Source: Candidatus Reidiella endopervernicosa (GTDB lineage: Bacteria > Pseudomonadota > Gammaproteobacteria > GCF-013343005). Taken from it: a DNA stretch of 64,000 nt. The notes beneath the pieces are model-generated. The model was not told the DNA's origin. It ran no database searches and saw nothing but the letters and a program-made list of their open reading frames with translations. The position numbers were made by a program, and so were the translations under genes. Below are positions 1 to 64,000 of the stretch, one piece after another. Positions within the stretch are counted from its first letter, which is position 1, and each line of letters starts with the position of its first letter. The stretch spans positions 2,152,501-2,216,500 of the forward strand of contig NZ_CP054491.1 in the NCBI RefSeq assembly GCF_013343005.1, read 5' to 3'.

Positions 1-102
1 AGACTGGAGGGCATTGACGTTCTCAGTAGCTAATCGCTTTTGTAAAAGCGTTGTCACTTGATTATAAGGGATTGGCTGCGCAGATAGGGCAGCTGATCTA
101 TG

Positions 103-126
103 CCAGTCCGACTAGTATTGGACTGG
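103..126. repeat. inverted repeat upstream of racemase-like gene
   Basis: CCAGTCC (103-109) and GGACTGG (120-126) form a perfect 7-bp stem with a 10-nt loop. It ends six bases before the GGAGG ribosome-binding site at 132-136. A second stem, CGCTTTT/AAAAGCG, lies at 35-50 with no T-run after it. Either could be an operator, a leader hairpin or the tail of an upstream terminator; the sequence does not decide. Confidence 0.4.
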
Positions 127-142
127 TTTATTGGAGGAATAA

Positions 143-911
143 GTGGGTATTAAGCTTGCATTGGTAGATATTGCAGATGAGTGGATCGAAGGCTTGCTGG
201 GAGCGGGAGTATCATTGAGCACCACAGCTATGGCGGTGATCTCTCAATCTTGAGTACCACTATTATGGACACGTGGCGGTCCACAATCTGATTCCCGCAG
301 CCATCAAGGCAGAGAAGGGTGGTGCAGATGGGATACTGCTTGGCTGTTTTTACGATCCCGGACTGCGAGAGCTTAGAGAGTTGCTACAGATGCCGGTGGT
401 CGGTGTCGGAGAAGCGACTCTGCATACCGCCGCCACGCTTTGTGCTGGAAAATTCTCCGTTATCGTCGGGCGAAATAAGTGGATTCCCAAGATGGCTGAT
501 AATGCCCGTAGCTATGGCCTTGAAACGCGAATTGCATCCTGGCGCTCACTTGAGATGAGTGTGGCGCAGATGGATGATCGAGAGCGTGCCTACGAGGCGA
601 TTATTCGCGAGGCCAAGGTTGCGATGGAGGTAGATCGTACTGAGGTGATCTGCCTGGGCTGCACCGGCCTGACCGGGCTTGCTCGAAGGGCGCAGCAGGA
701 GTTGGGGATACCGGTGCTCGATCCAGTGGCGATTGGTCTGAAAGTACTGGAATTCAGGGCTGAGCTTTGGCGTCTGCAGGGTGTTTCACACAGCAAGGTG
801 GGTGGTTATGAATCGCCGCCGATCGATGAGTTTGCAAAGATCTATGCGAGCAATAAAAGGGGCTATAGAGTAGCCGAAGGCGGTTCACTGGCACCGATAA
901 AGCAACCGTGA
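143..911 (+). pseudogene. Asp/Glu/hydantoin racemase-family protein, frameshifted
   Basis: The protein resembles the Asp/Glu/hydantoin racemase superfamily, whose members use two cysteines in an alpha/beta fold. Visible motifs are GILLGCFYDPGL near the first cysteine and VICLGCTGLTGL near the second. A GTG at 143 follows a good GGAGG site at 132-136 and opens a frame that reaches TGA at 251-253. The conserved remainder (LEYHYYGHVAVHNL onward) runs in another frame from about 243 to 911, so one indel near 240-250 breaks the gene. It could be a real lesion or a base-calling error. Its last 49 bp overlap the convergent gene that ends at 863. Substrate cannot be assigned; the racemase label is from family motifs only. 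Confidence 0.6.
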
Positions 912-2755
912 GTGCAGCTGCAACCATCAACCTGATCCCTGGACTCATCGCCGGCAGGAGAGAACCAGACGGTGGAAAAATCGAAGTCTCTCTCCCTGAC
1001 GTTCCCGATCACGGGAAAGGACTCGCAGAGTCGAACATCACCATCGGGTTCAAGCACACCGATTCGATTCCCGGCCTGACAGGGAAAGGGGAGTTGACCA
1101 CCACTGAGCAGGTCACTCCATAGGGCGTAGCGTTGCTGCAAGCGTTCCTCAATTCTGGTTCGTGTCATTTCGTCACTAGTGCCACGTCTGGTATAGGTAT
1201 CGAAAAAGGGTTTGGCCTGCTCAGTAAGGCGTGTAAATGCCTCTCCCGAGGGTGCCAACAGCGACGGCTCCTTGGGATCGCCGCGCATGGGTGAGAGCAG
1301 GTGAGAGTCAACCAGGATACGTTTTTGAACATATGTCATCAGCGGAATGACATCATCAATATTCTGGTTGGAGACCACTGTGTTGAGTAATAGGCCGAAT
1401 CGCTGTTTTTTACGCAACAGACGCGCGCGCAGGAAGTTGAGCTGCTTAATGCTCTCTTCAACCGAACTGAAGGCACCTTGTTTGTCATGGATGGTGTCGT
1501 GAAGTGGTGGCAGGCCTTCGAGCGAAAACATCAGCGTCAGTTTAATGCAGGGATTCTCATCCAGAATTCGTTCAACGCTTGAGATTATCGTGGCAGGTCG
1601 TGAACCGTTGGTGGGGATGAAAATCGAGGGTACGCCTGTGTTCTCGACAAAGATGCGGCAAATGTCTGTAAGCTCTTTTCTCAAAAACGGTTCGCCGCCA
1701 GAGATCCATAGAATCTTCAGTTGACCGAGTGTTGACGATACCCGTCAATATTTATCGAGCGTCAGTTCCTGACGGTCACTATTTAAATGCTCATGGTAGT
1801 AACACATTGCACAGCGGTGGTTGCAGCGGTTAGTCACCGTAACAATCAGTTCAGAGAGATTAAGCTTGTGTTCCAGAATGGTGTTAACAAAACTGAATCG
1901 CTTGATATTGTCGATCTGTGGGTCCGTTAGGCCGTGATGGCGCAGATAGGCGCGTGTATGGCGAATGAAGACCTTGCATTGCCACTTCTGCTCAAAGTAT
2001 TTGACGTCACGCAGGATAACGCCAAGATTGTTACGAATTTTGGCGTAGTCGCCGTCCTGGCGAACGTGATGATGCTGGATAACCGATTCCGGTATATAAG
2101 CGGTACGATATCCCCGCCTGGACAGTGAAAGGCCGAGGTCCTTGTCCTCCTCACACAGGAACAGCCGTTCATCAAAACCACCTACCTGCTCAAAGTGCTC
2201 GCGCTTAACCAATAGGCCGGTCGTAGGGTACCAAGGTAGCGTTTGTGGACTATTGACGGCAGGGTCGTCGTTACGAATAAGGCGGGTAAATTCGAGACCT
2301 GTTTCAATGAGTGCGTCACCCTCGAATGTGGATCTGATCTGCACCGGGGCACACATCACCATGCCATCATCTGAAACGATTTTTGCGCCGCAGGCCGCTA
2401 TGCTTGGATCGCTCGATATGGCATCGATTAAAGGCTCAAGCCAACCTGTCGTAACCTCTGTGTCGTTATCGAGAAAGATGAGCTGCTGAGCAGAGGCCAG
2501 CTGCGCGCCCTGGTTTCTGCCTCGGCTGGTACCCACATTCTCACTGTTGTAAATCACGCTGATCTCAGCACGGCTGGTTTCAAGATCGCGAAGCCAACGG
2601 ACAATATCCTCGGAGGCCCCCATATCAACGATGATGATTTCAAACGGCAGTACGGTATGTGAAAAGAGGCTATCGATACAGCGCCGTGTCTCATCCTGTC
2701 GTAACAGCGATAGCAAAATAATCGAAACGTGAGGTTGAGCTGCTAGCAAAGTCAT
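863..2755 (-). pseudogene. glycosyltransferase family 2 / radical SAM-SPASM fusion, in-frame TGA
   Basis: Residues about 8-230 are a GT-A glycosyltransferase family 2 domain: VSIILLSLLRQDETRRCIDSL, the acidic LDNDTEV metal-site motif, and GGFDERLFLCEEDKDLGLSL. A radical SAM domain follows with CNHRCAMC (CxxxCxxC) and ISGGEPF. A Cys-rich SPASM-like tail ends the protein (CQAG, LCESF, GCSCTHGC). A TGA at 1745-1747 interrupts the frame between DKY and RVSSTLG. The downstream part is in the same frame, so this is a nonsense codon and not a frameshift; CGA to TGA is the simplest change. Without it the product is about 630 residues. The role is unknown; GT2-radical SAM fusions suggest sugar or peptide modification. 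It is monocistronic here. Confidence 0.7.
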
Positions 2756-2899
2756 TCCATTGATTAGATGTGTGTGGCACAGCGACTAAGAGGAGAGATG
2801 ACATCCATATGCATGGGTGCCAGAAGTTGGGTAGAGGCTATTTATAGCGGAGTGTAGCGTGATGGGCAATGCGGATTTGAAACAGAGGAGACGGAATGA

Positions 2900-2933
2900 A
2901 CACCGCCTCCTTGTTGCTCAGAGGCCGGTGTTG
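2900..2933 (-). terminator. possible terminator hairpin at mdh 3' end
   Basis: AACACCGCCTC (2900-2910) pairs imperfectly with GAGGCCGGTGTT (2922-2933), giving a GC-rich stem that overlaps the mdh stop codon (2918-2920). There is no clear U-tract in the minus-strand direction, so a Rho-independent role is uncertain. It lies at the end of the long kor-rnf-suc-mdh operon. Confidence 0.35.
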
Positions 2934-4134
2934 TCTGTTGTCGCTTTTACGGCCTCAAAGTTGGTCTGGAACATCGCCTTCTCATCGTCGGTTAGGTCGG
3001 CCTCAATGATACGTTCCACGCCATTAGTGCCGATAACGCAGGGCACGCCGATGTAGTAACCGTTTACCCCATACTCACCCTCACAGAGCATTGAGGATGA
3101 GATGACACGCTTCTTGTCGCCCAGGTAGGCCTCAACCATCTCCATGATTGAAGCGGCGGAGCTGAAATAGGCGCTGCCGTTTCCGAGCAGGTGGACGATC
3201 TCGGTACCTGCCTCGCGCGTGCGTTTCATGATCGAATCGATGCGCTCCTGGGTAAGCAGCTCTGAAATCGGAATGCCGGGGTCGCTATTTTTGCGAAAGT
3301 TTGTTTTGGGCATCCAAGCCCAAAGCAAAGCAGCAAAACTTAACGCGACCATTTATGCCACGGCGCCCCGACCGTCACTGCGTACGTTGCGTAATCACCT
3401 CTTCGCGGCTCTACACAACTCCCTCGTGACTTTACGCCGACATAAAGCCGCTGCTGCACTTCTCCGTCGTTCGCTCGCGCTCTCAACTACGAATAGGCGA
3501 CGGCGTCGACTATCGGGGACTAACCGCCCTCACTTCGCTCTCCATGGCGGTCAGCGCCTGCAACGGTGGCAGTGCGTACCAGCGGGATCATCGTCGGGCC
3601 GTGGCCGCCCATCACCATGCAGGAGACGTCGTTGGCGGAAAGGCCAGTCTCCATGGCGATAAAGGCCTGGAAGCGACCGGTATCGAGCGCGCCGGAGAGG
3701 CCGACAACGCGACTCTTGGGAAAGCCTGAGACCTTCTGGAAGGTGTAGGACATCGCGTCAACCGGATTGGTGGCAACCACGACGAAGGCGTTAGGAGCAT
3801 GCACCTTAACCTCTTCGGCCACACCCTTGATGATCTCAATGTTGATGCCGAGCAGATCATCGCGACTCATATTGGGTTTGCGTGGTATACCGGCGGTGAC
3901 GATAACGACATCGGCATCGTCGATATCGTCGTAGTTTGAGGTACCTATCAACTCGACGTCGATACCATCGTGGGGGCGCAGGGTCATAATATCGAGAGCC
4001 TTACCCTTGACGTTGTTCTCGCTCTCGGGGCGATCGACAATCACTATGTTGCCGAGCTCTTTCTGCGTTGCCATCAGTGCCAGCACGCTACCGATCTGGC
4101 CGCCCCCGATGAGGGCGATTTTCGTTCTATGCAT
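2918..4134 (-). pseudogene. mdh: malate dehydrogenase, interrupted by repeat element A
   Basis: NAD-dependent malate dehydrogenase interconverts malate and oxaloacetate; in a reductive TCA cycle it runs towards malate. The N-terminal half has the Rossmann start MHRTKIALIGGGQIG, the NAD-binding ATNPVDAM region and the active-site segment MVMGGHG. The C-terminal half continues PISELLTQERID to the end. Repeat A (3276-3556) separates ATVAG from IPISELL, a block contiguous in this family. Removing exactly 281 bp leaves 936 nt, 311 residues, the normal length, with no other lesion in either half. Start ATG at 4134 is chosen because the Rossmann motif begins there. As written the gene makes a truncated protein. 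It is the last gene of the operon, so the insertion is not polar on other genes. Confidence 0.9.
3276..3556 (-). mobile_element. gene-interrupting repeat, copy A (in mdh, sense)
   Basis: This 281-bp copy lies in the same orientation as mdh. Read on the minus strand it begins CGCTGACCGCC and ends AATAGCGACCCCGG. The flanks are GCAGG on the left and CATTCCG on the right, with no duplication of target bases. It is the most diverged of the six copies, with small indels, for instance around the 3' hairpin. It encodes no plausible protein. Its 5' end carries the CTGACCGCC/GGCGGTTAG stem shared by the family. Confidence 0.85.
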
Positions 4135-4195
4135 CTTCTTCCCCAACTTTGCCCAAACAGAAAAACTGTGGGCCGAAAATTCGTTATCTATATTT

Positions 4196-4354
4196 TTAAC
4201 TACACGAGTCGGTGCCGCAGCTACCGCTCTTGCAGGCACCACAGCCTGCCTTGAATCCTGCGTGATTCGGTTCCTGTTTTTTCAGCCAGAGCTGGAATAC
4301 GACCCAGAAGGCGCAGAGCGCTGTCAGGCCGAGCAGTGATATCAGGTAACCCAT
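4196..4354 (-). CDS. small Cys-rich single-pass membrane protein next to rnfA
   Basis: This 52-residue reading frame starts at ATG 4354, 15 bp after the rnfA stop, and ends with TAA at 4196-4198. Residues 3-24 (YLISLLGLTALCAFWVVFQL) form one membrane segment. The tail is cysteine-rich (AGCGACKSGSC then GTDSC). The layout resembles small Cys-rich proteins found beside iron-transport or Na-NQR/Rnf genes (FeoB-associated or NqrM-like), but I cannot assign it to either family. Its place between rnfA and mdh suggests a role in Rnf maturation or metal handling, as inference only. Confidence 0.6.
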   Translation of the reverse strand: MGYLISLLGLTALCAFWVVFQLWLKKQEPNHAGFKAGCGACKSGSCGTDSCS

Positions 4355-4369
4355 CACCTTATTCTACCC

Positions 4370-4951
4370 CTAAGTCGAACTGAAGAGCCCGGCAAAGCCC
4401 ATGAAGGCCATTGATAGAATGCCGGCGATAATCAGATTGATTGCAGTGCCGCGCACCAGTGCCGGTGCGTCGTTGGTCAGCTCAACTTCTTCGCGCAGTC
4501 CTGCCATCAGTACCATCGCCAGGGTAAAGCCAGCACCTGCGCCCAGCGCGAAGGTCATCCCCTCGAGGAAGCCGTAGCCGCGGTTAGTGGCGAAAATCGC
4601 CAGACCAAGGATGGCGCAGTTGGTGGTGATCAGCGGCAGGAAGATGCCAAGCGACTGGAACAGCGAGGGGCTTAGTTTCTTGATTGCCATCTCAATAAAC
4701 TGCACCGTTGAGGCGATCACCACGATGAAGCTGATGAGTCGCAGGTAGGGGGCGTAGATCAATACATAGGTGTTGAGCACCCAGGCGCAGAGGGCGGTAA
4801 TGAGCAGTACAAAAGTGGTTGCCATGCCGAGACGGAACGAGGTCTCAAGCCGTCCGGAGACACCGAGAAAAGGGCAGAGACCGAGAAAGTAGGCGAGTAC
4901 GAAATTGTTGACCAGCAGCGAGCTGATGAAGATCCAGATCAGGTTATCCAT
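4370..4951 (-). CDS. rnfA: Rnf complex subunit RnfA
   Basis: This 193-residue integral membrane subunit belongs to the Rnf ion-pumping ferredoxin:NAD oxidoreductase. It matches RnfA/NqrE in length and in motifs such as VNNFVLAYFLGLCPFLGVSG near the start and TNCAILGLAIF in the middle. These short motifs carry the cysteines that in the family hold an iron-sulfur cluster within the membrane, together with RnfE. About six hydrophobic helices are visible. Its start overlaps the end of rnfE by one base (4951), a typical coupled junction. In this operon Rnf probably exchanges electrons between NADH and the ferredoxin used by the kor gene products. Confidence 0.95.
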   Translation of the reverse strand: MDNLIWIFISSLLVNNFVLAYFLGLCPFLGVSGRLETSFRLGMATTFVLLITALCAWVLNTYVLIYAPYLRLISFIVVIASTVQFIEMAIKKLSPSLFQSLGIFLPLITTNCAILGLAIFATNRGYGFLEGMTFALGAGAGFTLAMVLMAGLREEVELTNDAPALVRGTAINLIIAGILSMAFMGFAGLFSST

Positions 4952-5607
4952 TAGATCTCACTCCTCTCGGCAATGGCCACCTTTACGAGGAACTGTTTGC
5001 GCTTTTCGGTCAGCCAGTTGAAGAAGAGCAGGATCAGGCCGAGGGTGAGGAAGCCGCCCGGTGGCAGGATCATGATCACCCACGGCTCAAAATTGGCCCC
5101 GAAGAGATCGATGCCGAAGAGCTGACCGACGCCGAGAATTTCGCGTACCGCGCCGAGTACAAACAGCGCAAACATAAAGCCGAGCGACATGCCGACTGCA
5201 TCGCTGACCGCGAGCCTCACCCCGTAGCGCGAGGCAAATGCCTCCTGACGACCGAGGATCATGCAGTTGGCGACGATCAACGGGATAAAGGCGCCGAGCT
5301 CCTTATGCACCGCCGGCATCAGCGCCAGAATGGTGTAGTCGACCACGGTAACAAAGGTGGCGATGATGATGACGTAGAGTGAGATACGTACCTGTTTAGG
5401 AATCCATGGGGTGAAGCTGGCGACGAGAAAACTGGAGACGACCAGCACAAAGAAGGTCGCAAAACCCATCACCACGGCGTTGACTGCCGAGTTGGTGACC
5501 GCGAGCATCGGGCACATGCCGAGCACCTGGATGAAGACCGGGTTATCTCGCCAGAGACCCTTGATCATCTCCTCGTAGGCTGACTTTTTATTCAAGCTTG
5601 TTGGCAT
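4951..5607 (-). CDS. rnfE: Rnf complex subunit RnfE
   Basis: RnfE is the second member of the RnfA/RnfE membrane pair. The 218-residue protein has the family start region EMIKGLWRDNPVFIQVLGMC, followed by PMLAVTNSAVNAV, and the central LIVANCMILGRQEAFAS, each with a conserved cysteine. Six hydrophobic helices are apparent and the C-terminal tail is charged. It ends one base into rnfA and begins 35 bp after rnfG. Motifs and length leave little doubt. No lesions are seen. Confidence 0.95.
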   Translation of the reverse strand: MPTSLNKKSAYEEMIKGLWRDNPVFIQVLGMCPMLAVTNSAVNAVVMGFATFFVLVVSSFLVASFTPWIPKQVRISLYVIIIATFVTVVDYTILALMPAVHKELGAFIPLIVANCMILGRQEAFASRYGVRLAVSDAVGMSLGFMFALFVLGAVREILGVGQLFGIDLFGANFEPWVIMILPPGGFLTLGLILLFFNWLTEKRKQFLVKVAIAERSEI

Positions 5608-5642
5608 AGTTCTCTCTTAAGAAATCAGGTTGCAGATGTCAG

Positions 5643-6308
5643 TTACTGCCCACCTGTTACCTCTTCAAAAGCGGCTTCACTTCCCGGATTTGGCAATCGA
5701 CCTAACCAAACAGCATTCCCTTCATTGATGATTCTGACTACGGCCTTGGAAGAGATGGTCGCTCCGGTAATCGAGTCGACCCGATTGTTTGAGGTCTTGG
5801 TTCCCTTCTTCACGCTCTTAACCGTCGGTTCGATTGAGAGAGCGTCGAATTCGGCAACAAAGGCGGCGTCTTTGTAGATCTTGTCACCCAGGCCGGGGGT
5901 CTCTCTGCTGTCGAGGATCCACATGCCGATGATCTGGCGCTTTGCCGGTGCGTAGCCGTAGATGACGTGGATCGTATCCTGGAAGCCGGGTCCCTTGTTG
6001 GATATGGCATAACCGACAAAGTTACCCTGCTCGTCGTAACCGGCGTAGATCGTCTCATCGGGATCGGTTTTCCCTCTGGCGACGACCAGCAGGTTATCCT
6101 CGTAGATCATCGGCTGCATCTGGGTCGCACCGGGTAGTACGCGGAAGACCGCCTCGCGCAGTTCACGTGCCTTGTTCTCGGTAATGGTCGAGAGGGTCGC
6201 CTCGAAGATCGAGATAATAATGATGCCAGAGAGGAAACCGGCCACGGCCAGCGACATTACCAGACGGATCGAGCTTGGCTCCTGCGGTTCGAGGCTGATC
6301 TCACTCAT
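5643..6308 (-). CDS. rnfG: Rnf complex subunit RnfG
   Basis: RnfG is a 221-residue flavoprotein with one N-terminal membrane helix (about residues 15-35, LVMSLAVAGFLSGIIIISIF) and a periplasmic FMN-binding domain. The motif SITGATIS near residue 175-185 holds the threonine that receives FMN covalently in this family through ApbE; no apbE gene lies in this window. The GPGFQDTIHV and ETPGLGDKI segments are typical of FMN-binding domains in RnfG/NqrC. Its start overlaps the rnfD stop by eight bases, consistent with translational coupling. Confidence 0.95.
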   Translation of the reverse strand: MSEISLEPQEPSSIRLVMSLAVAGFLSGIIIISIFEATLSTITENKARELREAVFRVLPGATQMQPMIYEDNLLVVARGKTDPDETIYAGYDEQGNFVGYAISNKGPGFQDTIHVIYGYAPAKRQIIGMWILDSRETPGLGDKIYKDAAFVAEFDALSIEPTVKSVKKGTKTSNNRVDSITGATISSKAVVRIINEGNAVWLGRLPNPGSEAAFEEVTGGQ

Positions 6309-7323
6309 GCTTTTTCACCTCGCGGCCAAAGACTCTCGGCTGGGTCTTGCGATCGATCAGGGGCGTTGCCGCATTCATCAGCAATACCGCGTACATCATC
6401 CCCTCAGGGAAGCCGCCGTAGACGCGGATCAGCACCACTAGCAGCCCGATGCCGATACCGAAGATGATCGCTCCTTTTGGCGTCACTGGAGAGGTGACCG
6501 GATCGGTTGCCATATAGATTGCACCGAGCAGCATACCGCCGGAGAAGAGGGTGAAGATCGGTCCGGGGTAGCGGACCGAGTCGACCATATAGAGTACGCC
6601 GGAGAAGAGAGCAGCGCTGATGAAAATCGCCGCTGGGATGCGCCAGTCGATATCGCGGCGCAGCCAGAGGAAGAGGCCGCCGAGGATCAACAGCAGGCCG
6701 CTGGTCTCACCGATCGAACCGCTGGTATTGCCAATCAACAACTGCATGAAGGGGGTTGAGCTCTGCTCGAACTTCATCTGACCCAGCGGTGTGGCGGCGG
6801 AGAGTGCGTCGGTGGGCGGCGCCTGCATGAAGGGCATCGCCAGGTTGCTGGCATGGACGGTGAAGAAGTCGACCGGTCCCGCCGAGGGAGCCCAGGTGGT
6901 CATCGCGATCGGGAAGGTAGCGAGTAGAAAGGCACGCCCCAGCAGCGCCGGATTGAAGAGGTTGGTACCGAGCCCGCCCCAGATCACCTTACCCATTCCG
7001 GTCGCTACCATGCCGCCGATAAAGGCCATCCAGAGTGGTAGTCCCGGCGGCAGTGTGAGACCGAGCAGCAGGCCGGTCAGTGCGGCGCTGTTATCACGCA
7101 TCGCGACACCGCGTTTCTCTTCGGCGGTGAATACCCACTCGGTCAACACGGCACCGATAATCGAGGCGAGCAGTACCAGCAGGGCGCTGAGGCCGAAGAA
7201 CCAGAGGGCGGCGAGGGTGGCTGGAGCAAGTGCGATCCAGACATCGAACATCGCCGTCGGGGTGGTCATCCCCTGACGCAGCATCGGTGATGCCTGCAGG
7301 AGTAGTTTGGGGTCTTTGGCCAT
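6301..7323 (-). CDS. rnfD: Rnf complex subunit RnfD
   Basis: RnfD is a polytopic membrane subunit of about 340 residues. The ATG at 7323 is chosen because it forms a TAATG junction with the rnfC stop and because MAKDPKLLLQASPMLRQGMT matches the family N-terminus; upstream codons in frame lie inside rnfC. The segment ALSAATPLGQ carries the threonine that binds FMN covalently in RnfD/NqrB. The LGGLGTNLFNPALLGRAFL-like segment (here WGGLGTNLFNPALLGRAFLL) is also characteristic. Roughly nine to ten hydrophobic helices are visible. Confidence 0.95.
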   Translation of the reverse strand: MAKDPKLLLQASPMLRQGMTTPTAMFDVWIALAPATLAALWFFGLSALLVLLASIIGAVLTEWVFTAEEKRGVAMRDNSAALTGLLLGLTLPPGLPLWMAFIGGMVATGMGKVIWGGLGTNLFNPALLGRAFLLATFPIAMTTWAPSAGPVDFFTVHASNLAMPFMQAPPTDALSAATPLGQMKFEQSSTPFMQLLIGNTSGSIGETSGLLLILGGLFLWLRRDIDWRIPAAIFISAALFSGVLYMVDSVRYPGPIFTLFSGGMLLGAIYMATDPVTSPVTPKGAIIFGIGIGLLVVLIRVYGGFPEGMMYAVLLMNAATPLIDRKTQPRVFGREVKKHE

Positions 7324-8669
7324 TAGTTTGCGCCTCCGTGCTGGCGCAGGTTGTCTTTGCAGCTGCGGATGTGCTGCACAATGGGGATATTGGAGGGGCA
7401 GGCGAAGGTGCAGGCGCCGCACTCGACACAGTCCATCACCTGATACTCCTTCATCTCCTCAAACAGACGCGCCTTACCGAGCCGTGCCAGGCGTGAGGGG
7501 TTGAGGAAGTAGGGGCACGCCTCGAGGCAGCGACCGCAGCGGATACAGGGGTACTCTCGGGGGCGTCCCGTTTCACTTTCGGTGAAGGCGAGAATACCGG
7601 AGCTGCCCTTGATGATCGGTGCGTCGAGACTGGCGACTGGCAGCCCCATCATCGGCCCACCCATCATCACCTCGCGAGTCTCCTCGGAGAGACCGCCGCA
7701 GAAGCGCAGTACCTCACGGATCGAGGTGCCGAGTGGCACGATCAGATTGGCCGGGTAGTCGATGCCGGGACCCGAGACGGTGACGATGCGCTCGATCAGC
7801 GGCATGCCGGTGTCGAAGTAGTCGGCGATCGCCACTGCGGTCCCGACGTTATTGACCACGATACCGATATTACGTGGCAGCTCACCGGCGGGCACCTCGC
7901 GGTTGTAGACCGCCTTGATCAGCATCTTCTCCGCGCCCTGTGGATACTTCACCTCGAGTGAGACGACAGTCACCGGATCGTTCACGTCGATGCAGGCGTT
8001 GAGTGCCTCGATCGCCTCGGGTTTATTCGACTCGACACCGATGGTGGCGTGTTTCGCTCCCAGCTTGCGGCGTAGCATCTCGGCACCACGCAGCACCGTC
8101 TCGGGACGCTCGACCATCAGCCGATGGTCGTTGGTCAGATAGGGCTCGCACTCAGCGCCGTTGATCAGCACATCATCGATCTGCTGCCCCTCGGGGATCG
8201 AGAGTTTGACGTGGCTGGGGAAGGCGGCACCGCCCATGCCGACAATACCGGCACGCTGTACATGCTCGATGAACGCGTCGATTGAGAGCGCTTCCCAGTC
8301 GATCGGTGGCTGTGCCTCGAACTGCTGAGTGGCGTAGGGATCGGCCTCGATCTCGATCGCCGGTTTGAAGACACCACCGATATAGCGGTGAGGACCGATG
8401 TCGCGAACCGTGCCGGTGACCGGCGAGTGCAGGGCGGTGGAGATGAAGGCGCCGGGTTCGGCGATCAACTGACCGCGCTCTACTCGCTCGCCCACAGAGA
8501 CTACCGGCTTGGCCGGCACACCGATGTGCTGGCCGAGCGGCATCACATAGCGCTCCACAAAGGGAACACGTTGGATAGCGAGATCGGCGGTCTGCTCCTT
8601 GTTATGGGCCGGATGTACGCCGTGCGCGAATCCGCGCCCGAGAGTACCCAGTGAACGCAACAGTTTCAT
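7323..8669 (-). CDS. rnfC: Rnf complex subunit RnfC (NADH-binding)
   Basis: RnfC is the soluble NADH/FMN-binding and [4Fe-4S] subunit. The 448-residue protein has the glycine-rich GMGGAAFPSHVKLS motif and INGAECEPYLTNDHR, both found in NuoF-like flavin/NADH folds. Near the C-terminus are two ferredoxin motifs, CIRCGRCLEACP and CVECGACTFACP. At 448 residues it is the short form of the family. It starts 21 bp after sucD and ends in the TAATG overlap with rnfD. The sucD-rnfC adjacency ties succinyl-CoA synthesis and Rnf into one transcript. Confidence 0.96.
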   Translation of the reverse strand: MKLLRSLGTLGRGFAHGVHPAHNKEQTADLAIQRVPFVERYVMPLGQHIGVPAKPVVSVGERVERGQLIAEPGAFISTALHSPVTGTVRDIGPHRYIGGVFKPAIEIEADPYATQQFEAQPPIDWEALSIDAFIEHVQRAGIVGMGGAAFPSHVKLSIPEGQQIDDVLINGAECEPYLTNDHRLMVERPETVLRGAEMLRRKLGAKHATIGVESNKPEAIEALNACIDVNDPVTVVSLEVKYPQGAEKMLIKAVYNREVPAGELPRNIGIVVNNVGTAVAIADYFDTGMPLIERIVTVSGPGIDYPANLIVPLGTSIREVLRFCGGLSEETREVMMGGPMMGLPVASLDAPIIKGSSGILAFTESETGRPREYPCIRCGRCLEACPYFLNPSRLARLGKARLFEEMKEYQVMDCVECGACTFACPSNIPIVQHIRSCKDNLRQHGGAN

Positions 8670-8689
8670 CGTCGTCTTCTAACCGCTAT

Positions 8690-9565
8690 TTAGAGCAGCT
8701 TCGCCAGCGTCGCACCCATATCGGCCGGGGAGCGCGATACCGCAACCCCCGCCTTCTCGAGTGCAGCGATCTTGTCGTCGGCAGTACCCTTGCCGCCGGA
8801 GATGATCGCACCGGCATGGCCCATACGACGTCCGGGGGGTGCGGTCAGACCGGCGATGTAGGCAACGACCGGCTTAGATACGTGTGCCTGAATGAACTCA
8901 GCCGCTTCCTCCTCCTTGCTGCCACCGATCTCACCGACCATCACGATCGCCTTGGTCTGCTCATCGGCCTGGAACAACTCCAGACAGTCGATGAAGTTCA
9001 TACCGTGGATCGGGTCACCACCGATACCGACGCAGGTCGACTGGCCAAGACCCGCCTGGGTGGTCTGGTGGACCGCCTCGTAGGTGAGGGTGCCTGAACG
9101 CGAGACGATACCGACGCTGCCGGGTTTGTGGATGATGCCGGGCATGATGCCGATCTTGCACTCGCCGGGGGTGATGATACCGGGGCAGTTGGGGCCGATC
9201 AGACGCGGTGCGTCCTCGCCGTGGCTTGCCAGCACCGCCTTCACCTTGAGCATATCCTGAACCGGAATACCCTCTGTGATGCAGACGATGGTCTTGATCC
9301 CGGCATCGGTTGCCTCGAGGATCGCATCGGCGGCAAAGGCGGCCGGGACGTAGATCATGGTGGCATCGGCACCGGTGCCGTCAACGGCATCCTGTACGGT
9401 GTTGAAGATGGGGCGCTCGATGTGCTGCTGACCGCCCTTGCCGGGGGTCACGCCGCCAACGATATTGGTGCCATAGGCGATCGCCTGCTCGGCGTGGAAG
9501 GTGCCCTGCTTACCGGTGAAGCCCTGGACGATAACCTTGGTGTGCTTATTTACTAGAATGCTCAT
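8690..9565 (-). CDS. sucD: succinyl-CoA ligase alpha subunit
   Basis: SucD forms succinyl-CoA with SucC, using a phosphohistidine intermediate. The 291-residue protein has the CoA-binding start [39 protein letters not shown] in the middle, and the active-site histidine in [14 protein letters not shown]. Length is normal for the family and no lesions are seen. It follows sucC by 14 bp. In the reductive direction its product is the substrate of the KorAB enzyme encoded upstream in the same operon. Confidence 0.97.
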
Positions 9566-9579
9566 TATTCAATCCGTCC

Positions 9580-10737
9580 TTATGCAATCGACGCTACGGC
9601 CTGCTTGGCCGCATCGGTCAGCGCTTCGGCAGCAGTAATGTTGAGGCCGCTCTCAGCCAGCAACTTGAGACCCTGTTCGGCGTTGGTCCCCTCAAGGCGG
9701 GCGATGACCGGGACTTTGATGCCGACCTCCTTAACCGCCGCGATGATGCCCTCTGCGATCAGGTCGCAGCGGACGATACCGCCGAAGATGTTGACCAGAA
9801 TCGCCTGTACCTTGCTGTCACTGACGATCAGTTTGAACGCCTCAGCAACACGTTCGGCCGTGGTGCCGCCACCGACGTCGAGGAAGTTGGCGGGTTCGCC
9901 GCCGTGTAGCTTGATCAGATCCATGGTTGCCATCGCCAGACCGGCGCCGTTGACCATGCAGCCGATATTGCCGTCGAGGGTGATGTAGTTGAGGTCATGT
10001 TTGGCCGCCTCACACTCCTTATCATCCTCCTGAGTGGTATCGCGCAGCTCCATAATGTCGGGACGGCGGTAGAGGGCGGTGTCGTCGACGTTGAGCTTGG
10101 CATCAAGCGCGAGCAGCGATTCACCACTGACGATCAACGGGTTGATCTCGACCAGGCTCAAATCCTTCTCAACGAAGAGGCGGTAGAGGTTCATCATGAT
10201 CTTGGTCAGGGCACCAATCTGCTTGCCCTCAAGACCGAGACCGAAGGCGAGCTTGCGGCACTGGTAGGGCTGCAGGCCGGCAGCCGGATCGGCATAGACG
10301 GTGAGAATCTTCTTCGGCTCATTGGCGGCGACCTCTTCGATATCCATGCCACCGGCAACGGAGGCCATGAAGACGATGCGCTCAGAACCGCGTTCGACCA
10401 GTGCGCCGAGGTAGAGCTCACGGTCGATCGGCAGGGTCTGTTCGACGATCAGCTTGTTGATCGGCAGCTCGCGGCCGTGGGTCTGGTGGGTGGCCAGACC
10501 GCTACCGAGCATGCGGTCTGCCTCTTCGCTGAGGGCGTCGAGGCTGTCGACCAGCTTCACGCCACCCGCCTTGCCGCGACCACCGGCGTGTACCTGGGCC
10601 TTGACCACCCACGCCTCACCACCGATCTGCTTGGCAACCTCGGTCGCCTCCTGTGGAGAGCTGGCGGGCCCGCCCTGTGGAACGGGGATGCCGTAGTTGG
10701 CGAAGAGCTGCTTTGCTTGATATTCGTGGAGATTCAT
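9580..10737 (-). CDS. sucC: succinyl-CoA ligase (ADP-forming) beta subunit
   Basis: SucC is the ATP-grasp subunit that binds nucleotide and succinate. The 385-residue protein starts [20 protein letters not shown] as the family does. It contains VEINPLIV and LDAKLNVDD in the metal-binding part of the ATP-grasp domain, and [15 protein letters not shown] in the C-terminal ligase domain. Length and motifs are canonical. A 67-bp AT-rich gap (10738-10804) separates it from the PFOR-like gene upstream; no convincing promoter was seen there. Confidence 0.97.
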
Positions 10738-10804
10738 TTTTTTGATATACCCCAGTTAGTTAGTCTTTGTTCTTAAACTAAATTGATAAAAGTATTCTGC
10801 GTAT

Positions 10805-13800
10805 TCAGTGTTCGGTTGGCTCGCTGCCGGGTTGATAACCGGCCAGAGCGACTAGCCGTTCGCGTATCGTAGTGGCCATATCGCCCTGCATGTTTGCTTT
10901 GAGTGCCTCGATCTCCGCCTCATAGGCCTGTTTGAGCGCCGCAATCTCCGCCGAGTGCGTTGCGGCGACATCGGCCTCCGCCTCCTGTCGTACCTGATCA
11001 GTAAAGGGGGTGACGACTCCCGCCAGCTCCTGCAGGGTCTGCCAGGCGTCACGACGCGACTCGACCATTGCCACCAGCTCCGGTGCGACCTTACGCCGCA
11101 GCTGCTCATCACCCAGATTGATCTCGACCACCGGTGTTTTTTTACTCCGCCCCTTGCTATCGAGGGCAAGGTAGTCGATTAGCGGTGTTGGATTCTGATC
11201 CTCGTTGCTGAGGCTGGAGAAGCGGCTGGCGAAACGTTTCTCACTCAACGCCCAATCGATCGGGGTGAGCGTAGATCCATCTTCACGGCTATTCCACAGC
11301 TGCTTCAGCTCACCGTTACCATTGAGGTCGATACGGCTACCGAATACACCCTCATCGGTGGGATTGTAGCGGAATAGCGGGAAGGCACGGGACTCTACCG
11401 CCAGGCGAGCCTGCTCAACGACCTGACTGACAGGGAATCCGTTCCGTTCCGGGCTGGGGCAGTGAATGTTGATGAATGCCGGACCACTGAAACGGAGCGC
11501 CTCGCGAACGCTGTCGCGGTAGTGGTCGGGGGCGGCGATTGAGCTCTGCGCCACAAAGGCGTTGCGCTGCGACATCGCCATCAGTGCTAGATCGCCGGTC
11601 GGCTCACTACTAGCGGTGACCGGCAGATCGGCAATGCCCTGATTATCGAGGCCGAGTCCCAATTCGTTAAGCACAACGATCTTTACCGGTAGACCGCTGT
11701 TGAGCAGCCAGCTGATCTGGGCAAAGCCGCGCCCGGAAAATTCACGCTCACTACCGACCAGCAGCAGCGGTGGGCAGAGGCGTTGCTGATCCTCGTCGAG
11801 ATCACGCCAGCTGAGCTGATCACCGCTGTCATGCGCCTTGCTGGCCGACTTCTCCATCTCGCCCTGTGCGCGTTTGAGCAGTGAGACGGCAGCAACGGTA
11901 TCAGCCAGTTGGCCGTTGACCAGTCCAGCAGCCATCTGCGCGGTATCGCCACTGCGATCGACCAGCACCGGAACCTGAAAGGGATTGTGGGGGAAGACAC
12001 CGGCCCAGGCAGAGGCCTGTCCCGGTGCAATCGCCAGCCCGTAGCGGGCCCGGCCCAGCCCATACTCACCCTCGGTGAGGCGCCAGTGCAGATCGTTGAG
12101 TCCCTGTGAGAGTTCGATCAGACGGCGCAGGCGAGTTGCATCGACACCACTGCCCTCGACCGCGTCGGCTCCACCGGTGAGGGTGGTGAGATCGACCTCA
12201 CGGCTCTGTACGTTGATCAGCGCCTTGGCGAGGCGGTCGAGGTCTTCGGTCGGTAGTGCATCGGTGAGGGTGTCGCGCACCAGGTCACTCAGTTGCTGGC
12301 GTACCTGACTAATCTCGCCGACAAAGCGGTGCAGCAGCGGCTGCTGTTGATATTCGGTGGCAGCGAGCAGCTGACGCAGGGCGATTTTCTCGCCCGAACC
12401 GGCCTCGGCACCGTCACCACCCGACATCGCGAAGGCGCAGTGGCGTGACATCATCACTGATGAGATGGCATCGATGGTGGGATCGGCAGCGAGGCGTTCG
12501 ATAGTGGTCGAGGAGGTATCTGGGGTCTGTTCCCAGATACGCCAGATAGCGCGTGTCTCAGCCAACCGCTCGGTAGTCTGCGGCTGCATTGTCATCGCCT
12601 CGCTCTCACAGAGATCGGCGCAGAGTCCGCATCCCTTACAGGCGTCGGCGTTGATCGCCAGCGCCAGCAACTCACCGCCCTCTTTTTTCTCCCGTTCGGC
12701 GCTGTGGAAGAGGGGGTCGGTAATGGCCAGTGGTAGTGCGGCGACCTGCTCACGTACGGCGTTGAAGGCGGCCTCGAGTGTCGCCTTGCGATCCTCGGCA
12801 AAGGGAGCCTTCTCCTGCAGCCAGGCAAAGGCCTGATCAAGCAGTTCTGCGGCGCTGTTGCCGCTGTTCTCACCCTTTTTGCAGAGGGTGTTGATACGGC
12901 CGGCCAGCTTAGAGGAGATCTGGCGCAGTGAGTCGGCACCCGCAAGACTAATGGCGCTATTGATCAGTGCTGCAGGTGTGAGTGCAACAACGCCAATGGC
13001 GCTATCGGGACAGCTGCTCCAGCAGTTGCCACAGGCAATACAGGCGCTTGGATCGAAGCTGGGCAGTTCGCTGCAGCTGCCGCTCAGGTCGCGGAAGGTG
13101 GCGCTGAGTGGCGGCATTGAGCCGGTGGCCATGTAGGGATCGGCGGTGAGCTGATCCGCTTCGCCGTTACGATAGAGCACACCGACCTGATCCCAGAAAC
13201 GCGGCAGGCTGTCGTACTCTTCTCGATTGCCACCGAGATGGCGCACCGCCATCGGTACTTCACCCGCTGCAGTGGTGTGTGAGGTGGTTGCCGTGTTGCT
13301 GAGGTCGATCTTCTGCAGCGACTCCATTCCGTGGCGGAAGGCGGCGATCAGCGACTCACTGCTCAGTTCACTCTCCTGTTGGCTGAGAGAATTTTCACGA
13401 TTGGAGATCAGGCGTGTCGCCTTGCAGCCGAGCAGCTCGCGTTCGAGCAGGATGGCGCAGAGTGCACCGAGTAACTCTTCATGCGGATCACCGGCTGATA
13501 TCTCTTCCTCATCACGGTTCTCGCCAATGGCGAAGAGTTGAATGTTGAGTGAGCTGAGCGCGTCACGTTGTTGGCTACTGAGCGTTTCGAGCTGTGCCTC
13601 TCCGCTACTCAACAGCAGAGCGGCGCCGCTGTTCAGTCCGGCTGTGATATCGAGTTCAGCGAGCTTGCCGTGTGCCACGGCAACATCGACCGGCATCTCA
13701 TCGCCAGGATCGAGCAACTGCTCATCGGCATAGGTAAAGCGGTCACAGAGCGGGGCGGCAAACTGCTCCCAACTCAGGGCAGGGTGGCTGCGCAGCGTGC

Positions 13801-15310
13801 CGCCGACCGAACGGTGAATCAGGTTGGCGGCATCGACAGATAAAGTGTCATGCCCCTGGCCTGCTGTGCGATGCACGGCGATGGTAATCGCTCCCTCAGG
13901 GCGCAGATCAACTGCGTTTTTACCGCTGATGGCCAGCTTGGCAACCTCTGGAAAATCGCGCTTAAGGGTGTCTAACAGTACCTGACGTTTGGGGTGCTGA
14001 GAGCGGCTCTGGCCAAAATCGATACCTAGATAGCCCTGCTCAGGCAGTGTCTCGCTCTTCATCGCCTCATTCAGCGCCTGCAGATCGGATGCGCGCAGTG
14101 GCAGACCACCAAGGCCGAAACGGACCGAGTGCAGTGTTGCTGTTGCGCTGCCCTTGGACAGCAGTGCGCGAATAGCCCGAATCAGTGGTGGTTCAGAGGC
14201 GAGTGGAGCATTGGAGCGCTCAAGCACTGCGGCAGTCTTACCTTGAAGCAGATCGACCAGTTCGCTACTGGTCATCGGTGCCAGGGCGTGAATACCGATA
14301 ACGCCAATTTTTGCCTTGCGCTGGTTACTCAATGCCTGTGCCGTTTCAATAGCGGAGCCCTGCACGATCAGCAGCTGTTTTGCCTTGCTGCTCCTGTGCG
14401 TAGAGATCGCGGCATGGCTGCGGCCACTCAGCTGTTTAAATCGGCTAAATGCCAGAGCCAATCGCTGCTCGGCCTGGGCACTAAAGTAGGGGGTTGTTGC
14501 GGCCTGTGAGAGGGCAAAGCTCTCACGACCCTGCAGGGCGCCATGCAGGGCAGGACGGTCGAGGTCGTACCAGCGTGGGCAACGGCGGCGCTGCTCGCCG
14601 AAGAGCAGTTTCTGCACCTCATCGGCAACCTCGATCTGATCAGCGCTTTCGCCAAGTAGTGAGCGAAGTAGCTGCAGAGAAGGGAGTTCAACATCCTGTG
14701 CAGAGAGAGCGGTCTGTTCGTTATCGATGGCCACGATGGCTGGGGTCAGGCTCTGCTCCGCGACGTGTCGGGCAATCAGGGTAAAGTCGACGGCCTGCTG
14801 CACATTGCTTGCGTAGAGTAGGAAACAGCCGGAGTCGATGGAGAGCTGCAGTGCCTCATCGCCACTACCGATGGCGCTGCCCTGCGAGGAGAGGGCGCGG
14901 TTATCGAGGTGGATGACCAGTGGTAGTCGGCGACCGACGGCCTCTCTGAGTAGGTCCTGGGAGGCGGCAAGGTCGGGGCCGGAGAGGAAGGCGGTGGCAC
15001 GCTGACCGGTCATTGCTAGACCGATTGCGGCGGCCAGTGCGCCACGAGAGCCCTCGGCGCTGTAGCCGTTTAGCGGCTGTCCAAAGCGGTTCTCACCACG
15101 CAGCAGCGACTCGGCACGCCAGGCGAGTTCGGCACCGTTGGCCGGGTAGGTGCTGCCGAGTGCCGCGCTCTCGACGATAGCGGCCTCGGTGAGGGCGACG
15201 GCGCTGTTGCCATCGAGCAGGGTCTCGAGACCGCTGTCGGCCGATCCGCTGTCGGCATCGCCGAACAGACGCCGATAGAGGCTGATTGCGGTGTTAGTGA
15301 AGCTGGGCAT
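10805..15310 (-). CDS. 1501-residue PFOR-like iron-sulfur protein with degenerate TPP site
   Basis: The order follows pyruvate:ferredoxin oxidoreductase (PFOR): an N-terminal pyrimidine-binding-like domain (LLDGNSAVALTEAAIVESAA, then GYSAEGSRGALAAAIGLAMTG), a gamma-like domain (AVHRTAGQGHDTLSVDAANL), and two ferredoxin motifs, CIACGNCWSSCP near residue 755 and CKGCGLCADLC near 890. A TPP-domain-like region follows near 1180. There the expected GDGxA...N motif is replaced by VGSEREFSGRG...NELGLG, so the cofactor site looks lost. A coiled coil near 1435-1480 ends the protein; PFOR is about 1170 residues. The ATG at 15310 overlaps the rnfB end and matches the family start; longer frames run into rnfB. 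I infer an electron-transfer or scaffold protein working with KorAB and Rnf, not a complete oxidoreductase. Confidence 0.8.
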   Translation of the reverse strand: MPSFTNTAISLYRRLFGDADSGSADSGLETLLDGNSAVALTEAAIVESAALGSTYPANGAELAWRAESLLRGENRFGQPLNGYSAEGSRGALAAAIGLAMTGQRATAFLSGPDLAASQDLLREAVGRRLPLVIHLDNRALSSQGSAIGSGDEALQLSIDSGCFLLYASNVQQAVDFTLIARHVAEQSLTPAIVAIDNEQTALSAQDVELPSLQLLRSLLGESADQIEVADEVQKLLFGEQRRRCPRWYDLDRPALHGALQGRESFALSQAATTPYFSAQAEQRLALAFSRFKQLSGRSHAAISTHRSSKAKQLLIVQGSAIETAQALSNQRKAKIGVIGIHALAPMTSSELVDLLQGKTAAVLERSNAPLASEPPLIRAIRALLSKGSATATLHSVRFGLGGLPLRASDLQALNEAMKSETLPEQGYLGIDFGQSRSQHPKRQVLLDTLKRDFPEVAKLAISGKNAVDLRPEGAITIAVHRTAGQGHDTLSVDAANLIHRSVGGTLRSHPALSWEQFAAPLCDRFTYADEQLLDPGDEMPVDVAVAHGKLAELDITAGLNSGAALLLSSGEAQLETLSSQQRDALSSLNIQLFAIGENRDEEEISAGDPHEELLGALCAILLERELLGCKATRLISNRENSLSQQESELSSESLIAAFRHGMESLQKIDLSNTATTSHTTAAGEVPMAVRHLGGNREEYDSLPRFWDQVGVLYRNGEADQLTADPYMATGSMPPLSATFRDLSGSCSELPSFDPSACIACGNCWSSCPDSAIGVVALTPAALINSAISLAGADSLRQISSKLAGRINTLCKKGENSGNSAAELLDQAFAWLQEKAPFAEDRKATLEAAFNAVREQVAALPLAITDPLFHSAEREKKEGGELLALAINADACKGCGLCADLCESEAMTMQPQTTERLAETRAIWRIWEQTPDTSSTTIERLAADPTIDAISSVMMSRHCAFAMSGGDGAEAGSGEKIALRQLLAATEYQQQPLLHRFVGEISQVRQQLSDLVRDTLTDALPTEDLDRLAKALINVQSREVDLTTLTGGADAVEGSGVDATRLRRLIELSQGLNDLHWRLTEGEYGLGRARYGLAIAPGQASAWAGVFPHNPFQVPVLVDRSGDTAQMAAGLVNGQLADTVAAVSLLKRAQGEMEKSASKAHDSGDQLSWRDLDEDQQRLCPPLLLVGSEREFSGRGFAQISWLLNSGLPVKIVVLNELGLGLDNQGIADLPVTASSEPTGDLALMAMSQRNAFVAQSSIAAPDHYRDSVREALRFSGPAFINIHCPSPERNGFPVSQVVEQARLAVESRAFPLFRYNPTDEGVFGSRIDLNGNGELKQLWNSREDGSTLTPIDWALSEKRFASRFSSLSNEDQNPTPLIDYLALDSKGRSKKTPVVEINLGDEQLRRKVAPELVAMVESRRDAWQTLQELAGVVTPFTDQVRQEAEADVAATHSAEIAALKQAYEAEIEALKANMQGDMATTIRERLVALAGYQPGSEPTEH

Positions 15311-16145
15311 GGCCTCTCTCGCTCTCCTGGTTATCGATAAACTGTCCCGACTCGAGCCACTGGATCGCGCCAGTAGGGCAGCGTCCAGTTGCCTTCGGTG
15401 AGGCAGCGATTCCCGATGTGTAGTCGATGATCGGGAGTTCATTCTTCATCTCAATCAGCCCCTCGGGGGCATCGGCGGCACACTTGGCGCAGCCGTCGCA
15501 GCCGACGCTGCAGAGCACTGTAACTGCCTCACCCTCAAGCGGGGTGTTGCACTGGACGAACAGCTTCTGATCGAGTGGCAGTAGCTCAAACAGGTCGCGC
15601 GGGCAGGCGTCGACGCAGTCACCGCATGCGGTGCATAACTCGACATCGACTACCGGCAGGCCGTTCTCATTCATATGGATCGCATCGAAATCACAGGCGA
15701 TATCACAATCGGAGAGGCCGAGACAGCCCCAGGAGCACCCCTTACCACCACCAGAGACGACCGCGGCGGCGCGGCAGCTCTCGAAACCGTGGTACTCGGC
15801 GATCTGGAAAGCCTCGCGACGCCCACCGGCGCAGTGGAGTCGTGCGACTCGTTTGGTTGCCTTGCCAGCATCGACGCCGAGAAAGTCGGCAATCGCTTCG
15901 ATGTCATCGCTGCTGGCGACGGTGCAGGCGCTCGGCTCCACCTCGTTATCAACCAGTTTGGTGGCGAAGGGCAGGCAGCCCGGCTCACCGCAGGCACCGC
16001 AGTTGGTGCCCGGCAGCATCTCCTCGGTATGAGCCAGTCGCGGATCCTCCTCGACCTTCAGCAGTTTGTAGGCCACCGCCAGGATGGTGCCGAAGAAGAG
16101 GCCCAATCCGGTCATGATCGCCGGTGCTGTTAGGAAACTCTGCAT
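15294..16145 (-). CDS. rnfB: Rnf complex subunit RnfB-like ferredoxin protein
   Basis: RnfB is the Rnf subunit that meets soluble ferredoxin. The 283-residue protein has an N-terminal membrane helix (about residues 8-28), the Fe-S domain motif GTNCGACGEPGCLPFA, and a ferredoxin part with CTACGDCVDACP and CSVGCDGCAKCA. It is longer than the roughly 190-residue E. coli form. It is separated from rnfC-A by sucCD and the PFOR-like gene, and lies between the two large proteins. Both ends overlap neighbours: TAATG with the gene before it and 17 bp with the gene after it. This placement suggests RnfB docks directly with those proteins. Confidence 0.92.
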   Translation of the reverse strand: MQSFLTAPAIMTGLGLFFGTILAVAYKLLKVEEDPRLAHTEEMLPGTNCGACGEPGCLPFATKLVDNEVEPSACTVASSDDIEAIADFLGVDAGKATKRVARLHCAGGRREAFQIAEYHGFESCRAAAVVSGGGKGCSWGCLGLSDCDIACDFDAIHMNENGLPVVDVELCTACGDCVDACPRDLFELLPLDQKLFVQCNTPLEGEAVTVLCSVGCDGCAKCAADAPEGLIEMKNELPIIDYTSGIAASPKATGRCPTGAIQWLESGQFIDNQESERGHAQLH

Positions 16146-18653
16146 TAGTTAAACGGTGCAGCTCGCTTGATCAGCTCTTCCATGCCAGCCTCGTTCGGAT
16201 TCTGCGGCAGACCGGGATGGATACACTTCGAGGGGCAGATCTCGGCACCCTCGACCAGCTGTGCATAGGTCGCGGTGTCGGTCTCAGTGAGATAGGCCTG
16301 GTTGTTCTCGTTGTAGACGTAGAGCAGCGGATTGATGTCGAGGCAGTCGTTACAGGTGGTGCAGAGCTCGCTGTCGATCCAGGGATCGCTGAAGCTGACA
16401 TCATCCTCGTCCTCTTCGACAACCGCCTCCTCTAGGGGCCTCTACCGCACTCTCTGCGACAGGTGCAGTGGTCGTGGCGGGTGCTGATGCGGTAACCGCA
16501 GGACGCGGAGCACCACTGGTGAAGTCCATACCCATCAGCACATCGGTGAGGCGTCCCATCACCTCGCCGGCGGCCTCGGCACGTACTCGTGCCAGCTCTT
16601 CGGCGAACTCACGCTCCATCTTTTCACGCTCGGCGCTCATCTCGGCTTCTGCAGTGGCGCGGGTCTCGGCGATGGCACGATCGATGTAGCTGCTGCGTAT
16701 ACCGGCCATCTCCTGCAGGGTGTGCCAGAAGTTAAGGCGGTCGCGACACGCCTCGACCAGGGTACGGCTGATCACAAGACGACGCAGGGTGCCGTGCGCG
16801 TTGACGGCCCAGATGAAGGGGATCAGACGCTCATTGTCGGCCTCAGACTGCTGTAGATAGTCGGCAACTGGCAACAGATCATCTGATTCGCACTGGTCGG
16901 GCACGATGGCGAAGTGGTGGGCCAGACGTGGAATCAGCAGTGAGTAGTCTGCAAAAGTGAAGGGGAGTTCACTCTCGACCAGATCGCCACCTTCGTTATG
17001 GTAGATGAAGGGGTGGATCGGCCAGTCGAGTTCGGGCTGTGGGTTACCGTCGAAGTCGAGACGCTGTTCGCTACCGTCACCTGCGGCGGGATTGACGTAG
17101 AAGAAGGGGTGGACACGCCCCTCGAGCGCCGCGCCAGCGACTAGCCAGGCGTTGAGGCCGAGATCCTGACCAGTCGGGCGCAGGCCGATGTTGATCAGGT
17201 GGAGGCTGGTACGTGTCGCATCGAGTGCAGAGAGATAGCGCTCCAGCAGGTGCTGATGGCGCGCTGCCGAGGCCTGCGAGACGACCGCCTGACGATGGGC
17301 AATACCGAGGTAGCCAAGTTCAGTGCGGAAGCTCTGGAAGGGGTCTTCACCCTCAGCTGCACCGGGATTGTTGTGCGCCTGCACCCGGCAGAAGACCTGT
17401 ACCGGTCGGCCCGAACTGAGTAGACGGGAGAAGGAGGTCATGCCTTCGCCCGCAACACGGTCGGCCGACTCGAGTGCGACCACCGCCGGGATCAACAGCA
17501 GCTCCTCCTTGGAGAAGACCTCCCAGTTGAAGTTCTCGAACCACGGATCGTGCAGCACCGGATCGTAGAGCGATTCGATCTCGAGGTTGGCGATGCGCAC
17601 AGCGGCGAAGACCTTGGCCAGGCGTGATGCCTCCTCATCGAAGATAGCCATCGCCGCCGAGCTGGGATCGTTATCGCCGTTCGCCTCGAAACCGTGGGTC
17701 TGTTTGAGCCACTCATCCTCGACCCCCTCGGGGTGGACAAAGCGCACCAGCAGGGAGTTCTGTTTGTAACCCTCGAGCACCTTGAGTGCATTTTCGATGC
17801 GCTGACGTCGCTCTGCAGGCATTGCTACCGAGCCCTTGGAGTGGTCCATGACCTTGGAGAGGGCGGAGGGATCGAACATGCCAGCAGTCGCAGCAACGCT
17901 CTGTTTGAGCTGCTCCGGCTGGCGAGACTCCTCCGACTTACTCCAGTCGACATCGAGCAGGGTCTTCAGCGCCTGGATATTTTGGTCGATCTTGCTACTG
18001 AAACGGTCGTGGCGCGGGATGACATGCGATTTGATTGCATGGATCAGCAGGTGGATCGCCGGGAAGCGACCGTAGGCGAGCAGTTTGCCACCTACGGGTA
18101 CCTTTTCGGTCAGCTGGGCAAGATCAGCTTCCAGCTTGGAGGCGTTCTCGCCCCTCAGCTTGAGGTGCTGCTTGAGCGCCTCGGCACCTTCGTTGATCAG
18201 AGCCTGAGCTTCGACCGGGCCTTCGTGTCCCTGCAGCTTCTCGCGCAGGAAACGCTCGATCCACGGCAGGTTGTCCTTGAGAATACGTGCCGCCTCGGCA
18301 GAGGGGGCGAAGCTGAGCACCGTCTCCTGCAGGCACTGGCCAACCGGCTTGGCCAGGTCGTCAGCACCGCTGAGCTCAGCATTCTCACCCGGTGGGAAGA
18401 GGAACAGTGGATAGTCGTAGCGCAACTTGGAGGCGTTGCGGAACGGTGCCAGCAACGCCGGTAGCTGATCCTCTGCGACCGCCTCGAGCGCCTCACGGGC
18501 ACTCGGATTGCCAAGGTGGAAGTGGCGCAGGGTACGCAGGATGTCGCGACTTGCATCGGCGTCCTTGATGGCGGTCGGCAGCGAGGGGATCGGCTCCTCG
18601 GCTGCCATCTTGCGCTCGCTCGATACCGATTCGGTTACAGGTGAGGCTGTCAT
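16145..18653 (-). CDS. about 835-residue protein, PFOR-like C-terminus plus single-cluster ferredoxin, one frameshift
   Basis: I do not recognise the N-terminal 400 residues. From about residue 400 the order parallels the last third of the 1501-residue neighbour: GRPVQVFCRVQ, a long domain, RRLVISRTLVEACRDRLNFWHTLQEMAG, then a coiled coil (about 655-697). The same WxTLQELAG-plus-coil ending occurs in the neighbour, so the two look paralogous there. After VEA the frame is lost at a GGGG run (plus strand 16435-16438). With one base fewer it continues EEAVVEEDEDD into a ferredoxin, CTTCNDC...EICPSKCIHPG, to TAA at 16145. The indel is probably a homopolymer miscall. It follows korB by 15 bp. I infer an electron-transfer partner of KorAB. 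Confidence 0.75.
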
Positions 18654-18668
18654 GCAGTCGTTTCCCGG

Positions 18669-19622
18669 TTAGATGGCAAAGGCGTCCATCGCTTTATTGA
18701 TGGCCGCTATCTTCTCTTCATCACTCTTGCCAAGGTCCTTGGTGGCGATGTCCTCGTAGACCACTGCGTCGGGATCGCGGTAGAGCAGACCGAGTGGCAG
18801 TTGCTCCTCATCCCTGGCGTACTTCATCGCCCCGAGCCAGTCGGCCGGGTCGTGCTGTTCAACCTGGCCGAAGACGCGCTTGACGCTGTCATCAAGGGTG
18901 ATGCCGTTCTCGTGTTCGAGTAGTACAAACTTGTCTGGGTTGTCCTGCAGCGGTTTGCAGAAAGACTCAGAGAAGACCGGGCAGCGCTGCAGGATACGGA
19001 TGAAGCTGGTACCACGATGCTGATGGGCCGCCTTGATGGTTTGGTAGAGCAGTGGCGGATTCCAGTCGACCACCTGCGCCACGAAGGAGCAGTTGGTGAT
19101 GCCGAGGGTGACGGTCAATGGATTGAGCTCAGGCAACGGTGCACCGGCCGGGTGGGTGTTGGTCTTCATACCCTGTGGGCTGGTGGGTGAGGTCTGGTTC
19201 TTGGTCAGACCGTAGATGGCGTTATCAAACACCAGTACCACCATATCCATATTCAGACGCACCGAGTGGATCCATGGACCGGCACCGATCGAGAAGCAGT
19301 CGCCGTCGCCAGTGGCGACCCAGAGGTCGAGGTCGGGGCGGTGGGCCTTGACACCGTTGGCCAGTGGCAGGGCGCGTCCGTGCAGGCCGTGCAGGCCGTA
19401 GGTGCCCATGTAGTGGGGCAGTCGGCTTGAACAACCGATGCCTGAGACCGCCACGCTCTTCTCGGGCGGCAGCTGGGCATCGCGCAGCACGCGGTGCACG
19501 GTGTTCAGAACGGCGAAGTCTCCGCAGCCGGGGCACCAGCGTGCCTCACCACCGGAGTAGTCGCCAAGGGTAAAATAGCGCTCGAAAACATCGAGCGACC
19601 AGTCAGCTTTAATACCAAACAT
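18669..19622 (-). CDS. korB: 2-oxoacid (2-oxoglutarate):ferredoxin oxidoreductase beta subunit
   Basis: KorB carries thiamine diphosphate and, with KorA, makes 2-oxoglutarate from succinyl-CoA, CO2 and reduced ferredoxin in the reductive TCA cycle. The 317-residue protein shows WCPGCGDFAVL with cluster-ligand cysteines, SGIGCSSRLPHYM, and the intact TPP/Mg motif ATGDGDCFSIG...DNAIYGLTKNQTSPTS. That contrasts with the degenerate site in the 1501-residue protein of the same operon. It lies 11 bp after korA. Pyruvate or another 2-oxoacid as substrate cannot be excluded from sequence; sucCD in the same operon favours 2-oxoglutarate. Confidence 0.93.
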   Translation of the reverse strand: MFGIKADWSLDVFERYFTLGDYSGGEARWCPGCGDFAVLNTVHRVLRDAQLPPEKSVAVSGIGCSSRLPHYMGTYGLHGLHGRALPLANGVKAHRPDLDLWVATGDGDCFSIGAGPWIHSVRLNMDMVVLVFDNAIYGLTKNQTSPTSPQGMKTNTHPAGAPLPELNPLTVTLGITNCSFVAQVVDWNPPLLYQTIKAAHQHRGTSFIRILQRCPVFSESFCKPLQDNPDKFVLLEHENGITLDDSVKRVFGQVEQHDPADWLGAMKYARDEEQLPLGLLYRDPDAVVYEDIATKDLGKSDEEKIAAINKAMDAFAI

Positions 19623-19633
19623 CGTGATACTCC

Positions 19634-21502
19634 TTATGAATTCAGTGTGATGAGGTGGCTGTCGAGGACTTCAACCAGTTCACCCGGCTGTAGCGGATGG
19701 CCATAGACAACTGACCAGCAGTCGACATCGACCAGGGTCTGCATACGTAGGATATTGGCCAGCTGGGCGCGGCGACGGTTCTCATCATTAATCAGAGGCC
19801 CATCGGGCTGATCGCTGTAGTTGACCTCGATGGTCATCACCTTCTTGAAGCGGGAGAAGATCTCCGTCAGGCCCGGCTCCAGTGGTGAGACAAAGCGTAG
19901 ATGGATATTGGAGACCTTGGCACCCTTGGCGCGCATGATATCGACCGCCTCCTCGATGGCACCAGGGTTGAACCCCAACCGACGACCAGCAGATCACCTT
20001 CCTCATCACCGTTGATCTTGGGTGGCTTAAGGGTGCTTTGCAGCGTCGCCAGCTTGCGGCTGCGGTGCTGCATGGTGGTCTGGTTGGTCTCGGAATCGTA
20101 GGCCACCTTGGAGCGGCTGGTGTGACTCAGGCCGGTCAGTACGTACATGCCGTTGGGCTGACCAGGAATAGGGCGCTGTGACAGACCGGTCTCTTCATCC
20201 CAGTCATAGGCGGGAACGCTGCTATCCCACTCCGACTGATCGACCGGTGCGGCGAGCCACTCCTCCTGCAACTCGGGACGCGGCCAGGGCTGTACACCGG
20301 TCGCCAGGTTGGCGTCGGTCAGTACGATGACTGGACCTCGGAATGATTCAGCCAGCTTGCGCGCCAGGATTGGGAAGTGGAAACATTCGGCGATGGTGGC
20401 GGCGGCGAGGATGATCTTTGGTGCGTCACCCGGCATACCGAACATTGAGGAGAGCAGGTCACCCTGTTCGACCTTGGTTGGCAGGCCGGTGGAAGGGCCT
20501 CCACGCTGTACGTCGACGATGACCAGTGGAATCTCACCCATAACGGCCAGACCCATCAGCTCGGTCTTCAGCGCCATACCGGGACCGGAGGTGATGGTAC
20601 AAGCGGTCTTGCCGGAGAAGGAGGAGCCGATGGCAAAGGCCATCGCGGCGATCTCATCTTCGGCCTGGTGGACGAAACCGCCGACCTGGTCGTAAACCTC
20701 AGCAATATAGTGAGAGGCGGAGGTGGCCGGGGTGATGGGGTACATGGAGACCATGTCCATACCCGAGGCCATCACGCCCAGACCAAGTGCGGTGTTGCCG
20801 TTGCACACCATCATCGGCTTGTCTGTATCGTCGGTGGAGTAGGGGGATTTCGTAGTGGTAATCGAGGTTGTCACGGGCAAAGGCGTAACCGGCATCGTAG
20901 AGATCCTGGTTTGGCTTGATCACCTTTTCGCCCTTGTGGGAGAAGGTATTGTGGATCTCGGCGAGACCCTTCTCAGGATCGCGGCTGTAGATGCGGCTCA
21001 GCATCCCCAGCACAAACATGTTCTTACCCTTGCGGGCGTTGTCGACTATCTTCAGACACTCGTTCTCAAAGTTCAGCTCGTGCACAATCAGGCCGTGCTC
21101 GCGGAACTCCTTAACGGCAGCTGCGTAGGCTTCGCGAATTTCTTCTTGCGGATCCTCGGCCCACTTGTTCTCCAGCAGCACGACGGTGCCGTCTTTATAA
21201 GCGCCGTTGGCGATACGGGAGTAGAGCACCTGTTCGTTGAAGGCGACTACAAGATCGGCCTCGTTACCCATGTTGGTCATGTACTTGGAGCCGACGCGGA
21301 TGCGGTTACCGGAGGCGCCGGCCGGGGAGCGGGCTGGGGGCTGGATCTCGGCGGGGATAATCTCGACGGTCCAGATACCGTTGCCCATCTTGGCGCCGAT
21401 GGTAGCGAAGGTCTGACCGCACTTCTGTGCGCCTTCACCCGAGTCACTGACGATCTCGACGATATGTTCGTCGATGACCTGAGCTTCTGTAGTGTTTGAC
21501 AT
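19634..21502 (-). CDS. korA: 2-oxoacid:ferredoxin oxidoreductase alpha (gamma-alpha fused) subunit, two frameshifts
   Basis: The N-terminal third is a gamma-type domain (EIVSDSGEGAQKCGQTFATIGAKMG). The rest is the alpha subunit with MVSMYPITPATSASHY and VDVQRGGPSTGLPTKVEQGDL. Two single-base problems split it. At a GGGGG run (20842-20846) one base too many breaks YEIP|YSTDD. At 19962-19963 one C too few breaks WGSTL|GAIEEAVD. They cancel, and the corrected protein is about 622 residues, normal for the fused form. Both sit in homopolymers and the rest is undamaged, so miscalls are likelier than pseudogene formation. It is the first gene of the long operon and divergent from the LysR gene. Start ATG 21502 follows an AGGGAAACAG site. 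Confidence 0.9.
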
Positions 21503-21710
21503 CTGTTTCCCTATGAAATGGATTTCATGGATTGCAAAATTCTATTTATATAGGGTTACGGCTCACTGTTGTGTTAGAGCGGTAATGACCCTGTAGTTCT
21601 AAAGGCTTGACTTTATAAGGGATAATAATGATAAATAACAGTTAATTGTTTTTATATTTAACATATACATATGTATATAGTATTGATTTTATTAATAGAG
21701 ATTATAGGCA
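21503..21710. promoter_or_regulatory. divergent control region between korA and LysR gene
   Basis: This 208-bp AT-rich spacer separates two divergent genes, the usual place for LysR-type binding sites. ATGAAATGGATTTCAT (21513-21528) is a 7-2-7 inverted repeat just upstream of the korA ribosome-binding site. ATATACATATGTATAT (21663-21678) is a perfect 16-bp palindrome about 30 bp before the regulator start. Either could be an operator; which protein binds is inference. Confidence 0.55.
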
Positions 21711-22634
21711 ATGATTCACGCAACCCTGCAGCAGCTGCGCCTGTTTGAGGCGGTTGCCCGCCATAAAAGCTTTACTCGAGCTGCCGAGGAGATCCACCTC
21801 TCTCAGCCCGCCGTTTCGATCCAGGTCAAGCGGTTGGAGGAGAATGTCGGTAAGGCTCTGTTTGAACATGTTGGTCGTCGTATTACCCTCACCGAGGTCG
21901 GGCGCGAGCTCTACGATGCCAGTAAGGATGTGCTGGGGAGACTGGCAGAGTTAGATGGTGCCATCGACTCTCTCAGCGGCGAGGTTGCCGGCACCCTCAC
22001 CGTGACTGCGGTGACCTCGGCAAAGTACTTCCTGCCCCATCTGCTTGGTGCCTTTCTTCGTCGCTACCCCGATGTGGAGCCAAAGCTTAAGGTGGCCAAC
22101 CGCGCCAGTCTGCTGGAGCGGGTTGGGGATAACGAGGATGACCTCTACGTCATGGGGCATGTCCCCGATGACCTTGATGTCGAGGCGGTTCCCTTTCTGG
22201 AGAACGTCATCGCCGTGGTAGCCAGCCCCAACCACCCGTTGGCGAGCAAACGCAAGATCACCCTCAAGCAGCTGACCGAGGAGCGTTTTCTAGTGCGTGA
22301 ATCGGGTTCGGGGAATCGCAAGGTGGTGGAGGAGTTTTTTGAAGATCAGGGGCTCAGTATCAACCCCTATATGGAGCTCGGTAGTGCTGAGGCAATCAAG
22401 CAGGGGGTAATGGCGGGACTGGGCATCTCAGCCCTGTCGCTGCATAACCTACGCCTGGAGATCGCTGCAGGACAGATCAAGGTACTAAAAGTGGAGGGTT
22501 TCCCGCTGCGCCGTCGCTGGAATGTGATTCATCGCAAAGAGAAAAATCTCTCGCCTGCAGCACAGAGCTTTATCGAGTTCCTGCAGACCGAGGGGCAGCA
22601 CCTGGTTAATGAGGCGATGCAGGTGAAGATCTAG
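21711..22634 (+). CDS. LysR-type transcriptional regulator, CbbR-like
   Basis: This 307-residue LysR regulator has the N-terminal helix-turn-helix (LRLFEAVARHKSFTRAAEEIHLSQPAVSIQVKRLEE) in which FTRAAEEIHLSQPAVS is the recognition part, and a periplasmic-binding-like effector domain. The sequence resembles the CbbR group, which controls Calvin-cycle genes in response to metabolites such as NADPH or RuBP. Here it is divergent from a reductive-TCA operon and convergent with the fumarate reductase operon, with no cbb genes in the window. I infer that it controls the kor-rnf-suc-mdh operon; the effector is unknown. Confidence 0.85.
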   Translation: MIHATLQQLRLFEAVARHKSFTRAAEEIHLSQPAVSIQVKRLEENVGKALFEHVGRRITLTEVGRELYDASKDVLGRLAELDGAIDSLSGEVAGTLTVTAVTSAKYFLPHLLGAFLRRYPDVEPKLKVANRASLLERVGDNEDDLYVMGHVPDDLDVEAVPFLENVIAVVASPNHPLASKRKITLKQLTEERFLVRESGSGNRKVVEEFFEDQGLSINPYMELGSAEAIKQGVMAGLGISALSLHNLRLEIAAGQIKVLKVEGFPLRRRWNVIHRKEKNLSPAAQSFIEFLQTEGQHLVNEAMQVKI

Positions 22635-22652
22635 GTAGCAGGGAATAGGTGT

Positions 22653-22684
22653 TGGGTGTGACCTTTAGCTAGACACCCCCAAAC
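22653..22684. terminator. possible bidirectional terminator hairpin
   Basis: TTGGGTGT (22653-22660) can pair with ACACCCCCAA (22674-22683), with a loop of about 13 nt, between the convergent LysR gene and the nuoF-like gene. There is no strong T-run on either side, so the assignment rests on position and stem. Confidence 0.4.
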
Positions 22685-22685
22685 C

Positions 22686-23936
22686 TTAATAGGCCAGCGA
22701 GCGTTCGTACTCATCCATGAAGTGGTAGAGCGAGCTGTCGAGTACCTTGATCGCACCATCGAGCAGGTGGCAGCGGCCACTGCCGGGCAGGATCTTGCAG
22801 AGGTTGATCAGTGCGTCGAGATCGGCGCGGCTCCCCTCGCCGGTGTCGATCTTACCGAGCAGAAGCGCGACGTAGTAGGTGCCGGTCTTGCACGGTGGGC
22901 ACTGTCCACAGGAGTTCTGGGCGAAGAAGTTGATGTACTCGGTCACCCGCTTGACGATACCGGTGCCTTCGGAGATGACGATCATCGCACCGGTTCCCAG
23001 CGCCGAACGGCGCTTGGCGACCGATTCGAAATCGAGCGGTACATCGAGATCCTTGGGGGTAAGGATGGTGTTGGAGGGGCCGCCGGTGAAGACCGCCTTT
23101 AGCTGCTTGTCCATCAGCATGCCACCGCCGTAGTCGTTGATCAGCTCATCAAGTGGGATTCCCATCGGTAGCTCGTAGACGCCGGGTTTGAGTACATCGC
23201 CACTGAGTGAGTAGATCTTGGTGCCCGAGGTCTCACCCAGTCCCAACTCCTGATACCACTCGACGCCGTTACGCAGGATGTGCGAGACGTTGGAGAGGGT
23301 CTCGATATTGTTAATCAGGGTCGGGCAGCCGTGTACGCCGGATTCTGCAGGAAAGGGGGGTTTGCCACGAGGGAAGGGGAATTTCCCTTCGACCGATTCG
23401 ATTGCGGCGGTCTCTTCGCCACCGATATAGTAGCCAGAGCTCTCAACCACGCGGTACTCGAAATCACCCTCGTAGTGATCGGAGAGCTGGCTATAGAGGT
23501 TTGAGTCGAGCCACTGGGCGACGGCGCGGCGCATCGACTCGAGTGAGCTCTCCTGCTCAGGGTTGATATAGAAGACGACGCGGTTAATGCCGGTTGCCAA
23601 TGCGGCAATCGTGGCACCTTCGATCACCTGATGGGGGCACTCATGTAGCAGAATGCGGTCCTTGAAGGTGCCTGGTTCATCCTCGTTGCCATTGCAGATC
23701 AGGTATTTCTCGCCGGTACCCGCATGGGCCGCAACGAAGCCCCACTTCTTGTGTGTGGGAAAACCGCTGCCGCCGAGTCCACGCAGGCCCGCCTGCTCGA
23801 TCATCTCAATGATCGCTGGGGGTTCCATCTGCAGTGCTCGCTCCAGACCCTTTCCGCCGTTACCTGCAAGCCACGCCTCAAGGTCGGGGCCGATACGGTT
23901 ATCCGAGTTGAGTAGTACCTGGTTAAGTCGCTCCAT
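22686..23936 (-). CDS. NuoF-like NADH-binding flavoprotein of a fumarate reductase operon
   Basis: The 416-residue protein matches the NADH/FMN subunit of complex I and related diaphorases. It has GLRGLGGSGFPTHKKW (NADH loop), CNGNEDEPGTFKDR and GYYIGGEETAAIESVEGK (FMN site), and SCGQCPPCKTG...GSGRCHLL ([4Fe-4S] ligands). No other complex I subunits are nearby. It follows frdA: the frdA TGA (23939-23941) is three bases from ATG 23936, preceded by GGAGGAG at 23943-23949. That ribosome-binding site favours the ATG over the GTG at 23942. I infer that it feeds NADH electrons to FrdAB, as in soluble NADH-dependent fumarate reductases of the Hydrogenobacter type. Confidence 0.88.
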   Translation of the reverse strand: MERLNQVLLNSDNRIGPDLEAWLAGNGGKGLERALQMEPPAIIEMIEQAGLRGLGGSGFPTHKKWGFVAAHAGTGEKYLICNGNEDEPGTFKDRILLHECPHQVIEGATIAALATGINRVVFYINPEQESSLESMRRAVAQWLDSNLYSQLSDHYEGDFEYRVVESSGYYIGGEETAAIESVEGKFPFPRGKPPFPAESGVHGCPTLINNIETLSNVSHILRNGVEWYQELGLGETSGTKIYSLSGDVLKPGVYELPMGIPLDELINDYGGGMLMDKQLKAVFTGGPSNTILTPKDLDVPLDFESVAKRRSALGTGAMIVISEGTGIVKRVTEYINFFAQNSCGQCPPCKTGTYYVALLLGKIDTGEGSRADLDALINLCKILPGSGRCHLLDGAIKVLDSSLYHFMDEYERSLAY

Positions 23937-23938
23937 GG

Positions 23939-25573
23939 TCACTCCTCCTCCCGGTTGCGGGTTTTACGTAACCCTTCATATTCAGCATCAGAATCGAATT
24001 TTGCGTAGTCGGGGAAGAGCATTGGCCCCTGCAGATCCATCGGCATCTTGGCCAGGGTCAGGTCGCGCTGCATAGGCCCAAGATGGGCGATTGAGACCTT
24101 ATTGTGACGACGCTGATAGCCGCTCTGTGCCGCAACATGGCCGGCACGACGGCCGAAGCTGATGATCTCCAGCAGCGCGTTACCCATCATGCGATTCTTG
24201 CCGTGTAGTCCGCCACTGACCTCACCAACGCAGTAGAGGTTGGGTACGGTGGTCTGGCCGTTCTCATCGATTACTACACCACCGTTCTGGTAGTGGAGGG
24301 TGGGGTAGATGAGCAGCGGTGTTTTAGCTGGATCGATCCCGCTCTTTTTGCCGAGCTGGACCAGCTTGGGAAAACGTTTGTTGATGATGCCGGGGTTGCG
24401 CAGATCGAGTCCGGGTGTATCGAGCCAGATTCCGATACCACTCTCACCCGCATCAACACCGCGTCCCTCAGCGCACTCACGAATGATGGCAGAGGATACG
24501 TGGTCGCGTGGTTTTAGCTCGTCGACGAAACGTTGGCCCTCGGCGTTGATCATCTGCGCCCCGGCAGAACGTACACCCTCGGTAATCAGGGTACCGGCCA
24601 GGTGGTGCGGGTAGGCAAGGCCCGAGGGGTGATACTGGAAAGAGTCGAGGTCGCGTAGCTGGGCACCGAGACGATAGGTGAGCACCAAACCATCACCGGT
24701 CGCGCCGAAGTGGTTGGAGGTGGGAAAGGCGTTGAGGTGCATGCGACCGATGCCGCCAGTCGCCATGATCACCGATTTCGCCTTTACCAGTACGTTACGG
24801 CGTTTTTTCAGATCGGTAATGACGGCACCAGCGCAGTGGCCCTGCTCATCGGAGAGCAGCTCAACGGCGGGGCTGTAGTGCCACACCTCGATCTCACGGT
24901 TGAGCACCGATTCACGTAGCACGCGCATCATTTCAAGGCCGGTGTAGTCGCGGAAATAGACGACACGATCGGCGGTGGTGCCGCCAGCACGCCGGGTGAG
25001 CAGGTCGCCAAACTCGTCGACATCGAACTGCATGCCCTGTTTGATCAGCCAGCGGATTACATCGGGGCCGTCCAGGACCATCTTCGCGACCAGATCCTTA
25101 TCGGCCAGGTTGTGGCCACCACGAAGGGTATCGTCATAATGGATCTGCGGGGTGTCATCTTTGTCGATGGAGGCCTGAATGCCGCCCTCGGCCATGACGG
25201 TGTTGCTGTCACCCAGGCGCAGCTTGGTGGTGAGAATGACCCGCGCACCCTCTTTGGCAGCGGTCAGTGCGGCAGCGCAACCGGCGCCACCGCCGCCAAT
25301 GATCAGCACATCGGTCTCGACCGTCTTGGCGCCGGCCAGATCGGCCTCGTCGATGCGAGCATTGGACTGCAGCATGTCAGCCAGCTGGCGGTGGCAACGT
25401 TCACCGCGATTGGCGCCGACCTCCAGGTCGACAATCGAACCGCCGAGATGGTCGGGATGGTGGTCGCGTAGCAGGGCATCAACATCGACAGATGTGTCTG
25501 GCAGTTCATGAGCGGTGCCGTGAACCTGCTGAAACCGTGCCAGTGCCTCTTTGTAGGGGGTGCCTTTACTCAT
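23939..25573 (-). CDS. frdA: fumarate reductase / succinate dehydrogenase-type flavoprotein subunit
   Basis: This 544-residue FAD protein of the FrdA/SdhA/NadB superfamily has the dinucleotide motif DVLIIGGGGAGCAAAL, EGGIQASIDKDD, YHPSGLAYPHHLAGTLITEG and the catalytic-arginine region LKPRDHVSSAI. The histidine that binds FAD covalently in membrane Frd/Sdh (SHT context) is absent; the site reads GDSNTVMAEGG. FAD is therefore probably non-covalent, as in soluble fumarate reductases and L-aspartate oxidase. About 85 residues precede the FAD domain. No membrane anchor genes follow. With frdB and the nuoF-like gene it probably reduces fumarate in the reductive TCA cycle. Aspartate oxidase is less likely given the frdB partner. 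Confidence 0.88.
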   Translation of the reverse strand: MSKGTPYKEALARFQQVHGTAHELPDTSVDVDALLRDHHPDHLGGSIVDLEVGANRGERCHRQLADMLQSNARIDEADLAGAKTVETDVLIIGGGGAGCAAALTAAKEGARVILTTKLRLGDSNTVMAEGGIQASIDKDDTPQIHYDDTLRGGHNLADKDLVAKMVLDGPDVIRWLIKQGMQFDVDEFGDLLTRRAGGTTADRVVYFRDYTGLEMMRVLRESVLNREIEVWHYSPAVELLSDEQGHCAGAVITDLKKRRNVLVKAKSVIMATGGIGRMHLNAFPTSNHFGATGDGLVLTYRLGAQLRDLDSFQYHPSGLAYPHHLAGTLITEGVRSAGAQMINAEGQRFVDELKPRDHVSSAIIRECAEGRGVDAGESGIGIWLDTPGLDLRNPGIINKRFPKLVQLGKKSGIDPAKTPLLIYPTLHYQNGGVVIDENGQTTVPNLYCVGEVSGGLHGKNRMMGNALLEIISFGRRAGHVAAQSGYQRRHNKVSIAHLGPMQRDLTLAKMPMDLQGPMLFPDYAKFDSDAEYEGLRKTRNREEE

Positions 25574-25606
25574 AGCTCTCTTTATCGTCCGATCTCTGGT
25601 AACGGA

Positions 25607-26233
25607 CTACTTAATGATCTGCAGTTGATCGGTGCGAAGTGCCTCGAGACGATTGATCAGATTAGAGGGGCGGATGTGGAAGTATGCGGTCACCCGGCGT
25701 GAGAATAGCCCAACGTGGTTGGGTGAGATCAGCTCCGGGCAGGCAGTCATGCAGAGGTTACACATGATGCACTCAATAAAGAGATCGCCTGCCTCCTTGA
25801 AACGCCCCTTGTTGGCGAGCCTGACACCATGCTCGACATCGATACCCTTGGGGCAGGTCTTCACACAACCGCCACAGTGACGACAATCCTGTGCCTCGGG
25901 GAAGATGCGGTGGAACTGTGCCTGCACATCCCAAGAGTTCTTTATCTCATCGAGCTGGTAGGTGTGGTGGGTTGGCGTGGGGAAGACCAGGAAGATCACC
26001 TGCATGCCATTCTCAACCAGGGTCTGGCAGCCGAGTTCCATTGAGACATCGGCATCATCTTCACGACGAACCAGGACGCGACACGATCCACAGACACCCT
26101 CAAGGCAGCCAACGCTCTTCACCCGCGGGTAACCGGCGTGCCAGAGCGCCTGAATCACTGAGAGTGAGGAGGGGGCGGTGATCTCGTTACCGTTGATCGT
26201 GAGCTGTACCAGCTCTTCGCTTGTGTTACTCAT
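25607..26233 (-). CDS. frdB: fumarate reductase iron-sulfur subunit
   Basis: The 208-residue protein has an N-terminal [2Fe-2S] plant-ferredoxin-like domain (VGCLEGVCGSCRVLV, then LGCQTLV). A C-terminal part has two cysteine clusters, CRHCGGCVKTCP and CIMCNLCMTACP. It is shorter than typical FrdB/SdhB (about 240), and the cluster pattern leans towards the soluble or TfrB/HdrC-like forms. It is first in the operon frdB-frdA-nuoF, with a 33-bp gap to frdA. It would pass electrons between the NuoF-like diaphorase and FAD. Confidence 0.87.
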   Translation of the reverse strand: MSNTSEELVQLTINGNEITAPSSLSVIQALWHAGYPRVKSVGCLEGVCGSCRVLVRREDDADVSMELGCQTLVENGMQVIFLVFPTPTHHTYQLDEIKNSWDVQAQFHRIFPEAQDCRHCGGCVKTCPKGIDVEHGVRLANKGRFKEAGDLFIECIMCNLCMTACPELISPNHVGLFSRRVTAYFHIRPSNLINRLEALRTDQLQIIK

Positions 26234-26413
26234 AATTACATTAACTCACGAGTGGACGGGGTCTAAACCAGTCGGTCTTATTATGTGGTGACAGCGATAC
26301 CCGCTGCTGAATAGGGTAATTCTACAGAAATTGCGGCTATTCGAGAAACCGGATAATCACTTTCTGTTCTCAGGTTACTGCGGTTTGTGATGGCAACACT
26401 CTGCTAACTTGTC

Positions 26414-26440
26414 TAAAGTTTCCACTGAGGTTGCCGCTCA
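26414..26440 (+). promoter_or_regulatory. sigma-28 (FliA) type promoter upstream of cheW-cheV
   Basis: TAAAGTTT (26414-26421), an 11-base spacer, then GCCGCTCA (26433-26440). The E. coli FliA consensus is TAAAGTTT-N11-GCCGATAA, so 14 of 16 defined bases match at the ideal spacing. It lies 210 bp before the cheW start. The rest of the spacer 26234-26650 holds a long untranslated leader and no gene I can support. Confidence 0.8.
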
Positions 26441-26650
26441 AACGGACGATGGGTGTTATCGCAATGCTCCGTGGGTGTCTCAGTTTTCTCGAATCAGAGT
26501 ACTAGCTCTCCACGTCCGAAGGATAAATTGTTGTTGCGATTGGGTGGTGAAGCGCCTTATCTTATGAGGTCTTTAATGAATGCAGGCTCTATCTCACGAT
26601 GGTCGGAGCGGCAATAACTAAATCTTGAGCTGAGGCGAGGGAGTAGGGCA

Positions 26651-27127
26651 ATGAATCAAATGGTTGAAGCACAGAAGAACCCAATTTCGCGATGGGTGAC
26701 TTTTCGCTTGGCTGATGAGAGTTACGGCATCGATGTGATGCAGGTGCGTGAAGTGCTACGCAACACTGAAATCTCTCCTGTCCCCGGCGCACCGGGCTAT
26801 GTACTCGGAATTATCAATCTACGTGGCAATGTTGTTTCAATTATCGATACCCGTACCCGCTTCGGTCTACCGATACATGAGGCGGATGATTCCTCACGTA
26901 TCCTGATTCTCGAAACTGCAGATACCGTGATCGGTTTCCTGGTCGATAGTGTTAATGATGTGGCTGAGCTTAACGCGGCCGATATTGAGCCTGCTCCCGA
27001 TACCGGCAGTGGCAACACGGCTAACTACATCAGTGGATTGAGCAATCGTGAAAGTGGTCTGTTAATTCTCCTCGATTCCAACAAGATGTTGACCGAGGAA
27101 GAGATGATGGAACTCAACAGCCTCTAA
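26651..27127 (+). CDS. cheW: chemotaxis coupling protein CheW
   Basis: CheW couples receptors to the kinase CheA. The 158-residue protein has the standard beta-barrel motifs: WVTFRLADESYGIDVMQVRE near residue 15-35, GYVLGIINLRGNVVSIIDTR, and a C-terminal ISGLSNRESGLLILLDSNKM. The ATG at 26651 has GGGAG seven bases upstream. It is followed after 39 bp by cheV and is one of two cheW genes in the window. The upstream sigma-28 promoter ties it to the flagellar regulon. Confidence 0.93.
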   Translation: MNQMVEAQKNPISRWVTFRLADESYGIDVMQVREVLRNTEISPVPGAPGYVLGIINLRGNVVSIIDTRTRFGLPIHEADDSSRILILETADTVIGFLVDSVNDVAELNAADIEPAPDTGSGNTANYISGLSNRESGLLILLDSNKMLTEEEMMELNSL

Positions 27128-27166
27128 CTCTACTAGCAACAGATCTCAATACCCTGCGGAGGTAGG

Positions 27167-28342
27167 ATGGAAGCGGCGAATGAGAATAGATTTGAGTTAC
27201 TTCTGTTCCATCTCGGTAGCAAACAGCGCTACGGTATCAATGTTCTCAAGGTCAAAGAGGTCATCGGTTGTCCCGAACTGACCCATGTCCCTGAGAGTCA
27301 TCCCGCTGTACGCGGTGTCTCCCACCTCCGTGGCGAGACGCTCACTATTATCGATCTCTCTCAATCCGTTGGCCTGGCACCACTTCCCGAGAGTGAGGAT
27401 GTTGATGCCTCAGTCATCGTCTCGGAATTTAACCGTGTCATGATTGGTTTCCTCGTCAGTAAGGTGGATCGAATTGCGGTCTGCGACTGGAAGGATGTTC
27501 TTCCTCCGCCCAAAGGGAGTGGGTTGGGTAGTTACATCACGGGTGTGACCGATATCGAAAAGGAGCTGGTGCAGATTCTCGATGTTGAACGCATCATTGG
27601 TGAGGTGGTCGGTTCAGAGGTGGTAACAGCGGCCGACCTTAGTCTCGACGGCAACCAGGCTGCGCTACTCGAAGGTAAGCGCATTCTGTCGCTGACCGCC
27701 ATGGAGAGCGAAGTGAGGGCGGTTAGTCCCGATAGTCGACGCCGTCTGCCTATTCGTAGTTGAGAGCGCGAGCGAACGACGGAGAAGATGCAGCACGGCT
27801 TTATGTCGGCGTAGAGTCACTGAGGGAGTTGTGTAGAGCCGCGAAGAGGTGATTACGCAACGTACGCAGGATCGTCGGGGCGCCGCAGGCATAAACGGTC
27901 GCGTGAAGTTTTGCTGTTTGCTTGGGCTTGGATGCCCAAAACAAACTTTCGCAAAAATAGCGACTCCCCGGTGATCGACGATTCCCGTATGGCGAGACAC
28001 CAGATCAACCAAACTCTCAATAGCGTCGGTATTGTCACCATCGAGGCCCAGGATGGGGTTGAGGCACTGAAAAAACTGCGTCAGCTCTCGAGTGATGAGG
28101 GTGATAATGGCGCTGGTGTCGATATGATTATCTCCGATATCGAGATGCCGGAGATGGATGGCTATACCTTTACCCGTGAACTCAGAAATGATCCTGAATT
28201 CTCCGACAGCTATGTGCTGCTGCACACCTCACTTAACGGTGCGATCAATGAGGATAAGGCGACCACCTGTGGCGCCAACGACATCCTGACCAAGTTTGTT
28301 GCCGATGAGCTGATCAAGGCAGTTATCAAGGGACTCTCCTGA
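27167..28342 (+). pseudogene. cheV: chemotaxis protein CheV, interrupted by repeat element B
   Basis: CheV is a CheW domain joined to a receiver domain, acting as a phosphorylatable adaptor. The CheW part (residues about 8-165) has YGINVLKVKEVIG and VRGVSHLRGETLTIIDLS. The receiver part has IDDSRMAR, the phospho-acceptor aspartate in IISDIEMPEMDGYTF, and the threonine/serine and lysine positions (LLHTS, ILTKF). Repeat B (27690-27971) sits exactly at the first strand of the receiver. Without its 282 bp the join reads GKRIL-LIDDSR and the protein is 297 residues, the normal size. As written, translation stops in the repeat after the CheW domain. Neither half shows other damage. Confidence 0.9.
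27690..27971 (+). mobile_element. gene-interrupting repeat, copy B (in cheV, sense)
   Basis: This 282-bp copy begins CGCTGACCGCC and ends AGCGACTCCCCGG. The 5' stem pairs CTGACCGCC (27692-27700) with GGCGGTTAG (27718-27726), nine pairs including one G-T. The 3' hairpin (27909-27956) has arms TTTTGC, GTTTG and TTGGGC, loop TTGGAT, then GCCCAA, CAAAC and GCAAAA. Flanks are ATTCTGT and TGATCGA, with no target duplication. Confidence 0.88.
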
Positions 28343-28496
28343 GCCTTTAGTACGTTTTACTCATTCCGTTTGTTTGTTGGGCGTCTGACGCGTTGCGTTG
28401 GCTTGGCTTGGCCTTGTACTGTGTTGCCCTAACTATCCCGATTATCTCCGCTGTTATAGTGTTGCGTTCCAAATGAATGGATAACGAGTTCTGAGT

Positions 28497-29474
28497 ATGA
28501 AGGTTTTAGTCGTCGGTGGAGCCGGATATATCGGCTCGCACATGGTCAAAATGCTGCTTGCAGCGAGCCATCAGGTAGTAACGCTGGATAATCTTTGTAA
28601 CGGCCATCGCGATGCCGTTGTTGGTGGAGAGTTTGTTGAGGGTGACCTGGGTGATCGCGGTCTGTTAGATACGCTGATGAACCAGCACTCGTTTGATTGT
28701 GTGGTGCACTTTGCATCCTTCATCGCTGTCGGGGAGTCGGTTGTTGAACCCGCTGAGTACTATCAGAACAATGTAGCCGCAACGCTGAATCTTCTCGATG
28801 CGATGGTGAGCCACGGAGTGAAAGAGCTGGTCTTCTCATCTACTGCCGCTGTCTACGGTGAACCCGAATACTCGCCGATCGATGAAGCACACCCCACAAC
28901 GCCGATTAACCCCTACGGACGTTCGAAGCTGATGGTTGAGCAGATATTGCAGGATTACGATCGTGCCTACGCTCTGAAATCGATCTCGCTACGCTACTTT
29001 AACGCGGCTGGAGCGGATCCAGGGCATCAGTTGGGGGAGCGACATCAACCCGAGACCCACCTGATTCCGTTGGTACTCCAGGCCGCCTCTGGACGACATA
29101 AATCGATCCAGCTTTATGGGCGTGATTATGCGACGGATGATGGCACCTGCATTCGTGACTATGTGCATGTGGTTGATCTCTGCAGTGCCCATCTACTGGC
29201 GCTCGATTGGCTTAAGGCTGGGAAGGGGAGTGGTGTTTACAATCTCGGTAACGGTAATGGCTACTCTGTTCAGCAGCTGATTGATGCAGCGGTGCGTGTC
29301 ACGGGGCGTGAGATTCAGATAGAGGATTGCCCGGCGCGTGATGGTGATGCAGCCATACTGGTGGCGGATGCATCGCGGGCTATTACTGAACTCGGTTGGC
29401 AGCCAGAATTCAGTGCGCTAGATACTATTATTGAACACGCTTGGCAGTGGGAGTTGCACCACTGGAAGGCCTGA
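28497..29474 (+). CDS. galE: UDP-glucose 4-epimerase
   Basis: GalE interconverts UDP-glucose and UDP-galactose for surface polysaccharides. The 325-residue protein is an extended short-chain dehydrogenase with the NAD motif VVGGAGYIGSHMV at residue 4, the catalytic serine in FSSTAAVYGEP, the YxxxK pair in INPYGRSKLMVE, and RDYVHVVDLCSAH. Length is typical and no lesions are seen. It sits among chemotaxis genes but has its own 150-bp leader, so co-regulation is not implied. Confidence 0.95.
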   Translation: MKVLVVGGAGYIGSHMVKMLLAASHQVVTLDNLCNGHRDAVVGGEFVEGDLGDRGLLDTLMNQHSFDCVVHFASFIAVGESVVEPAEYYQNNVAATLNLLDAMVSHGVKELVFSSTAAVYGEPEYSPIDEAHPTTPINPYGRSKLMVEQILQDYDRAYALKSISLRYFNAAGADPGHQLGERHQPETHLIPLVLQAASGRHKSIQLYGRDYATDDGTCIRDYVHVVDLCSAHLLALDWLKAGKGSGVYNLGNGNGYSVQQLIDAAVRVTGREIQIEDCPARDGDAAILVADASRAITELGWQPEFSALDTIIEHAWQWELHHWKA

Positions 29475-29480
29475 TAGTCT

Positions 29481-32400
29481 TTAAGCTGCTGCACCCTGTT
29501 TGAGGTAGCCGAGCAGGTTCTCTGCGGCGAGGGGACGACTATAGTAGAAGCCCTGGATCATGTCGCAGTTGTGCTGTCGTAGGAATTTAAGCTGTCCCTC
29601 GGTCTCAACACCTTCAGCTACCACATTGATATTGAAACTTTCGGCAAGGCCGATAATCGCCTTCACCAGAGTGGCGTCATCGTGGTCGTGGGTGACGTCC
29701 TGAACAAAACCCTTGTCGATCTTGATGATGTTGACTGGGAAACGTTTCAGATAGCTGAGTGATGAGAAGCCGGTGCCAAAATCGTCGACCGAGAGTTTCA
29801 CGCCGGTCTGCTTGATGGTGTTGAGCCAGAGCAGTGTCTCTTCGGTATCGTCAAGCAGCAGCCCTTCGGTGATTTCAAGTGTCAGCAGAGTAGGTTCGAG
29901 TCCGACCTCATTCAGCATCGTTACGATTTTCTCCGAACTCAATCCGGCCTTGATCTGCCGAGAAGAGAGATTGACGGAGATGCCGACCGGGTAGCCGTTC
30001 AAGCTCCACTGTTTGGCCTGAGCGCAGGCGTTTTCCAGTACCCACCAGCCGAGCTGGTTGATCAAGCCAGACTCCTCTGCAAGCGAAATAAAGCGATCGG
30101 GTGGTATCAGACCATGCTCTGGATGTTGCCAGCGTACTAGTGCCTCGGCATGAACCGTCTGTTCATTTACGGTATCGACAATTGGTTGGTATTCGAGGAA
30201 GAACTCATTGCGCTCAAGACCTGCGCGCATATCTTTCTCCAGCTGCATGCGCTCGAATACCTGCTCGTTCATAGTAAAGGTGAAGAAGCGGTAGTCATTG
30301 CGTCCCGCATCTTTGGCGCGATACATCGCCATGTCGGCATTACGGATCAGATCATCAGCATCAGAGGCATCATCGGGGTAGAGGGTAATACCGATACTTG
30401 CACCAATGAAGGTTTCATTACCCTCGAGAATGAACGGTTCAGAAATCTTGTTGATGATCTTCTGTGCCACGGCGGCAGCATCGTCACTATGGTTGATCCC
30501 TTGCAGAATTACGGTGAACTCATCACCGCCGAGTCGCGCAACGGTATCCGCCTCGCGTACGCAGTCGATTAAACGCTCGGCGACCTGCGCTGACCGCCAT
30601 GGATAGCGAAGCGAAGGCGGTTAGTCCGCGATAGTCGACGCCGTCTGCATATTCGTAGTTGAGAGCGCGAGCGGACGACGAAGAAGATGCAGCAGCGGCT
30701 TTATGTCGGCGTAGAGTCACTGAGGGAGTTGTGTAGAGCCGCGAAGAGGTGATTACGCGACGAACGCAGGACGGTCGGGGCGCCGTAGGCATAAATGGTC
30801 GCGTTAAGTTTTGCTGTTTGCTTGGGCTTGGATGCCCAAAACAAACTTTCGCAAAAATAGCGACTCCCGATTTCAGCAGATCATCGCCGACGGCGTGTCC
30901 CAGAGTATCGTTGACGATCTTGAAGTGATCGAGGTCGATGAAGAGCAGCGCCGAGGTCCATCCCTCACGGTGGGCGTTGCTGATGGCCGATGAGAGGCGA
31001 TCACGGAACAGGGTGCGGTTAGGCAGACCGGTGATGGCATCGTAATTGGCCTGCCAGCGGATCTTCTCTTCGGCGTTTTTGCGCTGGGTGATATCGCTGA
31101 AGATGGCGATGTGCTCAATAACATTGCCTTCATCATCTTTGATCACCGAGAGTGAGAGCCACTCGGGGTAGACCTCGCCCGATTTGCTTCGGTTCCAGAT
31201 CTCACCCTCCCAGTACCCCTTCTCCTGCAGCTGTACCCACATCTCATTGTAAAACTCGGGACCGTGCTGTCCGGAGTTGAGTAGGTTGGGGTTTTTACCG
31301 ATCACCTCTTCACTGCGATAACCGGTGATTTTTGTGAAACTCGGGTTAACCGCCATGATCTGGTTGTCGGCGTTGGTAACGACAATACCTTCGTTGCTGG
31401 TATTAAATACTGCAGCAGCGATTCGAAGCTGCTCCTCAACCTGTTTACGCTCGGTGATATCCTCTTTGACCGCCAGATAGTTGGTGATCTCACCATTTTT
31501 ATCCCGGATGCCTGAGATTGATGCGAACTCCCAGTAAAGGTCGCCGTTTTTGTGTTTGTTGAGGAACTCACCACGCCATTCGCCACCAGAGTCGATCGTC
31601 TTCCACATCTGCTTATACTCTTCACTACTGGTCTTGCCAGATTTGAGAATGCGTGGATTCTGTCCGATGATCTCTTCTTCGCTATAGCCAGTCAGTTCGA
31701 CGAACTTGGGATTTACATATTCGATGTTGCCTTTGGTATCGGTGACCAAGATTGAGGCAGGACTCTGTTCAACCGCCTGTGACAGACCGTAGAGCTTACG
31801 CTCCATCTCGATGCGCTCGGTGATATCGACATAGACACTTGCGATGCCACCCGTTGAGATGGTGCTGCTGTTAACCAGATAGTGGCAGTTATTGACCAGA
31901 ATTTCGCTACCACCAACCTCACTGCTACTGTTGAGCAGCAGGTCATTGAGCATGCTGCTGTTGGCGGCATAATCGCCACGTTCCAGATAGTGTTCTGCCA
32001 GCTCCGTCTGACTCACACCGAGCTGAAGCAGATCGGCAGATTCACCAAAAAGTTCAGCATATTGGCGATTCCAGAGTACCAGGCGATTGTCGTCATCGAA
32101 CAGGACAAAGGCTTCAGAGATGCTCTCCAGGGCGTCGTGCAGCTGGCGATTGGCGCTGTCGCTTGCGGCACGGGCTATGCGTATCTGATAGAGGGTGTAG
32201 GTAAGCCCGGCAATCAGACTCAGTACCAGTACGATCAGTATCTGACTGATGGTGTAGAAGTGCTCTGATTGAGACTTGTAGAAGCTTTCGTAACGACTAC
32301 GTACCTGTGCCAACAGCTGGCTGCTGGGGAGTTGGTCATAGTCGATGATCAGGGAAGATATTTGTTCACGATGTTTTATGTTGGCTGTGAGATGGAGCAG

Positions 32401-32994
32401 GATGCTGCTGCGTAGCTTGTGAAGGCTCTCTGTCCATACCGGCACCTTTAAATCCTTGATTAGCTGCTCCAGACGCTGCTGGTGATCGCTGCTGGGAAAT
32501 AGGTTGTAGTTGAGAAAGGCGCCGAGCAGGTGTGTGCCAAAGTCAGAGGTGCTGAATTTGGTCTCAGTGTGCAGTTCATCAATGAGTCCTGGCAGATACT
32601 GGAGCGAGTTCCTGAGCAGTGCCGCCTCCAGCTTTATTCGTTCGAGAATCTCGCTTTTAAGTTGACTGCTCTCGAGAAACTGATCTATCTGGGAATCAAA
32701 GCGCTTGTCGATAATGCCGCGTAGTCCGACATCAGTTGAACCGATCAGTTTGCGGTTGGCTCGAATCTGGCTAACGGTTTCAACAACTGAGTCGTAGTGG
32801 TGTGGGCGCAGGGTAAGAATGCGCTGCACATCACGGTCGAGCTGGGTATTGAGCTGATTGGCACGCTGAAGCAGCTCCATCCTGGCGGTGTACTCTTCAC
32901 TGGCAAGGTTCTGTTGCATCAGGAAGTGTCCCGCCATGACAATCGAGAGCAGGAGCAGTATTGCAGCTATGGTGATGAAACGTTCCTGTTTCAC
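29481..32994 (-). pseudogene. membrane PAS-GGDEF-EAL c-di-GMP protein, interrupted by repeat element C
   Basis: After removing repeat C (283 bp) this is a 1076-residue protein. It has a membrane helix at about 7-25, a roughly 220-residue sensor part, a second helix near 245-268, then three or four PAS domains with PAC-type ends (DITERKQ, DITQRKN). A GGDEF domain follows (LPNRTLFRDRL; intact ARLGGDEFTVIL), then an EAL domain (HAEALVRWQHPEHG, DDFGTGFSSLSYLK). Both catalytic motifs look intact, so it may make and degrade c-di-GMP. Repeat C splits DLLK from QVAERL exactly between codons, in antisense orientation. The GTG start at 32994 overlaps the peroxidase stop (GTGA). Confidence 0.88.
30588..30870 (+). 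mobile_element. gene-interrupting repeat, copy C (antisense in GGDEF-EAL gene)
   Basis: This 283-bp copy begins CGCTGACCGCC and ends AGCGACTCCCGA; the last base differs from the GG of other copies. It runs opposite to its host gene. Flanks are GGCGACCTG and TTTCAGCAG, which rejoin to the uninterrupted GGDEF coding sequence without extra bases. The 3' hairpin is of the GTTTG/CAAAC type. Several substitutions separate it from copy B. Confidence 0.88.
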
Positions 32995-33966
32995 TGCTCA
33001 GGCACCTCGTAGGGCTTGCCCACCAGTGAGTGTAGAAAGTCGATAATCAGCGCGGTGTCCTGGTCGGAAATCTCCCGGCCAAGTTGATATCGAGCCATGG
33101 TGCTGACGGCCTCTTCAAGGGTGGCAATGGAACCGTCGTGGAAGTAGGGGGCGCTTTTTACCGCGAGCCTTAGACTTGGTACTTTGAAAGCGTGGCGGTC
33201 AGCCTCATTTCCGGTTACAGAGAAGCGACCCAGATCACTCTCATCCTCTACTTTAGTGAAGTAGAGGTCCATCGCCCCCATGCGGCTATACATATTGCCA
33301 CCGACATTCACTCCCTGGTGGCAGGCGATACAGCCATACGATTTGAATAGACGATAACCCTCTAGGGCTCGTTTCGGTATTGCCGATTCCTCACCTCTGA
33401 GGTAGCGATCAAATGGCGCATCAACTGTTACCAGCGAGCGTTCGTAGGTGGCAATGGCGTCAACGATATTGTCAGATGTAATGAAGTCGCTATAGATCTG
33501 ATTGAATTTACTGGCGTAGGCAGCATCGTCACGAAGTTTGATCAGTACCTCATTCCAGGTGGAGCCCATCTCAATGGGATTGTGACCGGCCTGCTGCCTG
33601 CTCCTCCAGTGTGTCCGCACGCATTCCAAAATTGTGAGACATTGAATCGGCTATTAAAACGGTAGGGGCGTTAACGGTTCCTGTTGCGCCACCGACCCCT
33701 AGCGTCGAAACCGCTGTCCCATCAATACCCGCACTATCGATGATGTGACAGGTGGCACAACTGGTGGAGTTGTCTTTGGAGAGACGTCTGTCGTGGAAGA
33801 GCTGTTTGCCGAGCGCTATCTTTTCGATCTCAAGATCGCTGAATACAGGGTGGGGAACGGGGGTAATGGGCTCTGCAAGCGGATTGGCAGATAGGCTAGC
33901 AGGAAGAAGGAGTGCTAGGAGAAAGGTGACTAGAAATTGTACGCGATCTTCTACACTGCGTAGCAT
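32991..33966 (-). CDS. di-haem cytochrome c peroxidase family protein, one frameshift
   Basis: This belongs to the bacterial di-haem peroxidase (CcpA/MauG) family, which reduces H2O2 in the periplasm. A signal peptide (FLVTFLLALLLPASLSA) is followed by FSDLEIEKIALGKQLFHDRRLS, the first haem site SCATCH, and, in the second half, GCIACHQG. The frame is lost near 33585-33600 between TLEEQAAG and HNPIEMGSTW. One base too many or two too few would repair it; it is not a plain homopolymer. The ATG at 33966 is chosen because the signal peptide begins there. It ends in a GTGA overlap with the downstream GGDEF-EAL gene, suggesting coupled expression. Confidence 0.82.
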
Positions 33967-34058
33967 TGATGTGACCCGGATGAAATAAAACGTCGCAAGC
34001 TGTGGGCGACTCCACACTCCTTAATATTTGGCGATGAGTTAATCATCGTCAATCCATT

Positions 34059-34340
34059 CGCTGACCGCCATGGAGAGCGAAGTGAGGGCGGTTAGTCCGG
34101 ATAGTCGACGCCGTCTGCCTATTCGTAGTTGAGAGCGCGAGCGGACGACGAAGAAGATGCAGCAGCGGCTTTATGTCGGCGTAGAGTCACTGAGGGAGTT
34201 GTGTAGAGCCGCGAAGAGGTGATTACGCAACGTACGCAGGACGGTCGGGGCGCCGTAGGCATAAACGGTCGCGTTAAGTATTTGCCGCTTGCTTGGGCTT
34301 GGATGCCCAAAACAAGCTTCCGCAAAATAGCGACTCCCGG
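34059..34340 (+). mobile_element. gene-interrupting repeat family, copy D (intergenic)
   Basis: This is the only copy outside a gene, between the peroxidase start and an MCP stop. It is 282 bp, begins CGCTGACCGCC and ends AGCGACTCCCGG, with flanks CCATT and AGCCAAT. Its 3' hairpin has GCTTG (34287-34291) paired with CAAGC (34313-34317) where copies B, C and E have GTTTG/CAAAC, so both sides of one pair changed together. Confidence 0.88.
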
Positions 34341-34444
34341 AGCCAATACTAATATTAAAGGCGATCTAAGGCAATAATTTTCCTTGGATATATTGTGGTT
34401 GTCAGTGGTCTGTTGAACGCGGGAGCAACTCGAATGTGCGCTAG

Positions 34445-36247
34445 TTAGAATAGTTCGATATCACCTGAGTCGTCATCGACAAGATCGGGCTTGGAAGAGG
34501 CCTGAGGGGCCGGTCTATTCTTTTCTTGAAAGGCATTACTCGGTGTGGAGGCTACCGGCTCAATACTGATCAGATTAGAGAGTTCAATGTCATTGCTGAT
34601 GTTGAATGATGAGAGTGAGGTGTTAAGTTGCGCGACCAGTTCGTTTAGCTCAGAACCGAGCGATTCCATTGAGATGGCGTTGTTTTCAGATTGTTTCGTG
34701 GTCATGGTCAGATTGACCGTATTGTTGTTGATCTCGGTTGTGATAGATGACTGATGTCCAACTGCTTCATATATCTGCTGGTTCATCTCAGCGATTTGAC
34801 GGTTTGCGGTGTCGATCTCCTGAAGTTCTGAGGCCACCTCGATGACCTTGGTGAGTGCTTCACTGGTGTGTTCACGATTACCGTTCAGAGCCTGTTGTGT
34901 GTCGTCGGCGTTATTTTTCAGCTCATCAATGATGGTGTTGATCTGCTGGGTGGAGTCCTGAGTGCGCACAGCAAGATTGCGTACCTCATCAGCAACGACG
35001 GCAAAACCACGTCCATTTTCTCCCGCTCGTGCAGCTTCGATCGCGGCATTGAGGGCTAGCAGGTTGGTCTGGCCAGCGATCTTGTTGATCACCTCAAGAA
35101 CGATACTGATGTCGTTTACGCTGCCCGCAAAGCGCTCCATTTTCTCAACGGTTTCGCCCGCTTCGTGATCAAGGCGCTGCATGAAACTCTTGGTCTCCTG
35201 CATGATCGAAAGACCCTTCTCACTCCGACCGTAGGCAGTGGTTGCCTGCTCAGTTGCACTTTGGGTGTTCTCCCCAATGGTATCGGTGTCCTGCTTGAGC
35301 GCCTGGATTCGGCTGGTCACCTCATTGACTTCAGCCTCTTGTCCAATCAGTCCGGCGCGGGTCTGTGCAGCGTTGCTATAGAGTGTTTTCGCTGCACTAT
35401 CGAGCAGTACACCGACACCCATGATCTGGACCAGGGTTGAGCGGATCTGTTCGGTTAGTTTGTTGTAGTCACGAGCCAGTTTTCCTGCTTCACCAGAGCC
35501 GACGGGTAGTTTTTGATTTAGATCCCCAGAGCCAGAGACAACGGCATCCATCGATTCATTCAGGTCGTGAAGTGGACGGATCACAACTCTGCTAAAGAGC
35601 AGGCCGATGATGATAGAGATGGGGAGAATGACGATCTGAACGATATACATGACCAACATGCTGGAATTGAAGCTATTGGAGATCACGTCCCTTTGGTTAT
35701 CTGTGATTTCATCGAACTCAGTCGCCATGGGATGAAGAATAGCCTCCAGTTGTTTCTCTCCCTCATTAAGGCGTTCTACAAATGTTGTTAGTGAACTGTC
35801 GGACTGTCTGTTTTCGAGCGCCTGACTAAACTCAATCGCGGTCTTGGTCATAACGAGTAGGGCACTATTGAGATTGCTCTGGTATGTCGCGACTCGTGCT
35901 GCGACTTCAGCATTACTCTCTTTCAATGCCTGGTACTTACTATTGAATAGCTGGTGGTGTCTGTCGACCTCCTCAAGAAGGCTGTCGCATCCCTGACAGA
36001 GTGTATTGGTAAGAGTGCCGTAATAGAGACGAGAAGAGAGGTCGGAGGTTGTGTGGGTGATCCACATCACCTCATCGTCCATACCGTAGACGTAATCAGC
36101 CGTGGTGATCTCTTCGAGTGTGCTGCTGTTCCAGAGATGTCCCGCCGTAACTAAGGCGGCTAGCAGCAGATTGGCACCGATGATCAGCAGCAGTAGATAG
36201 CGCTGAATGCTCTTTGCTTCGCCTAACCAGCGTGATAGTCGTTTCAC
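34445..36247 (-). CDS. methyl-accepting chemotaxis protein
   Basis: This 600-residue receptor has a membrane helix near residues 17-38, a periplasmic helical sensor with a cysteine pair (LCQGC), a second helix near 205-225 ([18 protein letters not shown]), a HAMP domain, and the MCP signalling domain. The conserved hairpin tip reads [28 protein letters not shown]. The C-terminus reads SGDIELF and lacks the W-x-x-F docking peptide of the two MCPs at 41531-45292. It is transcribed alone, opposite to the chemotaxis cluster. The ligand is unknown. Confidence 0.93.
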
Positions 36248-36814
36248 TTTAACTCACCCGTGTTTAGAATGGCTCTAACTGCTACCTGTTAACCTAGACA
36301 AACGTTGTATGCAGATAACCGCAGATAACACCCTGTATTTGTAATTATGAGCTGGTCGGCAGCAAATTGCTGTTCCGCAATACAACCAGCTTTGAGTGCT
36401 TCTGCCAGACTATACCATTTCAATTGTATATGTCGGACCGTTTAGCTCGATTCTTTAATTGTCATGATCAAACTTAATAAGCTCCCACCATTTTCGTGTG
36501 AATGGGGCTGTGATGTGAAGGCAATGGGCGGCGTGAGGGATTCTCGGTCGAGTTGTTGGAGGGTGAAACGTCGAATTGTTTGTGTGATATCGAGATTTTC
36601 GTAAGCCGTCTCGACGTTTTAGTGCCATCTCGCTGGATCGATTGTATCGGTGTTCTCTTCGCTTCCGATCGTGCAGTGAGCGTTGTCATGGAGATGAACG
36701 CGACTCTGCTATCAATGGCATACGAAATACTGTACTTTTTCGCTCAGAGGTCGATAGTAATTTAGAACAGTTGGCTGAGTAGTCGACGCGGGGCTTAGCG
36801 GTTTACAACAATAA
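36248..36814. promoter_or_regulatory. 567-bp intergenic region with weak sigma-28-like site for the MCP
   Basis: No convincing gene is seen between the divergent MCP and parA. On the minus strand TAAAGAAT (36450-36457) and TCCGACAT, spaced by 12 bases, give a partial sigma-28 match about 180 bp upstream of the MCP. This is much weaker than the cheW promoter. The stretch 36553-36765 is open on the plus strand but shows no recognisable protein. Confidence 0.3.
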
Positions 36815-37852
36815 ATGAGAGTTATCGCAGTCATTAACCAGAAGGGCGGGGTTGCCAAGACAACAACAACCGCCAATCTTGCCTCTGCGCTTGCGAGAAG
36901 TGGCAAGCGTGTGACGGTGATCGATCTCGATCCACAGGGACATCTGGCCACCTATCTGGGTGTCAATGAACGTAGGTTGGCGGGCGTTGATAGGCTGTTG
37001 CTGGCTGACGAGTCTCTCTCCTCCGTCACTATGGATGTAAGAGACAATCTCACCCTCGTTCCTGCCGGCTCCAATCTCGATGCCGTGGAGCAGATGACCA
37101 ACGGACGACTGGCCAAGAGTAAACTGCTTAAGCAGGTAATTAATGAGTCACTGACAGATCAGGACTATGTCCTGATGGATTGTCCGCCTGCATCCGGCTT
37201 GCTCGATATATTTGCCCTCTATGCAGCCAAAGAAGTGTTAATTCCGGTCAATGGCGACCATCTTTCGCTTCATGGCCTCTCACATTTCATTGGTACCCTA
37301 AAGAAGGTCGAGTCGGTGCTGGGACACAAGATTCCTCTTCATATCGCACTGACTCGCTTCCATCCACGAAGGCGTTTGGCTCGTGATGTGATGCAGAAAC
37401 TGCTCGAGTACTTCCCAGGGCGGGTTCTGGCGACACCTGTAAGGGAGACCGCTGCGCTTGCAGAGTGCCCAAGTTTTGGTAACCGGGAGTCGCTATTTTT
37501 GCGAAAGTTTGTTTTGGGCATCCAAGCCCAAGCAAACAGCAAAACTTCACGCGACCGTTTATGCCTGCGGCGCCCGACCGTCCTGCGTTCGTTGCGTAAT
37601 CACCTCTTCGCGGCTCTACACAACTCCCTCAGTGACTCTACGCCGACATAAAGCCGCTGCTGCATCTTCTCCGTCGTTCGCTCGCGCTCTCAACTACGAA
37701 TAGGCAGACGGCGTCGACTATCGGGGACTAACCGCCCTCACTTCGCTCTCCATGGCGGTCAGCGAACGATATTTGAGTATCGACCAAGAAGTGTCGGTGC
37801 TAATGACTACAGGCAGCTCGCTCAAGATCTTGAGCTGGGGAGAACGATGTGA
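36815..37852 (+). pseudogene. ParA-family ATPase of a chemotaxis cluster, interrupted by repeat element E
   Basis: ParA/Soj-type ATPases linked to chemotaxis genes (ParC, PpfA) position receptor arrays. The protein starts MRVIAVINQKGGVAKTTTTANLA, a deviant Walker A motif, followed by VIDLDPQGHLATYLG and VLMDCPP. Repeat E (37483-37764, antisense) separates AECPSFGK from TIFEYRPRSVGANDY. Removing 282 bp yields a 251-residue protein with a standard C-terminus (DYRQLAQDLELGRTM). Both halves are otherwise intact. The stop codon overlaps the GTG start of the STAS gene (ATGTGA), so expression of the pair should be coupled. Confidence 0.88.
37483..37764 (-). mobile_element. gene-interrupting repeat, copy E (antisense in parA)
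   Basis: This 282-bp copy lies on the minus strand, opposite to parA. Read on its own strand it begins CGCTGACCGCC and ends AGCGACTCCCGG. Gene flanks GGTAA and AACGATA rejoin as GGT AAA ACG ATA (G-K-T-I), which fits the ParA family. There is no target-site duplication. The 3' hairpin is of the GTTTG/CAAAC type. Confidence 0.88.
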
Positions 37853-38340
37853 TTGATGATGAACAGGATATGGTCGGGTTCGACCCACTGGCCTGGCTTA
37901 AGGAAGACGATGAAGAGATTATCGAGGTCGATGTGAGCGGGGAGCCGGCAACCGATGAGCAGGCGGTTGTCGACAATGATAGTAGCAGTGACGAGATCCT
38001 CGAAGAGGCGCCGCAGTCTGAGAAAGATGCTGCGACTTCTGCAGAAGAAGTACCGGCGGCAACGGAGGAGAGAGACGATATGATCGATCTAGGTGATAAC
38101 CTGCATATCTCGGGGGTTGCGGAGCTACATGAGAGGCTCAAAAAGGCGATTGCAGAGGGCGATGTGATTCTCGATGCTTCGCGAGTCGAAGCAGCCGACG
38201 GCGCAGCATTGCAGTTACTTTGCGGACTGATGCAAGAGGCCGCAAAGCGGGAGTTGAAGGTGGAGTGGCGCGGTGTTCCAGATACACTGCGGGAATCCGC
38301 TCAACTACTTGGTATAGATCAAGAAATCTGGCCTTCATAG
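37849..38340 (+). CDS. STAS-domain protein with acidic N-terminal region
   Basis: This 163-residue protein has an acidic, low-complexity N-terminal half (about residues 15-80) and a C-terminal STAS domain like an anti-sigma-factor antagonist: IDLGDNLHISGVAELHERLKKAI, VILDASRVEAADGAALQLL. The serine usually phosphorylated in SpoIIAA-type proteins aligns with the alanine-rich segment ADGAAL, so phosphorylation control may be absent. It is encoded in a four-base overlap with parA and lies before cheY-cheA. I infer a partner of the ParA-like ATPase or of the receptor array; no function is proven for such pairs here. Confidence 0.75.
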   Translation: MIDDEQDMVGFDPLAWLKEDDEEIIEVDVSGEPATDEQAVVDNDSSSDEILEEAPQSEKDAATSAEEVPAATEERDDMIDLGDNLHISGVAELHERLKKAIAEGDVILDASRVEAADGAALQLLCGLMQEAAKRELKVEWRGVPDTLRESAQLLGIDQEIWPS

Positions 38341-38530
38341 GCAGGTGTTGTGCTGCAGAACCGTTAAGATTGATTCAGAATATTGATTACCACACATTTC
38401 ATTGGGTATGGGGTATGGTAGGCCAACAAATAGAACAATAAATAGTCGAGTAGCGGGTGCTACACCTTTGGTTTTCAATCGGCTTTCATAGCGAATGTGC
38501 GGAGACCAGCCCGTTACCGATTTTCAAGAG

Positions 38531-38903
38531 ATAACTAAACCGCAAGTGTTAAGGGTGAGTGGATGATTCGGCATCAATGAGACAGATGGTCTCTTTTAGC
38601 CTCAAAGGGGCTGGTCATACTGTGATTGAGGCAGGAGATGGTGAACAGGCGTTGGATTTAGCGCAAAAGAGCAGGGTTGACCTGGTGCTTACCGACGTGA
38701 ACATGCCAATAATGGACGGGATAACGTTGATCAAGAATCTACGTGCCCTGCCGAACTATAAGTTTACGCCAATGCTGATGTTGACTACCGAGTCAGGTGC
38801 AGACAAAAAAGCAGAAGGCAAGGCCGCTGGTGCAACGGGTTGGATTGTTAAGCCCTTCAATCCTGATCAGTTGCTGGCAACGATCAGCAAGGTATTGAGG
38901 TAA
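38531..38903 (+). CDS. cheY: chemotaxis response regulator CheY, disturbed N-terminus
   Basis: CheY carries the phosphoryl signal from CheA to the flagellar motor. The body is intact: DDSASMRQMVSFSL, the phospho-acceptor aspartate in VLTDVNMPIMDG, the T in MLTTES and the K in IVKPFNPDQL. The first strand is displaced: 38531-38557 encodes TKPQVLRV in a different frame behind ATA, where ATG would be expected, and four extra bases (AGTG, 38558-38561) precede the conserved GAT GAT. As written only a GTG at 38559 starts the main frame, which would lack the first strand. A real mutation or poor sequence here are both possible, since cheA next to it is also broken. Confidence 0.8.
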
Positions 38904-38908
38904 GAACA

Positions 38909-40895
38909 TTGACCGATCTCTCACAGTTTCTGCAGACCTTCTATGAAGAGAGTTTTGAAGGGCTGGAGATTATGGAGACAGGCCTGCTCAACCTCGATAT
39001 CGGTGCTGCCGATGCGGAAGAGATAAACACCATCTTTCGCGCAGCGCACTCGATCAAGGGCGGGAGTGCGACCTTTGGTCTGGGGGATGTGGCCGAATTT
39101 ACCCATCTCATGGAGACGCTACTCGATGAGCTTAGAGATAGAAGGCGTGAGGTCTCCCAACCGGTTGTCGAACTGCTTCTCCAGTCTGTCGACTGTTTGA
39201 GCGATATGCTCAATGCAAATAAGAGTGACGAGCCACTCGATCAGCAACGTATAGGTGCTCTACAGAAAGAGCTCGAGACAATGCTTGGTGGTGAAAGCGA
39301 GAGTGCCGTTCAGGAGAGCGCGGAAACCGTCACGGAGGCTGGGTCGGTTGGCGTATCGTATTTAAACCCGACACAAATTTCTATTTTACGGTAACGACCC
39401 ACTACGCATCCTTAATGAGCTCGGTGAGCTTGGGGATATGAAAGTGAGCGCCGAGCTATCCACGCTACCTCCTTTTGATGAGATGAGTCCCGAAAGAGCT
39501 ATCTCAGCTGGATAATCGAGCTCTCCGAAGGTGTGGAGCGTGCAGCGATTGATGAGGCATTTGCCTGGGTCGAGGATGATTGTGAGCTTCAGATCACACC
39601 GATCGGAGCTGAATCCGCGGCTGAAGAGTCATCCACAAGTGAGCCAGATCGCTGCGCCGGTTGTTCAATCGGCTGCAGATCTGGTGGATAGAAACAAAGG
39701 TTGATCAAGCCAACCGCGAAAACCCAAAAGACCACCGAGAGCACATCGATACGCGTCAATATTGATAAGGTGGATCAGATCATCAATCTTGTTGGTGAAT
39801 TAGTCATAACCAGTCGATGCTTAGCACGCTGGGTGAGAACTGATATGGGCCAACTTCACCTGCTGCGTGATGGTTTGGCTCAACTAGAACGCAATACTCG
39901 TGAGCTGCAGGAAGATGTCATGCGCATGCGCATGTTACCGATTAGCTTCACCTTCAACCGTTTCCCCGTCTGGTGCACGATCTCAGTAGCAAGCTGGGTA
40001 AAAGGTCGAGTTGGTTATGTCGGGTGAAGGCACTGAACTCGACAAGACTCTGATCGAAAACTCAGTGACCCGTTAGTTCATCTGGTACGTAACAGTCTCG
40101 ACCACGGTATCGAAGAAGCCCGAGGATCGTGTGGCTGCAGGCAAGAGTGATACCGGCACCATCTGGCTTAACGCCTACCATAAGGGCGGCAATATTGTCA
40201 TCGAGGTTAAGGATGATGGTCGTGGTATCAATACCGACAAGATCCTGGCGAAGGCGATCAGAAGTGGTCTGGTCAGTGCCGACGATGAGCTCACCCATAA
40301 TCAGATCTGCGAGCTGATCTTCCACCCCGGCTTATCTACGGCTGAGGTGGTGAGTGATGTCTCAGGGCGCGGCGTGGGAATGGACGTTGTGCGCCGGAAT
40401 ATCCATAGTCTTGGTGGTGGTGTCGAGATTACTTCTGAACTGGGTGTCGGTTCCTGCATTACGGTACGACTGCCACTGACCCTGGCGATTCTCGATGGTC
40501 AGACAGTGGCTGTGGGTAAGGAGCATTACATCGTACCGCTGGTCTCGATTATCGAGTCGATTCAGATCAAGCCAGGCACGGTGCGGAGCGTGGGCGGTAG
40601 AGGTGAGACTTTCGAGCTACGTGGAGAGTACCTACCCATCATCAGACTCTCCGATGTGTTTAGCGTCGAGACCAAGGTGAGGGAATTAACCGAAGGTCTG
40701 CTGGTGGTTGTAGAGGGTGACGGCAAACAGGTTGGTCTCTTTGTTGACGATCTACTGGGTCAGCAGCAGGTTGTGATCAAGTCACTTGAAGCAAACTACA
40801 AGAAAGTGGACGGCCTGTCGGGCGCAACTATTCTGGGTGATGGGTCAGTGGCACTGATTCTCGATATCCCCAGTCTGATACGAATCTCGTACTAA
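38909..40895 (+). pseudogene. cheA: chemotaxis histidine kinase CheA, several frameshifts
   Basis: CheA domains are all recognisable but spread over frames. HPt with FRAAHSIKGGSATFG lies at 38909-39394. A P2-like region lies at about 39395-39690, with the dimerisation domain (IRVNIDKVDQIINLVGELV) from 39740. The ATPase follows (LVRNSLDHGIEEPEDR, VKDDGRGI, SGRGVGMDVV), then the CheW-like regulatory domain to TAA at 40893-40895. Lesions include a missing C near 39811, short CCCC at 39964-39967, short AAAA at 40000-40003 and 40057-40060, and an extra G near 40118. Most are homopolymer changes. Start is TTG 38909 behind GAGGTAAG. Repaired length is about 660 residues. Miscalls are likelier than decay because protein conservation between lesions is high. 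Confidence 0.85.
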
Positions 40896-40935
40896 ACCAG
40901 GTCGCACAAGAAAGAAGTGATCCGAGGAGAAGAGG

Positions 40936-41499
40936 ATGGCATCGAATAATAAAGAATTAACAGCCGGTGCAGGCCGTCAGGAACTTGCCCAGCAGATTTC
41001 TGGTGAACTCGCACACGGCTCGACGGGAGATCAGTATCTCACCTTCGTTCTTGGAGAAGAGTCGTATGGCGTCGATATTTTAAGGGTGCAGGAGATAAAA
41101 GGGTGGACTCCAGTCACGCGTATTCCTAACAGTCCTGATTATCTGCGTGGCGTGCTTAATCTGCGAGGCACGATAGTACCGATTATCGATCTACGCATGC
41201 GTTTCAACATGGATAACGTTGAATACACTCCCGTCACGGTAGTGATCGTCGTGTCGGTCAGGAGTGAGACACGAGAGCGCATTATTGGAATGGTGGTTGA
41301 TGCGGTCTCCGATGTGTTGAGTGTTTCTGCAGAAGATATCCGCGAGACCCCGGACTTTGGCGGTGCGGTGAGTACAGAATATATACGGGGATTGGCATCT
41401 GTTGCCGATCAGATGGTAATGCTGCTCGATATAGACAAGATGTTGACCGAAGGTGAACTGAAGAGTCTGGCGGCTGTTTCAGATGTTGTAGCAGAATAA
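40936..41499 (+). CDS. cheW: chemotaxis coupling protein CheW (second copy)
   Basis: This 187-residue CheW has a 30-residue N-terminal extension before [21 protein letters not shown]. It also has [19 protein letters not shown] and [24 protein letters not shown]. The start ATG follows GAGGAGAAGAGG. It lies 40 bp after cheA and 31 bp before the first of two tandem MCP genes. It is clearly different in sequence from the cheW at 26651, so the two may serve different receptors. No lesions are seen. Confidence 0.93.
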
Positions 41500-41530
41500 T
41501 AAAACGAGTGACCAAGGGGTTTTTTTAATA

Positions 41531-43591
41531 ATGAAATTTCTCAATAATTTATCGATCAGATTAAAGATTCTGATCATGCTGGTGGCGCCCGTTATCGGAC
41601 TGCTCTACTTCTCGATTATCAGTGTCATGGACAAGAGTGATGTGGTTGCTGAGATGGAGTCGGTGGAACCATTGGCTCAATTGGCCGTCAAGGTCAGCGC
41701 ACTGGTACATGAGACGCAGAAGGAGCGCGGTGCAACAGCCGGTTTCCTGGGCAGCAAAGGCACCAAGTTTGTTACTGAATTACCAGCACAGAGAAATAAT
41801 ACTGATCAGAAACGAAATGAGCTGAATCAGTTCCTGAAAGCGTTCAACAAGGGCGCATACGGTGGGGGATTTGAAAATGGTCTGAATGATGTGCTGAATC
41901 GTCTGGGACAGATCGATTCGATCCGCTCATCGGTTAGTGCTCAGACCATCAAGGGTGGTGATGCGATTGGCTACTACACCGGTATCAATGGTCAGTTCCT
42001 TAATCTGATTGGTGAGATGACGGCGCTCTCGGATAACGGTGTTATCAGTCGCAATATTGCTGCATACGTCAATTTTCTGCTGGGCAAGGAACGAGCCGGT
42101 ATCGAACGTGCAGTCCTTGCAGGAACCTTCGCTGCTGATGCATTTGGCCCCGGAGCTCACGCCAAGTTTAGCCGTCTGGTGACCGAACAGGACACCTATG
42201 CCAACGTATTCCTCTCTCTGGCAACCGATGAGGCAAAACAGTCTTATAAAGAGGCGATGGGTGACTCTTCAGTGGCTGAAGTTGTACGCATGCGAAAAGT
42301 TGCCAATGCGAATGCACAGAGCGGCGGTTTTGGCATCGACTCTGTCTTCTGGTTCAAGACTCAAACGGCAAAGATCAATCAGCTGAAGAAGGTTGAAGAC
42401 TGGTTGTCTGAATCATTGATTGAACAGGTTGGTGAGTTGCGTGGTCAGGCAAGTACAGCCCAGATGTTCTATCTGATTCTAGCAATCGTTGCGGTTGGTA
42501 TGGCACTGCTACTTTCAGTATTGATGTCCAGAAACATTACGGGTGCACTGGGACAGGCACTTAATGCCCTGGAGGATATAGCGCAGGGTGAGGGTGACCT
42601 GACCAGCCGTCTCGATGCAACGGGGCGTGATGAGATCGCTCAGCTGGCGGGTGCCTTCAATCTATTTGTCGAGAAAATTGAGAGTATCGTCAGTCAGATT
42701 CGTCAGATGTCTGAATCTATTCAGACGGCAACGGGTGAGATAGCTGCCGGTAATACCGATCTCAGTGCTCGTACAGAGGAGCAGGCCTCTAGTCTTGAAG
42801 AGACCGCCTCAAGCATGGAAGAGATGACCTCGACCGTTAAACAGAATGCTGATAATGCTCGACAGGCCAACCAGCTGGCAGCCAGTGCGCGTGACCAGGC
42901 GAGTGAAGGTGGTGAGGTGGTTGGAAGTGCCGTTAACGCAATGGCAGAGATCAACACCTCTAGTCGAAAGATTGCCGATATCATAAGTGTTATTGACGAG
43001 ATCGCCTTTCAGACCAATTTGTTGGCGCTTAATGCAGCCGTCGAGGCAGCGCGAGCTGGCGAGCAGGGACGTGGCTTCGCGGTAGTGGCGGGTGAGGTGC
43101 GTACGCTTGCACAACGCAGTGCTGAGGCCGCGAAAGAGATCAAGAACCTGATTGAAGATAGCGTTTCTAAGGTTGATCAAGGTTCTGCCTTGGTTGATCA
43201 GTCGGGCAAGACGCTTGAGGAGATTGTTACTTCTGTGAAGAAGGTGACCGATATTGTCTCCGAAATTGCGGCTGCAAGCTCTGAGCAGGCCTCTGGAATC
43301 GATCAGATCAACAACGCTATTACTCAGATGGATGATGTAACGCAACAAAATGCAGCACTTGTGGAAGAGGCAGCTGCAGCCAGTAAATCCATGGAAGATG
43401 AGGCACACGGCCTGGCTAGTCTGGTTGGTCAGTTCAAGGTTAGTGAGTCATTTGTACAAGAGGCGCCAGTGGCACCTCGAGAACGCACCGTTCAGCGTTC
43501 ACGACCAGCGGCTCGACCCGCACCATCTCGCAAGCCTGCAGCCCGTGCGCCGCAGGCAGCAGAAAGTGATGATGAGTGGGAAGAGTTTTAA
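41531..43591 (+). CDS. methyl-accepting chemotaxis protein with NIT sensor domain
   Basis: This 686-residue receptor has a membrane helix at about 13-30 and a periplasmic NIT (nitrate/nitrite-sensing type) domain, with the typical [20 protein letters not shown] start. A second helix lies near 312-332, then HAMP, and a signalling domain with [28 protein letters not shown]. The tail ends DDEWEEF, matching the W-x-x-F peptide that docks CheR/CheB in enteric receptors. Adaptation by the downstream cheR and cheB products is therefore likely. Nitrate as ligand is plausible for a sulfur oxidiser but not shown. Confidence 0.93.
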
Positions 43592-43624
43592 CGTCTTAAC
43601 GACGACAAAACTGGAGATAGAGAG

Positions 43625-45292
43625 ATGAGAAACGTGTCAATTAAAGCAAGATTAATTGCGACGCTGCTTCTACTTAGTGTGCTCATGGTCGTTATTGGCT
43701 ACATGGGGCTTCACGGCATGGGGGAAAACATTGCTGGGCTTGAGAGTGTTTACAAGGATCGAGTCGTTCCGTTAAAGGACCTCAAGGTTATCGCAGATGA
43801 GTACGCGGTAAATGTCGTTGATACTGCTCACAAGGTCCGCAATGGCAACATCTCTCCTGATCAAGGTGTCAGGAATGTTCAATCTGCAGCCTCCACTATC
43901 AATTCAACCTGGGAGGCCTACCTCGGAACAGTCCTGGTTGAGGATGAGGAGCGACTGGTTGCTGAGATCAAACCGCTCAAGGTGATAGCCGATGAACATC
44001 TCGATGAGCTGATCGACTTTCTCAATCGTAACGATATGGAAGGGCTGTCGCAGTGGACAATCAGTGACCTGTATGACGGCATCGATCCTATATCAGAGAA
44101 GTTTGGTGAATTGATAGCTGTACAACTTGTTGTGGCAAAGCAAGTTTACGATGACGAGATTGTCGCTTATGAAGCTACTCGTAACTTTGCCATTGGACTG
44201 ATAGTACTCGGTCTGTTGGCAGCCTTAACCGTGGGCTGGATACTGGTTCGAGCAATCACCAAACCGCTTGGTATTGCTATTGAGGCCGCAGATGCGATCG
44301 CCAACGGTGATCTGACCAGAAACGTTGATGTGGTCAGCACCGATGAGACAGGACAGCTGTTGAGTGCGCTCAAGACCATGAACGAGAAACTGCACAGTGT
44401 GGTCAGTGAAGTACGAGAAGGCACCGATGTTATCGCTTCGGCCTCAAATGAAATCGCCATGGGTAACACCGATCTCAGTGCGCGTACCGAGGAACAGGCC
44501 TCCAGCCTGGAGGAGACTGCCTCCAGTATGGAAGAGATGACCTCAACGGTTAAACAGAATGCCGATAATGCCCGCCAGGCAAATCAGCTGGCTGCCAGCG
44601 CACGTGACCAGGCATCTGAAGGTGGAGAGGTCGTAGGAAACGCTGTCGCCGCGATGGCAGAGATCAACACCGCGAGTAAGAAGATTGCCGATATCATCAG
44701 CGTCATTGATGAGATCGCTTTCCAGACCAACCTGTTAGCACTGAATGCAGCGGTTGAGGCAGCACGTGCCGGAGAGCAGGGGCGAGGCTTCGCAGTAGTC
44801 GCCGGTGAGGTACGAACATTGGCGCAGCGAAGTGCCGAAGCCGCTAAAGAGATTAAGATCCTCATTGAAGACAGCGTTAACAAGGTGGAGCAGGGCTCTG
44901 CACTTGTTGATGAGTCGGGTAGAACCCTTGAGGGTATTGTCGATTCGGTGAAGAAGGTGACCGATATAGTCTCTGAGATTGCTGCGGCAAGTTCAGAACA
45001 GGCCTCAGGCATCGATCAGATCAATAACGCGATTACACAGATGGATGATGTAACCCAACAGAATGCCGCATTGGTAGAAGAGGCAGCAGCGGCAAGTAAG
45101 TCGATGGAGGATCAAGCCAGCAACCTGATCAGCCAGGTTTCATTCTTCAATGTTGGCGGCCATGCCGCATCACGCCCCAAGGCTCAAAATCGTCCCACAT
45201 CGCGACCAGCAAAACGTGCTCCTGCTCCGAGAAGCCAGACAGAACCTGCTGCCGCTAAAGCCGACTCTGATGATGAGTGGGAGGAGTTTTAG
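43625..45292 (+). CDS. methyl-accepting chemotaxis protein with four-helix-bundle sensor
   Basis: This 555-residue receptor has a first helix near 8-28, a periplasmic four-helix-bundle-type sensor (about 30-190), a second helix (AIGLIVLGLLAALTVGWILV), HAMP and the MCP domain. From about residue 280 it is nearly identical in protein sequence to the MCP just upstream, and it shares the DDEWEEF tail. The pair looks like a duplication with sensor replacement or conversion of the signalling half. A 33-bp gap and GGAGATAGAG site suggest co-expression. The ligand is unknown. Confidence 0.93.
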   Translation: MRNVSIKARLIATLLLLSVLMVVIGYMGLHGMGENIAGLESVYKDRVVPLKDLKVIADEYAVNVVDTAHKVRNGNISPDQGVRNVQSAASTINSTWEAYLGTVLVEDEERLVAEIKPLKVIADEHLDELIDFLNRNDMEGLSQWTISDLYDGIDPISEKFGELIAVQLVVAKQVYDDEIVAYEATRNFAIGLIVLGLLAALTVGWILVRAITKPLGIAIEAADAIANGDLTRNVDVVSTDETGQLLSALKTMNEKLHSVVSEVREGTDVIASASNEIAMGNTDLSARTEEQASSLEETASSMEEMTSTVKQNADNARQANQLAASARDQASEGGEVVGNAVAAMAEINTASKKIADIISVIDEIAFQTNLLALNAAVEAARAGEQGRGFAVVAGEVRTLAQRSAEAAKEIKILIEDSVNKVEQGSALVDESGRTLEGIVDSVKKVTDIVSEIAAASSEQASGIDQINNAITQMDDVTQQNAALVEEAAAASKSMEDQASNLISQVSFFNVGGHAASRPKAQNRPTSRPAKRAPAPRSQTEPAAAKADSDDEWEEF

Positions 45293-45313
45293 TACAACCG
45301 TATCGGGGTTCGG

Positions 45314-45335
45314 ATATGGCCGGTCAAGGCCATAT
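45314..45335 (+). terminator. hairpin between MCP and cheR
   Basis: ATATGGCC (45314-45321) and GGCCATAT (45328-45335) form a perfect 8-bp stem with loop GGTCAA. A run of seven T follows only at 45352-45358, 16 bases after the stem. It may be a weak terminator, an attenuator or a processing site. Confidence 0.4.
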
Positions 45336-45398
45336 TGAGAGCGATCTTCAGTTTTTTTCTGGTTAGATAGTTGATCTACCAGTAGCAGGTGATCCAGC

Positions 45399-46271
45399 TT
45401 GGCTTCAATTGCCACTAATAGAGCTGCGGATGGAAAGGAGTTCGGTTTTACTGACCAGAATTTCCATGCTATCCAGCAATTGGTCGGGGAACGGACTGGG
45501 ATTGTTCTCTCCGATGCTAAACGCGATATGGTCTACAGCCGGCTGGTTCGGCGGCTTAGGCAGTTGGGTCATGATAGTTTCGATAGCTATCTCGAGATGT
45601 TGGGAAGTGACCCAGGCGATGAGATGGGGCACTTTATCAATGCGATCACTACCAATCTCACCTCCTTTTTTCGTGAGAACCATCATTTCGAATTCCTGAG
45701 AGAGACATTGCTACCGGCCTTGCTGGAGGCGCACAAAATAACGCGTCGTATACGTATCTGGTCGGCGGGTTGTTCGACAGGCGAAGAGCCCTATTCGATT
45801 GCCATGACGGTGCGTGAGTTGATCCCTGAAAGTAGCGGCTGGGATATCAAAATATTAGCAACTGACCTGGACTCGAATGTAGTAGCAACGGCCAAACGAG
45901 GGGTTTATAGCGAAGATCGAATAAGTGGTATCCCGAAACAGAGACTCAAACGCTGGTTTCTAAGAGGTAAGGGTGAGAAGAGCGATCAGGTGCGTGTGCG
46001 AAGTGAGCTGCGCGACATGATCTCTTTTCGCCAACTCAACCTACTTCACGACTGGCCCTTCAAGGGGCCTTTGGATTTTATCTTTTGCCGTAACGTGGTT
46101 ATTTACTTCAACAAGGATACCCAGCGCAAACTGTTTGATCGTTATAGCAGGGTGCTCGCCGAGGATGGACACCTTTTCGTGGGCCACTCTGAATCGCTAT
46201 ATAAAGTGACAGACCGCTTTCACCTGCTCGGTAACACGATTTACCAGAAGGCAGAGGAGAGTAAGGGGTAA
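45399..46271 (+). CDS. cheR: chemotaxis protein methyltransferase CheR
   Basis: CheR methylates receptor glutamates using S-adenosylmethionine. The 290-residue protein has the N-terminal alpha domain, TTNLTSFFRENHHFEFL, the SAM-binding motif RIWSAGCSTGEEPYSIAM, and FIFCRNVVIYFNKDTQ. The start is taken as TTG 45399 with AGGTG upstream, since no in-frame ATG gives the full alpha domain. Its stop overlaps the cheD start (TAATG). The W-x-x-F tails of the two preceding MCPs are its expected docking sites. Confidence 0.93.
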   Translation: MASIATNRAADGKEFGFTDQNFHAIQQLVGERTGIVLSDAKRDMVYSRLVRRLRQLGHDSFDSYLEMLGSDPGDEMGHFINAITTNLTSFFRENHHFEFLRETLLPALLEAHKITRRIRIWSAGCSTGEEPYSIAMTVRELIPESSGWDIKILATDLDSNVVATAKRGVYSEDRISGIPKQRLKRWFLRGKGEKSDQVRVRSELRDMISFRQLNLLHDWPFKGPLDFIFCRNVVIYFNKDTQRKLFDRYSRVLAEDGHLFVGHSESLYKVTDRFHLLGNTIYQKAEESKG

Positions 46272-46924
46272 TGCATGAAAACTACTCCACTACCAGCTCT
46301 CCCCGAATGCCACGTTCACTGCCAGGATTCGAGGATGTCAAACGCTATTGGGATAAGACCAACGATATTTTTTCAGCAAAGATATTGCCGGGTGAATTCT
46401 ATGTAACGGCCAATGATGAGCTGATTACCACCGTGCTCGGTTCATGTGTCTCCGTATGTATACGTGATCGGATCTTTGGCATCGGGGGTATGAACCACTT
46501 TATGTTACCGCACGATAATTCGGGGACCGGCTCGTGGGTCGCAAGCGATAATGTCAGCGTCTCTACTCGCTATGGTACCTATGCGATGGAGCACATGATC
46601 AACGAAATACTCAAGAACGGTGGCAATCGGAAGAATTTTGAGGTCAAGGTCTTCGGTGGTGGCCGTATTCTGGCCAACATGACTGACGTGGGAATTAAGA
46701 ATATCAACTTTATTCATCACTTTTTACAGACCGAGTGTCTGGATATATTGTCCGAGGATGTGGGGGATATATATCCACGCAAAGTCGTCTTTTTCCCCAA
46801 AACAGGCAAAGCACGAGTTAAGAAACTGAAATCGCTGCATAACGATACGATCATCAAGCGTGAAGAGGCGTATATACACGATATCGATACACAGCCTATT
46901 ACAGGCGAAGTGGAGTTGTTCTGA
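46271..46924 (+). CDS. cheD: chemoreceptor glutamine deamidase CheD
   Basis: CheD deamidates receptor glutamines. The 217-residue protein has the catalytic Cys/His region TTVLGSCVSVCIRDRIFGIGG with NHFMLP following, and VFGGGRILANM. An N-terminal extension of about 55 residues precedes the core. The C-terminus ends GEVELF, resembling the GDIELF tails of two MCPs in the window. ATG 46271 overlaps the cheR stop. It precedes cheB by 45 bp. No lesions are visible. Confidence 0.94.
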   Translation: MHENYSTTSSPRMPRSLPGFEDVKRYWDKTNDIFSAKILPGEFYVTANDELITTVLGSCVSVCIRDRIFGIGGMNHFMLPHDNSGTGSWVASDNVSVSTRYGTYAMEHMINEILKNGGNRKNFEVKVFGGGRILANMTDVGIKNINFIHHFLQTECLDILSEDVGDIYPRKVVFFPKTGKARVKKLKSLHNDTIIKREEAYIHDIDTQPITGEVELF

Positions 46925-46969
46925 CGTTATGGCCACCTCGTATCACAATAGAAATGAGTTTGAAAAAGT

Positions 46970-48070
46970 ATGATCAAGGTCTTGATAGTCGACGATTCAG
47001 CGTTAATTCGTCAGGTGCTGAGAGAGATATTGGATGCTGATCCTGAGATTGAAGTGGTCGGAGCGGCAGTTGATCCCTATGACGCACGCGACAAAATCAA
47101 GGCGCTTAATCCCGATGTTTTGACGCTTGATGTAGAGATGCCGCGCATGGATGGCATTACCTTTCTCAAAAACTTGATGCGCTTAAGACCCATGCCGGTC
47201 GTCATGATTTCAACCCTGACCGAGCAGGGTGCGAGCGTGACCCTACAGGCGCTGGAGTTTGGTGCGGTCGATTTCATCAGTAAGCCGAAGCTGGACGTTT
47301 CTCAATCGATCGCAGAGTACGCTGAGGTGATTGTTGAGAAGGTTAAGGCGGCTGCTAGTGCCTCAATGCTGGTGCTTGGTCGGGCATCAAGAGAGACTAA
47401 GCCGCAGGGCGCAGCAGGGCAAGCACAGAGGCATATTAGGTCACTCGCAGCGGGTGCGGCGTATCAAGCAACGCATCGTTTGATCGCGATCGGCGCATCT
47501 ACCGGTGGTACTGAGGCGATCAAAGAGGTGTTGGAGGTGATGCCGGCCGATGCCCCCGGAACAGTGATTACTCAGCATATTCCTGCCATGTTCAGTAAAT
47601 CCTTCTCAGAACGGCTAGATTCACTCTCGGCGATGAAGGTCAAAGAGGCAGAGAATGGTGATTATGTATTACCGGGTCACGCCTTCGTTGCACCCGGCGA
47701 CTACCATATGGAGGTTAATCGAGATGGCGCAAGGTATGTGATTAGCCTCAATCAGAGTGACCCCGTAAACCGTCATCGTCCGGCCGTCGATGTGATGATG
47801 AATTCTGTGGCACGCAATGTGGGTAGTAACGCCATTGGCGTGATACTGACAGGCATGGGTGCTGATGGTGCTGCTGCAGGCATGCGTCAGATGCATGATG
47901 CGGGTGCGCCTACCATCGCTCAGGATGAGAAGAGTTGTGTGGTTTGGGGAATGCCTAAGGAGGCGGTCAACAAGGGAGGTGTCGATTTTGTGCTGCCGTT
48001 GAACAAGGTGGCGGACAAACTCCTTGATCTGGCTGCAGAAGTACCCAAATCGGCCGATAGAAATGGGTAA
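46970..48070 (+). CDS. cheB: chemotaxis methylesterase/response regulator CheB
   Basis: CheB removes receptor methyl groups when phosphorylated by CheA. Residues 1-120 are a receiver domain ([29 protein letters not shown]). The C-terminal methylesterase carries the triad regions [11 protein letters not shown] (Ser), TQHIPAMFS (His) and [11 protein letters not shown]-type sequence (here [13 protein letters not shown], Asp). At 366 residues the length is normal. A direct-repeat stretch lies just after the stop. No lesions are visible. Confidence 0.95.
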
Positions 48071-48090
48071 CAGTAAATCGGCTTCGGACC

Positions 48091-48122
48091 GCGGATCAGC
48101 GGATCAGCGGATCAGCGGATCA
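48091..48122 (+). repeat. four tandem copies of GCGGATCA
   Basis: GCGGATCA repeats four times without change at 48091-48122, followed by a partial fifth unit (GCGGCGAG). It lies in the 87-bp gap between cheB and the next MCP gene, about 35 bp upstream of that start. Copy number could vary by slippage and change spacing of leader elements; an expression effect is inference. Confidence 0.85.
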
Positions 48123-48157
48123 GCGGCGAGTCGTGGCAGGACGTCACACTTAAATGT

Positions 48158-49393
48158 ATGCAAGGCGATACGATGATTGATCGGATAAAAAAGCTATTCA
48201 CCACGCACTGGATTGAGAGTCTGGTTACATTACTGATTCTATTGCTACAGCCATTCCTGTCTGACATGGATGTGCCCTCATATGTTTCTGTCGTACTGCT
48301 GGCACTTACCTGGATAGTTGGGGCCTTTCTTCGCATCGAGATTGAGGTGGAAGAGGATGACTCACCCGATATGAATGGAGTTGCCAGCCTGGAGGCGGAG
48401 TTTGTACAGCTACAGAATTCAACCGAGCTCGAGGTGAAACAGCAGTTCGACCATATCCTCATTGAGTTATCCCAGGTGCGTGATCTGCAGGGCAATGCCA
48501 TAGCCGATCTGGTCACCAGCTTTACCGGTCTTGAGGCCGATGCACGTCGCCAGACCGAGATGGTGCATGAACTGATAGAGCGTATGTCGAACCATGGCGA
48601 TGATGGCGCTAGTGTTAAGCAGTTTATCGATGATTCACAAGAGCTGATCAATGAGTTTGTCGACAACATCACAGCAATGAGTGCATACAGCATGGAGCTG
48701 GTTGAGACGATGAATTTGATGAAGACGCAGATTGATAAAGTCGACCACCTATTGGGAGAGATTGACGGTATCAGTTCACAGACTGATCTGTTGGCACTCA
48801 ACGCAGCCATTGAAGCTGCACGTGCAGGTGAAGCAGGACGCGGATTTGCTGTGGTGGCCGATGAGGTCCGTTCGCTATCATCCAGAAGTCGGCAGTTCTC
48901 CAACCAGATCCGCGAGCAGTTTGCGGTTGCCAAGGGGACGATGGATAAAGGTGCGGGCATTGTTGGCAGAATGGCATCCAAAGACATGAGTATGTCGATG
49001 AACTCTCAGGACCACATCGGTGAGATGATGAGTGAGATCGGAACGCTGAATGACTATGTCTCAGATCACCTCAGTTCAGTCTCCTCAATCTCTGAAAGTA
49101 TTAGCCAAAATGTGGGCGTGGCCGTTCGCTCGTTGCAGTTTGAGGATATGACCAAGCAACTTGTCGATCATATGGAAAACCGAATCTCCGCATTACAGGA
49201 GTTTCTCGATATGGTTAAAGAGCTGCGTAATGATCTTGCGACATCAAAGTCGTCCCACGGTGTGTCACGTTTTGATGAGCATGCCGAGCGGCTACGCAGG
49301 GTGTTGCAGAAAGAGCACGGTACATTCGACAATACAAAACACAAGGCCATCGACCAGCAGAGCATGGACGATGGTGATATCGAACTGTTTTGA
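48158..49393 (+). CDS. short methyl-accepting chemotaxis protein without periplasmic sensor
   Basis: This 411-residue protein has two close hydrophobic segments (about residues 15-33 and 40-58) with hardly any loop, then a cytoplasmic helical region. A degenerate MCP domain has the tip [28 protein letters not shown]. There is no HAMP domain or recognisable sensor. The tail reads GDIELF. Such receptors may sense membrane state or internal signals. It follows cheB and precedes a single-domain response regulator by 34 bp, so the three may be co-transcribed. The start is ATG 48158; an ATG six codons in (48173) is an alternative. Confidence 0.88.
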
Positions 49394-49427
49394 TTGAAAT
49401 GGTATCAGCGGCAATTGATGGTGGGCT

Positions 49428-49799
49428 ATGGCAAAAATTCTAATCGTTGATGATGAAGAGCCCGTAAGGGCTATGCTACGCGATATGCTTGAGGTTCATG
49501 AGCATGAGGTGGAAGAGGCCGTTGATGGACGTGATGCCATTGAGTGTTATCGGCGTGGCCACTTCGATATGGTTATCACTGATCTGGTCATGCCCGATAT
49601 GAATGGTCTCGATCTGATTATGGCGCTGCGAGAAGAGAAGAAGGATGTAAAGATTCTGGCGATCTCAGGGGGCGGCGGGATTGTCGGAAGGTTTGACTAT
49701 CTACCCATTGCCAAACTCATTGGTGCCGAATCCATTTTGAAAAAACCGTTCGATCTGCAGCAATTCAGCAGTAGCGTGGCGAAGATACTTGATGCGTAG
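49428..49799 (+). CDS. single-domain response regulator
   Basis: This 123-residue receiver domain has KILIVDDEEPVRAMLRDML, phospho-acceptor D in MVITDLVMPDMNG, switch residue S in ILAISGGGG, and the lysine in ILKKPFD. There is no output domain. It is not a close match to the cheY at 38531. A partner kinase could be CheA or the hybrid kinase encoded downstream at 49914; neither is shown. The SGGGGIVGRFDYLPIAK segment is typical of stand-alone receivers in hybrid-kinase systems. Confidence 0.9.
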   Translation: MAKILIVDDEEPVRAMLRDMLEVHEHEVEEAVDGRDAIECYRRGHFDMVITDLVMPDMNGLDLIMALREEKKDVKILAISGGGGIVGRFDYLPIAKLIGAESILKKPFDLQQFSSSVAKILDA

Positions 49800-49913
49800 T
49801 GCTCTGCGATAGTTCACCCGTTCATTACTCAATGTATACCAAGACTTTCTCTTCCACCCCCCACTCTGACCATACCGATCCCGATCGGCTACCTTAATTG
49901 ATGGTCATTAATA

Positions 49914-52696
49914 GTGGTCGATAACATAACCGAAAGTGGAAATCGTGCGTTGCAGACACTAAGTGCCTGCAATGAGGCAGTCATCCGTTCTAAAACTGAG
50001 GCTGAACTGTTTAGCAATATCTGTGAGGTTATCACCCATAGTGGTGGCTATCGCATGGCATGGGTAGGTACCGTTCAACACGATATCAATAAATCTATCT
50101 TGCCTGTGGCAAAGTCGGGGTTTGAGGATGGCTATCTTGAGAGTGCGAACCTTACCTGGGCCGAATATGCTCGTGGTCAGGGACCGGGTGGGTTAGCGAT
50201 TCGGAACCTTCAACCCGCCATCATCAGGGACGTGCAGACAGATGAGCGGTTTGCACCGTGGCGTGAGCAGGCGACATCACGCGGTTACGCCTCAGTAATA
50301 GGTCTACCGTTGATTGAGGAGGGCGTAGCCTTTGGTGTCTTATTAATCTACGCCTCTGAGAACGATGCCTTTGATAGTGATGAGGTCTCACTCCTGGTGC
50401 GCCTTAGTGACAATCTGGCCTTTGGCGTAACGGCGATAAGAAATCGGCTTGAGCGACGTACTACGGAGCAGGCGCTAAAGGCGAGTGAAGAGAGCCTCAG
50501 AGAGACTCAACATATCACCCACCTGGGTAGCTGGGTCTGGTCCAAACAGACCAGTGAGATGCGTTGGTCCGATGAGATTTTCCTGATCTTCGGCTTTTTA
50601 CCGGTCTCTATCAAACGCTGACCGCCATGGATAGCGAAGTGAGGGCGGTTAGTCCCCGATAGTCGACGCCGTCTGCCTATTCGTAGTTGAGAGCGCGAGC
50701 GAACGACGAAGAAGATGCAGCAGCGGCTTTATGTCGGCGTAGAGTCAGTGAGGAGTTGTGTAGAGCCGCGAAGAGGTGATTACGCAACGAACGCAGGACG
50801 GTCGGGGCGCCGTAGGCATAAACGGTCGCGTTAAGTATTTGCCGCTTGCTTGGGCTTGGAGGCCCAAAACAAGCTTCCGCAAAAATAGCGACTCCCCGGC
50901 CATCCTTCGAAACACTGCTCGCAATCGTTCAACCCAGAGATCGGCAGGTGGTTATGAAGGCCATCGAAAACACTCGAAAACATTATCTACCACTCGATAT
51001 CGAATTCAGGGTTGAGCGACGTGATGTCGGTGAGCGTACCGTTATCATGCGTGGACACGTCCATTTTGACGACAATGGCCGACTCTCACATATCATGGGT
51101 ACCATTCAGGATATCAGTGAGCAGACGAGTAACGAACGACAACTGCTGCTACAGAGAGCGGTGCTTGAATCGACGGACGATGCTGTCCTTATTACTGACG
51201 GTGAAGGTGTCATCGAGTGGGCTAACTCAGCAACGGAGAGGGTAACCGGATATGCGCTTGATGAGATGGTCGGGCAGACCCCGCGACTTCTTAAATCGGG
51301 CTCCCAAAGCGAAGCGTTTTATAACCAGCTGTGGGGAGTGATAACCACTGGGGAGTCGTGGCAGGGCGAGATGATTAATCGCCGTAAGGATGGTGCGCTC
51401 TACCATGAGGAGCAGACCATCACGCCGGTGATCAATAAGCGGGGGGAGATTACCCATTTTGTTGCTATAAAGCGCGATGTCAGTAAGCGCAAAGCGATGG
51501 AGCGTGAACAGCGTGAAGTGGAGAAACAGCTAAAGCAGGCTCAGAAGATGGAGGCGATTGGTCAGCTCACGGGAGGTATTGCACACGACTTTAACAATAT
51601 TCTTGCCAGCATCATGGGATACACCAGTCTCGCATTGGCCAGATTTACAAAGTCTCAAGACGAAAGCAGCAATAAACTTGCAGAGTATTTAAATCGTATA
51701 GATCAGGCGAGTCGACGTGCGCGTGATCTGATTGCACAGATGCTGGCATTCAGTCGTGCTGGTACAAGTGAGCCAAGGTCTCTGCCAGCGGCGCCGTTGG
51801 TCAAAGAGGCGATATCGCTACTGCGATCGACAATCCCTAGCAATATTACTATCGCGCTTAGCCTTGATGAGGATCTTCCACCGATTAACTTTGATCCGAT
51901 TCAATTCCATCAGGTGATTATGAACCTCTGTATCAATGCCCGAGATGCGATCGCAGAGAGTGGCTGTATTGATGTAAAACTCAACTTAACAACAATTGTT
52001 AATGATAGTTGTGCCTCTTGCCAGAGTGGTGTTTCTGGTGACTATGTGGAGCTCTCCGTTAGTGATAGTGGTAGTGGTATTGATCCTGAAAATTTAATGC
52101 GTGTTTTCGACCCCTTTTTTACCACCAAGGAGGTGGGTAAGGGGAGTGGCATGGGGCTCTCTATGGTGCATGGCATCGTGCACGAATATGGCGGACATAT
52201 TCTGGTCAATACGAAACCCGAGGGTGGAACTGACTTTAGGGTGTTGGTCCCAGCGTCAGCGGTGAATGACTCGGAAGAACTCAGTGTGCCCACCCAGTCA
52301 ATTGTTGATGGAGTCGTTACACCAGCCCGAATACTATTGGTCAACGATGATCACTCCGTTGCAGGTTTTATTGCGGAGCTACTGGAAAGTATCGGCTATC
52401 AGGTGGTTGTCACCACTGAAGAGAAGCAGATTGTTGATAGTGCACGTGAGCAGCTTAAGCATATCGATCTCCTCATTGCTGACTATGCAATACCGGGCAT
52501 GACCGGGGTCGAGCTGGCCAAGGATCTACGTCAGCAACGAGAAGATCTGCCGGTACTCATTCTGTGCAGCGGTAACTCTGAACAGCCTCAATCGCCCGAG
52601 TGGCTAGAGAACCCACTCAACGGCTTTGTACGAAAACCGATCGATAACCAGCTGCTGTTATCGACTATTAGAAAACTACTCGACGGTGACGATTAG
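49914..52696 (+). pseudogene. GAF-PAS-PAS hybrid histidine kinase, interrupted by repeat element F
   Basis: With repeat F (50616-50899, 284 bp) removed, the protein is 832 residues. It has a GAF domain (about 12-185), a PAS domain (195-310) that holds the insertion point after residue 234, and a second PAS (320-440, DDAVLITDGEGVIEWAN). A HisKA domain has its histidine in GGIAHDFNNILA near 462, followed by HATPase (NLCINARDAI, FFTTKEVGKGSGMGLSMV). A C-terminal receiver has aspartate in LLIADYAIPGMTG. The insertion falls between codons and separates FLPVSIK from PSFETLL. Both halves are intact. As written, translation ends in the repeat and the kinase half would be unexpressed. The GTG start at 49914 lacks a strong ribosome site. 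Confidence 0.88.
50616..50899 (+). mobile_element. gene-interrupting repeat, copy F (in hybrid kinase, sense)
   Basis: This 284-bp copy begins CGCTGACCGCC and ends AGCGACTCCCCGG, with flanks ATCAAA and CCATCC and no target duplication. Its 3' hairpin has GCTTG (50844-50848) with CAAGC (50870-50874), like copy D, so D and F form one subfamily and B, C and E another. Its hairpin loop is TTGGAG instead of TTGGAT. Confidence 0.88.
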
Positions 52697-52718
52697 TCGA
52701 CATCAGGGCTGTTTTTTA

Positions 52719-55136
52719 TTAGAAATCGATTCTATAGCCGGCCGTCAGGTAGTAGCCGTGTGTATTGGTGGTATCGCTAGCCAGCTGCTCGGTCGACCAG
52801 TCACCACTCGCCTCCAGTTCAAAGTGAATACGACGTTTCCAACGGTAGTCCATACGGACCGCCGGTGAGAGGGTCCACTGGGTTCGGCCATCGTTTTTAT
52901 TGTCGCGGTAACTCAGTTTCACACGCGGATTGAGGCGCCAGTTACTGGTGATTGGATAACGGGTGTTGAGCAACATCGTGGTGGTACTCGAGGTGCTACC
53001 GTCGGCAAAGCGTAGGCCGAGTACGGCCGTATCGCCTTGTTTGATCAGATTACTGCCCATCAACTGCATGTTGTAGTAGTACTCGTTACCGGTTCCCGGT
53101 ATCGCCTCAACTCCGCCTGATGCGGGCGTCCCCTGTAGGTTGGTGGCGGTGATGTCGGCGTTGAGCTGAACCTGCTCTGAGATCGGCGTGGAGAAACCGA
53201 ATACTGCAGTGTTACTACGTGCAGTACGATCAACTGCCAATTGGCGAATCTCCGACTCGGTGAAGCTGCTGAGCAGCTGTTCAACACCCTCGACCAGCTG
53301 TCCCTGAATTGCATTGCGAGTGGTAAGAATCGGCGTGAGACGGTGGTCGAGTGTGAGATTGATGTTGCTGTGGGAGCCGATCTTCCAGTTGCCCAGCAGC
53401 ATCACGGTGTTGAGCTCGTCGTAGGAGATGTCGTAGTCGACCAGTCCTAGTAGTGAACGCTCAGGGTGGAAGTAGCGCAGCTCGGCACCGACGGCACGTC
53501 GATCGGTAATGTCGGCAACACGCTGCTCGATGATAAAGGGGCTGAAGTCCCAGGCGTTAAAGAAGGTGCCAAGGTCGATACTCGCACCGACAAAATTGCG
53601 GTCTGTGGTGAGGGGATCAGAGGTACGATCGACCGGGAAGCCTGCAACCATGTTGAGCTTGCCCCAAGAGGTGGCCTGATAGCTGAGCAGGCCACCATCG
53701 AAACGTCCCAATACACCGCCACTACTGCGAGTCTGACGCCCAACGCGACCGCTAAGCCCGGATGGTTTGTGACTGGCTTCAGCGTAGAGAGAGCTGATAC
53801 GGCTCTCGTTATCTTCACCATCATTAAGGAAATCGTGCAGATATCCACCAGTAAAACGGGTGCGGAACTCGCTATCATGACTGCGCCTGCGACTGGTGAC
53901 ATCAAGGTCGGTGGAGAGTGAGGACTGGTTAACCGTCGACTCCTCCTCATCAATGCTGTTGATGTCACGTCGATAGTATTGAGAGAAACCACCAAACAGA
54001 GTCCACTGCGCCTCATCAATGGTACGTTTTCCCTTGGCCGCACGCAGGCTCTCCTTGGGGCGGTCGGGGGCACTGATCAGTGCTGCTAGACGCTGTCGCA
54101 CACGCTCAGCTGGCTCTCCCTCTGGATAGAGCGAGAGGTACTGCTCATAGGCTGCCTTGGCCTGAGCCAGCTGTCCGTTACGCTCACGCGCACTTCCAAG
54201 CAACTCCAGTGCCTGCTGTCCCTTTGGATTCTCTTTATGTTCGATCAGACGCGCATAGATACGGATGGCACGACCGTAGTCGCTGCCCAACATCGCCTTG
54301 CGAGCCTCCTCCATCAGCGATTCGATACGCTCAAGCGGCAAAGGCGGTCGGGTGGCCAAGGGGGTTGCGACAGGTTTCACAGCGGCTGTTTCCGTCTTCT
54401 TCTCGACCTCGCTCTGACTGGCGCGGGCAACCCACGCCTTGGGATAATTGGCAGTGAGCTGCTTGAGCATCTCGCTGGCCTCACTACGGGTGGCAAAAAA
54501 GCCGAGGCGCAGGCGATACCAGGTACGCTGATTCTGTTCAAAATCGACCACATAGGCCTGTCGCCTGGCGTGCTGTTTGAGGCTGGCGTGATCTGCCAGA
54601 TCGATTGGCTTGAGTGAAGACTCGAGGTTGATCACATAGGGGAGGGAAACCAGTGTCGCTGCTTTGCTGGTCGATGGCTTAGGTGTGGCTGATGTCACTC
54701 GTGGTAGTCGGATCGTCAGACCCTGCATGTCGGGATCAGGATTGACCTCGTAGTCGGTTACGCGGCTGAAACTGACAATCAGAGTGTAGTCATCCTGACC
54801 GCGTCCTTCGTAACGTACCTCGTCCAGTGGCACATCGCGACTCGAATCCCAGGTGACCTGCTCCTCGCCAATTAACATGTTATCGCTATCGATGCGTATA
54901 TCTCGCGGGCGCAGACTGATCTGCAGCTCCTTGCCATGGCTATGGGGTGCATGAGAGAGATACTGCATCGCGGTGCTGAAGCGGATCTGCAGTGTGACGG
55001 AGGATTGTTCGACCGTTGGCAGGATATCCTCAATCATCCGCACCTCAGCAGCGGCGCTGCCGATGTTGATCAGCAGCAGCGGAAGTAGGAGTGCTACAGC
55101 GAGTAGTGTTCTAAGGCGTTGGATAGTTATATACAT
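52719..55136 (-). CDS. SPOR-TPR protein with C-terminal outer-membrane beta-barrel
   Basis: A signal peptide (about 1-30, ending SAAAEV) is followed by an AMIN-like beta domain, a SPOR-like domain (about 165-235: YRLRLGFFATRSEASEMLKQL), and TPR helices (about 270-345). From about 375 to the end there are alternating polar/apolar strands typical of an outer-membrane barrel. The last residues, YRIDF, end in phenylalanine as barrel proteins do. It is the last gene of the multihaem cytochrome operon, 19 bp after the largest cytochrome. I infer an outer-membrane partner for the cytochromes, in the role MtrB/PioB plays elsewhere, though it is not recognisably MtrB. Confidence 0.78.
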   Translation of the reverse strand: MYITIQRLRTLLAVALLLPLLLINIGSAAAEVRMIEDILPTVEQSSVTLQIRFSTAMQYLSHAPHSHGKELQISLRPRDIRIDSDNMLIGEEQVTWDSSRDVPLDEVRYEGRGQDDYTLIVSFSRVTDYEVNPDPDMQGLTIRLPRVTSATPKPSTSKAATLVSLPYVINLESSLKPIDLADHASLKQHARRQAYVVDFEQNQRTWYRLRLGFFATRSEASEMLKQLTANYPKAWVARASQSEVEKKTETAAVKPVATPLATRPPLPLERIESLMEEARKAMLGSDYGRAIRIYARLIEHKENPKGQQALELLGSARERNGQLAQAKAAYEQYLSLYPEGEPAERVRQRLAALISAPDRPKESLRAAKGKRTIDEAQWTLFGGFSQYYRRDINSIDEEESTVNQSSLSTDLDVTSRRRSHDSEFRTRFTGGYLHDFLNDGEDNESRISSLYAEASHKPSGLSGRVGRQTRSSGGVLGRFDGGLLSYQATSWGKLNMVAGFPVDRTSDPLTTDRNFVGASIDLGTFFNAWDFSPFIIEQRVADITDRRAVGAELRYFHPERSLLGLVDYDISYDELNTVMLLGNWKIGSHSNINLTLDHRLTPILTTRNAIQGQLVEGVEQLLSSFTESEIRQLAVDRTARSNTAVFGFSTPISEQVQLNADITATNLQGTPASGGVEAIPGTGNEYYYNMQLMGSNLIKQGDTAVLGLRFADGSTSSTTTMLLNTRYPITSNWRLNPRVKLSYRDNKNDGRTQWTLSPAVRMDYRWKRRIHFELEASGDWSTEQLASDTTNTHGYYLTAGYRIDF

Positions 55137-55155
55137 GGGTCGATCCAGTTATGGG

Positions 55156-58100
55156 TTAATCGAAAGATGAGTCGCTGACGCGATGCTCGCCAGACTCACG
55201 TTCTTTTATCGTGCTCATCGAACTATTGGTGTAGACGTGACAACTACCACTGCAGTCGCGCAGTTCGCTCACTGAGTAGTAGCCATCGGGATTCTCATGC
55301 TTCTTGTGCTCATCGCGCTCGTAATCACCCGCATGGCAGCCTGCGCAATCGGGTTTATAGGCACCGCTGCTCCAGGTCACCTGTTCACTATTGGAGCGGT
55401 GGCAGCTGCTGCAGCTGAGGTTGCCACGATGGTCGCCAGGGTAGGCGGCTGAACTGTGACGGAAGGTGGTCGGTGTCCAACTCGTATTGCGATGGCAACT
55501 ATCGCAGCTCTGGCTGGTAATGAAGTGACTACTGGGTTTGCCCGGTGCTGAAACACCGTTATGACAGCTGGTACAGCTTCCGCTGACATCGTCATGGCTG
55601 AAGGTTGCCGGCAACCAGGCTCGAATGGTGTGGCAGATATCACACTGGGCGCTGGTGGTGATATGGGTCAGCGGTTTTCCGCTTGAAGTGACTCCGTTAT
55701 GACAGCTACTACAGGTGCCAGCTGAGACCTGATTGTGATCAAACAGTGCCGGTGTCCAGCCGTTGGTGCTGTGGCAGTCATCACAGCTATTGCCGCTGGG
55801 CAGGTGATTGACCGGTTTGCCAAGTGCCGTAGAGCCGTTGTGACAGCTTGAACAGGTGCCTAGTACAGAGAGGTGTTCAACGCGAATCACCGGCGACCAG
55901 CTACGGTTGCTGTGGCACTCCTCACAGCTATTGGTAGTGCTGATGTGCTGAGTGTTCTTACCGGTTGCTGAGACGCCGTTATGGCAGCTCGAACAGCTGG
56001 CGCTCACACTGCTGTGATCAAAGTTGGCCGGTGACCAAGCGTTGCTGGTATGGCAGTCATCACAACTATTACTGCTAGCAATGTGGTTGGAAGGTTTACC
56101 CAACGCGGTGGAGCCGTTATGACAACTGGAGCAGGTGCCGAGTACGGCCAAGTGCTCAACCCGAATCACCGGTGACCAGCTGCGGTTGGAGTGGCACTCG
56201 TCGCAGCTGTTGGTCGAGCTGATGTGTTGCGCCGTTTTCCCGGTGGCTGAGACACCGTTGTGACAACTCGAACAGCTAGCGGTCACTGCAGAGTGATCGA
56301 AGTTCGCAGGGCTCCAGGCGTTGCTGCTGTGGCAATCATCACAGCTATTACCACTGACAATATGGTTAGACGGTTTACCGAGTGCCGTGGAACCGTTGTG
56401 ACAACTTGAGCAGCTACCCACCACGGCGAGATGTTCGACGCGGATAACTGGCGACCAGCTACGATTACCGTGGCACTCGTCACAGCTGTTGGTAGAGGCG
56501 ATATGTTGCACCGATTTGCCGGTTGCACTCACGCCGTTATGACAGCTACTGCAGCTGGCAGAGACTGTCGAGTGGTCAAAGTTGGCGGGACTCCAGGCGT
56601 TGCTGGTATGGCAGTCGTCACAGCTATTGCCACTGGTTATGTGATTTGACGGTTTGCCGAGGGCTGTAGAACCGTTGTGACAACTTGAGCAGCTACCAAC
56701 GACGGCGAGATGCTCCACGCGGATCACTGGCGACCAGCTACGGTTGCCGTGACACTCCTCACAGCTGTTGGTAGTGGCAATGTGTTGAACGTTTTTACCC
56801 GTCGCTGAAACACCGTTATGACAGCTGCTGCAGCTCGCTGAGACCGTTGAATGATCGAAGTTGGCCGGGCTCCATGCGCTACTGGTGTGGCAGTCATCAC
56901 AGCTGTTACCGCTAGCAATATGATTCGAAGGTTTGCCTGGTGCCGTCGAGCCGTTGTGGCAGCTGGAACAGCTACCGGTGACGGCCAGATGTTCAACACG
57001 GATCACCGGTGACCAGCTGCGGTTGGAGTGACACTCTGCGCAACTGTTGGTACTCGAGATGTGTTGTACGTTTTTACCTGTGGCCGAGACACCGTTATGA
57101 CAGCTCGAGCAGCTGGCAGTCACACTGTTGTGATCAAAATTGGCCGGAGACCAGACGCTGCTGGTATGACAGTCGTCACAGCTGTTACCACTCGTAATGT
57201 GGTTGGACGGTTTGCCGAGGGCGGTGGAACCGTTGTGGCAACTGGAACAGGTTCCAAGTACCGCCAGATGTTCGACACGGATCACCGGTGACCAGCTGCG
57301 GTTGCCGTGGCACTCGGCGCAACTATTTGTCGAACTGATGTGTTGGGTATTTTTCCCAGTTGCCGAGACGCCGTTATGACAGCTTGAACAGCTGGCGGTC
57401 ACGCTGGAGTGGTCGAAGTTGGCCGGGCTCCACGCAGTGGTCGAGTGACAGTCACTGCAGCTGCTGTTGCTCGGTATATGGTTTGAGCTTTTACCCAGTG
57501 CGGTTGCGCCGTTGTGACAGCTTGAGCAGGTACCGGTCACCGCCAGATGCTCGACGCGAATCACCGGTGACCAGCTGCGGTTACTGTGACACTCCTCGCA
57601 GGCGTTGGTGGTTGTGATGTGTTGTGGCGTCTTCCCTTCGGCGCTGGTTCCGTTATGACAGCTAGAGCAACTGCCACTGACGTTGGAGTGGTCGAAGTTG
57701 GCGGGCGACCATGCCGAGGTGGAGTGACAGTCGCTACAATTATTGCCGCTTGTGATGTGGTTCGAGGATTTACCGAGTGCTGTGGCACCGTTATGACAGC
57801 TGGAGCAGGTACCGGTCACCGCCAGATGTTCAACCCGGATCACCGGTGACCAGCCACGGTTAGAGTGACAATCCTCACAGACGTTGGTGGTGCTGAGGTG
57901 CTGCGTGCTCTTACCCGTCGCCGAGACACCGTTGTGGCAACTCAAACAGCTGGCGGTAATGGCAGAGTGATCTAAGTTGGCTGGCGACCAGGCGTTACTG
58001 GTGTGGCAGTCGTCGCAGCTATTACCACTGGCGATATGGTTGGACGGTTTACCCAGCGCCGTGGCACCGTTGTGACAGCTCGAGCAGCTCCCCTGTACTG

Positions 58101-60240
58101 CCAGGTGGTCAACACGAATTACCGGTGACCAGCTACGGTTGGAGTGGCAATCCTGACAGCTGCTGGTGGAGCCGATGTGACCACTGTTCTTTCCGGTGGC
58201 AGAGCTACCGTTGTGACAGCTGGAACAGCTACTGGTCACCGCGTCGTGATCGAAATTGGCCGGGCTCCATGCCGTGCTGGTGTGGCAGTCGTCACAGCTA
58301 TTACTGCTTACGATGTGGTTGGCGGTTTTACCCAGTGCGGTCGAGCCGTTATGGCAGCTACTACAGGTTCCCGAGACGGCCAGATGTTCGACTCGAATCA
58401 CAGGCGACCAGCTACGGTTGGAGTGGCACTCGCCACAGGCATTCGTAGTCGCGATGTGTTGGCTCGTTTTTCCACTTGCCGAGATGCCGTTATGACAGCT
58501 GCTACAGGTGCCAGAAGCGTTTGAGTGGTCAAAGTTCGCAGGGGACCATGCCGTTGTTGAATGGCAATCGCTACAACTACTACTGCTTGGGATGTGGTTG
58601 GATGATTTGCCCAACGCAGTCGAGCCGTTGTGACAGCTACTACAGGTGCCGCTGACGGCCAGATGATCAACGCGAATCACGGGTGACCAGTTGCGGCTGT
58701 TATGGCACGACTCACAGCTGCTATTACTGGCGATATGCTGTGAGGTTTTACCCGTTGCCGAACTCCCGTTGTGACAACTCGAGCAGCTACCCGAGGCATT
58801 GGAGTGGTCGAAATTGGCCGGGCTCCAGGCGTTGCTGGTATGGCAGTCGCTGCAGACGCTGCCACTGGGGATATGGTTGTTTGTCTTGCCGGGAGCGGTG
58901 GTGTCGTTGTGGCAGCTCGAGCAGCTACCGTTCACCGCCAGGTGATCGACCTTGATGGCGGGTGACCAGTCGCGGTTGGAGTGGCAGCTCTCACAGCTAT
59001 TGTTCGTTGCCAGATGCAACACCGTTTTCCCAGTTGCCGAGATGCCGTTGTGACAGCTACTGCAGCTCCCTGAGATAGAGGCGTGATCGAAATCAGCCGG
59101 TAGCCATCCACTGCTGCTGTGGCAGTCGTCGCAGCTATTACTACTGGCAATATGGTTGGCCGGTTTACCGAGAGCAGCAGCGTTGTTGTGACAGCTTGAG
59201 CAGGTGCCGGTCACAGCCAGATGCTCAACCTTGATTACCGGTGACCAGCTGCGGTTGGAGTGACACTCCTCACAGACGCTGGTGGTAGAGAGGTGTTGTG
59301 TCGTTTTGCCGGTGGCCGAGACGCCGTTGTGGCAGCTAGAACAGCTGCTGGTAATAACGCTGTGGTCGAAGTCGGCCGGTGTCCAGGCGCTGCTGGTATG
59401 ACAGTCGTCGCAACTGTTGCTACTGGCGATATGGTTGGCTGGCTTACCAAGTGCCGTTGAATTGTTGTGACAGCTAGAGCAGGTGCCGAGCACAGCGAGG
59501 TGGTCGACACGAATCGCAGGCGACCAGCCTCGTGTGGCGTGGCAGGTTTCACAGCTATTGGTGGTGGCTATGTGACGGCTCGATTTTCCATCGGTGATCA
59601 CGCCGTTGTGGCAGCTAGTACAGTTCCCCTCAATACCGGTGTGATCAAAGGTGGTCGGACTCCAGGCGGTAGTGGTGTGACAATCGTTGCAGCTGTTATC
59701 ACTACTGACATGGTTGATTGATTTACCCTCAGCGGTAACGCCGTTATGACAACTGAGGCAGGAAGCGGTAATGCCTACATGATTGAAACGGGCCGGTGTC
59801 CAGGCGGTGGAGGAGTGACAGTCACTACAGCTACTGGAGCTGCTGACGTGGTTGATTGATTTGCCGGTTGCGTTGCTACCGTTGTGACAGCTGGTGCAGT
59901 TGCCCACCACCGCCAGATGATCGACCTCACGCGCGGGTGACCAGCCGCTGCTGCTGTGGCAACTGTCACAGCGACTGCTAGTCGGAAAGTGTTTTGCGTG
60001 TTTGGCCGAGGCCTGCACACGGCCGGTGCTGCCGTGGCAACCGCTGCAGGTTGTCGGTGCCGATCTAAACTCCCCATTGAGGTGACAGCTGGTGCAGCTG
60101 GTGGTGGCATGTGCGCCATCGAGTGAAAAGCCTGTAGTGAAGTGGTCGAATGCCGCATTGTTGGCCGCCTGAGTCGTTACCGTGAATAGCAGCATTAGCG
60201 CCAACACAATCGTACGAGCGATGTTCACTGGGTTTGGCAT
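55156..60240 (-). CDS. giant multihaem cytochrome c, about 69 CxxCH motifs
   Basis: After a signal peptide (MPNPVNIARTIVLALMLLFT and the next residues) the protein is almost wholly made of a repeat of about 98 residues with four CxxCH sites. The pattern is CSSCHNG-x-ATGK-HI-CxxCH-SNRSWSPVIRVEHL-CSSCHNG-x-ALGK-NH-CDDCH-AWSPANFDH. By hand I count 69 CxxCH and one CxxxCH (CSGSCH near the C-terminus). Histidines in the NH, EHL/DHL and FDH positions are likely distal haem ligands. The C-terminal 200 residues are nearly the same as in the next cytochrome. The ATG at 60240 is chosen because the signal peptide starts there. It is probably exported and long-range electron-conducting; the partner is unknown. 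Confidence 0.9.
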   Translation of the reverse strand: MPNPVNIARTIVLALMLLFTVTTQAANNAAFDHFTTGFSLDGAHATTSCTSCHLNGEFRSAPTTCSGCHGSTGRVQASAKHAKHFPTSSRCDSCHSSSGWSPAREVDHLAVVGNCTSCHNGSNATGKSINHVSSSSSCSDCHSSTAWTPARFNHVGITASCLSCHNGVTAEGKSINHVSSDNSCNDCHTTTAWSPTTFDHTGIEGNCTSCHNGVITDGKSSRHIATTNSCETCHATRGWSPAIRVDHLAVLGTCSSCHNNSTALGKPANHIASSNSCDDCHTSSAWTPADFDHSVITSSCSSCHNGVSATGKTTQHLSTTSVCEECHSNRSWSPVIKVEHLAVTGTCSSCHNNAAALGKPANHIASSNSCDDCHSSSGWLPADFDHASISGSCSSCHNGISATGKTVLHLATNNSCESCHSNRDWSPAIKVDHLAVNGSCSSCHNDTTAPGKTNNHIPSGSVCSDCHTSNAWSPANFDHSNASGSCSSCHNGSSATGKTSQHIASNSSCESCHNSRNWSPVIRVDHLAVSGTCSSCHNGSTALGKSSNHIPSSSSCSDCHSTTAWSPANFDHSNASGTCSSCHNGISASGKTSQHIATTNACGECHSNRSWSPVIRVEHLAVSGTCSSCHNGSTALGKTANHIVSSNSCDDCHTSTAWSPANFDHDAVTSSCSSCHNGSSATGKNSGHIGSTSSCQDCHSNRSWSPVIRVDHLAVQGSCSSCHNGATALGKPSNHIASGNSCDDCHTSNAWSPANLDHSAITASCLSCHNGVSATGKSTQHLSTTNVCEDCHSNRGWSPVIRVEHLAVTGTCSSCHNGATALGKSSNHITSGNNCSDCHSTSAWSPANFDHSNVSGSCSSCHNGTSAEGKTPQHITTTNACEECHSNRSWSPVIRVEHLAVTGTCSSCHNGATALGKSSNHIPSNSSCSDCHSTTAWSPANFDHSSVTASCSSCHNGVSATGKNTQHISSTNSCAECHGNRSWSPVIRVEHLAVLGTCSSCHNGSTALGKPSNHITSGNSCDDCHTSSVWSPANFDHNSVTASCSSCHNGVSATGKNVQHISSTNSCAECHSNRSWSPVIRVEHLAVTGSCSSCHNGSTAPGKPSNHIASGNSCDDCHTSSAWSPANFDHSTVSASCSSCHNGVSATGKNVQHIATTNSCEECHGNRSWSPVIRVEHLAVVGSCSSCHNGSTALGKPSNHITSGNSCDDCHTSNAWSPANFDHSTVSASCSSCHNGVSATGKSVQHIASTNSCDECHGNRSWSPVIRVEHLAVVGSCSSCHNGSTALGKPSNHIVSGNSCDDCHSSNAWSPANFDHSAVTASCSSCHNGVSATGKTAQHISSTNSCDECHSNRSWSPVIRVEHLAVLGTCSSCHNGSTALGKPSNHIASSNSCDDCHTSNAWSPANFDHSSVSASCSSCHNGVSATGKNTQHISTTNSCEECHSNRSWSPVIRVEHLSVLGTCSSCHNGSTALGKPVNHLPSGNSCDDCHSTNGWTPALFDHNQVSAGTCSSCHNGVTSSGKPLTHITTSAQCDICHTIRAWLPATFSHDDVSGSCTSCHNGVSAPGKPSSHFITSQSCDSCHRNTSWTPTTFRHSSAAYPGDHRGNLSCSSCHRSNSEQVTWSSGAYKPDCAGCHAGDYERDEHKKHENPDGYYSVSELRDCSGSCHVYTNSSMSTIKERESGEHRVSDSSFD

Positions 60241-60262
60241 GATCGACTCTCTATCCATGTTG

Positions 60263-62173
60263 TTAGTCAAAATCGGAATCGCTGACGCGGTGTTCGCTCG
60301 AGCGCCGCTTTTTAATGCTTGTCATCGAACTGTTGGTATAGACGTGACAGCTACCCGAGCAGTCGCGTAGCTCACTCACCGAGTAGTAACTGTCGGGGTT
60401 CTCATACTTCTTGTGTTCATCACGCTCATAGTCACCCGCGTGGCAGCCAGCGCAGTCGGGTTTATAGGCGCCGCTCGACCAGGTGACCTGTTCGCTATTA
60501 CTGCGGTGGCAACTGGTGCAGCTGAGGTTGCCACGGTGGTCGCCAGGGTAGGCGGCTGAGTTGTGACGGAACGTCGTGGGTGTCCAGCTGCTATTGCGAT
60601 GACAGCTATCGCAGCCCTGACTGGTGACAAAGTGATTGCTCGGCTTGCCCGGTGCTGAGGTGCCGTTATGACAACTGGCACAGCTACCGGTGACGTCATC
60701 ATGGTTGAAAATCGCCGGTAACCAGGCACGGATAGAGTGGCAGATGTCGCACTGTGCTGAGGTCTGTAGATGGGTTAGCGGTTTACCGGTCGCAGTTAGC
60801 CCGTTGTGGCAACTGCTGCAGGTGCCGGGCGAGACCTGATTGTGATCAAACAGCGCCGGTGTCCAGGCGTTGGTGTTGTGGCAGTCGTCGCAACTGTTAC
60901 CGCTGCTGAGATGGTTGGCCGGTTTGCCAGCGGCAGTGGAGCCGTTATGACAGCTTGAACAGCTGCCGGTGACTGAGAGGTGGTCAACTCGAATCACCGG
61001 CGACCAGCTACGATTGGTGTGGCAATCCTCACAGCTATTGGTGGTGGCGATGTGGCGTGTGTTCTTGCCCGTTGCCGTGGTGCCGTTGTGACAGCTGATG
61101 CAGTTGGATGAGACGCTGGAGTGGTCGAATCCGGCCGGACTCCAGGCGCTAGTGGAGTGACAGTCGTCGCAACCACTACCGCTGGCAATGTGGTTGGCTG
61201 GTTTACCCTCGGCAGTGGAGCCGTTGTGACAGCTTGAGCAGCTGCCGGTCACGGCCAGGTGGTCGATACGGATTACAGGCGACCAGCTGCGGTTGCTGTG
61301 ACAATCCTCGCAGCTATTGGTTGAAGCGATGTGGCGTACGTTTTTACCGGTGGCTGCAATGCCGTTATGACAGCTTGAGCAGCTGCCAGTGGCGTTATCG
61401 TGATCGAAATTGGCCGGGCTCCAGGCGTTGGTCGAATGACAGTCATCGCAGCTGCTGCCACTGGTAATGTGGTTAGCGGTTTTACCCGTGGCGGTCGAGC
61501 CGTTATGGCAGCTTGAGCAGCTACCGAGCACGGCCAGATGATCGACGCGAATCACAGGCGACCAGTCGCGGCTTGAGTGACACTCCTCACAGGCGTTGGT
61601 GGTACTCATGTGACGCACCCCTTTGCCCTCAGCCGTCACTCCGTTATGGCAGCTGCTGCAGCTGGCGGTGATGTCGATATGGTTAAAACGGGCCGGGCTC
61701 CAGGCGGTGGAGGAGTGGCAATCGCTGCAGTTACTCGAGCTGCTGACGTGATTGAACGTTTTCCCTTCAGCGCTGCCGCCGTTGTGACAGCTGCTGCAGC
61801 TACCCAGAACCGAGAGATGATCGACCTGACGCACAGGAGACCAGCCGCTGCTGCTGTGACAGTCATCGCAGCTGGAGCTGGTGGAGATATGGCGTGCATC
61901 CTTGCTCGAAGCCTTGATCCGACTGCCGCTGGAGTGACAGCTGCTACAGCGTGTCGGAGCCCCTTTGAACTCACCGCCGATGTGGCAACTGGTGCAGTTG
62001 GTCGAGGCGTGTGCTCCTTCGAGTGGGAAGCCGGTGGTGAAGTGGTCAAAACGCTCTGCGGCGGCAATGGAGGGGAGGAAGACGAGTAGCAGTAGCATCA
62101 GCACCATCAGCAGTATGTGGTGAAGTGACTCGGTCGATAGTTGGCGAATCAGTTTTTGTATTCCGATATCCAT
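60263..62173 (-). CDS. multihaem cytochrome c, about 23 CxxCH motifs
   Basis: This paralogue of the giant cytochrome has the same repeat, fewer copies and nearly the same ends. It has a signal peptide (HHILLMVLMLLLLVFLPSIAAA), the start FDHFTTGFPLEGAHASTNC, and the end RDCSGSCHVYTNSSM...EHRVSDSDFD. I count 23 CxxCH plus one CxxxCH in about 636 residues. ATG 62173 with GGGAG five bases upstream is preferred over GTG 62179. It lies 13 bp after the 21-haem gene. The giant gene probably arose from such a unit by internal amplification. Heme attachment needs Ccm proteins encoded elsewhere. Confidence 0.9.
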   Translation of the reverse strand: MDIGIQKLIRQLSTESLHHILLMVLMLLLLVFLPSIAAAERFDHFTTGFPLEGAHASTNCTSCHIGGEFKGAPTRCSSCHSSGSRIKASSKDARHISTSSSCDDCHSSSGWSPVRQVDHLSVLGSCSSCHNGGSAEGKTFNHVSSSSNCSDCHSSTAWSPARFNHIDITASCSSCHNGVTAEGKGVRHMSTTNACEECHSSRDWSPVIRVDHLAVLGSCSSCHNGSTATGKTANHITSGSSCDDCHSTNAWSPANFDHDNATGSCSSCHNGIAATGKNVRHIASTNSCEDCHSNRSWSPVIRIDHLAVTGSCSSCHNGSTAEGKPANHIASGSGCDDCHSTSAWSPAGFDHSSVSSNCISCHNGTTATGKNTRHIATTNSCEDCHTNRSWSPVIRVDHLSVTGSCSSCHNGSTAAGKPANHLSSGNSCDDCHNTNAWTPALFDHNQVSPGTCSSCHNGLTATGKPLTHLQTSAQCDICHSIRAWLPAIFNHDDVTGSCASCHNGTSAPGKPSNHFVTSQGCDSCHRNSSWTPTTFRHNSAAYPGDHRGNLSCTSCHRSNSEQVTWSSGAYKPDCAGCHAGDYERDEHKKYENPDSYYSVSELRDCSGSCHVYTNSSMTSIKKRRSSEHRVSDSDFD

Positions 62174-62185
62174 AATCACTCCCGG

Positions 62186-63772
62186 CTACTGCCGCGGCAG
62201 AACGATCTCTTCAAATTGAGTCGGCAGGTGACACTGCTCACACTGCTTGCCGAATGTGCCCCAGTGGGCATCCTCGTCGCGATGACAGCTGATGCAGCGA
62301 CGTGGCTCTGCGCGCTGCTCGGTGACCGGATCGATATGACACGCCTCACACTTGAGGCCGCGATGCGAACCCTCGAGTCGGTATTTGGTCTGGGTGTCGT
62401 GATCGAAGAGCCATAGCTTCCAGTCGTTGGGGTTGTGGCAACTGGCGCACTGTTTACCGAGCAGTCCCTCGTGGCTGTCATCCTGTTGATGACAGGCGTA
62501 ACAGTCGCGTTCGGTCTGCTGATAACTCCGGTCGAGATGACACTCACCACAGGGGGTGGTGGTGTGCAGGCCGATCAGGGGAAAGCGGGTCAGGTCGTGG
62601 TCGAAGGCGATCTTCTTGCGCCAGTTATCACTGTTGTGGCACTGCTGGCACTCTTTACCTAGTTTGCCACCGTGTGGATCATCAACCTTGTGACAGGAGG
62701 TGCAGCTCTTTTCTGGCTTCTTCTCAAACAGCCCCGCCTGATGGCAACTGCTACAACTTAGATCACCATGTTTTCCATCCAGTGAGAACTTGGTGTCGCG
62801 TTGATGATCAAACCTGGTCTTGCTCCAGCTCTCGTTGTTGTGGCACTTGTCGCACTTCTCACCAAAACTGCCGCGGTGTCGATCACGCTGCTGATGGCAG
62901 GCGATACAGGTTTTACCCGGGTTGCCCTTGTTATCGGCCCGGTTGAGTTTGCTGTTGTGGCAGCTGTTACAGGCGAGTTTGGTGTGCACGCCACGGAGTG
63001 GGAATTCGGTTTTTTTGTCGTGATTGAACTCTCCCTTCTCCCACTTCTCGTTGTTATGGCAGCTCTCACACTTTTCCCCAAAACCACCCAGATGGATGTC
63101 GTTGATCTGGTGGCAGGCGATGCACTGCTTGGGTGTCTTTTTATAGCGTTGATCGATGTGGCAGCTGTTACAGCTCGCCTTCTTATGTGCGCCCTTGAGC
63201 TTGAAGTCACTTTTGTCGTGGTCAAAACGATTCTTCTGCCAGCCTGTAGTTGAGTGACAGTCGTTACACTTCTTGCCCAGATTACCGCGATGTGGGTCGT
63301 CGCTTTTATGGCAGTCGATACAGAGCTGAGGCGTGTCGCGGTGTTTGCGATCTTTGGGGTGACAGGCGATACAGGCGACCTGTTGGTGACGCTTTTCGAG
63401 TTTGTAGTCGGTCAGGTCGTGATCAAAACCGTGTGGATCGAGGTGTACGATCTTTTTGTCACGCCCCTTGTGATCGGTATGGCAACTGCGGCAGGCGGTT
63501 TCGCCTACCGCGCTATCGAGACCGTGGTATCCCTCATCTTTGTTGATGTCGGCCGCCACCTTCTCGTGGCAGTCGAGACAGAGCGTGCGCTGTTCATCCT
63601 TGCTGAAGTTGGCGTGGCAGCGTTCACACTGCTCCTCATACTTGGCGTGTCCCTCGATCACCTTGCCCGGCATCAACAGGGTTTCGAACGAGGCGGCCCA
63701 TAGCGGACTGGAGCCGAGCAGCAACAGTGCAAACAGAAAAATCTCGCCAATGTTGTTGGGCATATTGCTCAT
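62186..63772 (-). CDS. multihaem cytochrome c, about 21 CxxCH motifs, Lys-rich
   Basis: A signal peptide (FLFALLLLGSSPLWA) is followed by about 500 residues with 21 CxxCH sites. The repeat differs from its two neighbours: CxxCH-x-D-DPHRGxLGKKCxxCH-xxxW-FDHD-xxF-L-GxHxxxxCxxCH, with many Lys and Asp residues in place of Ser and Asn. This is the cytochrome c3/c7-like pattern seen in periplasmic or surface electron carriers. Its ATG overlaps the stop of the upstream membrane protein (TGATG). I infer a periplasmic link between an inner-membrane donor or acceptor and the larger cytochromes. Confidence 0.9.
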   Translation of the reverse strand: MSNMPNNIGEIFLFALLLLGSSPLWAASFETLLMPGKVIEGHAKYEEQCERCHANFSKDEQRTLCLDCHEKVAADINKDEGYHGLDSAVGETACRSCHTDHKGRDKKIVHLDPHGFDHDLTDYKLEKRHQQVACIACHPKDRKHRDTPQLCIDCHKSDDPHRGNLGKKCNDCHSTTGWQKNRFDHDKSDFKLKGAHKKASCNSCHIDQRYKKTPKQCIACHQINDIHLGGFGEKCESCHNNEKWEKGEFNHDKKTEFPLRGVHTKLACNSCHNSKLNRADNKGNPGKTCIACHQQRDRHRGSFGEKCDKCHNNESWSKTRFDHQRDTKFSLDGKHGDLSCSSCHQAGLFEKKPEKSCTSCHKVDDPHGGKLGKECQQCHNSDNWRKKIAFDHDLTRFPLIGLHTTTPCGECHLDRSYQQTERDCYACHQQDDSHEGLLGKQCASCHNPNDWKLWLFDHDTQTKYRLEGSHRGLKCEACHIDPVTEQRAEPRRCISCHRDEDAHWGTFGKQCEQCHLPTQFEEIVLPRQ

Positions 63773-64000
63773 CAGTACATGTGCACTGCGACGATATGGA
63801 CGATGCCGGCCACGACCATCATCAGGAAGAAGGGGAGGTGGAAGAGGTGCCAGAGGGCGAATAGGCGTTCAAAAACGTTTAACTGCACGACTTTGCGTGC
63901 AGTGTGGAAGAAAGCGGTTGTCTCGCGAATACTCTCTCGTCTTCTTTGTCGCTGCTCCGGGCGACTCCAGCCCTGTTTGGCAGCGACTGCCTTGATCGAT
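63772..64000 (-). CDS. C-terminal part of a membrane protein (cut by window end)
   Basis: The frame enters at 64000 and ends with TGA at 63772-63774, giving the last 75 residues. A basic stretch (RPEQRQRRRESIRE) is followed by FERLFALWHLFHLPFFLMMVVAGIVH and IVAVHMY, one long hydrophobic segment with several histidines that could ligate haem b. It overlaps the 21-haem cytochrome gene by one base, so it is in the same operon. I infer an inner-membrane b-type cytochrome or related quinone-linked protein; the full gene is needed to name it. Confidence 0.6.
   Translation of the reverse strand, partial: SIKAVAAKQGWSRPEQRQRRRESIRETTAFFHTARKVVQLNVFERLFALWHLFHLPFFLMMVVAGIVHIVAVHMY

Follow-up and report, generated by a model that had tools for sequence, protein, structure and literature searches.

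Porin-cytochrome clusters and PCC3

PCC3 is a kind of porin-cytochrome cluster that He et al. described in 2017 (PMC5566968), and the PCC3 literature defines it as four genes. These encode an inner-membrane protein (IMP) of about 300 amino acids with two WX3HX13H motifs and one SGXXG motif, an adjoining multihaem cytochrome (MHC) of about 21 haems, a very large repetitive extracellular MHC and a beta-barrel porin. Both clusters of Sideroxydans ES-1 (Slit_0867-0870 and Slit_1446-1449) show this set, with the same IMP signature, a 21-haem MHC, a giant repetitive MHC of low complexity and a large porin. The four histidines of the IMP signature in PCC3 and PCC4 were proposed as ligands of two b haems (He et al. 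2017, PMC5566968). PCC4 has a five-transmembrane-helix IMP with two HX13H motifs, as in PCC3, but three periplasmic MHCs and no extracellular one (PMC5566968). MtrCAB, MtoAB and PioAB follow the same logic of a porin with periplasmic and surface multihaem cytochromes; they use a decahaem inner cytochrome, a CymA-type tetrahaem cytochrome and a porin of the MtrB_PioB family.

PCC3 has been called functionally unverified (PMC12442390), and no biochemical test of any PCC3 was found in the searched literature. The cluster is widespread, since a scan of about 85,000 species genomes with an IMP alignment gave 353 IMP relatives.

The PCC3 locus and its relatives

The window, i.e. the whole stretch of 64,000 bases analysed here, belongs to a host genome that consists of one contig (G000:C1) of 3,446,950 bases. 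At the end of the window, on the minus strand, lies an operon whose genes run head to tail, with spacings from a short overlap to a 19-base gap. By its sequence the cluster is a PCC3, as it combines a signature IMP of about 300 residues with a 21-haem cytochrome of the periplasmic type, a giant cytochrome built of repeats and a large porin. The C-terminal part of the IMP is encoded at 63772..64000 (minus strand), and the gene runs on to window-equivalent 64647. Reading upstream of 64000, as the first-pass annotation had advised, yielded the rest of this 291-residue proposed di-haem b protein (L001:12772-13647) and with it the complete PCC3 signature. The stop codon of the IMP gene shares one base with the start of the next gene; the latter (62186..63772, minus strand) encodes the 21-haem cytochrome, of 528 residues, which has a Sec-type signal and is assigned to the periplasm by its likeness to the PCC3 periplasmic MHC. 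Two predicted outer cytochromes follow on the same strand, one of 638 residues with a Sec-type signal (60263..62179) and one of 1704 residues (55156..60270), and the porin, of 805 residues (52719..55136, minus strand), comes last.

The order of membrane segment, 21-, 23- and 69-haem cytochromes and SPOR-TPR-barrel protein, which the first-pass annotation had given, agrees with the open reading frames and motif counts, and its total of about 113 CxxCH motifs is matched by a count of 113, to which only some CX3CH motifs have to be added. Its proposal of a conduit across the envelope, made of a b-type protein, cytochromes and a barrel, is still the best reading of the cluster; its description of the parts as unfamiliar was mistaken, as they are the PCC3 set of He et al. 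(2017). Whereas MtrCAB, MtoAB and PioAB have a decahaem cytochrome and a CymA-type protein, here a 21-haem cytochrome and a b-type IMP are found. PCC4 does not fit, the cluster having one 21-haem MHC and two long outer-type MHCs with conserved ends of their own. In comparison with described PCC3 clusters, two outer MHCs (23 and 69 CxxCH) stand in tandem, and genes for an FAD/Fe-S oxidoreductase and a Sel1-ankyrin protein are linked to the cluster. A second extracellular cytochrome has been reported in one PCC3 cluster of the Leptothrix group (PMC13386937).

Gene order was surveyed in 80 loci of the 353 IMP relatives, and the order IMP, 21-haem cytochrome, variable cytochrome and porin was conserved. 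Among the 31 well-covered loci, i.e. those with 6 kb or more of upstream and 9 kb or more of downstream sequence, the porin was present in 30, the outer cytochrome in 29, the oxidoreductase in 30 and the Sel1-ankyrin protein in 28. Five PCC3-like clusters (L050, L056, L064, L081 and L094) have an 18-haem periplasmic cytochrome that is not directly followed by an outer cytochrome; L064 and L094 do have a porin gene, which is placed beyond the genes for the ankyrin protein and the oxidoreductase.

A chemotaxis operon (43625-49799), whose genes were named by sequence inspection alone, adjoins the PCC3 operon of the host and encodes methyl-accepting proteins, CheR-, CheD- and CheB-like proteins and a response regulator. 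A gene for a GAF/PAS hybrid histidine kinase (49914-52696) also lies beside the PCC3 operon and is interrupted by a copy of a repeat (50616-50896) that is treated below.

Multihaem cytochromes

The three cytochromes hold 21, 23 and 69 CxxCH motifs, against 0.3, 0.3 and 0.9 expected in shuffled sequences. Each of the two outer cytochromes has one more C-terminal motif of the CX3CH form (CSGSCH), so that the haem motifs may total 21 + 24 + 70 = 115. The gene of the larger protein contains a 279-bp tandem repeat in 13.6 copies, with a unit of 93 residues and four haems, which corresponds to the very large repetitive MHC of PCC3, predicted to be extracellular. Base identity between its haem units is 72% at a distance of four units, 43% at two and 35% at one. 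In both outer cytochromes, the haem unit has 23-24 residues and, in nearly every case, exactly one extra histidine, which would suit bis-His ligation. The two proteins share N- and C-terminal caps, with 108 of the 120 C-terminal residues identical.

Across related loci, which are related to each other and hence give counts that are not independent, the periplasmic cytochrome has 21 haems in 58 of 70 cases and a multiple of three (18, 21, 24, 27 or 33) in 68 of 70. The outer cytochromes range from about 9 to 69 CxxCH; among 49 complete ones, the count is odd in 46, and a terminal CX3CH or CX4CH is found in 41, the total then being even in 39 of these 41. The periplasmic cytochromes vary in steps of three haems and the outer ones in steps of two, apparently a new observation with respect to the searched literature. 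A nearly fixed inner wire and a variable outer wire, with steps of three and two haems, give a simple structural rule for these giant cytochromes.

The large cytochromes could also serve as a periplasmic electron store or as a sulfur or redox buffer, with the barrel serving something else. None of the cytochromes carries a lipoprotein signal and, to our knowledge, no export route for the outer ones is known, both of which would fit such a store; however, the porin stands beside the cytochromes in all but one of the well-covered loci, and the wide range of outer haem counts, set against a mostly constant 21 in the periplasmic protein, suits different compartments. A storage role is considered very improbable.

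Porin

Pfam searches identified SPOR (E 3e-8) and TPR (E 7e-5) domains in the porin. An AlphaFold2 model built from 35 homologues (md4489ab4adf7; mean pLDDT 85, pTM 0.57) gave a beta domain at residues 35-145, SPOR at about 167-238, TPR at about 268-355 and a barrel of 22 strands at 378-804; the C-terminal residue of the protein is Phe. Foldseek and VIA-align matched the model to outer-membrane barrels in the PDB, the best being PirA (Z 15.6, rmsd 3.9 over 372 residues). The first-pass annotation had suggested strand prediction as a check and a non-barrel fold for 52719-55136 as evidence against its proposal; with 22 modelled strands, the barrel fold stands. In 2017, up to 42 transmembrane regions had been predicted for PCC3 porins (PMC5566968).

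The MtrB_PioB family (PF11854) had no match over the cut-off in the host genome and none in the porin. The first-pass annotation had counted the barrel among its unfamiliar parts, which does not hold: of 35 PCC3 porins, 22 gave a SPOR match and 24 a TPR_16 match, so that the SPOR-TPR-barrel design is general in the group. A novel porin family, considered as a candidate, was rejected as this is the usual PCC3 form. The family profile of the porin also matches the DamX chain (E 4e-5). SPOR domains are established as peptidoglycan-binding. A search for literature combining multihaem cytochromes with SPOR returned none.

Inner-membrane protein

In the IMP, WX3HX13H occurs twice, at residues 85 and 266, and the SGXXG motif takes the form SGLIG at 126. 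The candidate b-haem ligands H89, H103, H270 and H284 are conserved without exception across 21 homologues. Pfam and NCBIfam gave no match to the 291-residue protein, and the ferric reductase transmembrane domain (FRD) of Pfam was not matched. Searches of the PDB by sequence and by fold returned merely common helical arrangements; in the fold search, the IMP model had no convincing match among solved cytochrome b or ferric-reductase folds, and cytochrome b561 (Z 8.2 over 106 residues) was too weak a match for use.

The FAD/Fe-S oxidoreductase and the Sel1-ankyrin protein

The FAD/Fe-S and ankyrin genes of the host lie divergent, beyond the window, and change the likely mechanism. The oxidoreductase starts with one hydrophobic helix followed by basic residues, after which come two Fe-S motifs and an FAD-NAD(P)H domain of the TrxR/FNR/YpdA type; mean column identity in its alignment is 59%. 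The second Fe-S motif, CxxHxxCxxxC, keeps its His in all of 31 sequences, and in the first a Ser replaces the second Cys in some sequences. The Sel1-ankyrin protein is probably periplasmic, as it begins with a signal-like hydrophobic segment.

The oxidoreductase gene was placed divergently upstream in 49 loci, co-directionally upstream in 14 and convergently downstream in 4; L088 is the one well-covered locus with no oxidoreductase gene nearby. In a set of 185 relatives, a full-length oxidoreductase was found in all 21 other genomes with an IMP at E<1e-30 and in 1 of 163 without one, the exception being G177, which is 72% complete (Fisher p = 1e-26, relatedness among genomes uncorrected). Three genomes (G033, G035 and G100) have two IMP and two oxidoreductase copies each, while G085 and G001 carry the IMP gene and the oxidoreductase gene on separate contigs. 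G097 gave a partial oxidoreductase match at 52% identity. Genomes with merely distant IMP-like matches had no full-length oxidoreductase, and in a phylum sample the IMP came with the oxidoreductase in 3/3.

A search of the main texts of several PCC3 papers found no mention of ankyrin or of a pyridine (oxidoreductase) protein, and no paper was found that combines porin-cytochrome with ankyrin. The partnership of the oxidoreductase with PCC3 is apparently new, as far as the searched literature goes. A co-inherited flavoprotein of the NAD(P)H type offers a testable electron entry point and a marker gene for PCC3; this conserved partner and the stepwise haem counts raise the interest of the cluster, as they make PCC3 function directly testable.

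Proposed electron path

Given the regular company of the oxidoreductase, PCC3 would appear to be coupled to NAD(P)H and not to quinones only. It is probable that the PCC3 conduit forms one electron path across both membranes, from NAD(P)H to outer haem wires. NAD(P)H would reduce the N-terminally anchored FAD/Fe-S oxidoreductase at the cytoplasmic face, which would pass electrons to the IMP, and two b haems would carry them across the inner membrane. The 21-haem wire, of fixed length with seven three-haem modules, would then cross the periplasm to the 22-strand barrel, which the SPOR domain could hold to the peptidoglycan. Beyond the barrel, electrons would reach the outer multihaem wires with 24 and 70 haem motifs, which would grow by two-haem steps between conserved ends, and the Sel1-ankyrin protein may act as a periplasmic scaffold. 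What was observed by computation are the parts, the PCC3 signature, the conserved gene order, the strict pairing of the oxidoreductase with PCC3 and the stepwise haem counts; we infer that the oxidoreductase feeds electrons to the IMP.

Electrons that leave NAD(P)H for the outside run downhill and are helped by the membrane potential, while uptake into NAD(P)+ would require donors of very low potential. A mainly outward flow of electrons has a chance that falls just short of even. Somewhat more tentatively, PCC3 might be a six-component, split export line resembling NADPH oxidase, running from NAD(P)H through a di-haem b protein to the outside, and not a quinone-linked iron oxidase. The likeness to NADPH oxidase and ferric reductase, which is one of logic only, lies in paired histidines for two b haems and in the proposed NAD(P)H-FAD input; here, in contrast, the flavin enzyme is a separate protein of the TrxR/FNR type with Fe-S clusters.

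He et al. proposed the opposite direction on the basis of habitat and of the likeness of the IMP to di-haem b domains (PMC5566968). Fe(II), minerals or partners outside the cell would supply electrons, these would enter through the porin and the periplasmic wire, and the IMP would reduce the quinone pool; the FAD/Fe-S protein would then be a side enzyme or would serve reverse electron flow to NAD(P)+. The host has two RuBisCO genes and dsrA over the cut-off, which suggests a sulfur-oxidising autotroph. Such an organism could use extra donors, and export of NADPH electrons would be an odd need for it. In ES-1, however, growth on Fe(II) went with lower expression of both PCC3 clusters (PMC8788666), and all listed proteome conditions gave 0 for the extracellular cytochrome Slit_1448 (PMC12016527), so that Fe(II) oxidation is not favoured there by the published expression data. 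A quinone link alone would also leave the strict co-occurrence with a flavoprotein of the NAD(P)H type unexplained, and uptake is regarded as a possible but doubtful role. The path from NAD(P)H outward has further points against it, namely the missing fold match of the IMP model, the locus L088 and the state of the oxidoreductase gene in the host.

Interrupted oxidoreductase gene and a genome-wide repeat

In the host, the oxidoreductase gene is split in two by a repeat that occurs throughout the genome and whose copy here measures 282 bp, whereas the core genes are unbroken. The first part closes with SYR and the second opens with ARTLLLAIGRRG; both fit the family alignment without loss, and no second full-length copy was found in the host genome. 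A frameshift or sequencing error was ruled out by the repeat copy inside the gene. With the sole oxidoreductase interrupted and the core genes unbroken, the core may work without the oxidoreductase, as uptake to quinones would allow, or may be degenerating; because of the split, quinones may be the sole exchange partner of the conduit in this host, or the conduit may be in decay.

Decay would mean that the insertion broke the oxidoreductase and that the conduit no longer works. The lack of another copy fits this, as do the about 354 genome copies of the repeat, many of them within long ORFs. Against it, the IMP, the three cytochromes and the porin are intact, and the long tandem repeat of the 69-haem gene reads through without a stop; loss of function is held to be unlikely.

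The repeat has a nominal length of 283 bp and a range of 280-285 bp (CGCTGACCGCCATGGATAGCGAAG...GACTCCCCGA), with 183 of its copies forward and 171 reverse (control 0). The compared copies are 92-99% identical, with no obvious target duplication. Six lie in the window, at 3278-3564 (minus strand), 27688-27968, 30588-30870, 34058-34339, 37484-37765 (minus strand) and 50616-50896, and three in L001, at 14785-15066, 17508-17788 and 18143-18429. Among the exact matches listed, the repeat is on the plus strand at 0.1-1.7 Mb and mostly on the minus strand at 3.0-3.4 Mb. About half of 30 checked copies break long ORFs, in both orientations, and these ORFs rejoin cleanly when the copy is removed. A self-splicing intron was ruled out, as the copies stand in either orientation with respect to the ORFs that they break and have no Rfam match. 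A few other Gammaproteobacteria carry about 150 bp of the 5' end of the repeat at 79-84% identity. The Sel1-ankyrin gene ends within the copy at L001:17508-17788, which is the source of its last residues (about GLPLTAMDSEARAVSPR).

Follow-up and report, generated by a model that had tools for sequence, protein, structure and literature searches.

OmcS, OmcE and OmcZ of Geobacter are extracellular haem wires. The porin-cytochrome c cluster PCC3, described by He et al. (2017; PMC5566968), is a system described from iron oxidisers (PMC5566968, PMC10734462). Its extracellular cytochromes carry, for example, 63 haems in Amphritea and 85 in Agromonas, its periplasmic cytochromes have a median of 21 haems, the ratio of residues to haems ranges from 22 to 39, and its inner-membrane protein of approximately 300 residues combines five transmembrane helices with an SGXXG motif and two WX3HX13H motifs (PMC5566968). 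Both PCC3 clusters of Sideroxydans ES-1 are down on Fe(II) (PMC8788666) and PCC3 in CL21 is expressed regardless of iron oxidation (PMC12442390), observations that together disfavour a simple iron-oxidase role; PCC3 function has been called untested (PMC12442390). Among archaea, a cytochrome with 113 haems has been reported from Candidatus Methanoperedens (Methanoperedenaceae), and an earlier large example with 69 haems is cited for HGW-Methanoperedenaceae-1 (Leu et al., 2020; PMC7082337).

Here we analyse a window of 64,000 nucleotides (the whole stretch of DNA under study, positions 2152501-2216500 of a genome represented by a single contig of 3,446,950 bases at 100% completeness) whose minus strand carries an operon with the composition of PCC3.

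A cytochrome with 69 haem-binding motifs

The largest cytochrome gene of the window, gene A, forms a single open frame of 5 kb that extends from an ATG at position 60240 to a stop codon at 55156-55158 and encodes 1694 amino acids. Its features are as follows:

55156..60240, minus strand: gene A, predicted extracellular multihaem cytochrome with 69 CxxCH motifs (Pfam Cytochrome_C7, E = 2e-95; NCBIfam DmsE-family decahaem model, 297 bits)
60166..60240, minus strand: putative Sec-type signal peptide without a lipobox, residues 1-25, predicted from sequence
59761..60165, minus strand: N-terminal block, residues 26-160, haems 1-5, kept in relatives
55576..59760, minus strand: repeat array, residues 161-1555, made up of 15 tandem units of 93 residues with four haems each (haems 6-65, 60 in all)
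55159..55575, minus strand: C-terminal block, residues 1556-1694, with the four final CxxCH motifs followed by CX3CH
55237..55254, minus strand: CSGSCH (CX3CH), residues 1663-1668, candidate 70th haem site

The initial annotation of this frame had estimated approximately 69 haem motifs, and an automated count returns exactly 69 CxxCH, whereas residue-shuffled versions of the protein contain 0.95 on average and 6 at most. The same annotation had proposed a 98-residue repeat in about sixteen four-haem copies. Both figures require revision: the distances between successive motifs begin 16-26-24-23, then run almost exclusively 23-23-23-24 and end 23-31-22, which gives a period of 93 residues (279 nt, the value also returned by Tandem Repeats Finder), and there are 15 tandem units in addition to a five-haem N-terminal and a four-haem C-terminal cap. 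The half-units of each repeat, 46-47 residues long, are 44% identical to one another, and therefore the elementary unit comprises two haems and the superunit four. The CSGSCH sequence beginning at residue 1663 is a plausible 70th haem site, as CX3CH occupies this position in 33 of 56 family members and a longer spacing such as CX4CH is found in others.

Two further statements of the annotation, that the spacers are rich in serine and asparagine and that histidines recur regularly, are borne out by the composition (Ser 20.4%, Asn 8.0%) and by the 74 histidines lying outside CxxCH motifs, one of which occurs in nearly every inter-haem interval, at +16 or +17 in 66 of 68 cases. Across an alignment of 53 three-module segments, taken from this window and from relatives, all 12 CxxCH motifs and 12 distal histidines are invariant, with exactly one distal histidine per haem in every sequence. 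Bis-His ligation of every haem in the gene A protein is the natural inference from this invariance.

Age and integrity of the repeat array

Long tandem arrays are notoriously difficult to assemble, and collapse or expansion of the array had been named at the outset as the finding that would undermine its interpretation. Such an event is unlikely here, as the longest exact direct repeat within gene A is 32 nt and no two units share more than about 80% nucleotide identity (14 units compared). Unit divergence falls mostly on third codon positions (0.18, 0.19 and 0.51 for the first, second and third), and the median dN of 0.19 and median dS of approximately 1.9 yield a ratio near 0.09, the dS median deriving from 49 of 91 unit pairs and the remaining pairs being saturated or not computable. 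The repeats are thus under purifying selection. With synonymous sites saturated and the protein constrained, the copies are old and have been held to one protein sequence, rather than arising from recent slippage. Given this constraint, the uninterrupted 5-kb frame, and the dozens of independent assemblies that carry relatives of identical plan, the chance that gene A is an assembly or annotation artefact, with copies gained or lost or the frame unexpressed, is close to negligible.

An operon with the composition of PCC3

Gene A is the fourth of five genes, whose order in the direction of transcription is an inner-membrane cytochrome b-like protein, C (21 haems), B (23), A (69) and D, with successive gaps of -1 (a 1-nt overlap), 6, 22 and 19 nt. 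The remaining members are:

63772..64000, minus strand: 3′ part of the gene for a predicted inner-membrane di-haem-b-type protein, which runs beyond the window (whole gene, L078:272-1147)
62186..63772, minus strand: gene C, 21-haem cytochrome of 528 residues, predicted periplasmic partner
60263..62179, minus strand: gene B, 23-CxxCH paralogue of A, 638 residues, with a shorter repeat array and end blocks as in A
52719..55136, minus strand: gene D, predicted outer-membrane protein of 805 residues, with a beta-rich N-terminal domain, SPOR, TPR and a modelled 22-strand beta barrel

Haems 1-5 of B match haems 1-5 of A best and haems 16-21 of B match haems 62-67 of A, while the central part of B resembles many units of A to a similar degree, which indicates that A and B are paralogues differing in array length. 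The AlphaFold model of gene D (mean pLDDT 87.4) places 22 barrel strands within residues 377-804, ends in a C-terminal phenylalanine and matches solved outer-membrane barrels; MtrB is absent among the structural matches listed for it. A scan of gene D with the MtrB/PioB-family porin model (TIGR03509) likewise gave no match, nor did the genome in a search run without a positive control.

Judged from its sequence, the operon matches every published feature of PCC3. The porin gene directly follows A; the A protein, predicted from the operon to lie at the cell surface, has 24.6 residues per haem (69 CxxCH in 1694 residues); the 21 CxxCH motifs of gene C belong to a protein predicted to be periplasmic; and the inner-membrane protein of 291 residues has both WX3HX13H motifs, the sequence SGLIG, and about five hydrophobic segments by hydropathy. 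We found no second cytochrome cluster of PCC3 type elsewhere in the genome. Near the operon, a chemotaxis cluster (41531-48070, plus strand) encodes a receptor with a nitrate/nitrite-sensing NIT domain, further receptors and CheB. An Rfam scan of the window detected no RNA family.

Structural relatives and a proposed role in electron transfer

Gene A scores 297 bits against the NCBIfam DmsE-family decahaem model (cut-off 192), and its CxxCH motifs align in register with the solved chain 6r2q_A, which we take to be MtrA of an MtrCAB complex, across about 190 residues. MtrC, like 6r2q_A a multihaem wire protein, is also among the solved-structure sequence relatives. The best reading of these matches is that the A protein would consist of MtrA-like haem pairs strung together in a greatly lengthened series and situated outside the porin. 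In the plasmid collection there is a single distant match, from Emticicia (25.7% identity), and thus no evidence that gene A travels on plasmids.

We consider it likely that the gene A protein supplies the extracellular part of a PCC3 porin-cytochrome complex and operates as an electron wire. The inner-membrane cytochrome b-like protein would connect to the quinone pool by electron exchange, protein C with its 21 haems would bridge the periplasm and meet barrel D at its far end, and outside the cell B (23 haems) and A (69) would pass electrons to, or receive them from, a partner that is remote or solid, the electrons hopping along stacked bis-His haems in both proteins. B, sharing the end blocks of A, could be a short alternative or an inner segment at one porin. 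On this mechanism A is most likely a wire formed by one molecule, some 50-65 nm long should its haems have the spacing known from MtrA or OmcS, an estimate from familiar spacings rather than a computed length. The long, wire-like chain envisaged in the initial annotation accordingly retains the support of the motif register, the ratio of about 24 residues per haem, the invariant distal histidines and the complete porin-cytochrome operon. The check set for it beforehand, structure prediction of three consecutive modules, did not bear on haem spacing, as the AlphaFold model (53-row alignment, cofactors not included) reached a mean pLDDT of only 62 and a pTM of 0.30. A Foldseek search with this poor model returned nothing significant. 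A limited literature search found no experiment that shows electron transfer by PCC3, which counts against the wire reading, as does the lower expression of both Sideroxydans ES-1 clusters on Fe(II) (PMC8788666).

Cytochrome filaments of solved structure consist of haem modules arranged one after another, and the repeat architecture of A invites the idea that it builds micrometre-long filaments like those of OmcS or OmcE, the array being a filament subunit. This is improbable: OmcS-type subunits are small and identical, whereas the repeats of A form one covalent chain between distinct N- and C-terminal blocks that are kept across the family, and no filament cytochrome of solved structure was recognised among the sequence matches of gene A.

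For a single-molecule wire, the direction of flow can be considered in the light of the host, whose genome contains two RuBisCO genes, DsrA and SoxB, the gene content of an autotroph that oxidises sulfur. These genes tip the balance slightly towards electron uptake. Outward respiration, in which solid Fe(III) or Mn(IV), humics or partner cells would receive electrons from the complex, is possible, at rather less than even probability. The solved relatives MtrA and MtrC serve metal reduction and many of the relatives are Gammaproteobacteria of sediments, but the host's gene content and the description of PCC3 from iron oxidisers point the other way, and multihaem conduits can work in both directions.

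Haem number varies in steps of two among relatives

A scan of GTDB genomes recovered 70 loci, with all relatives belonging to families other than that of the host. The usual order in these loci is inner-membrane protein, 21-haem cytochrome, extracellular cytochrome and porin, and the porin adjoins the extracellular gene in 52 of the 56 cases with room for it. Complete extracellular frames of relatives contain 9 to 93 CxxCH, with counts of 93 (a Pseudorhodobacter MAG, L032), 73 (L040), 67 (L009) and 61 (two Thiodiazotropha MAGs). The count is odd in 55 of 56 complete frames (54 relatives together with A and B), which show about 20 different counts, all odd; the sequences are related, so these are not 55 independent trials. 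The sole even count, 20 in L054, comes from a frame that starts in masked sequence. The periplasmic partner, by comparison, has 21 haems in 46 loci and 20 or 24 in a few. The outer wire, as read from these genes, thus changes in two-haem steps and the periplasmic cytochrome is nearly fixed, and we infer that its near-constant 21 haems fit a fixed width of the periplasm.

The same data bear on a role as a capacitor, in which the A protein would serve mainly as an electron store, each molecule taking up to about 69, at times when the supply of a donor or acceptor is interrupted. Storage has been suggested for PCC3 cytochromes (PMC10734462), and it would suit both the extreme haem load and the wide variation in extracellular length beside a periplasmic protein that stays at 21 haems. 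We nevertheless regard storage as the less likely main function: across the family, 1,820 of about 2,050 CxxCH intervals are 23 or 24 residues long, a rigidity that exceeds what storage needs, and a protein that conducts may also store.

It is otherwise rare for two extracellular paralogues to stand in tandem at a single porin, the only other clear case among the loci of this set being L040 (WH4.bin33), where five successive multihaem cytochrome genes (595-18540) have 21, 23, 33, 73 and 37 CxxCH. The 73- and 37-haem proteins of that locus lack the usual C-terminal block and end instead in a long tail of polyproline and GGGHGGGH.

A conserved flavoprotein neighbour and an interspersed repeat

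In 40 of the 44 loci with enough flanking sequence, an FAD/4Fe-4S oxidoreductase with an N-terminal hydrophobic segment is encoded no more than 6 kb from the inner-membrane gene, divergently in 35; the main text of He et al. (2017; PMC5566968) makes no mention of FAD or ferredoxin. In two Rhodobacteraceae MAGs (L009 and L032, with 67 and 93 haems), the porin and the FAD/4Fe-4S gene are present with no adjoining 21-haem cytochrome, and the FAD gene lies beside apparent cytochrome c maturation genes, identified by eye.

The host copy of the FAD/4Fe-4S gene (L078:1406-3031; G000:C1:2217406-2219031) is split near codon 294 by a repeat element of approximately 283 nt, at a position where the homologues in L062 and L008 are continuous. 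The interrupted gene may be a pseudogene, or its RNA may be freed of the element; if the gene is needed, its interruption could mean that the PCC3 system is degrading in this host. The element occurs in about 327 copies (counted with two mismatches allowed; reversed control, zero) that are 92-98% identical and make up about 2.7% of the genome. It begins CGCTGACCGCC and ends AATAGCGACTCCCCG, has no obvious terminal inverted repeats and no Rfam match, and its first 140 nt have matches of 82-83% in two other gammaproteobacterial families. The copies in the window and in L078 are:

50616-50892, plus strand: element copy
34058-34334, plus strand: element copy
30588-30864, plus strand: element copy
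27688-27964, plus strand: element copy
37489-37765, minus strand: element copy
3281-3564, minus strand: element copy
L078:2285-2560: element copy
L078:5008-5284: element copy
L078:5643-5925: element copy

One copy also splits a PAS/histidine-kinase/response-regulator gene (49914-52696, plus strand), with stops in all frames of the element.

As a speculative extension of the wire model, which we advance tentatively, PCC3 might be a length-tunable conduit, with a fixed periplasmic ruler of 21 haems, outer wires that grow only in two-haem steps (9-93), two of them of unequal length (23 and 69) serving a single porin in this host, and the FAD/4Fe-4S oxidoreductase, anchored in the membrane, either as a partner on the cytoplasmic side or as a factor in maturation. 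In a limited literature search, we found no description of the parity rule, the short/long pair or the conserved flavoprotein neighbour. PCC3 clusters are widespread in Proteobacteria of sediments and symbioses, and certain of their products rank among the known bacterial proteins richest in haem. The complete genome studied here, in which a short and a long version occur together naturally, and the paired-haem rule provide handles on how wire length relates to the reach and rate of extracellular electron transfer.

Comparison with known systems

The first reading of this frame ranked it among the most haem-rich known. That holds, but cytochromes with 85 and 113 haems have been published and a relative described here has 93. 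Others of its kind thus came before the gene A protein and exceed it in size. The first reading named neither the surrounding operon nor PCC3. With PCC3 described in 2017 at up to 85 haems, and 113 reported in Methanoperedenaceae, it is a large addition to a known kind. In common with PCC3, the locus combines a porin, a large extracellular cytochrome, a 21-haem periplasmic cytochrome and an inner-membrane protein, at about 24 residues per haem and with repeats that each carry at least one haem (PMC5566968). It differs from PCC3 as published in having two tandem extracellular cytochromes (23 and 69 haems) rather than one, and from the main text of that description in the conserved FAD/4Fe-4S gene next door (PMC5566968).

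The DmsE-family match of 297 bits and the CxxCH register with 6r2q_A are likenesses to the MtrA/DmsE decahaem cytochromes of MtrCAB and MtoAB. The gene A protein, however, has 69 haems rather than 10 and about 24 rather than about 33 residues per haem, is predicted to lie outside the porin instead of inside it, and is paired with a porin for which the family scan gave no match to MtrB. The operon has no decahaem subunit like that of MtrCAB or MtoAB, its cytochromes carrying 21, 23 and 69 haems despite the DmsE-family match. With the 113-haem cytochrome of Candidatus Methanoperedens the protein shares an extreme haem number within one polypeptide; that protein is archaeal and belongs to another cell envelope. 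OmcS, OmcE and OmcZ of Geobacter, to which no sequence match was recognised, differ from it in being small subunits that polymerise.
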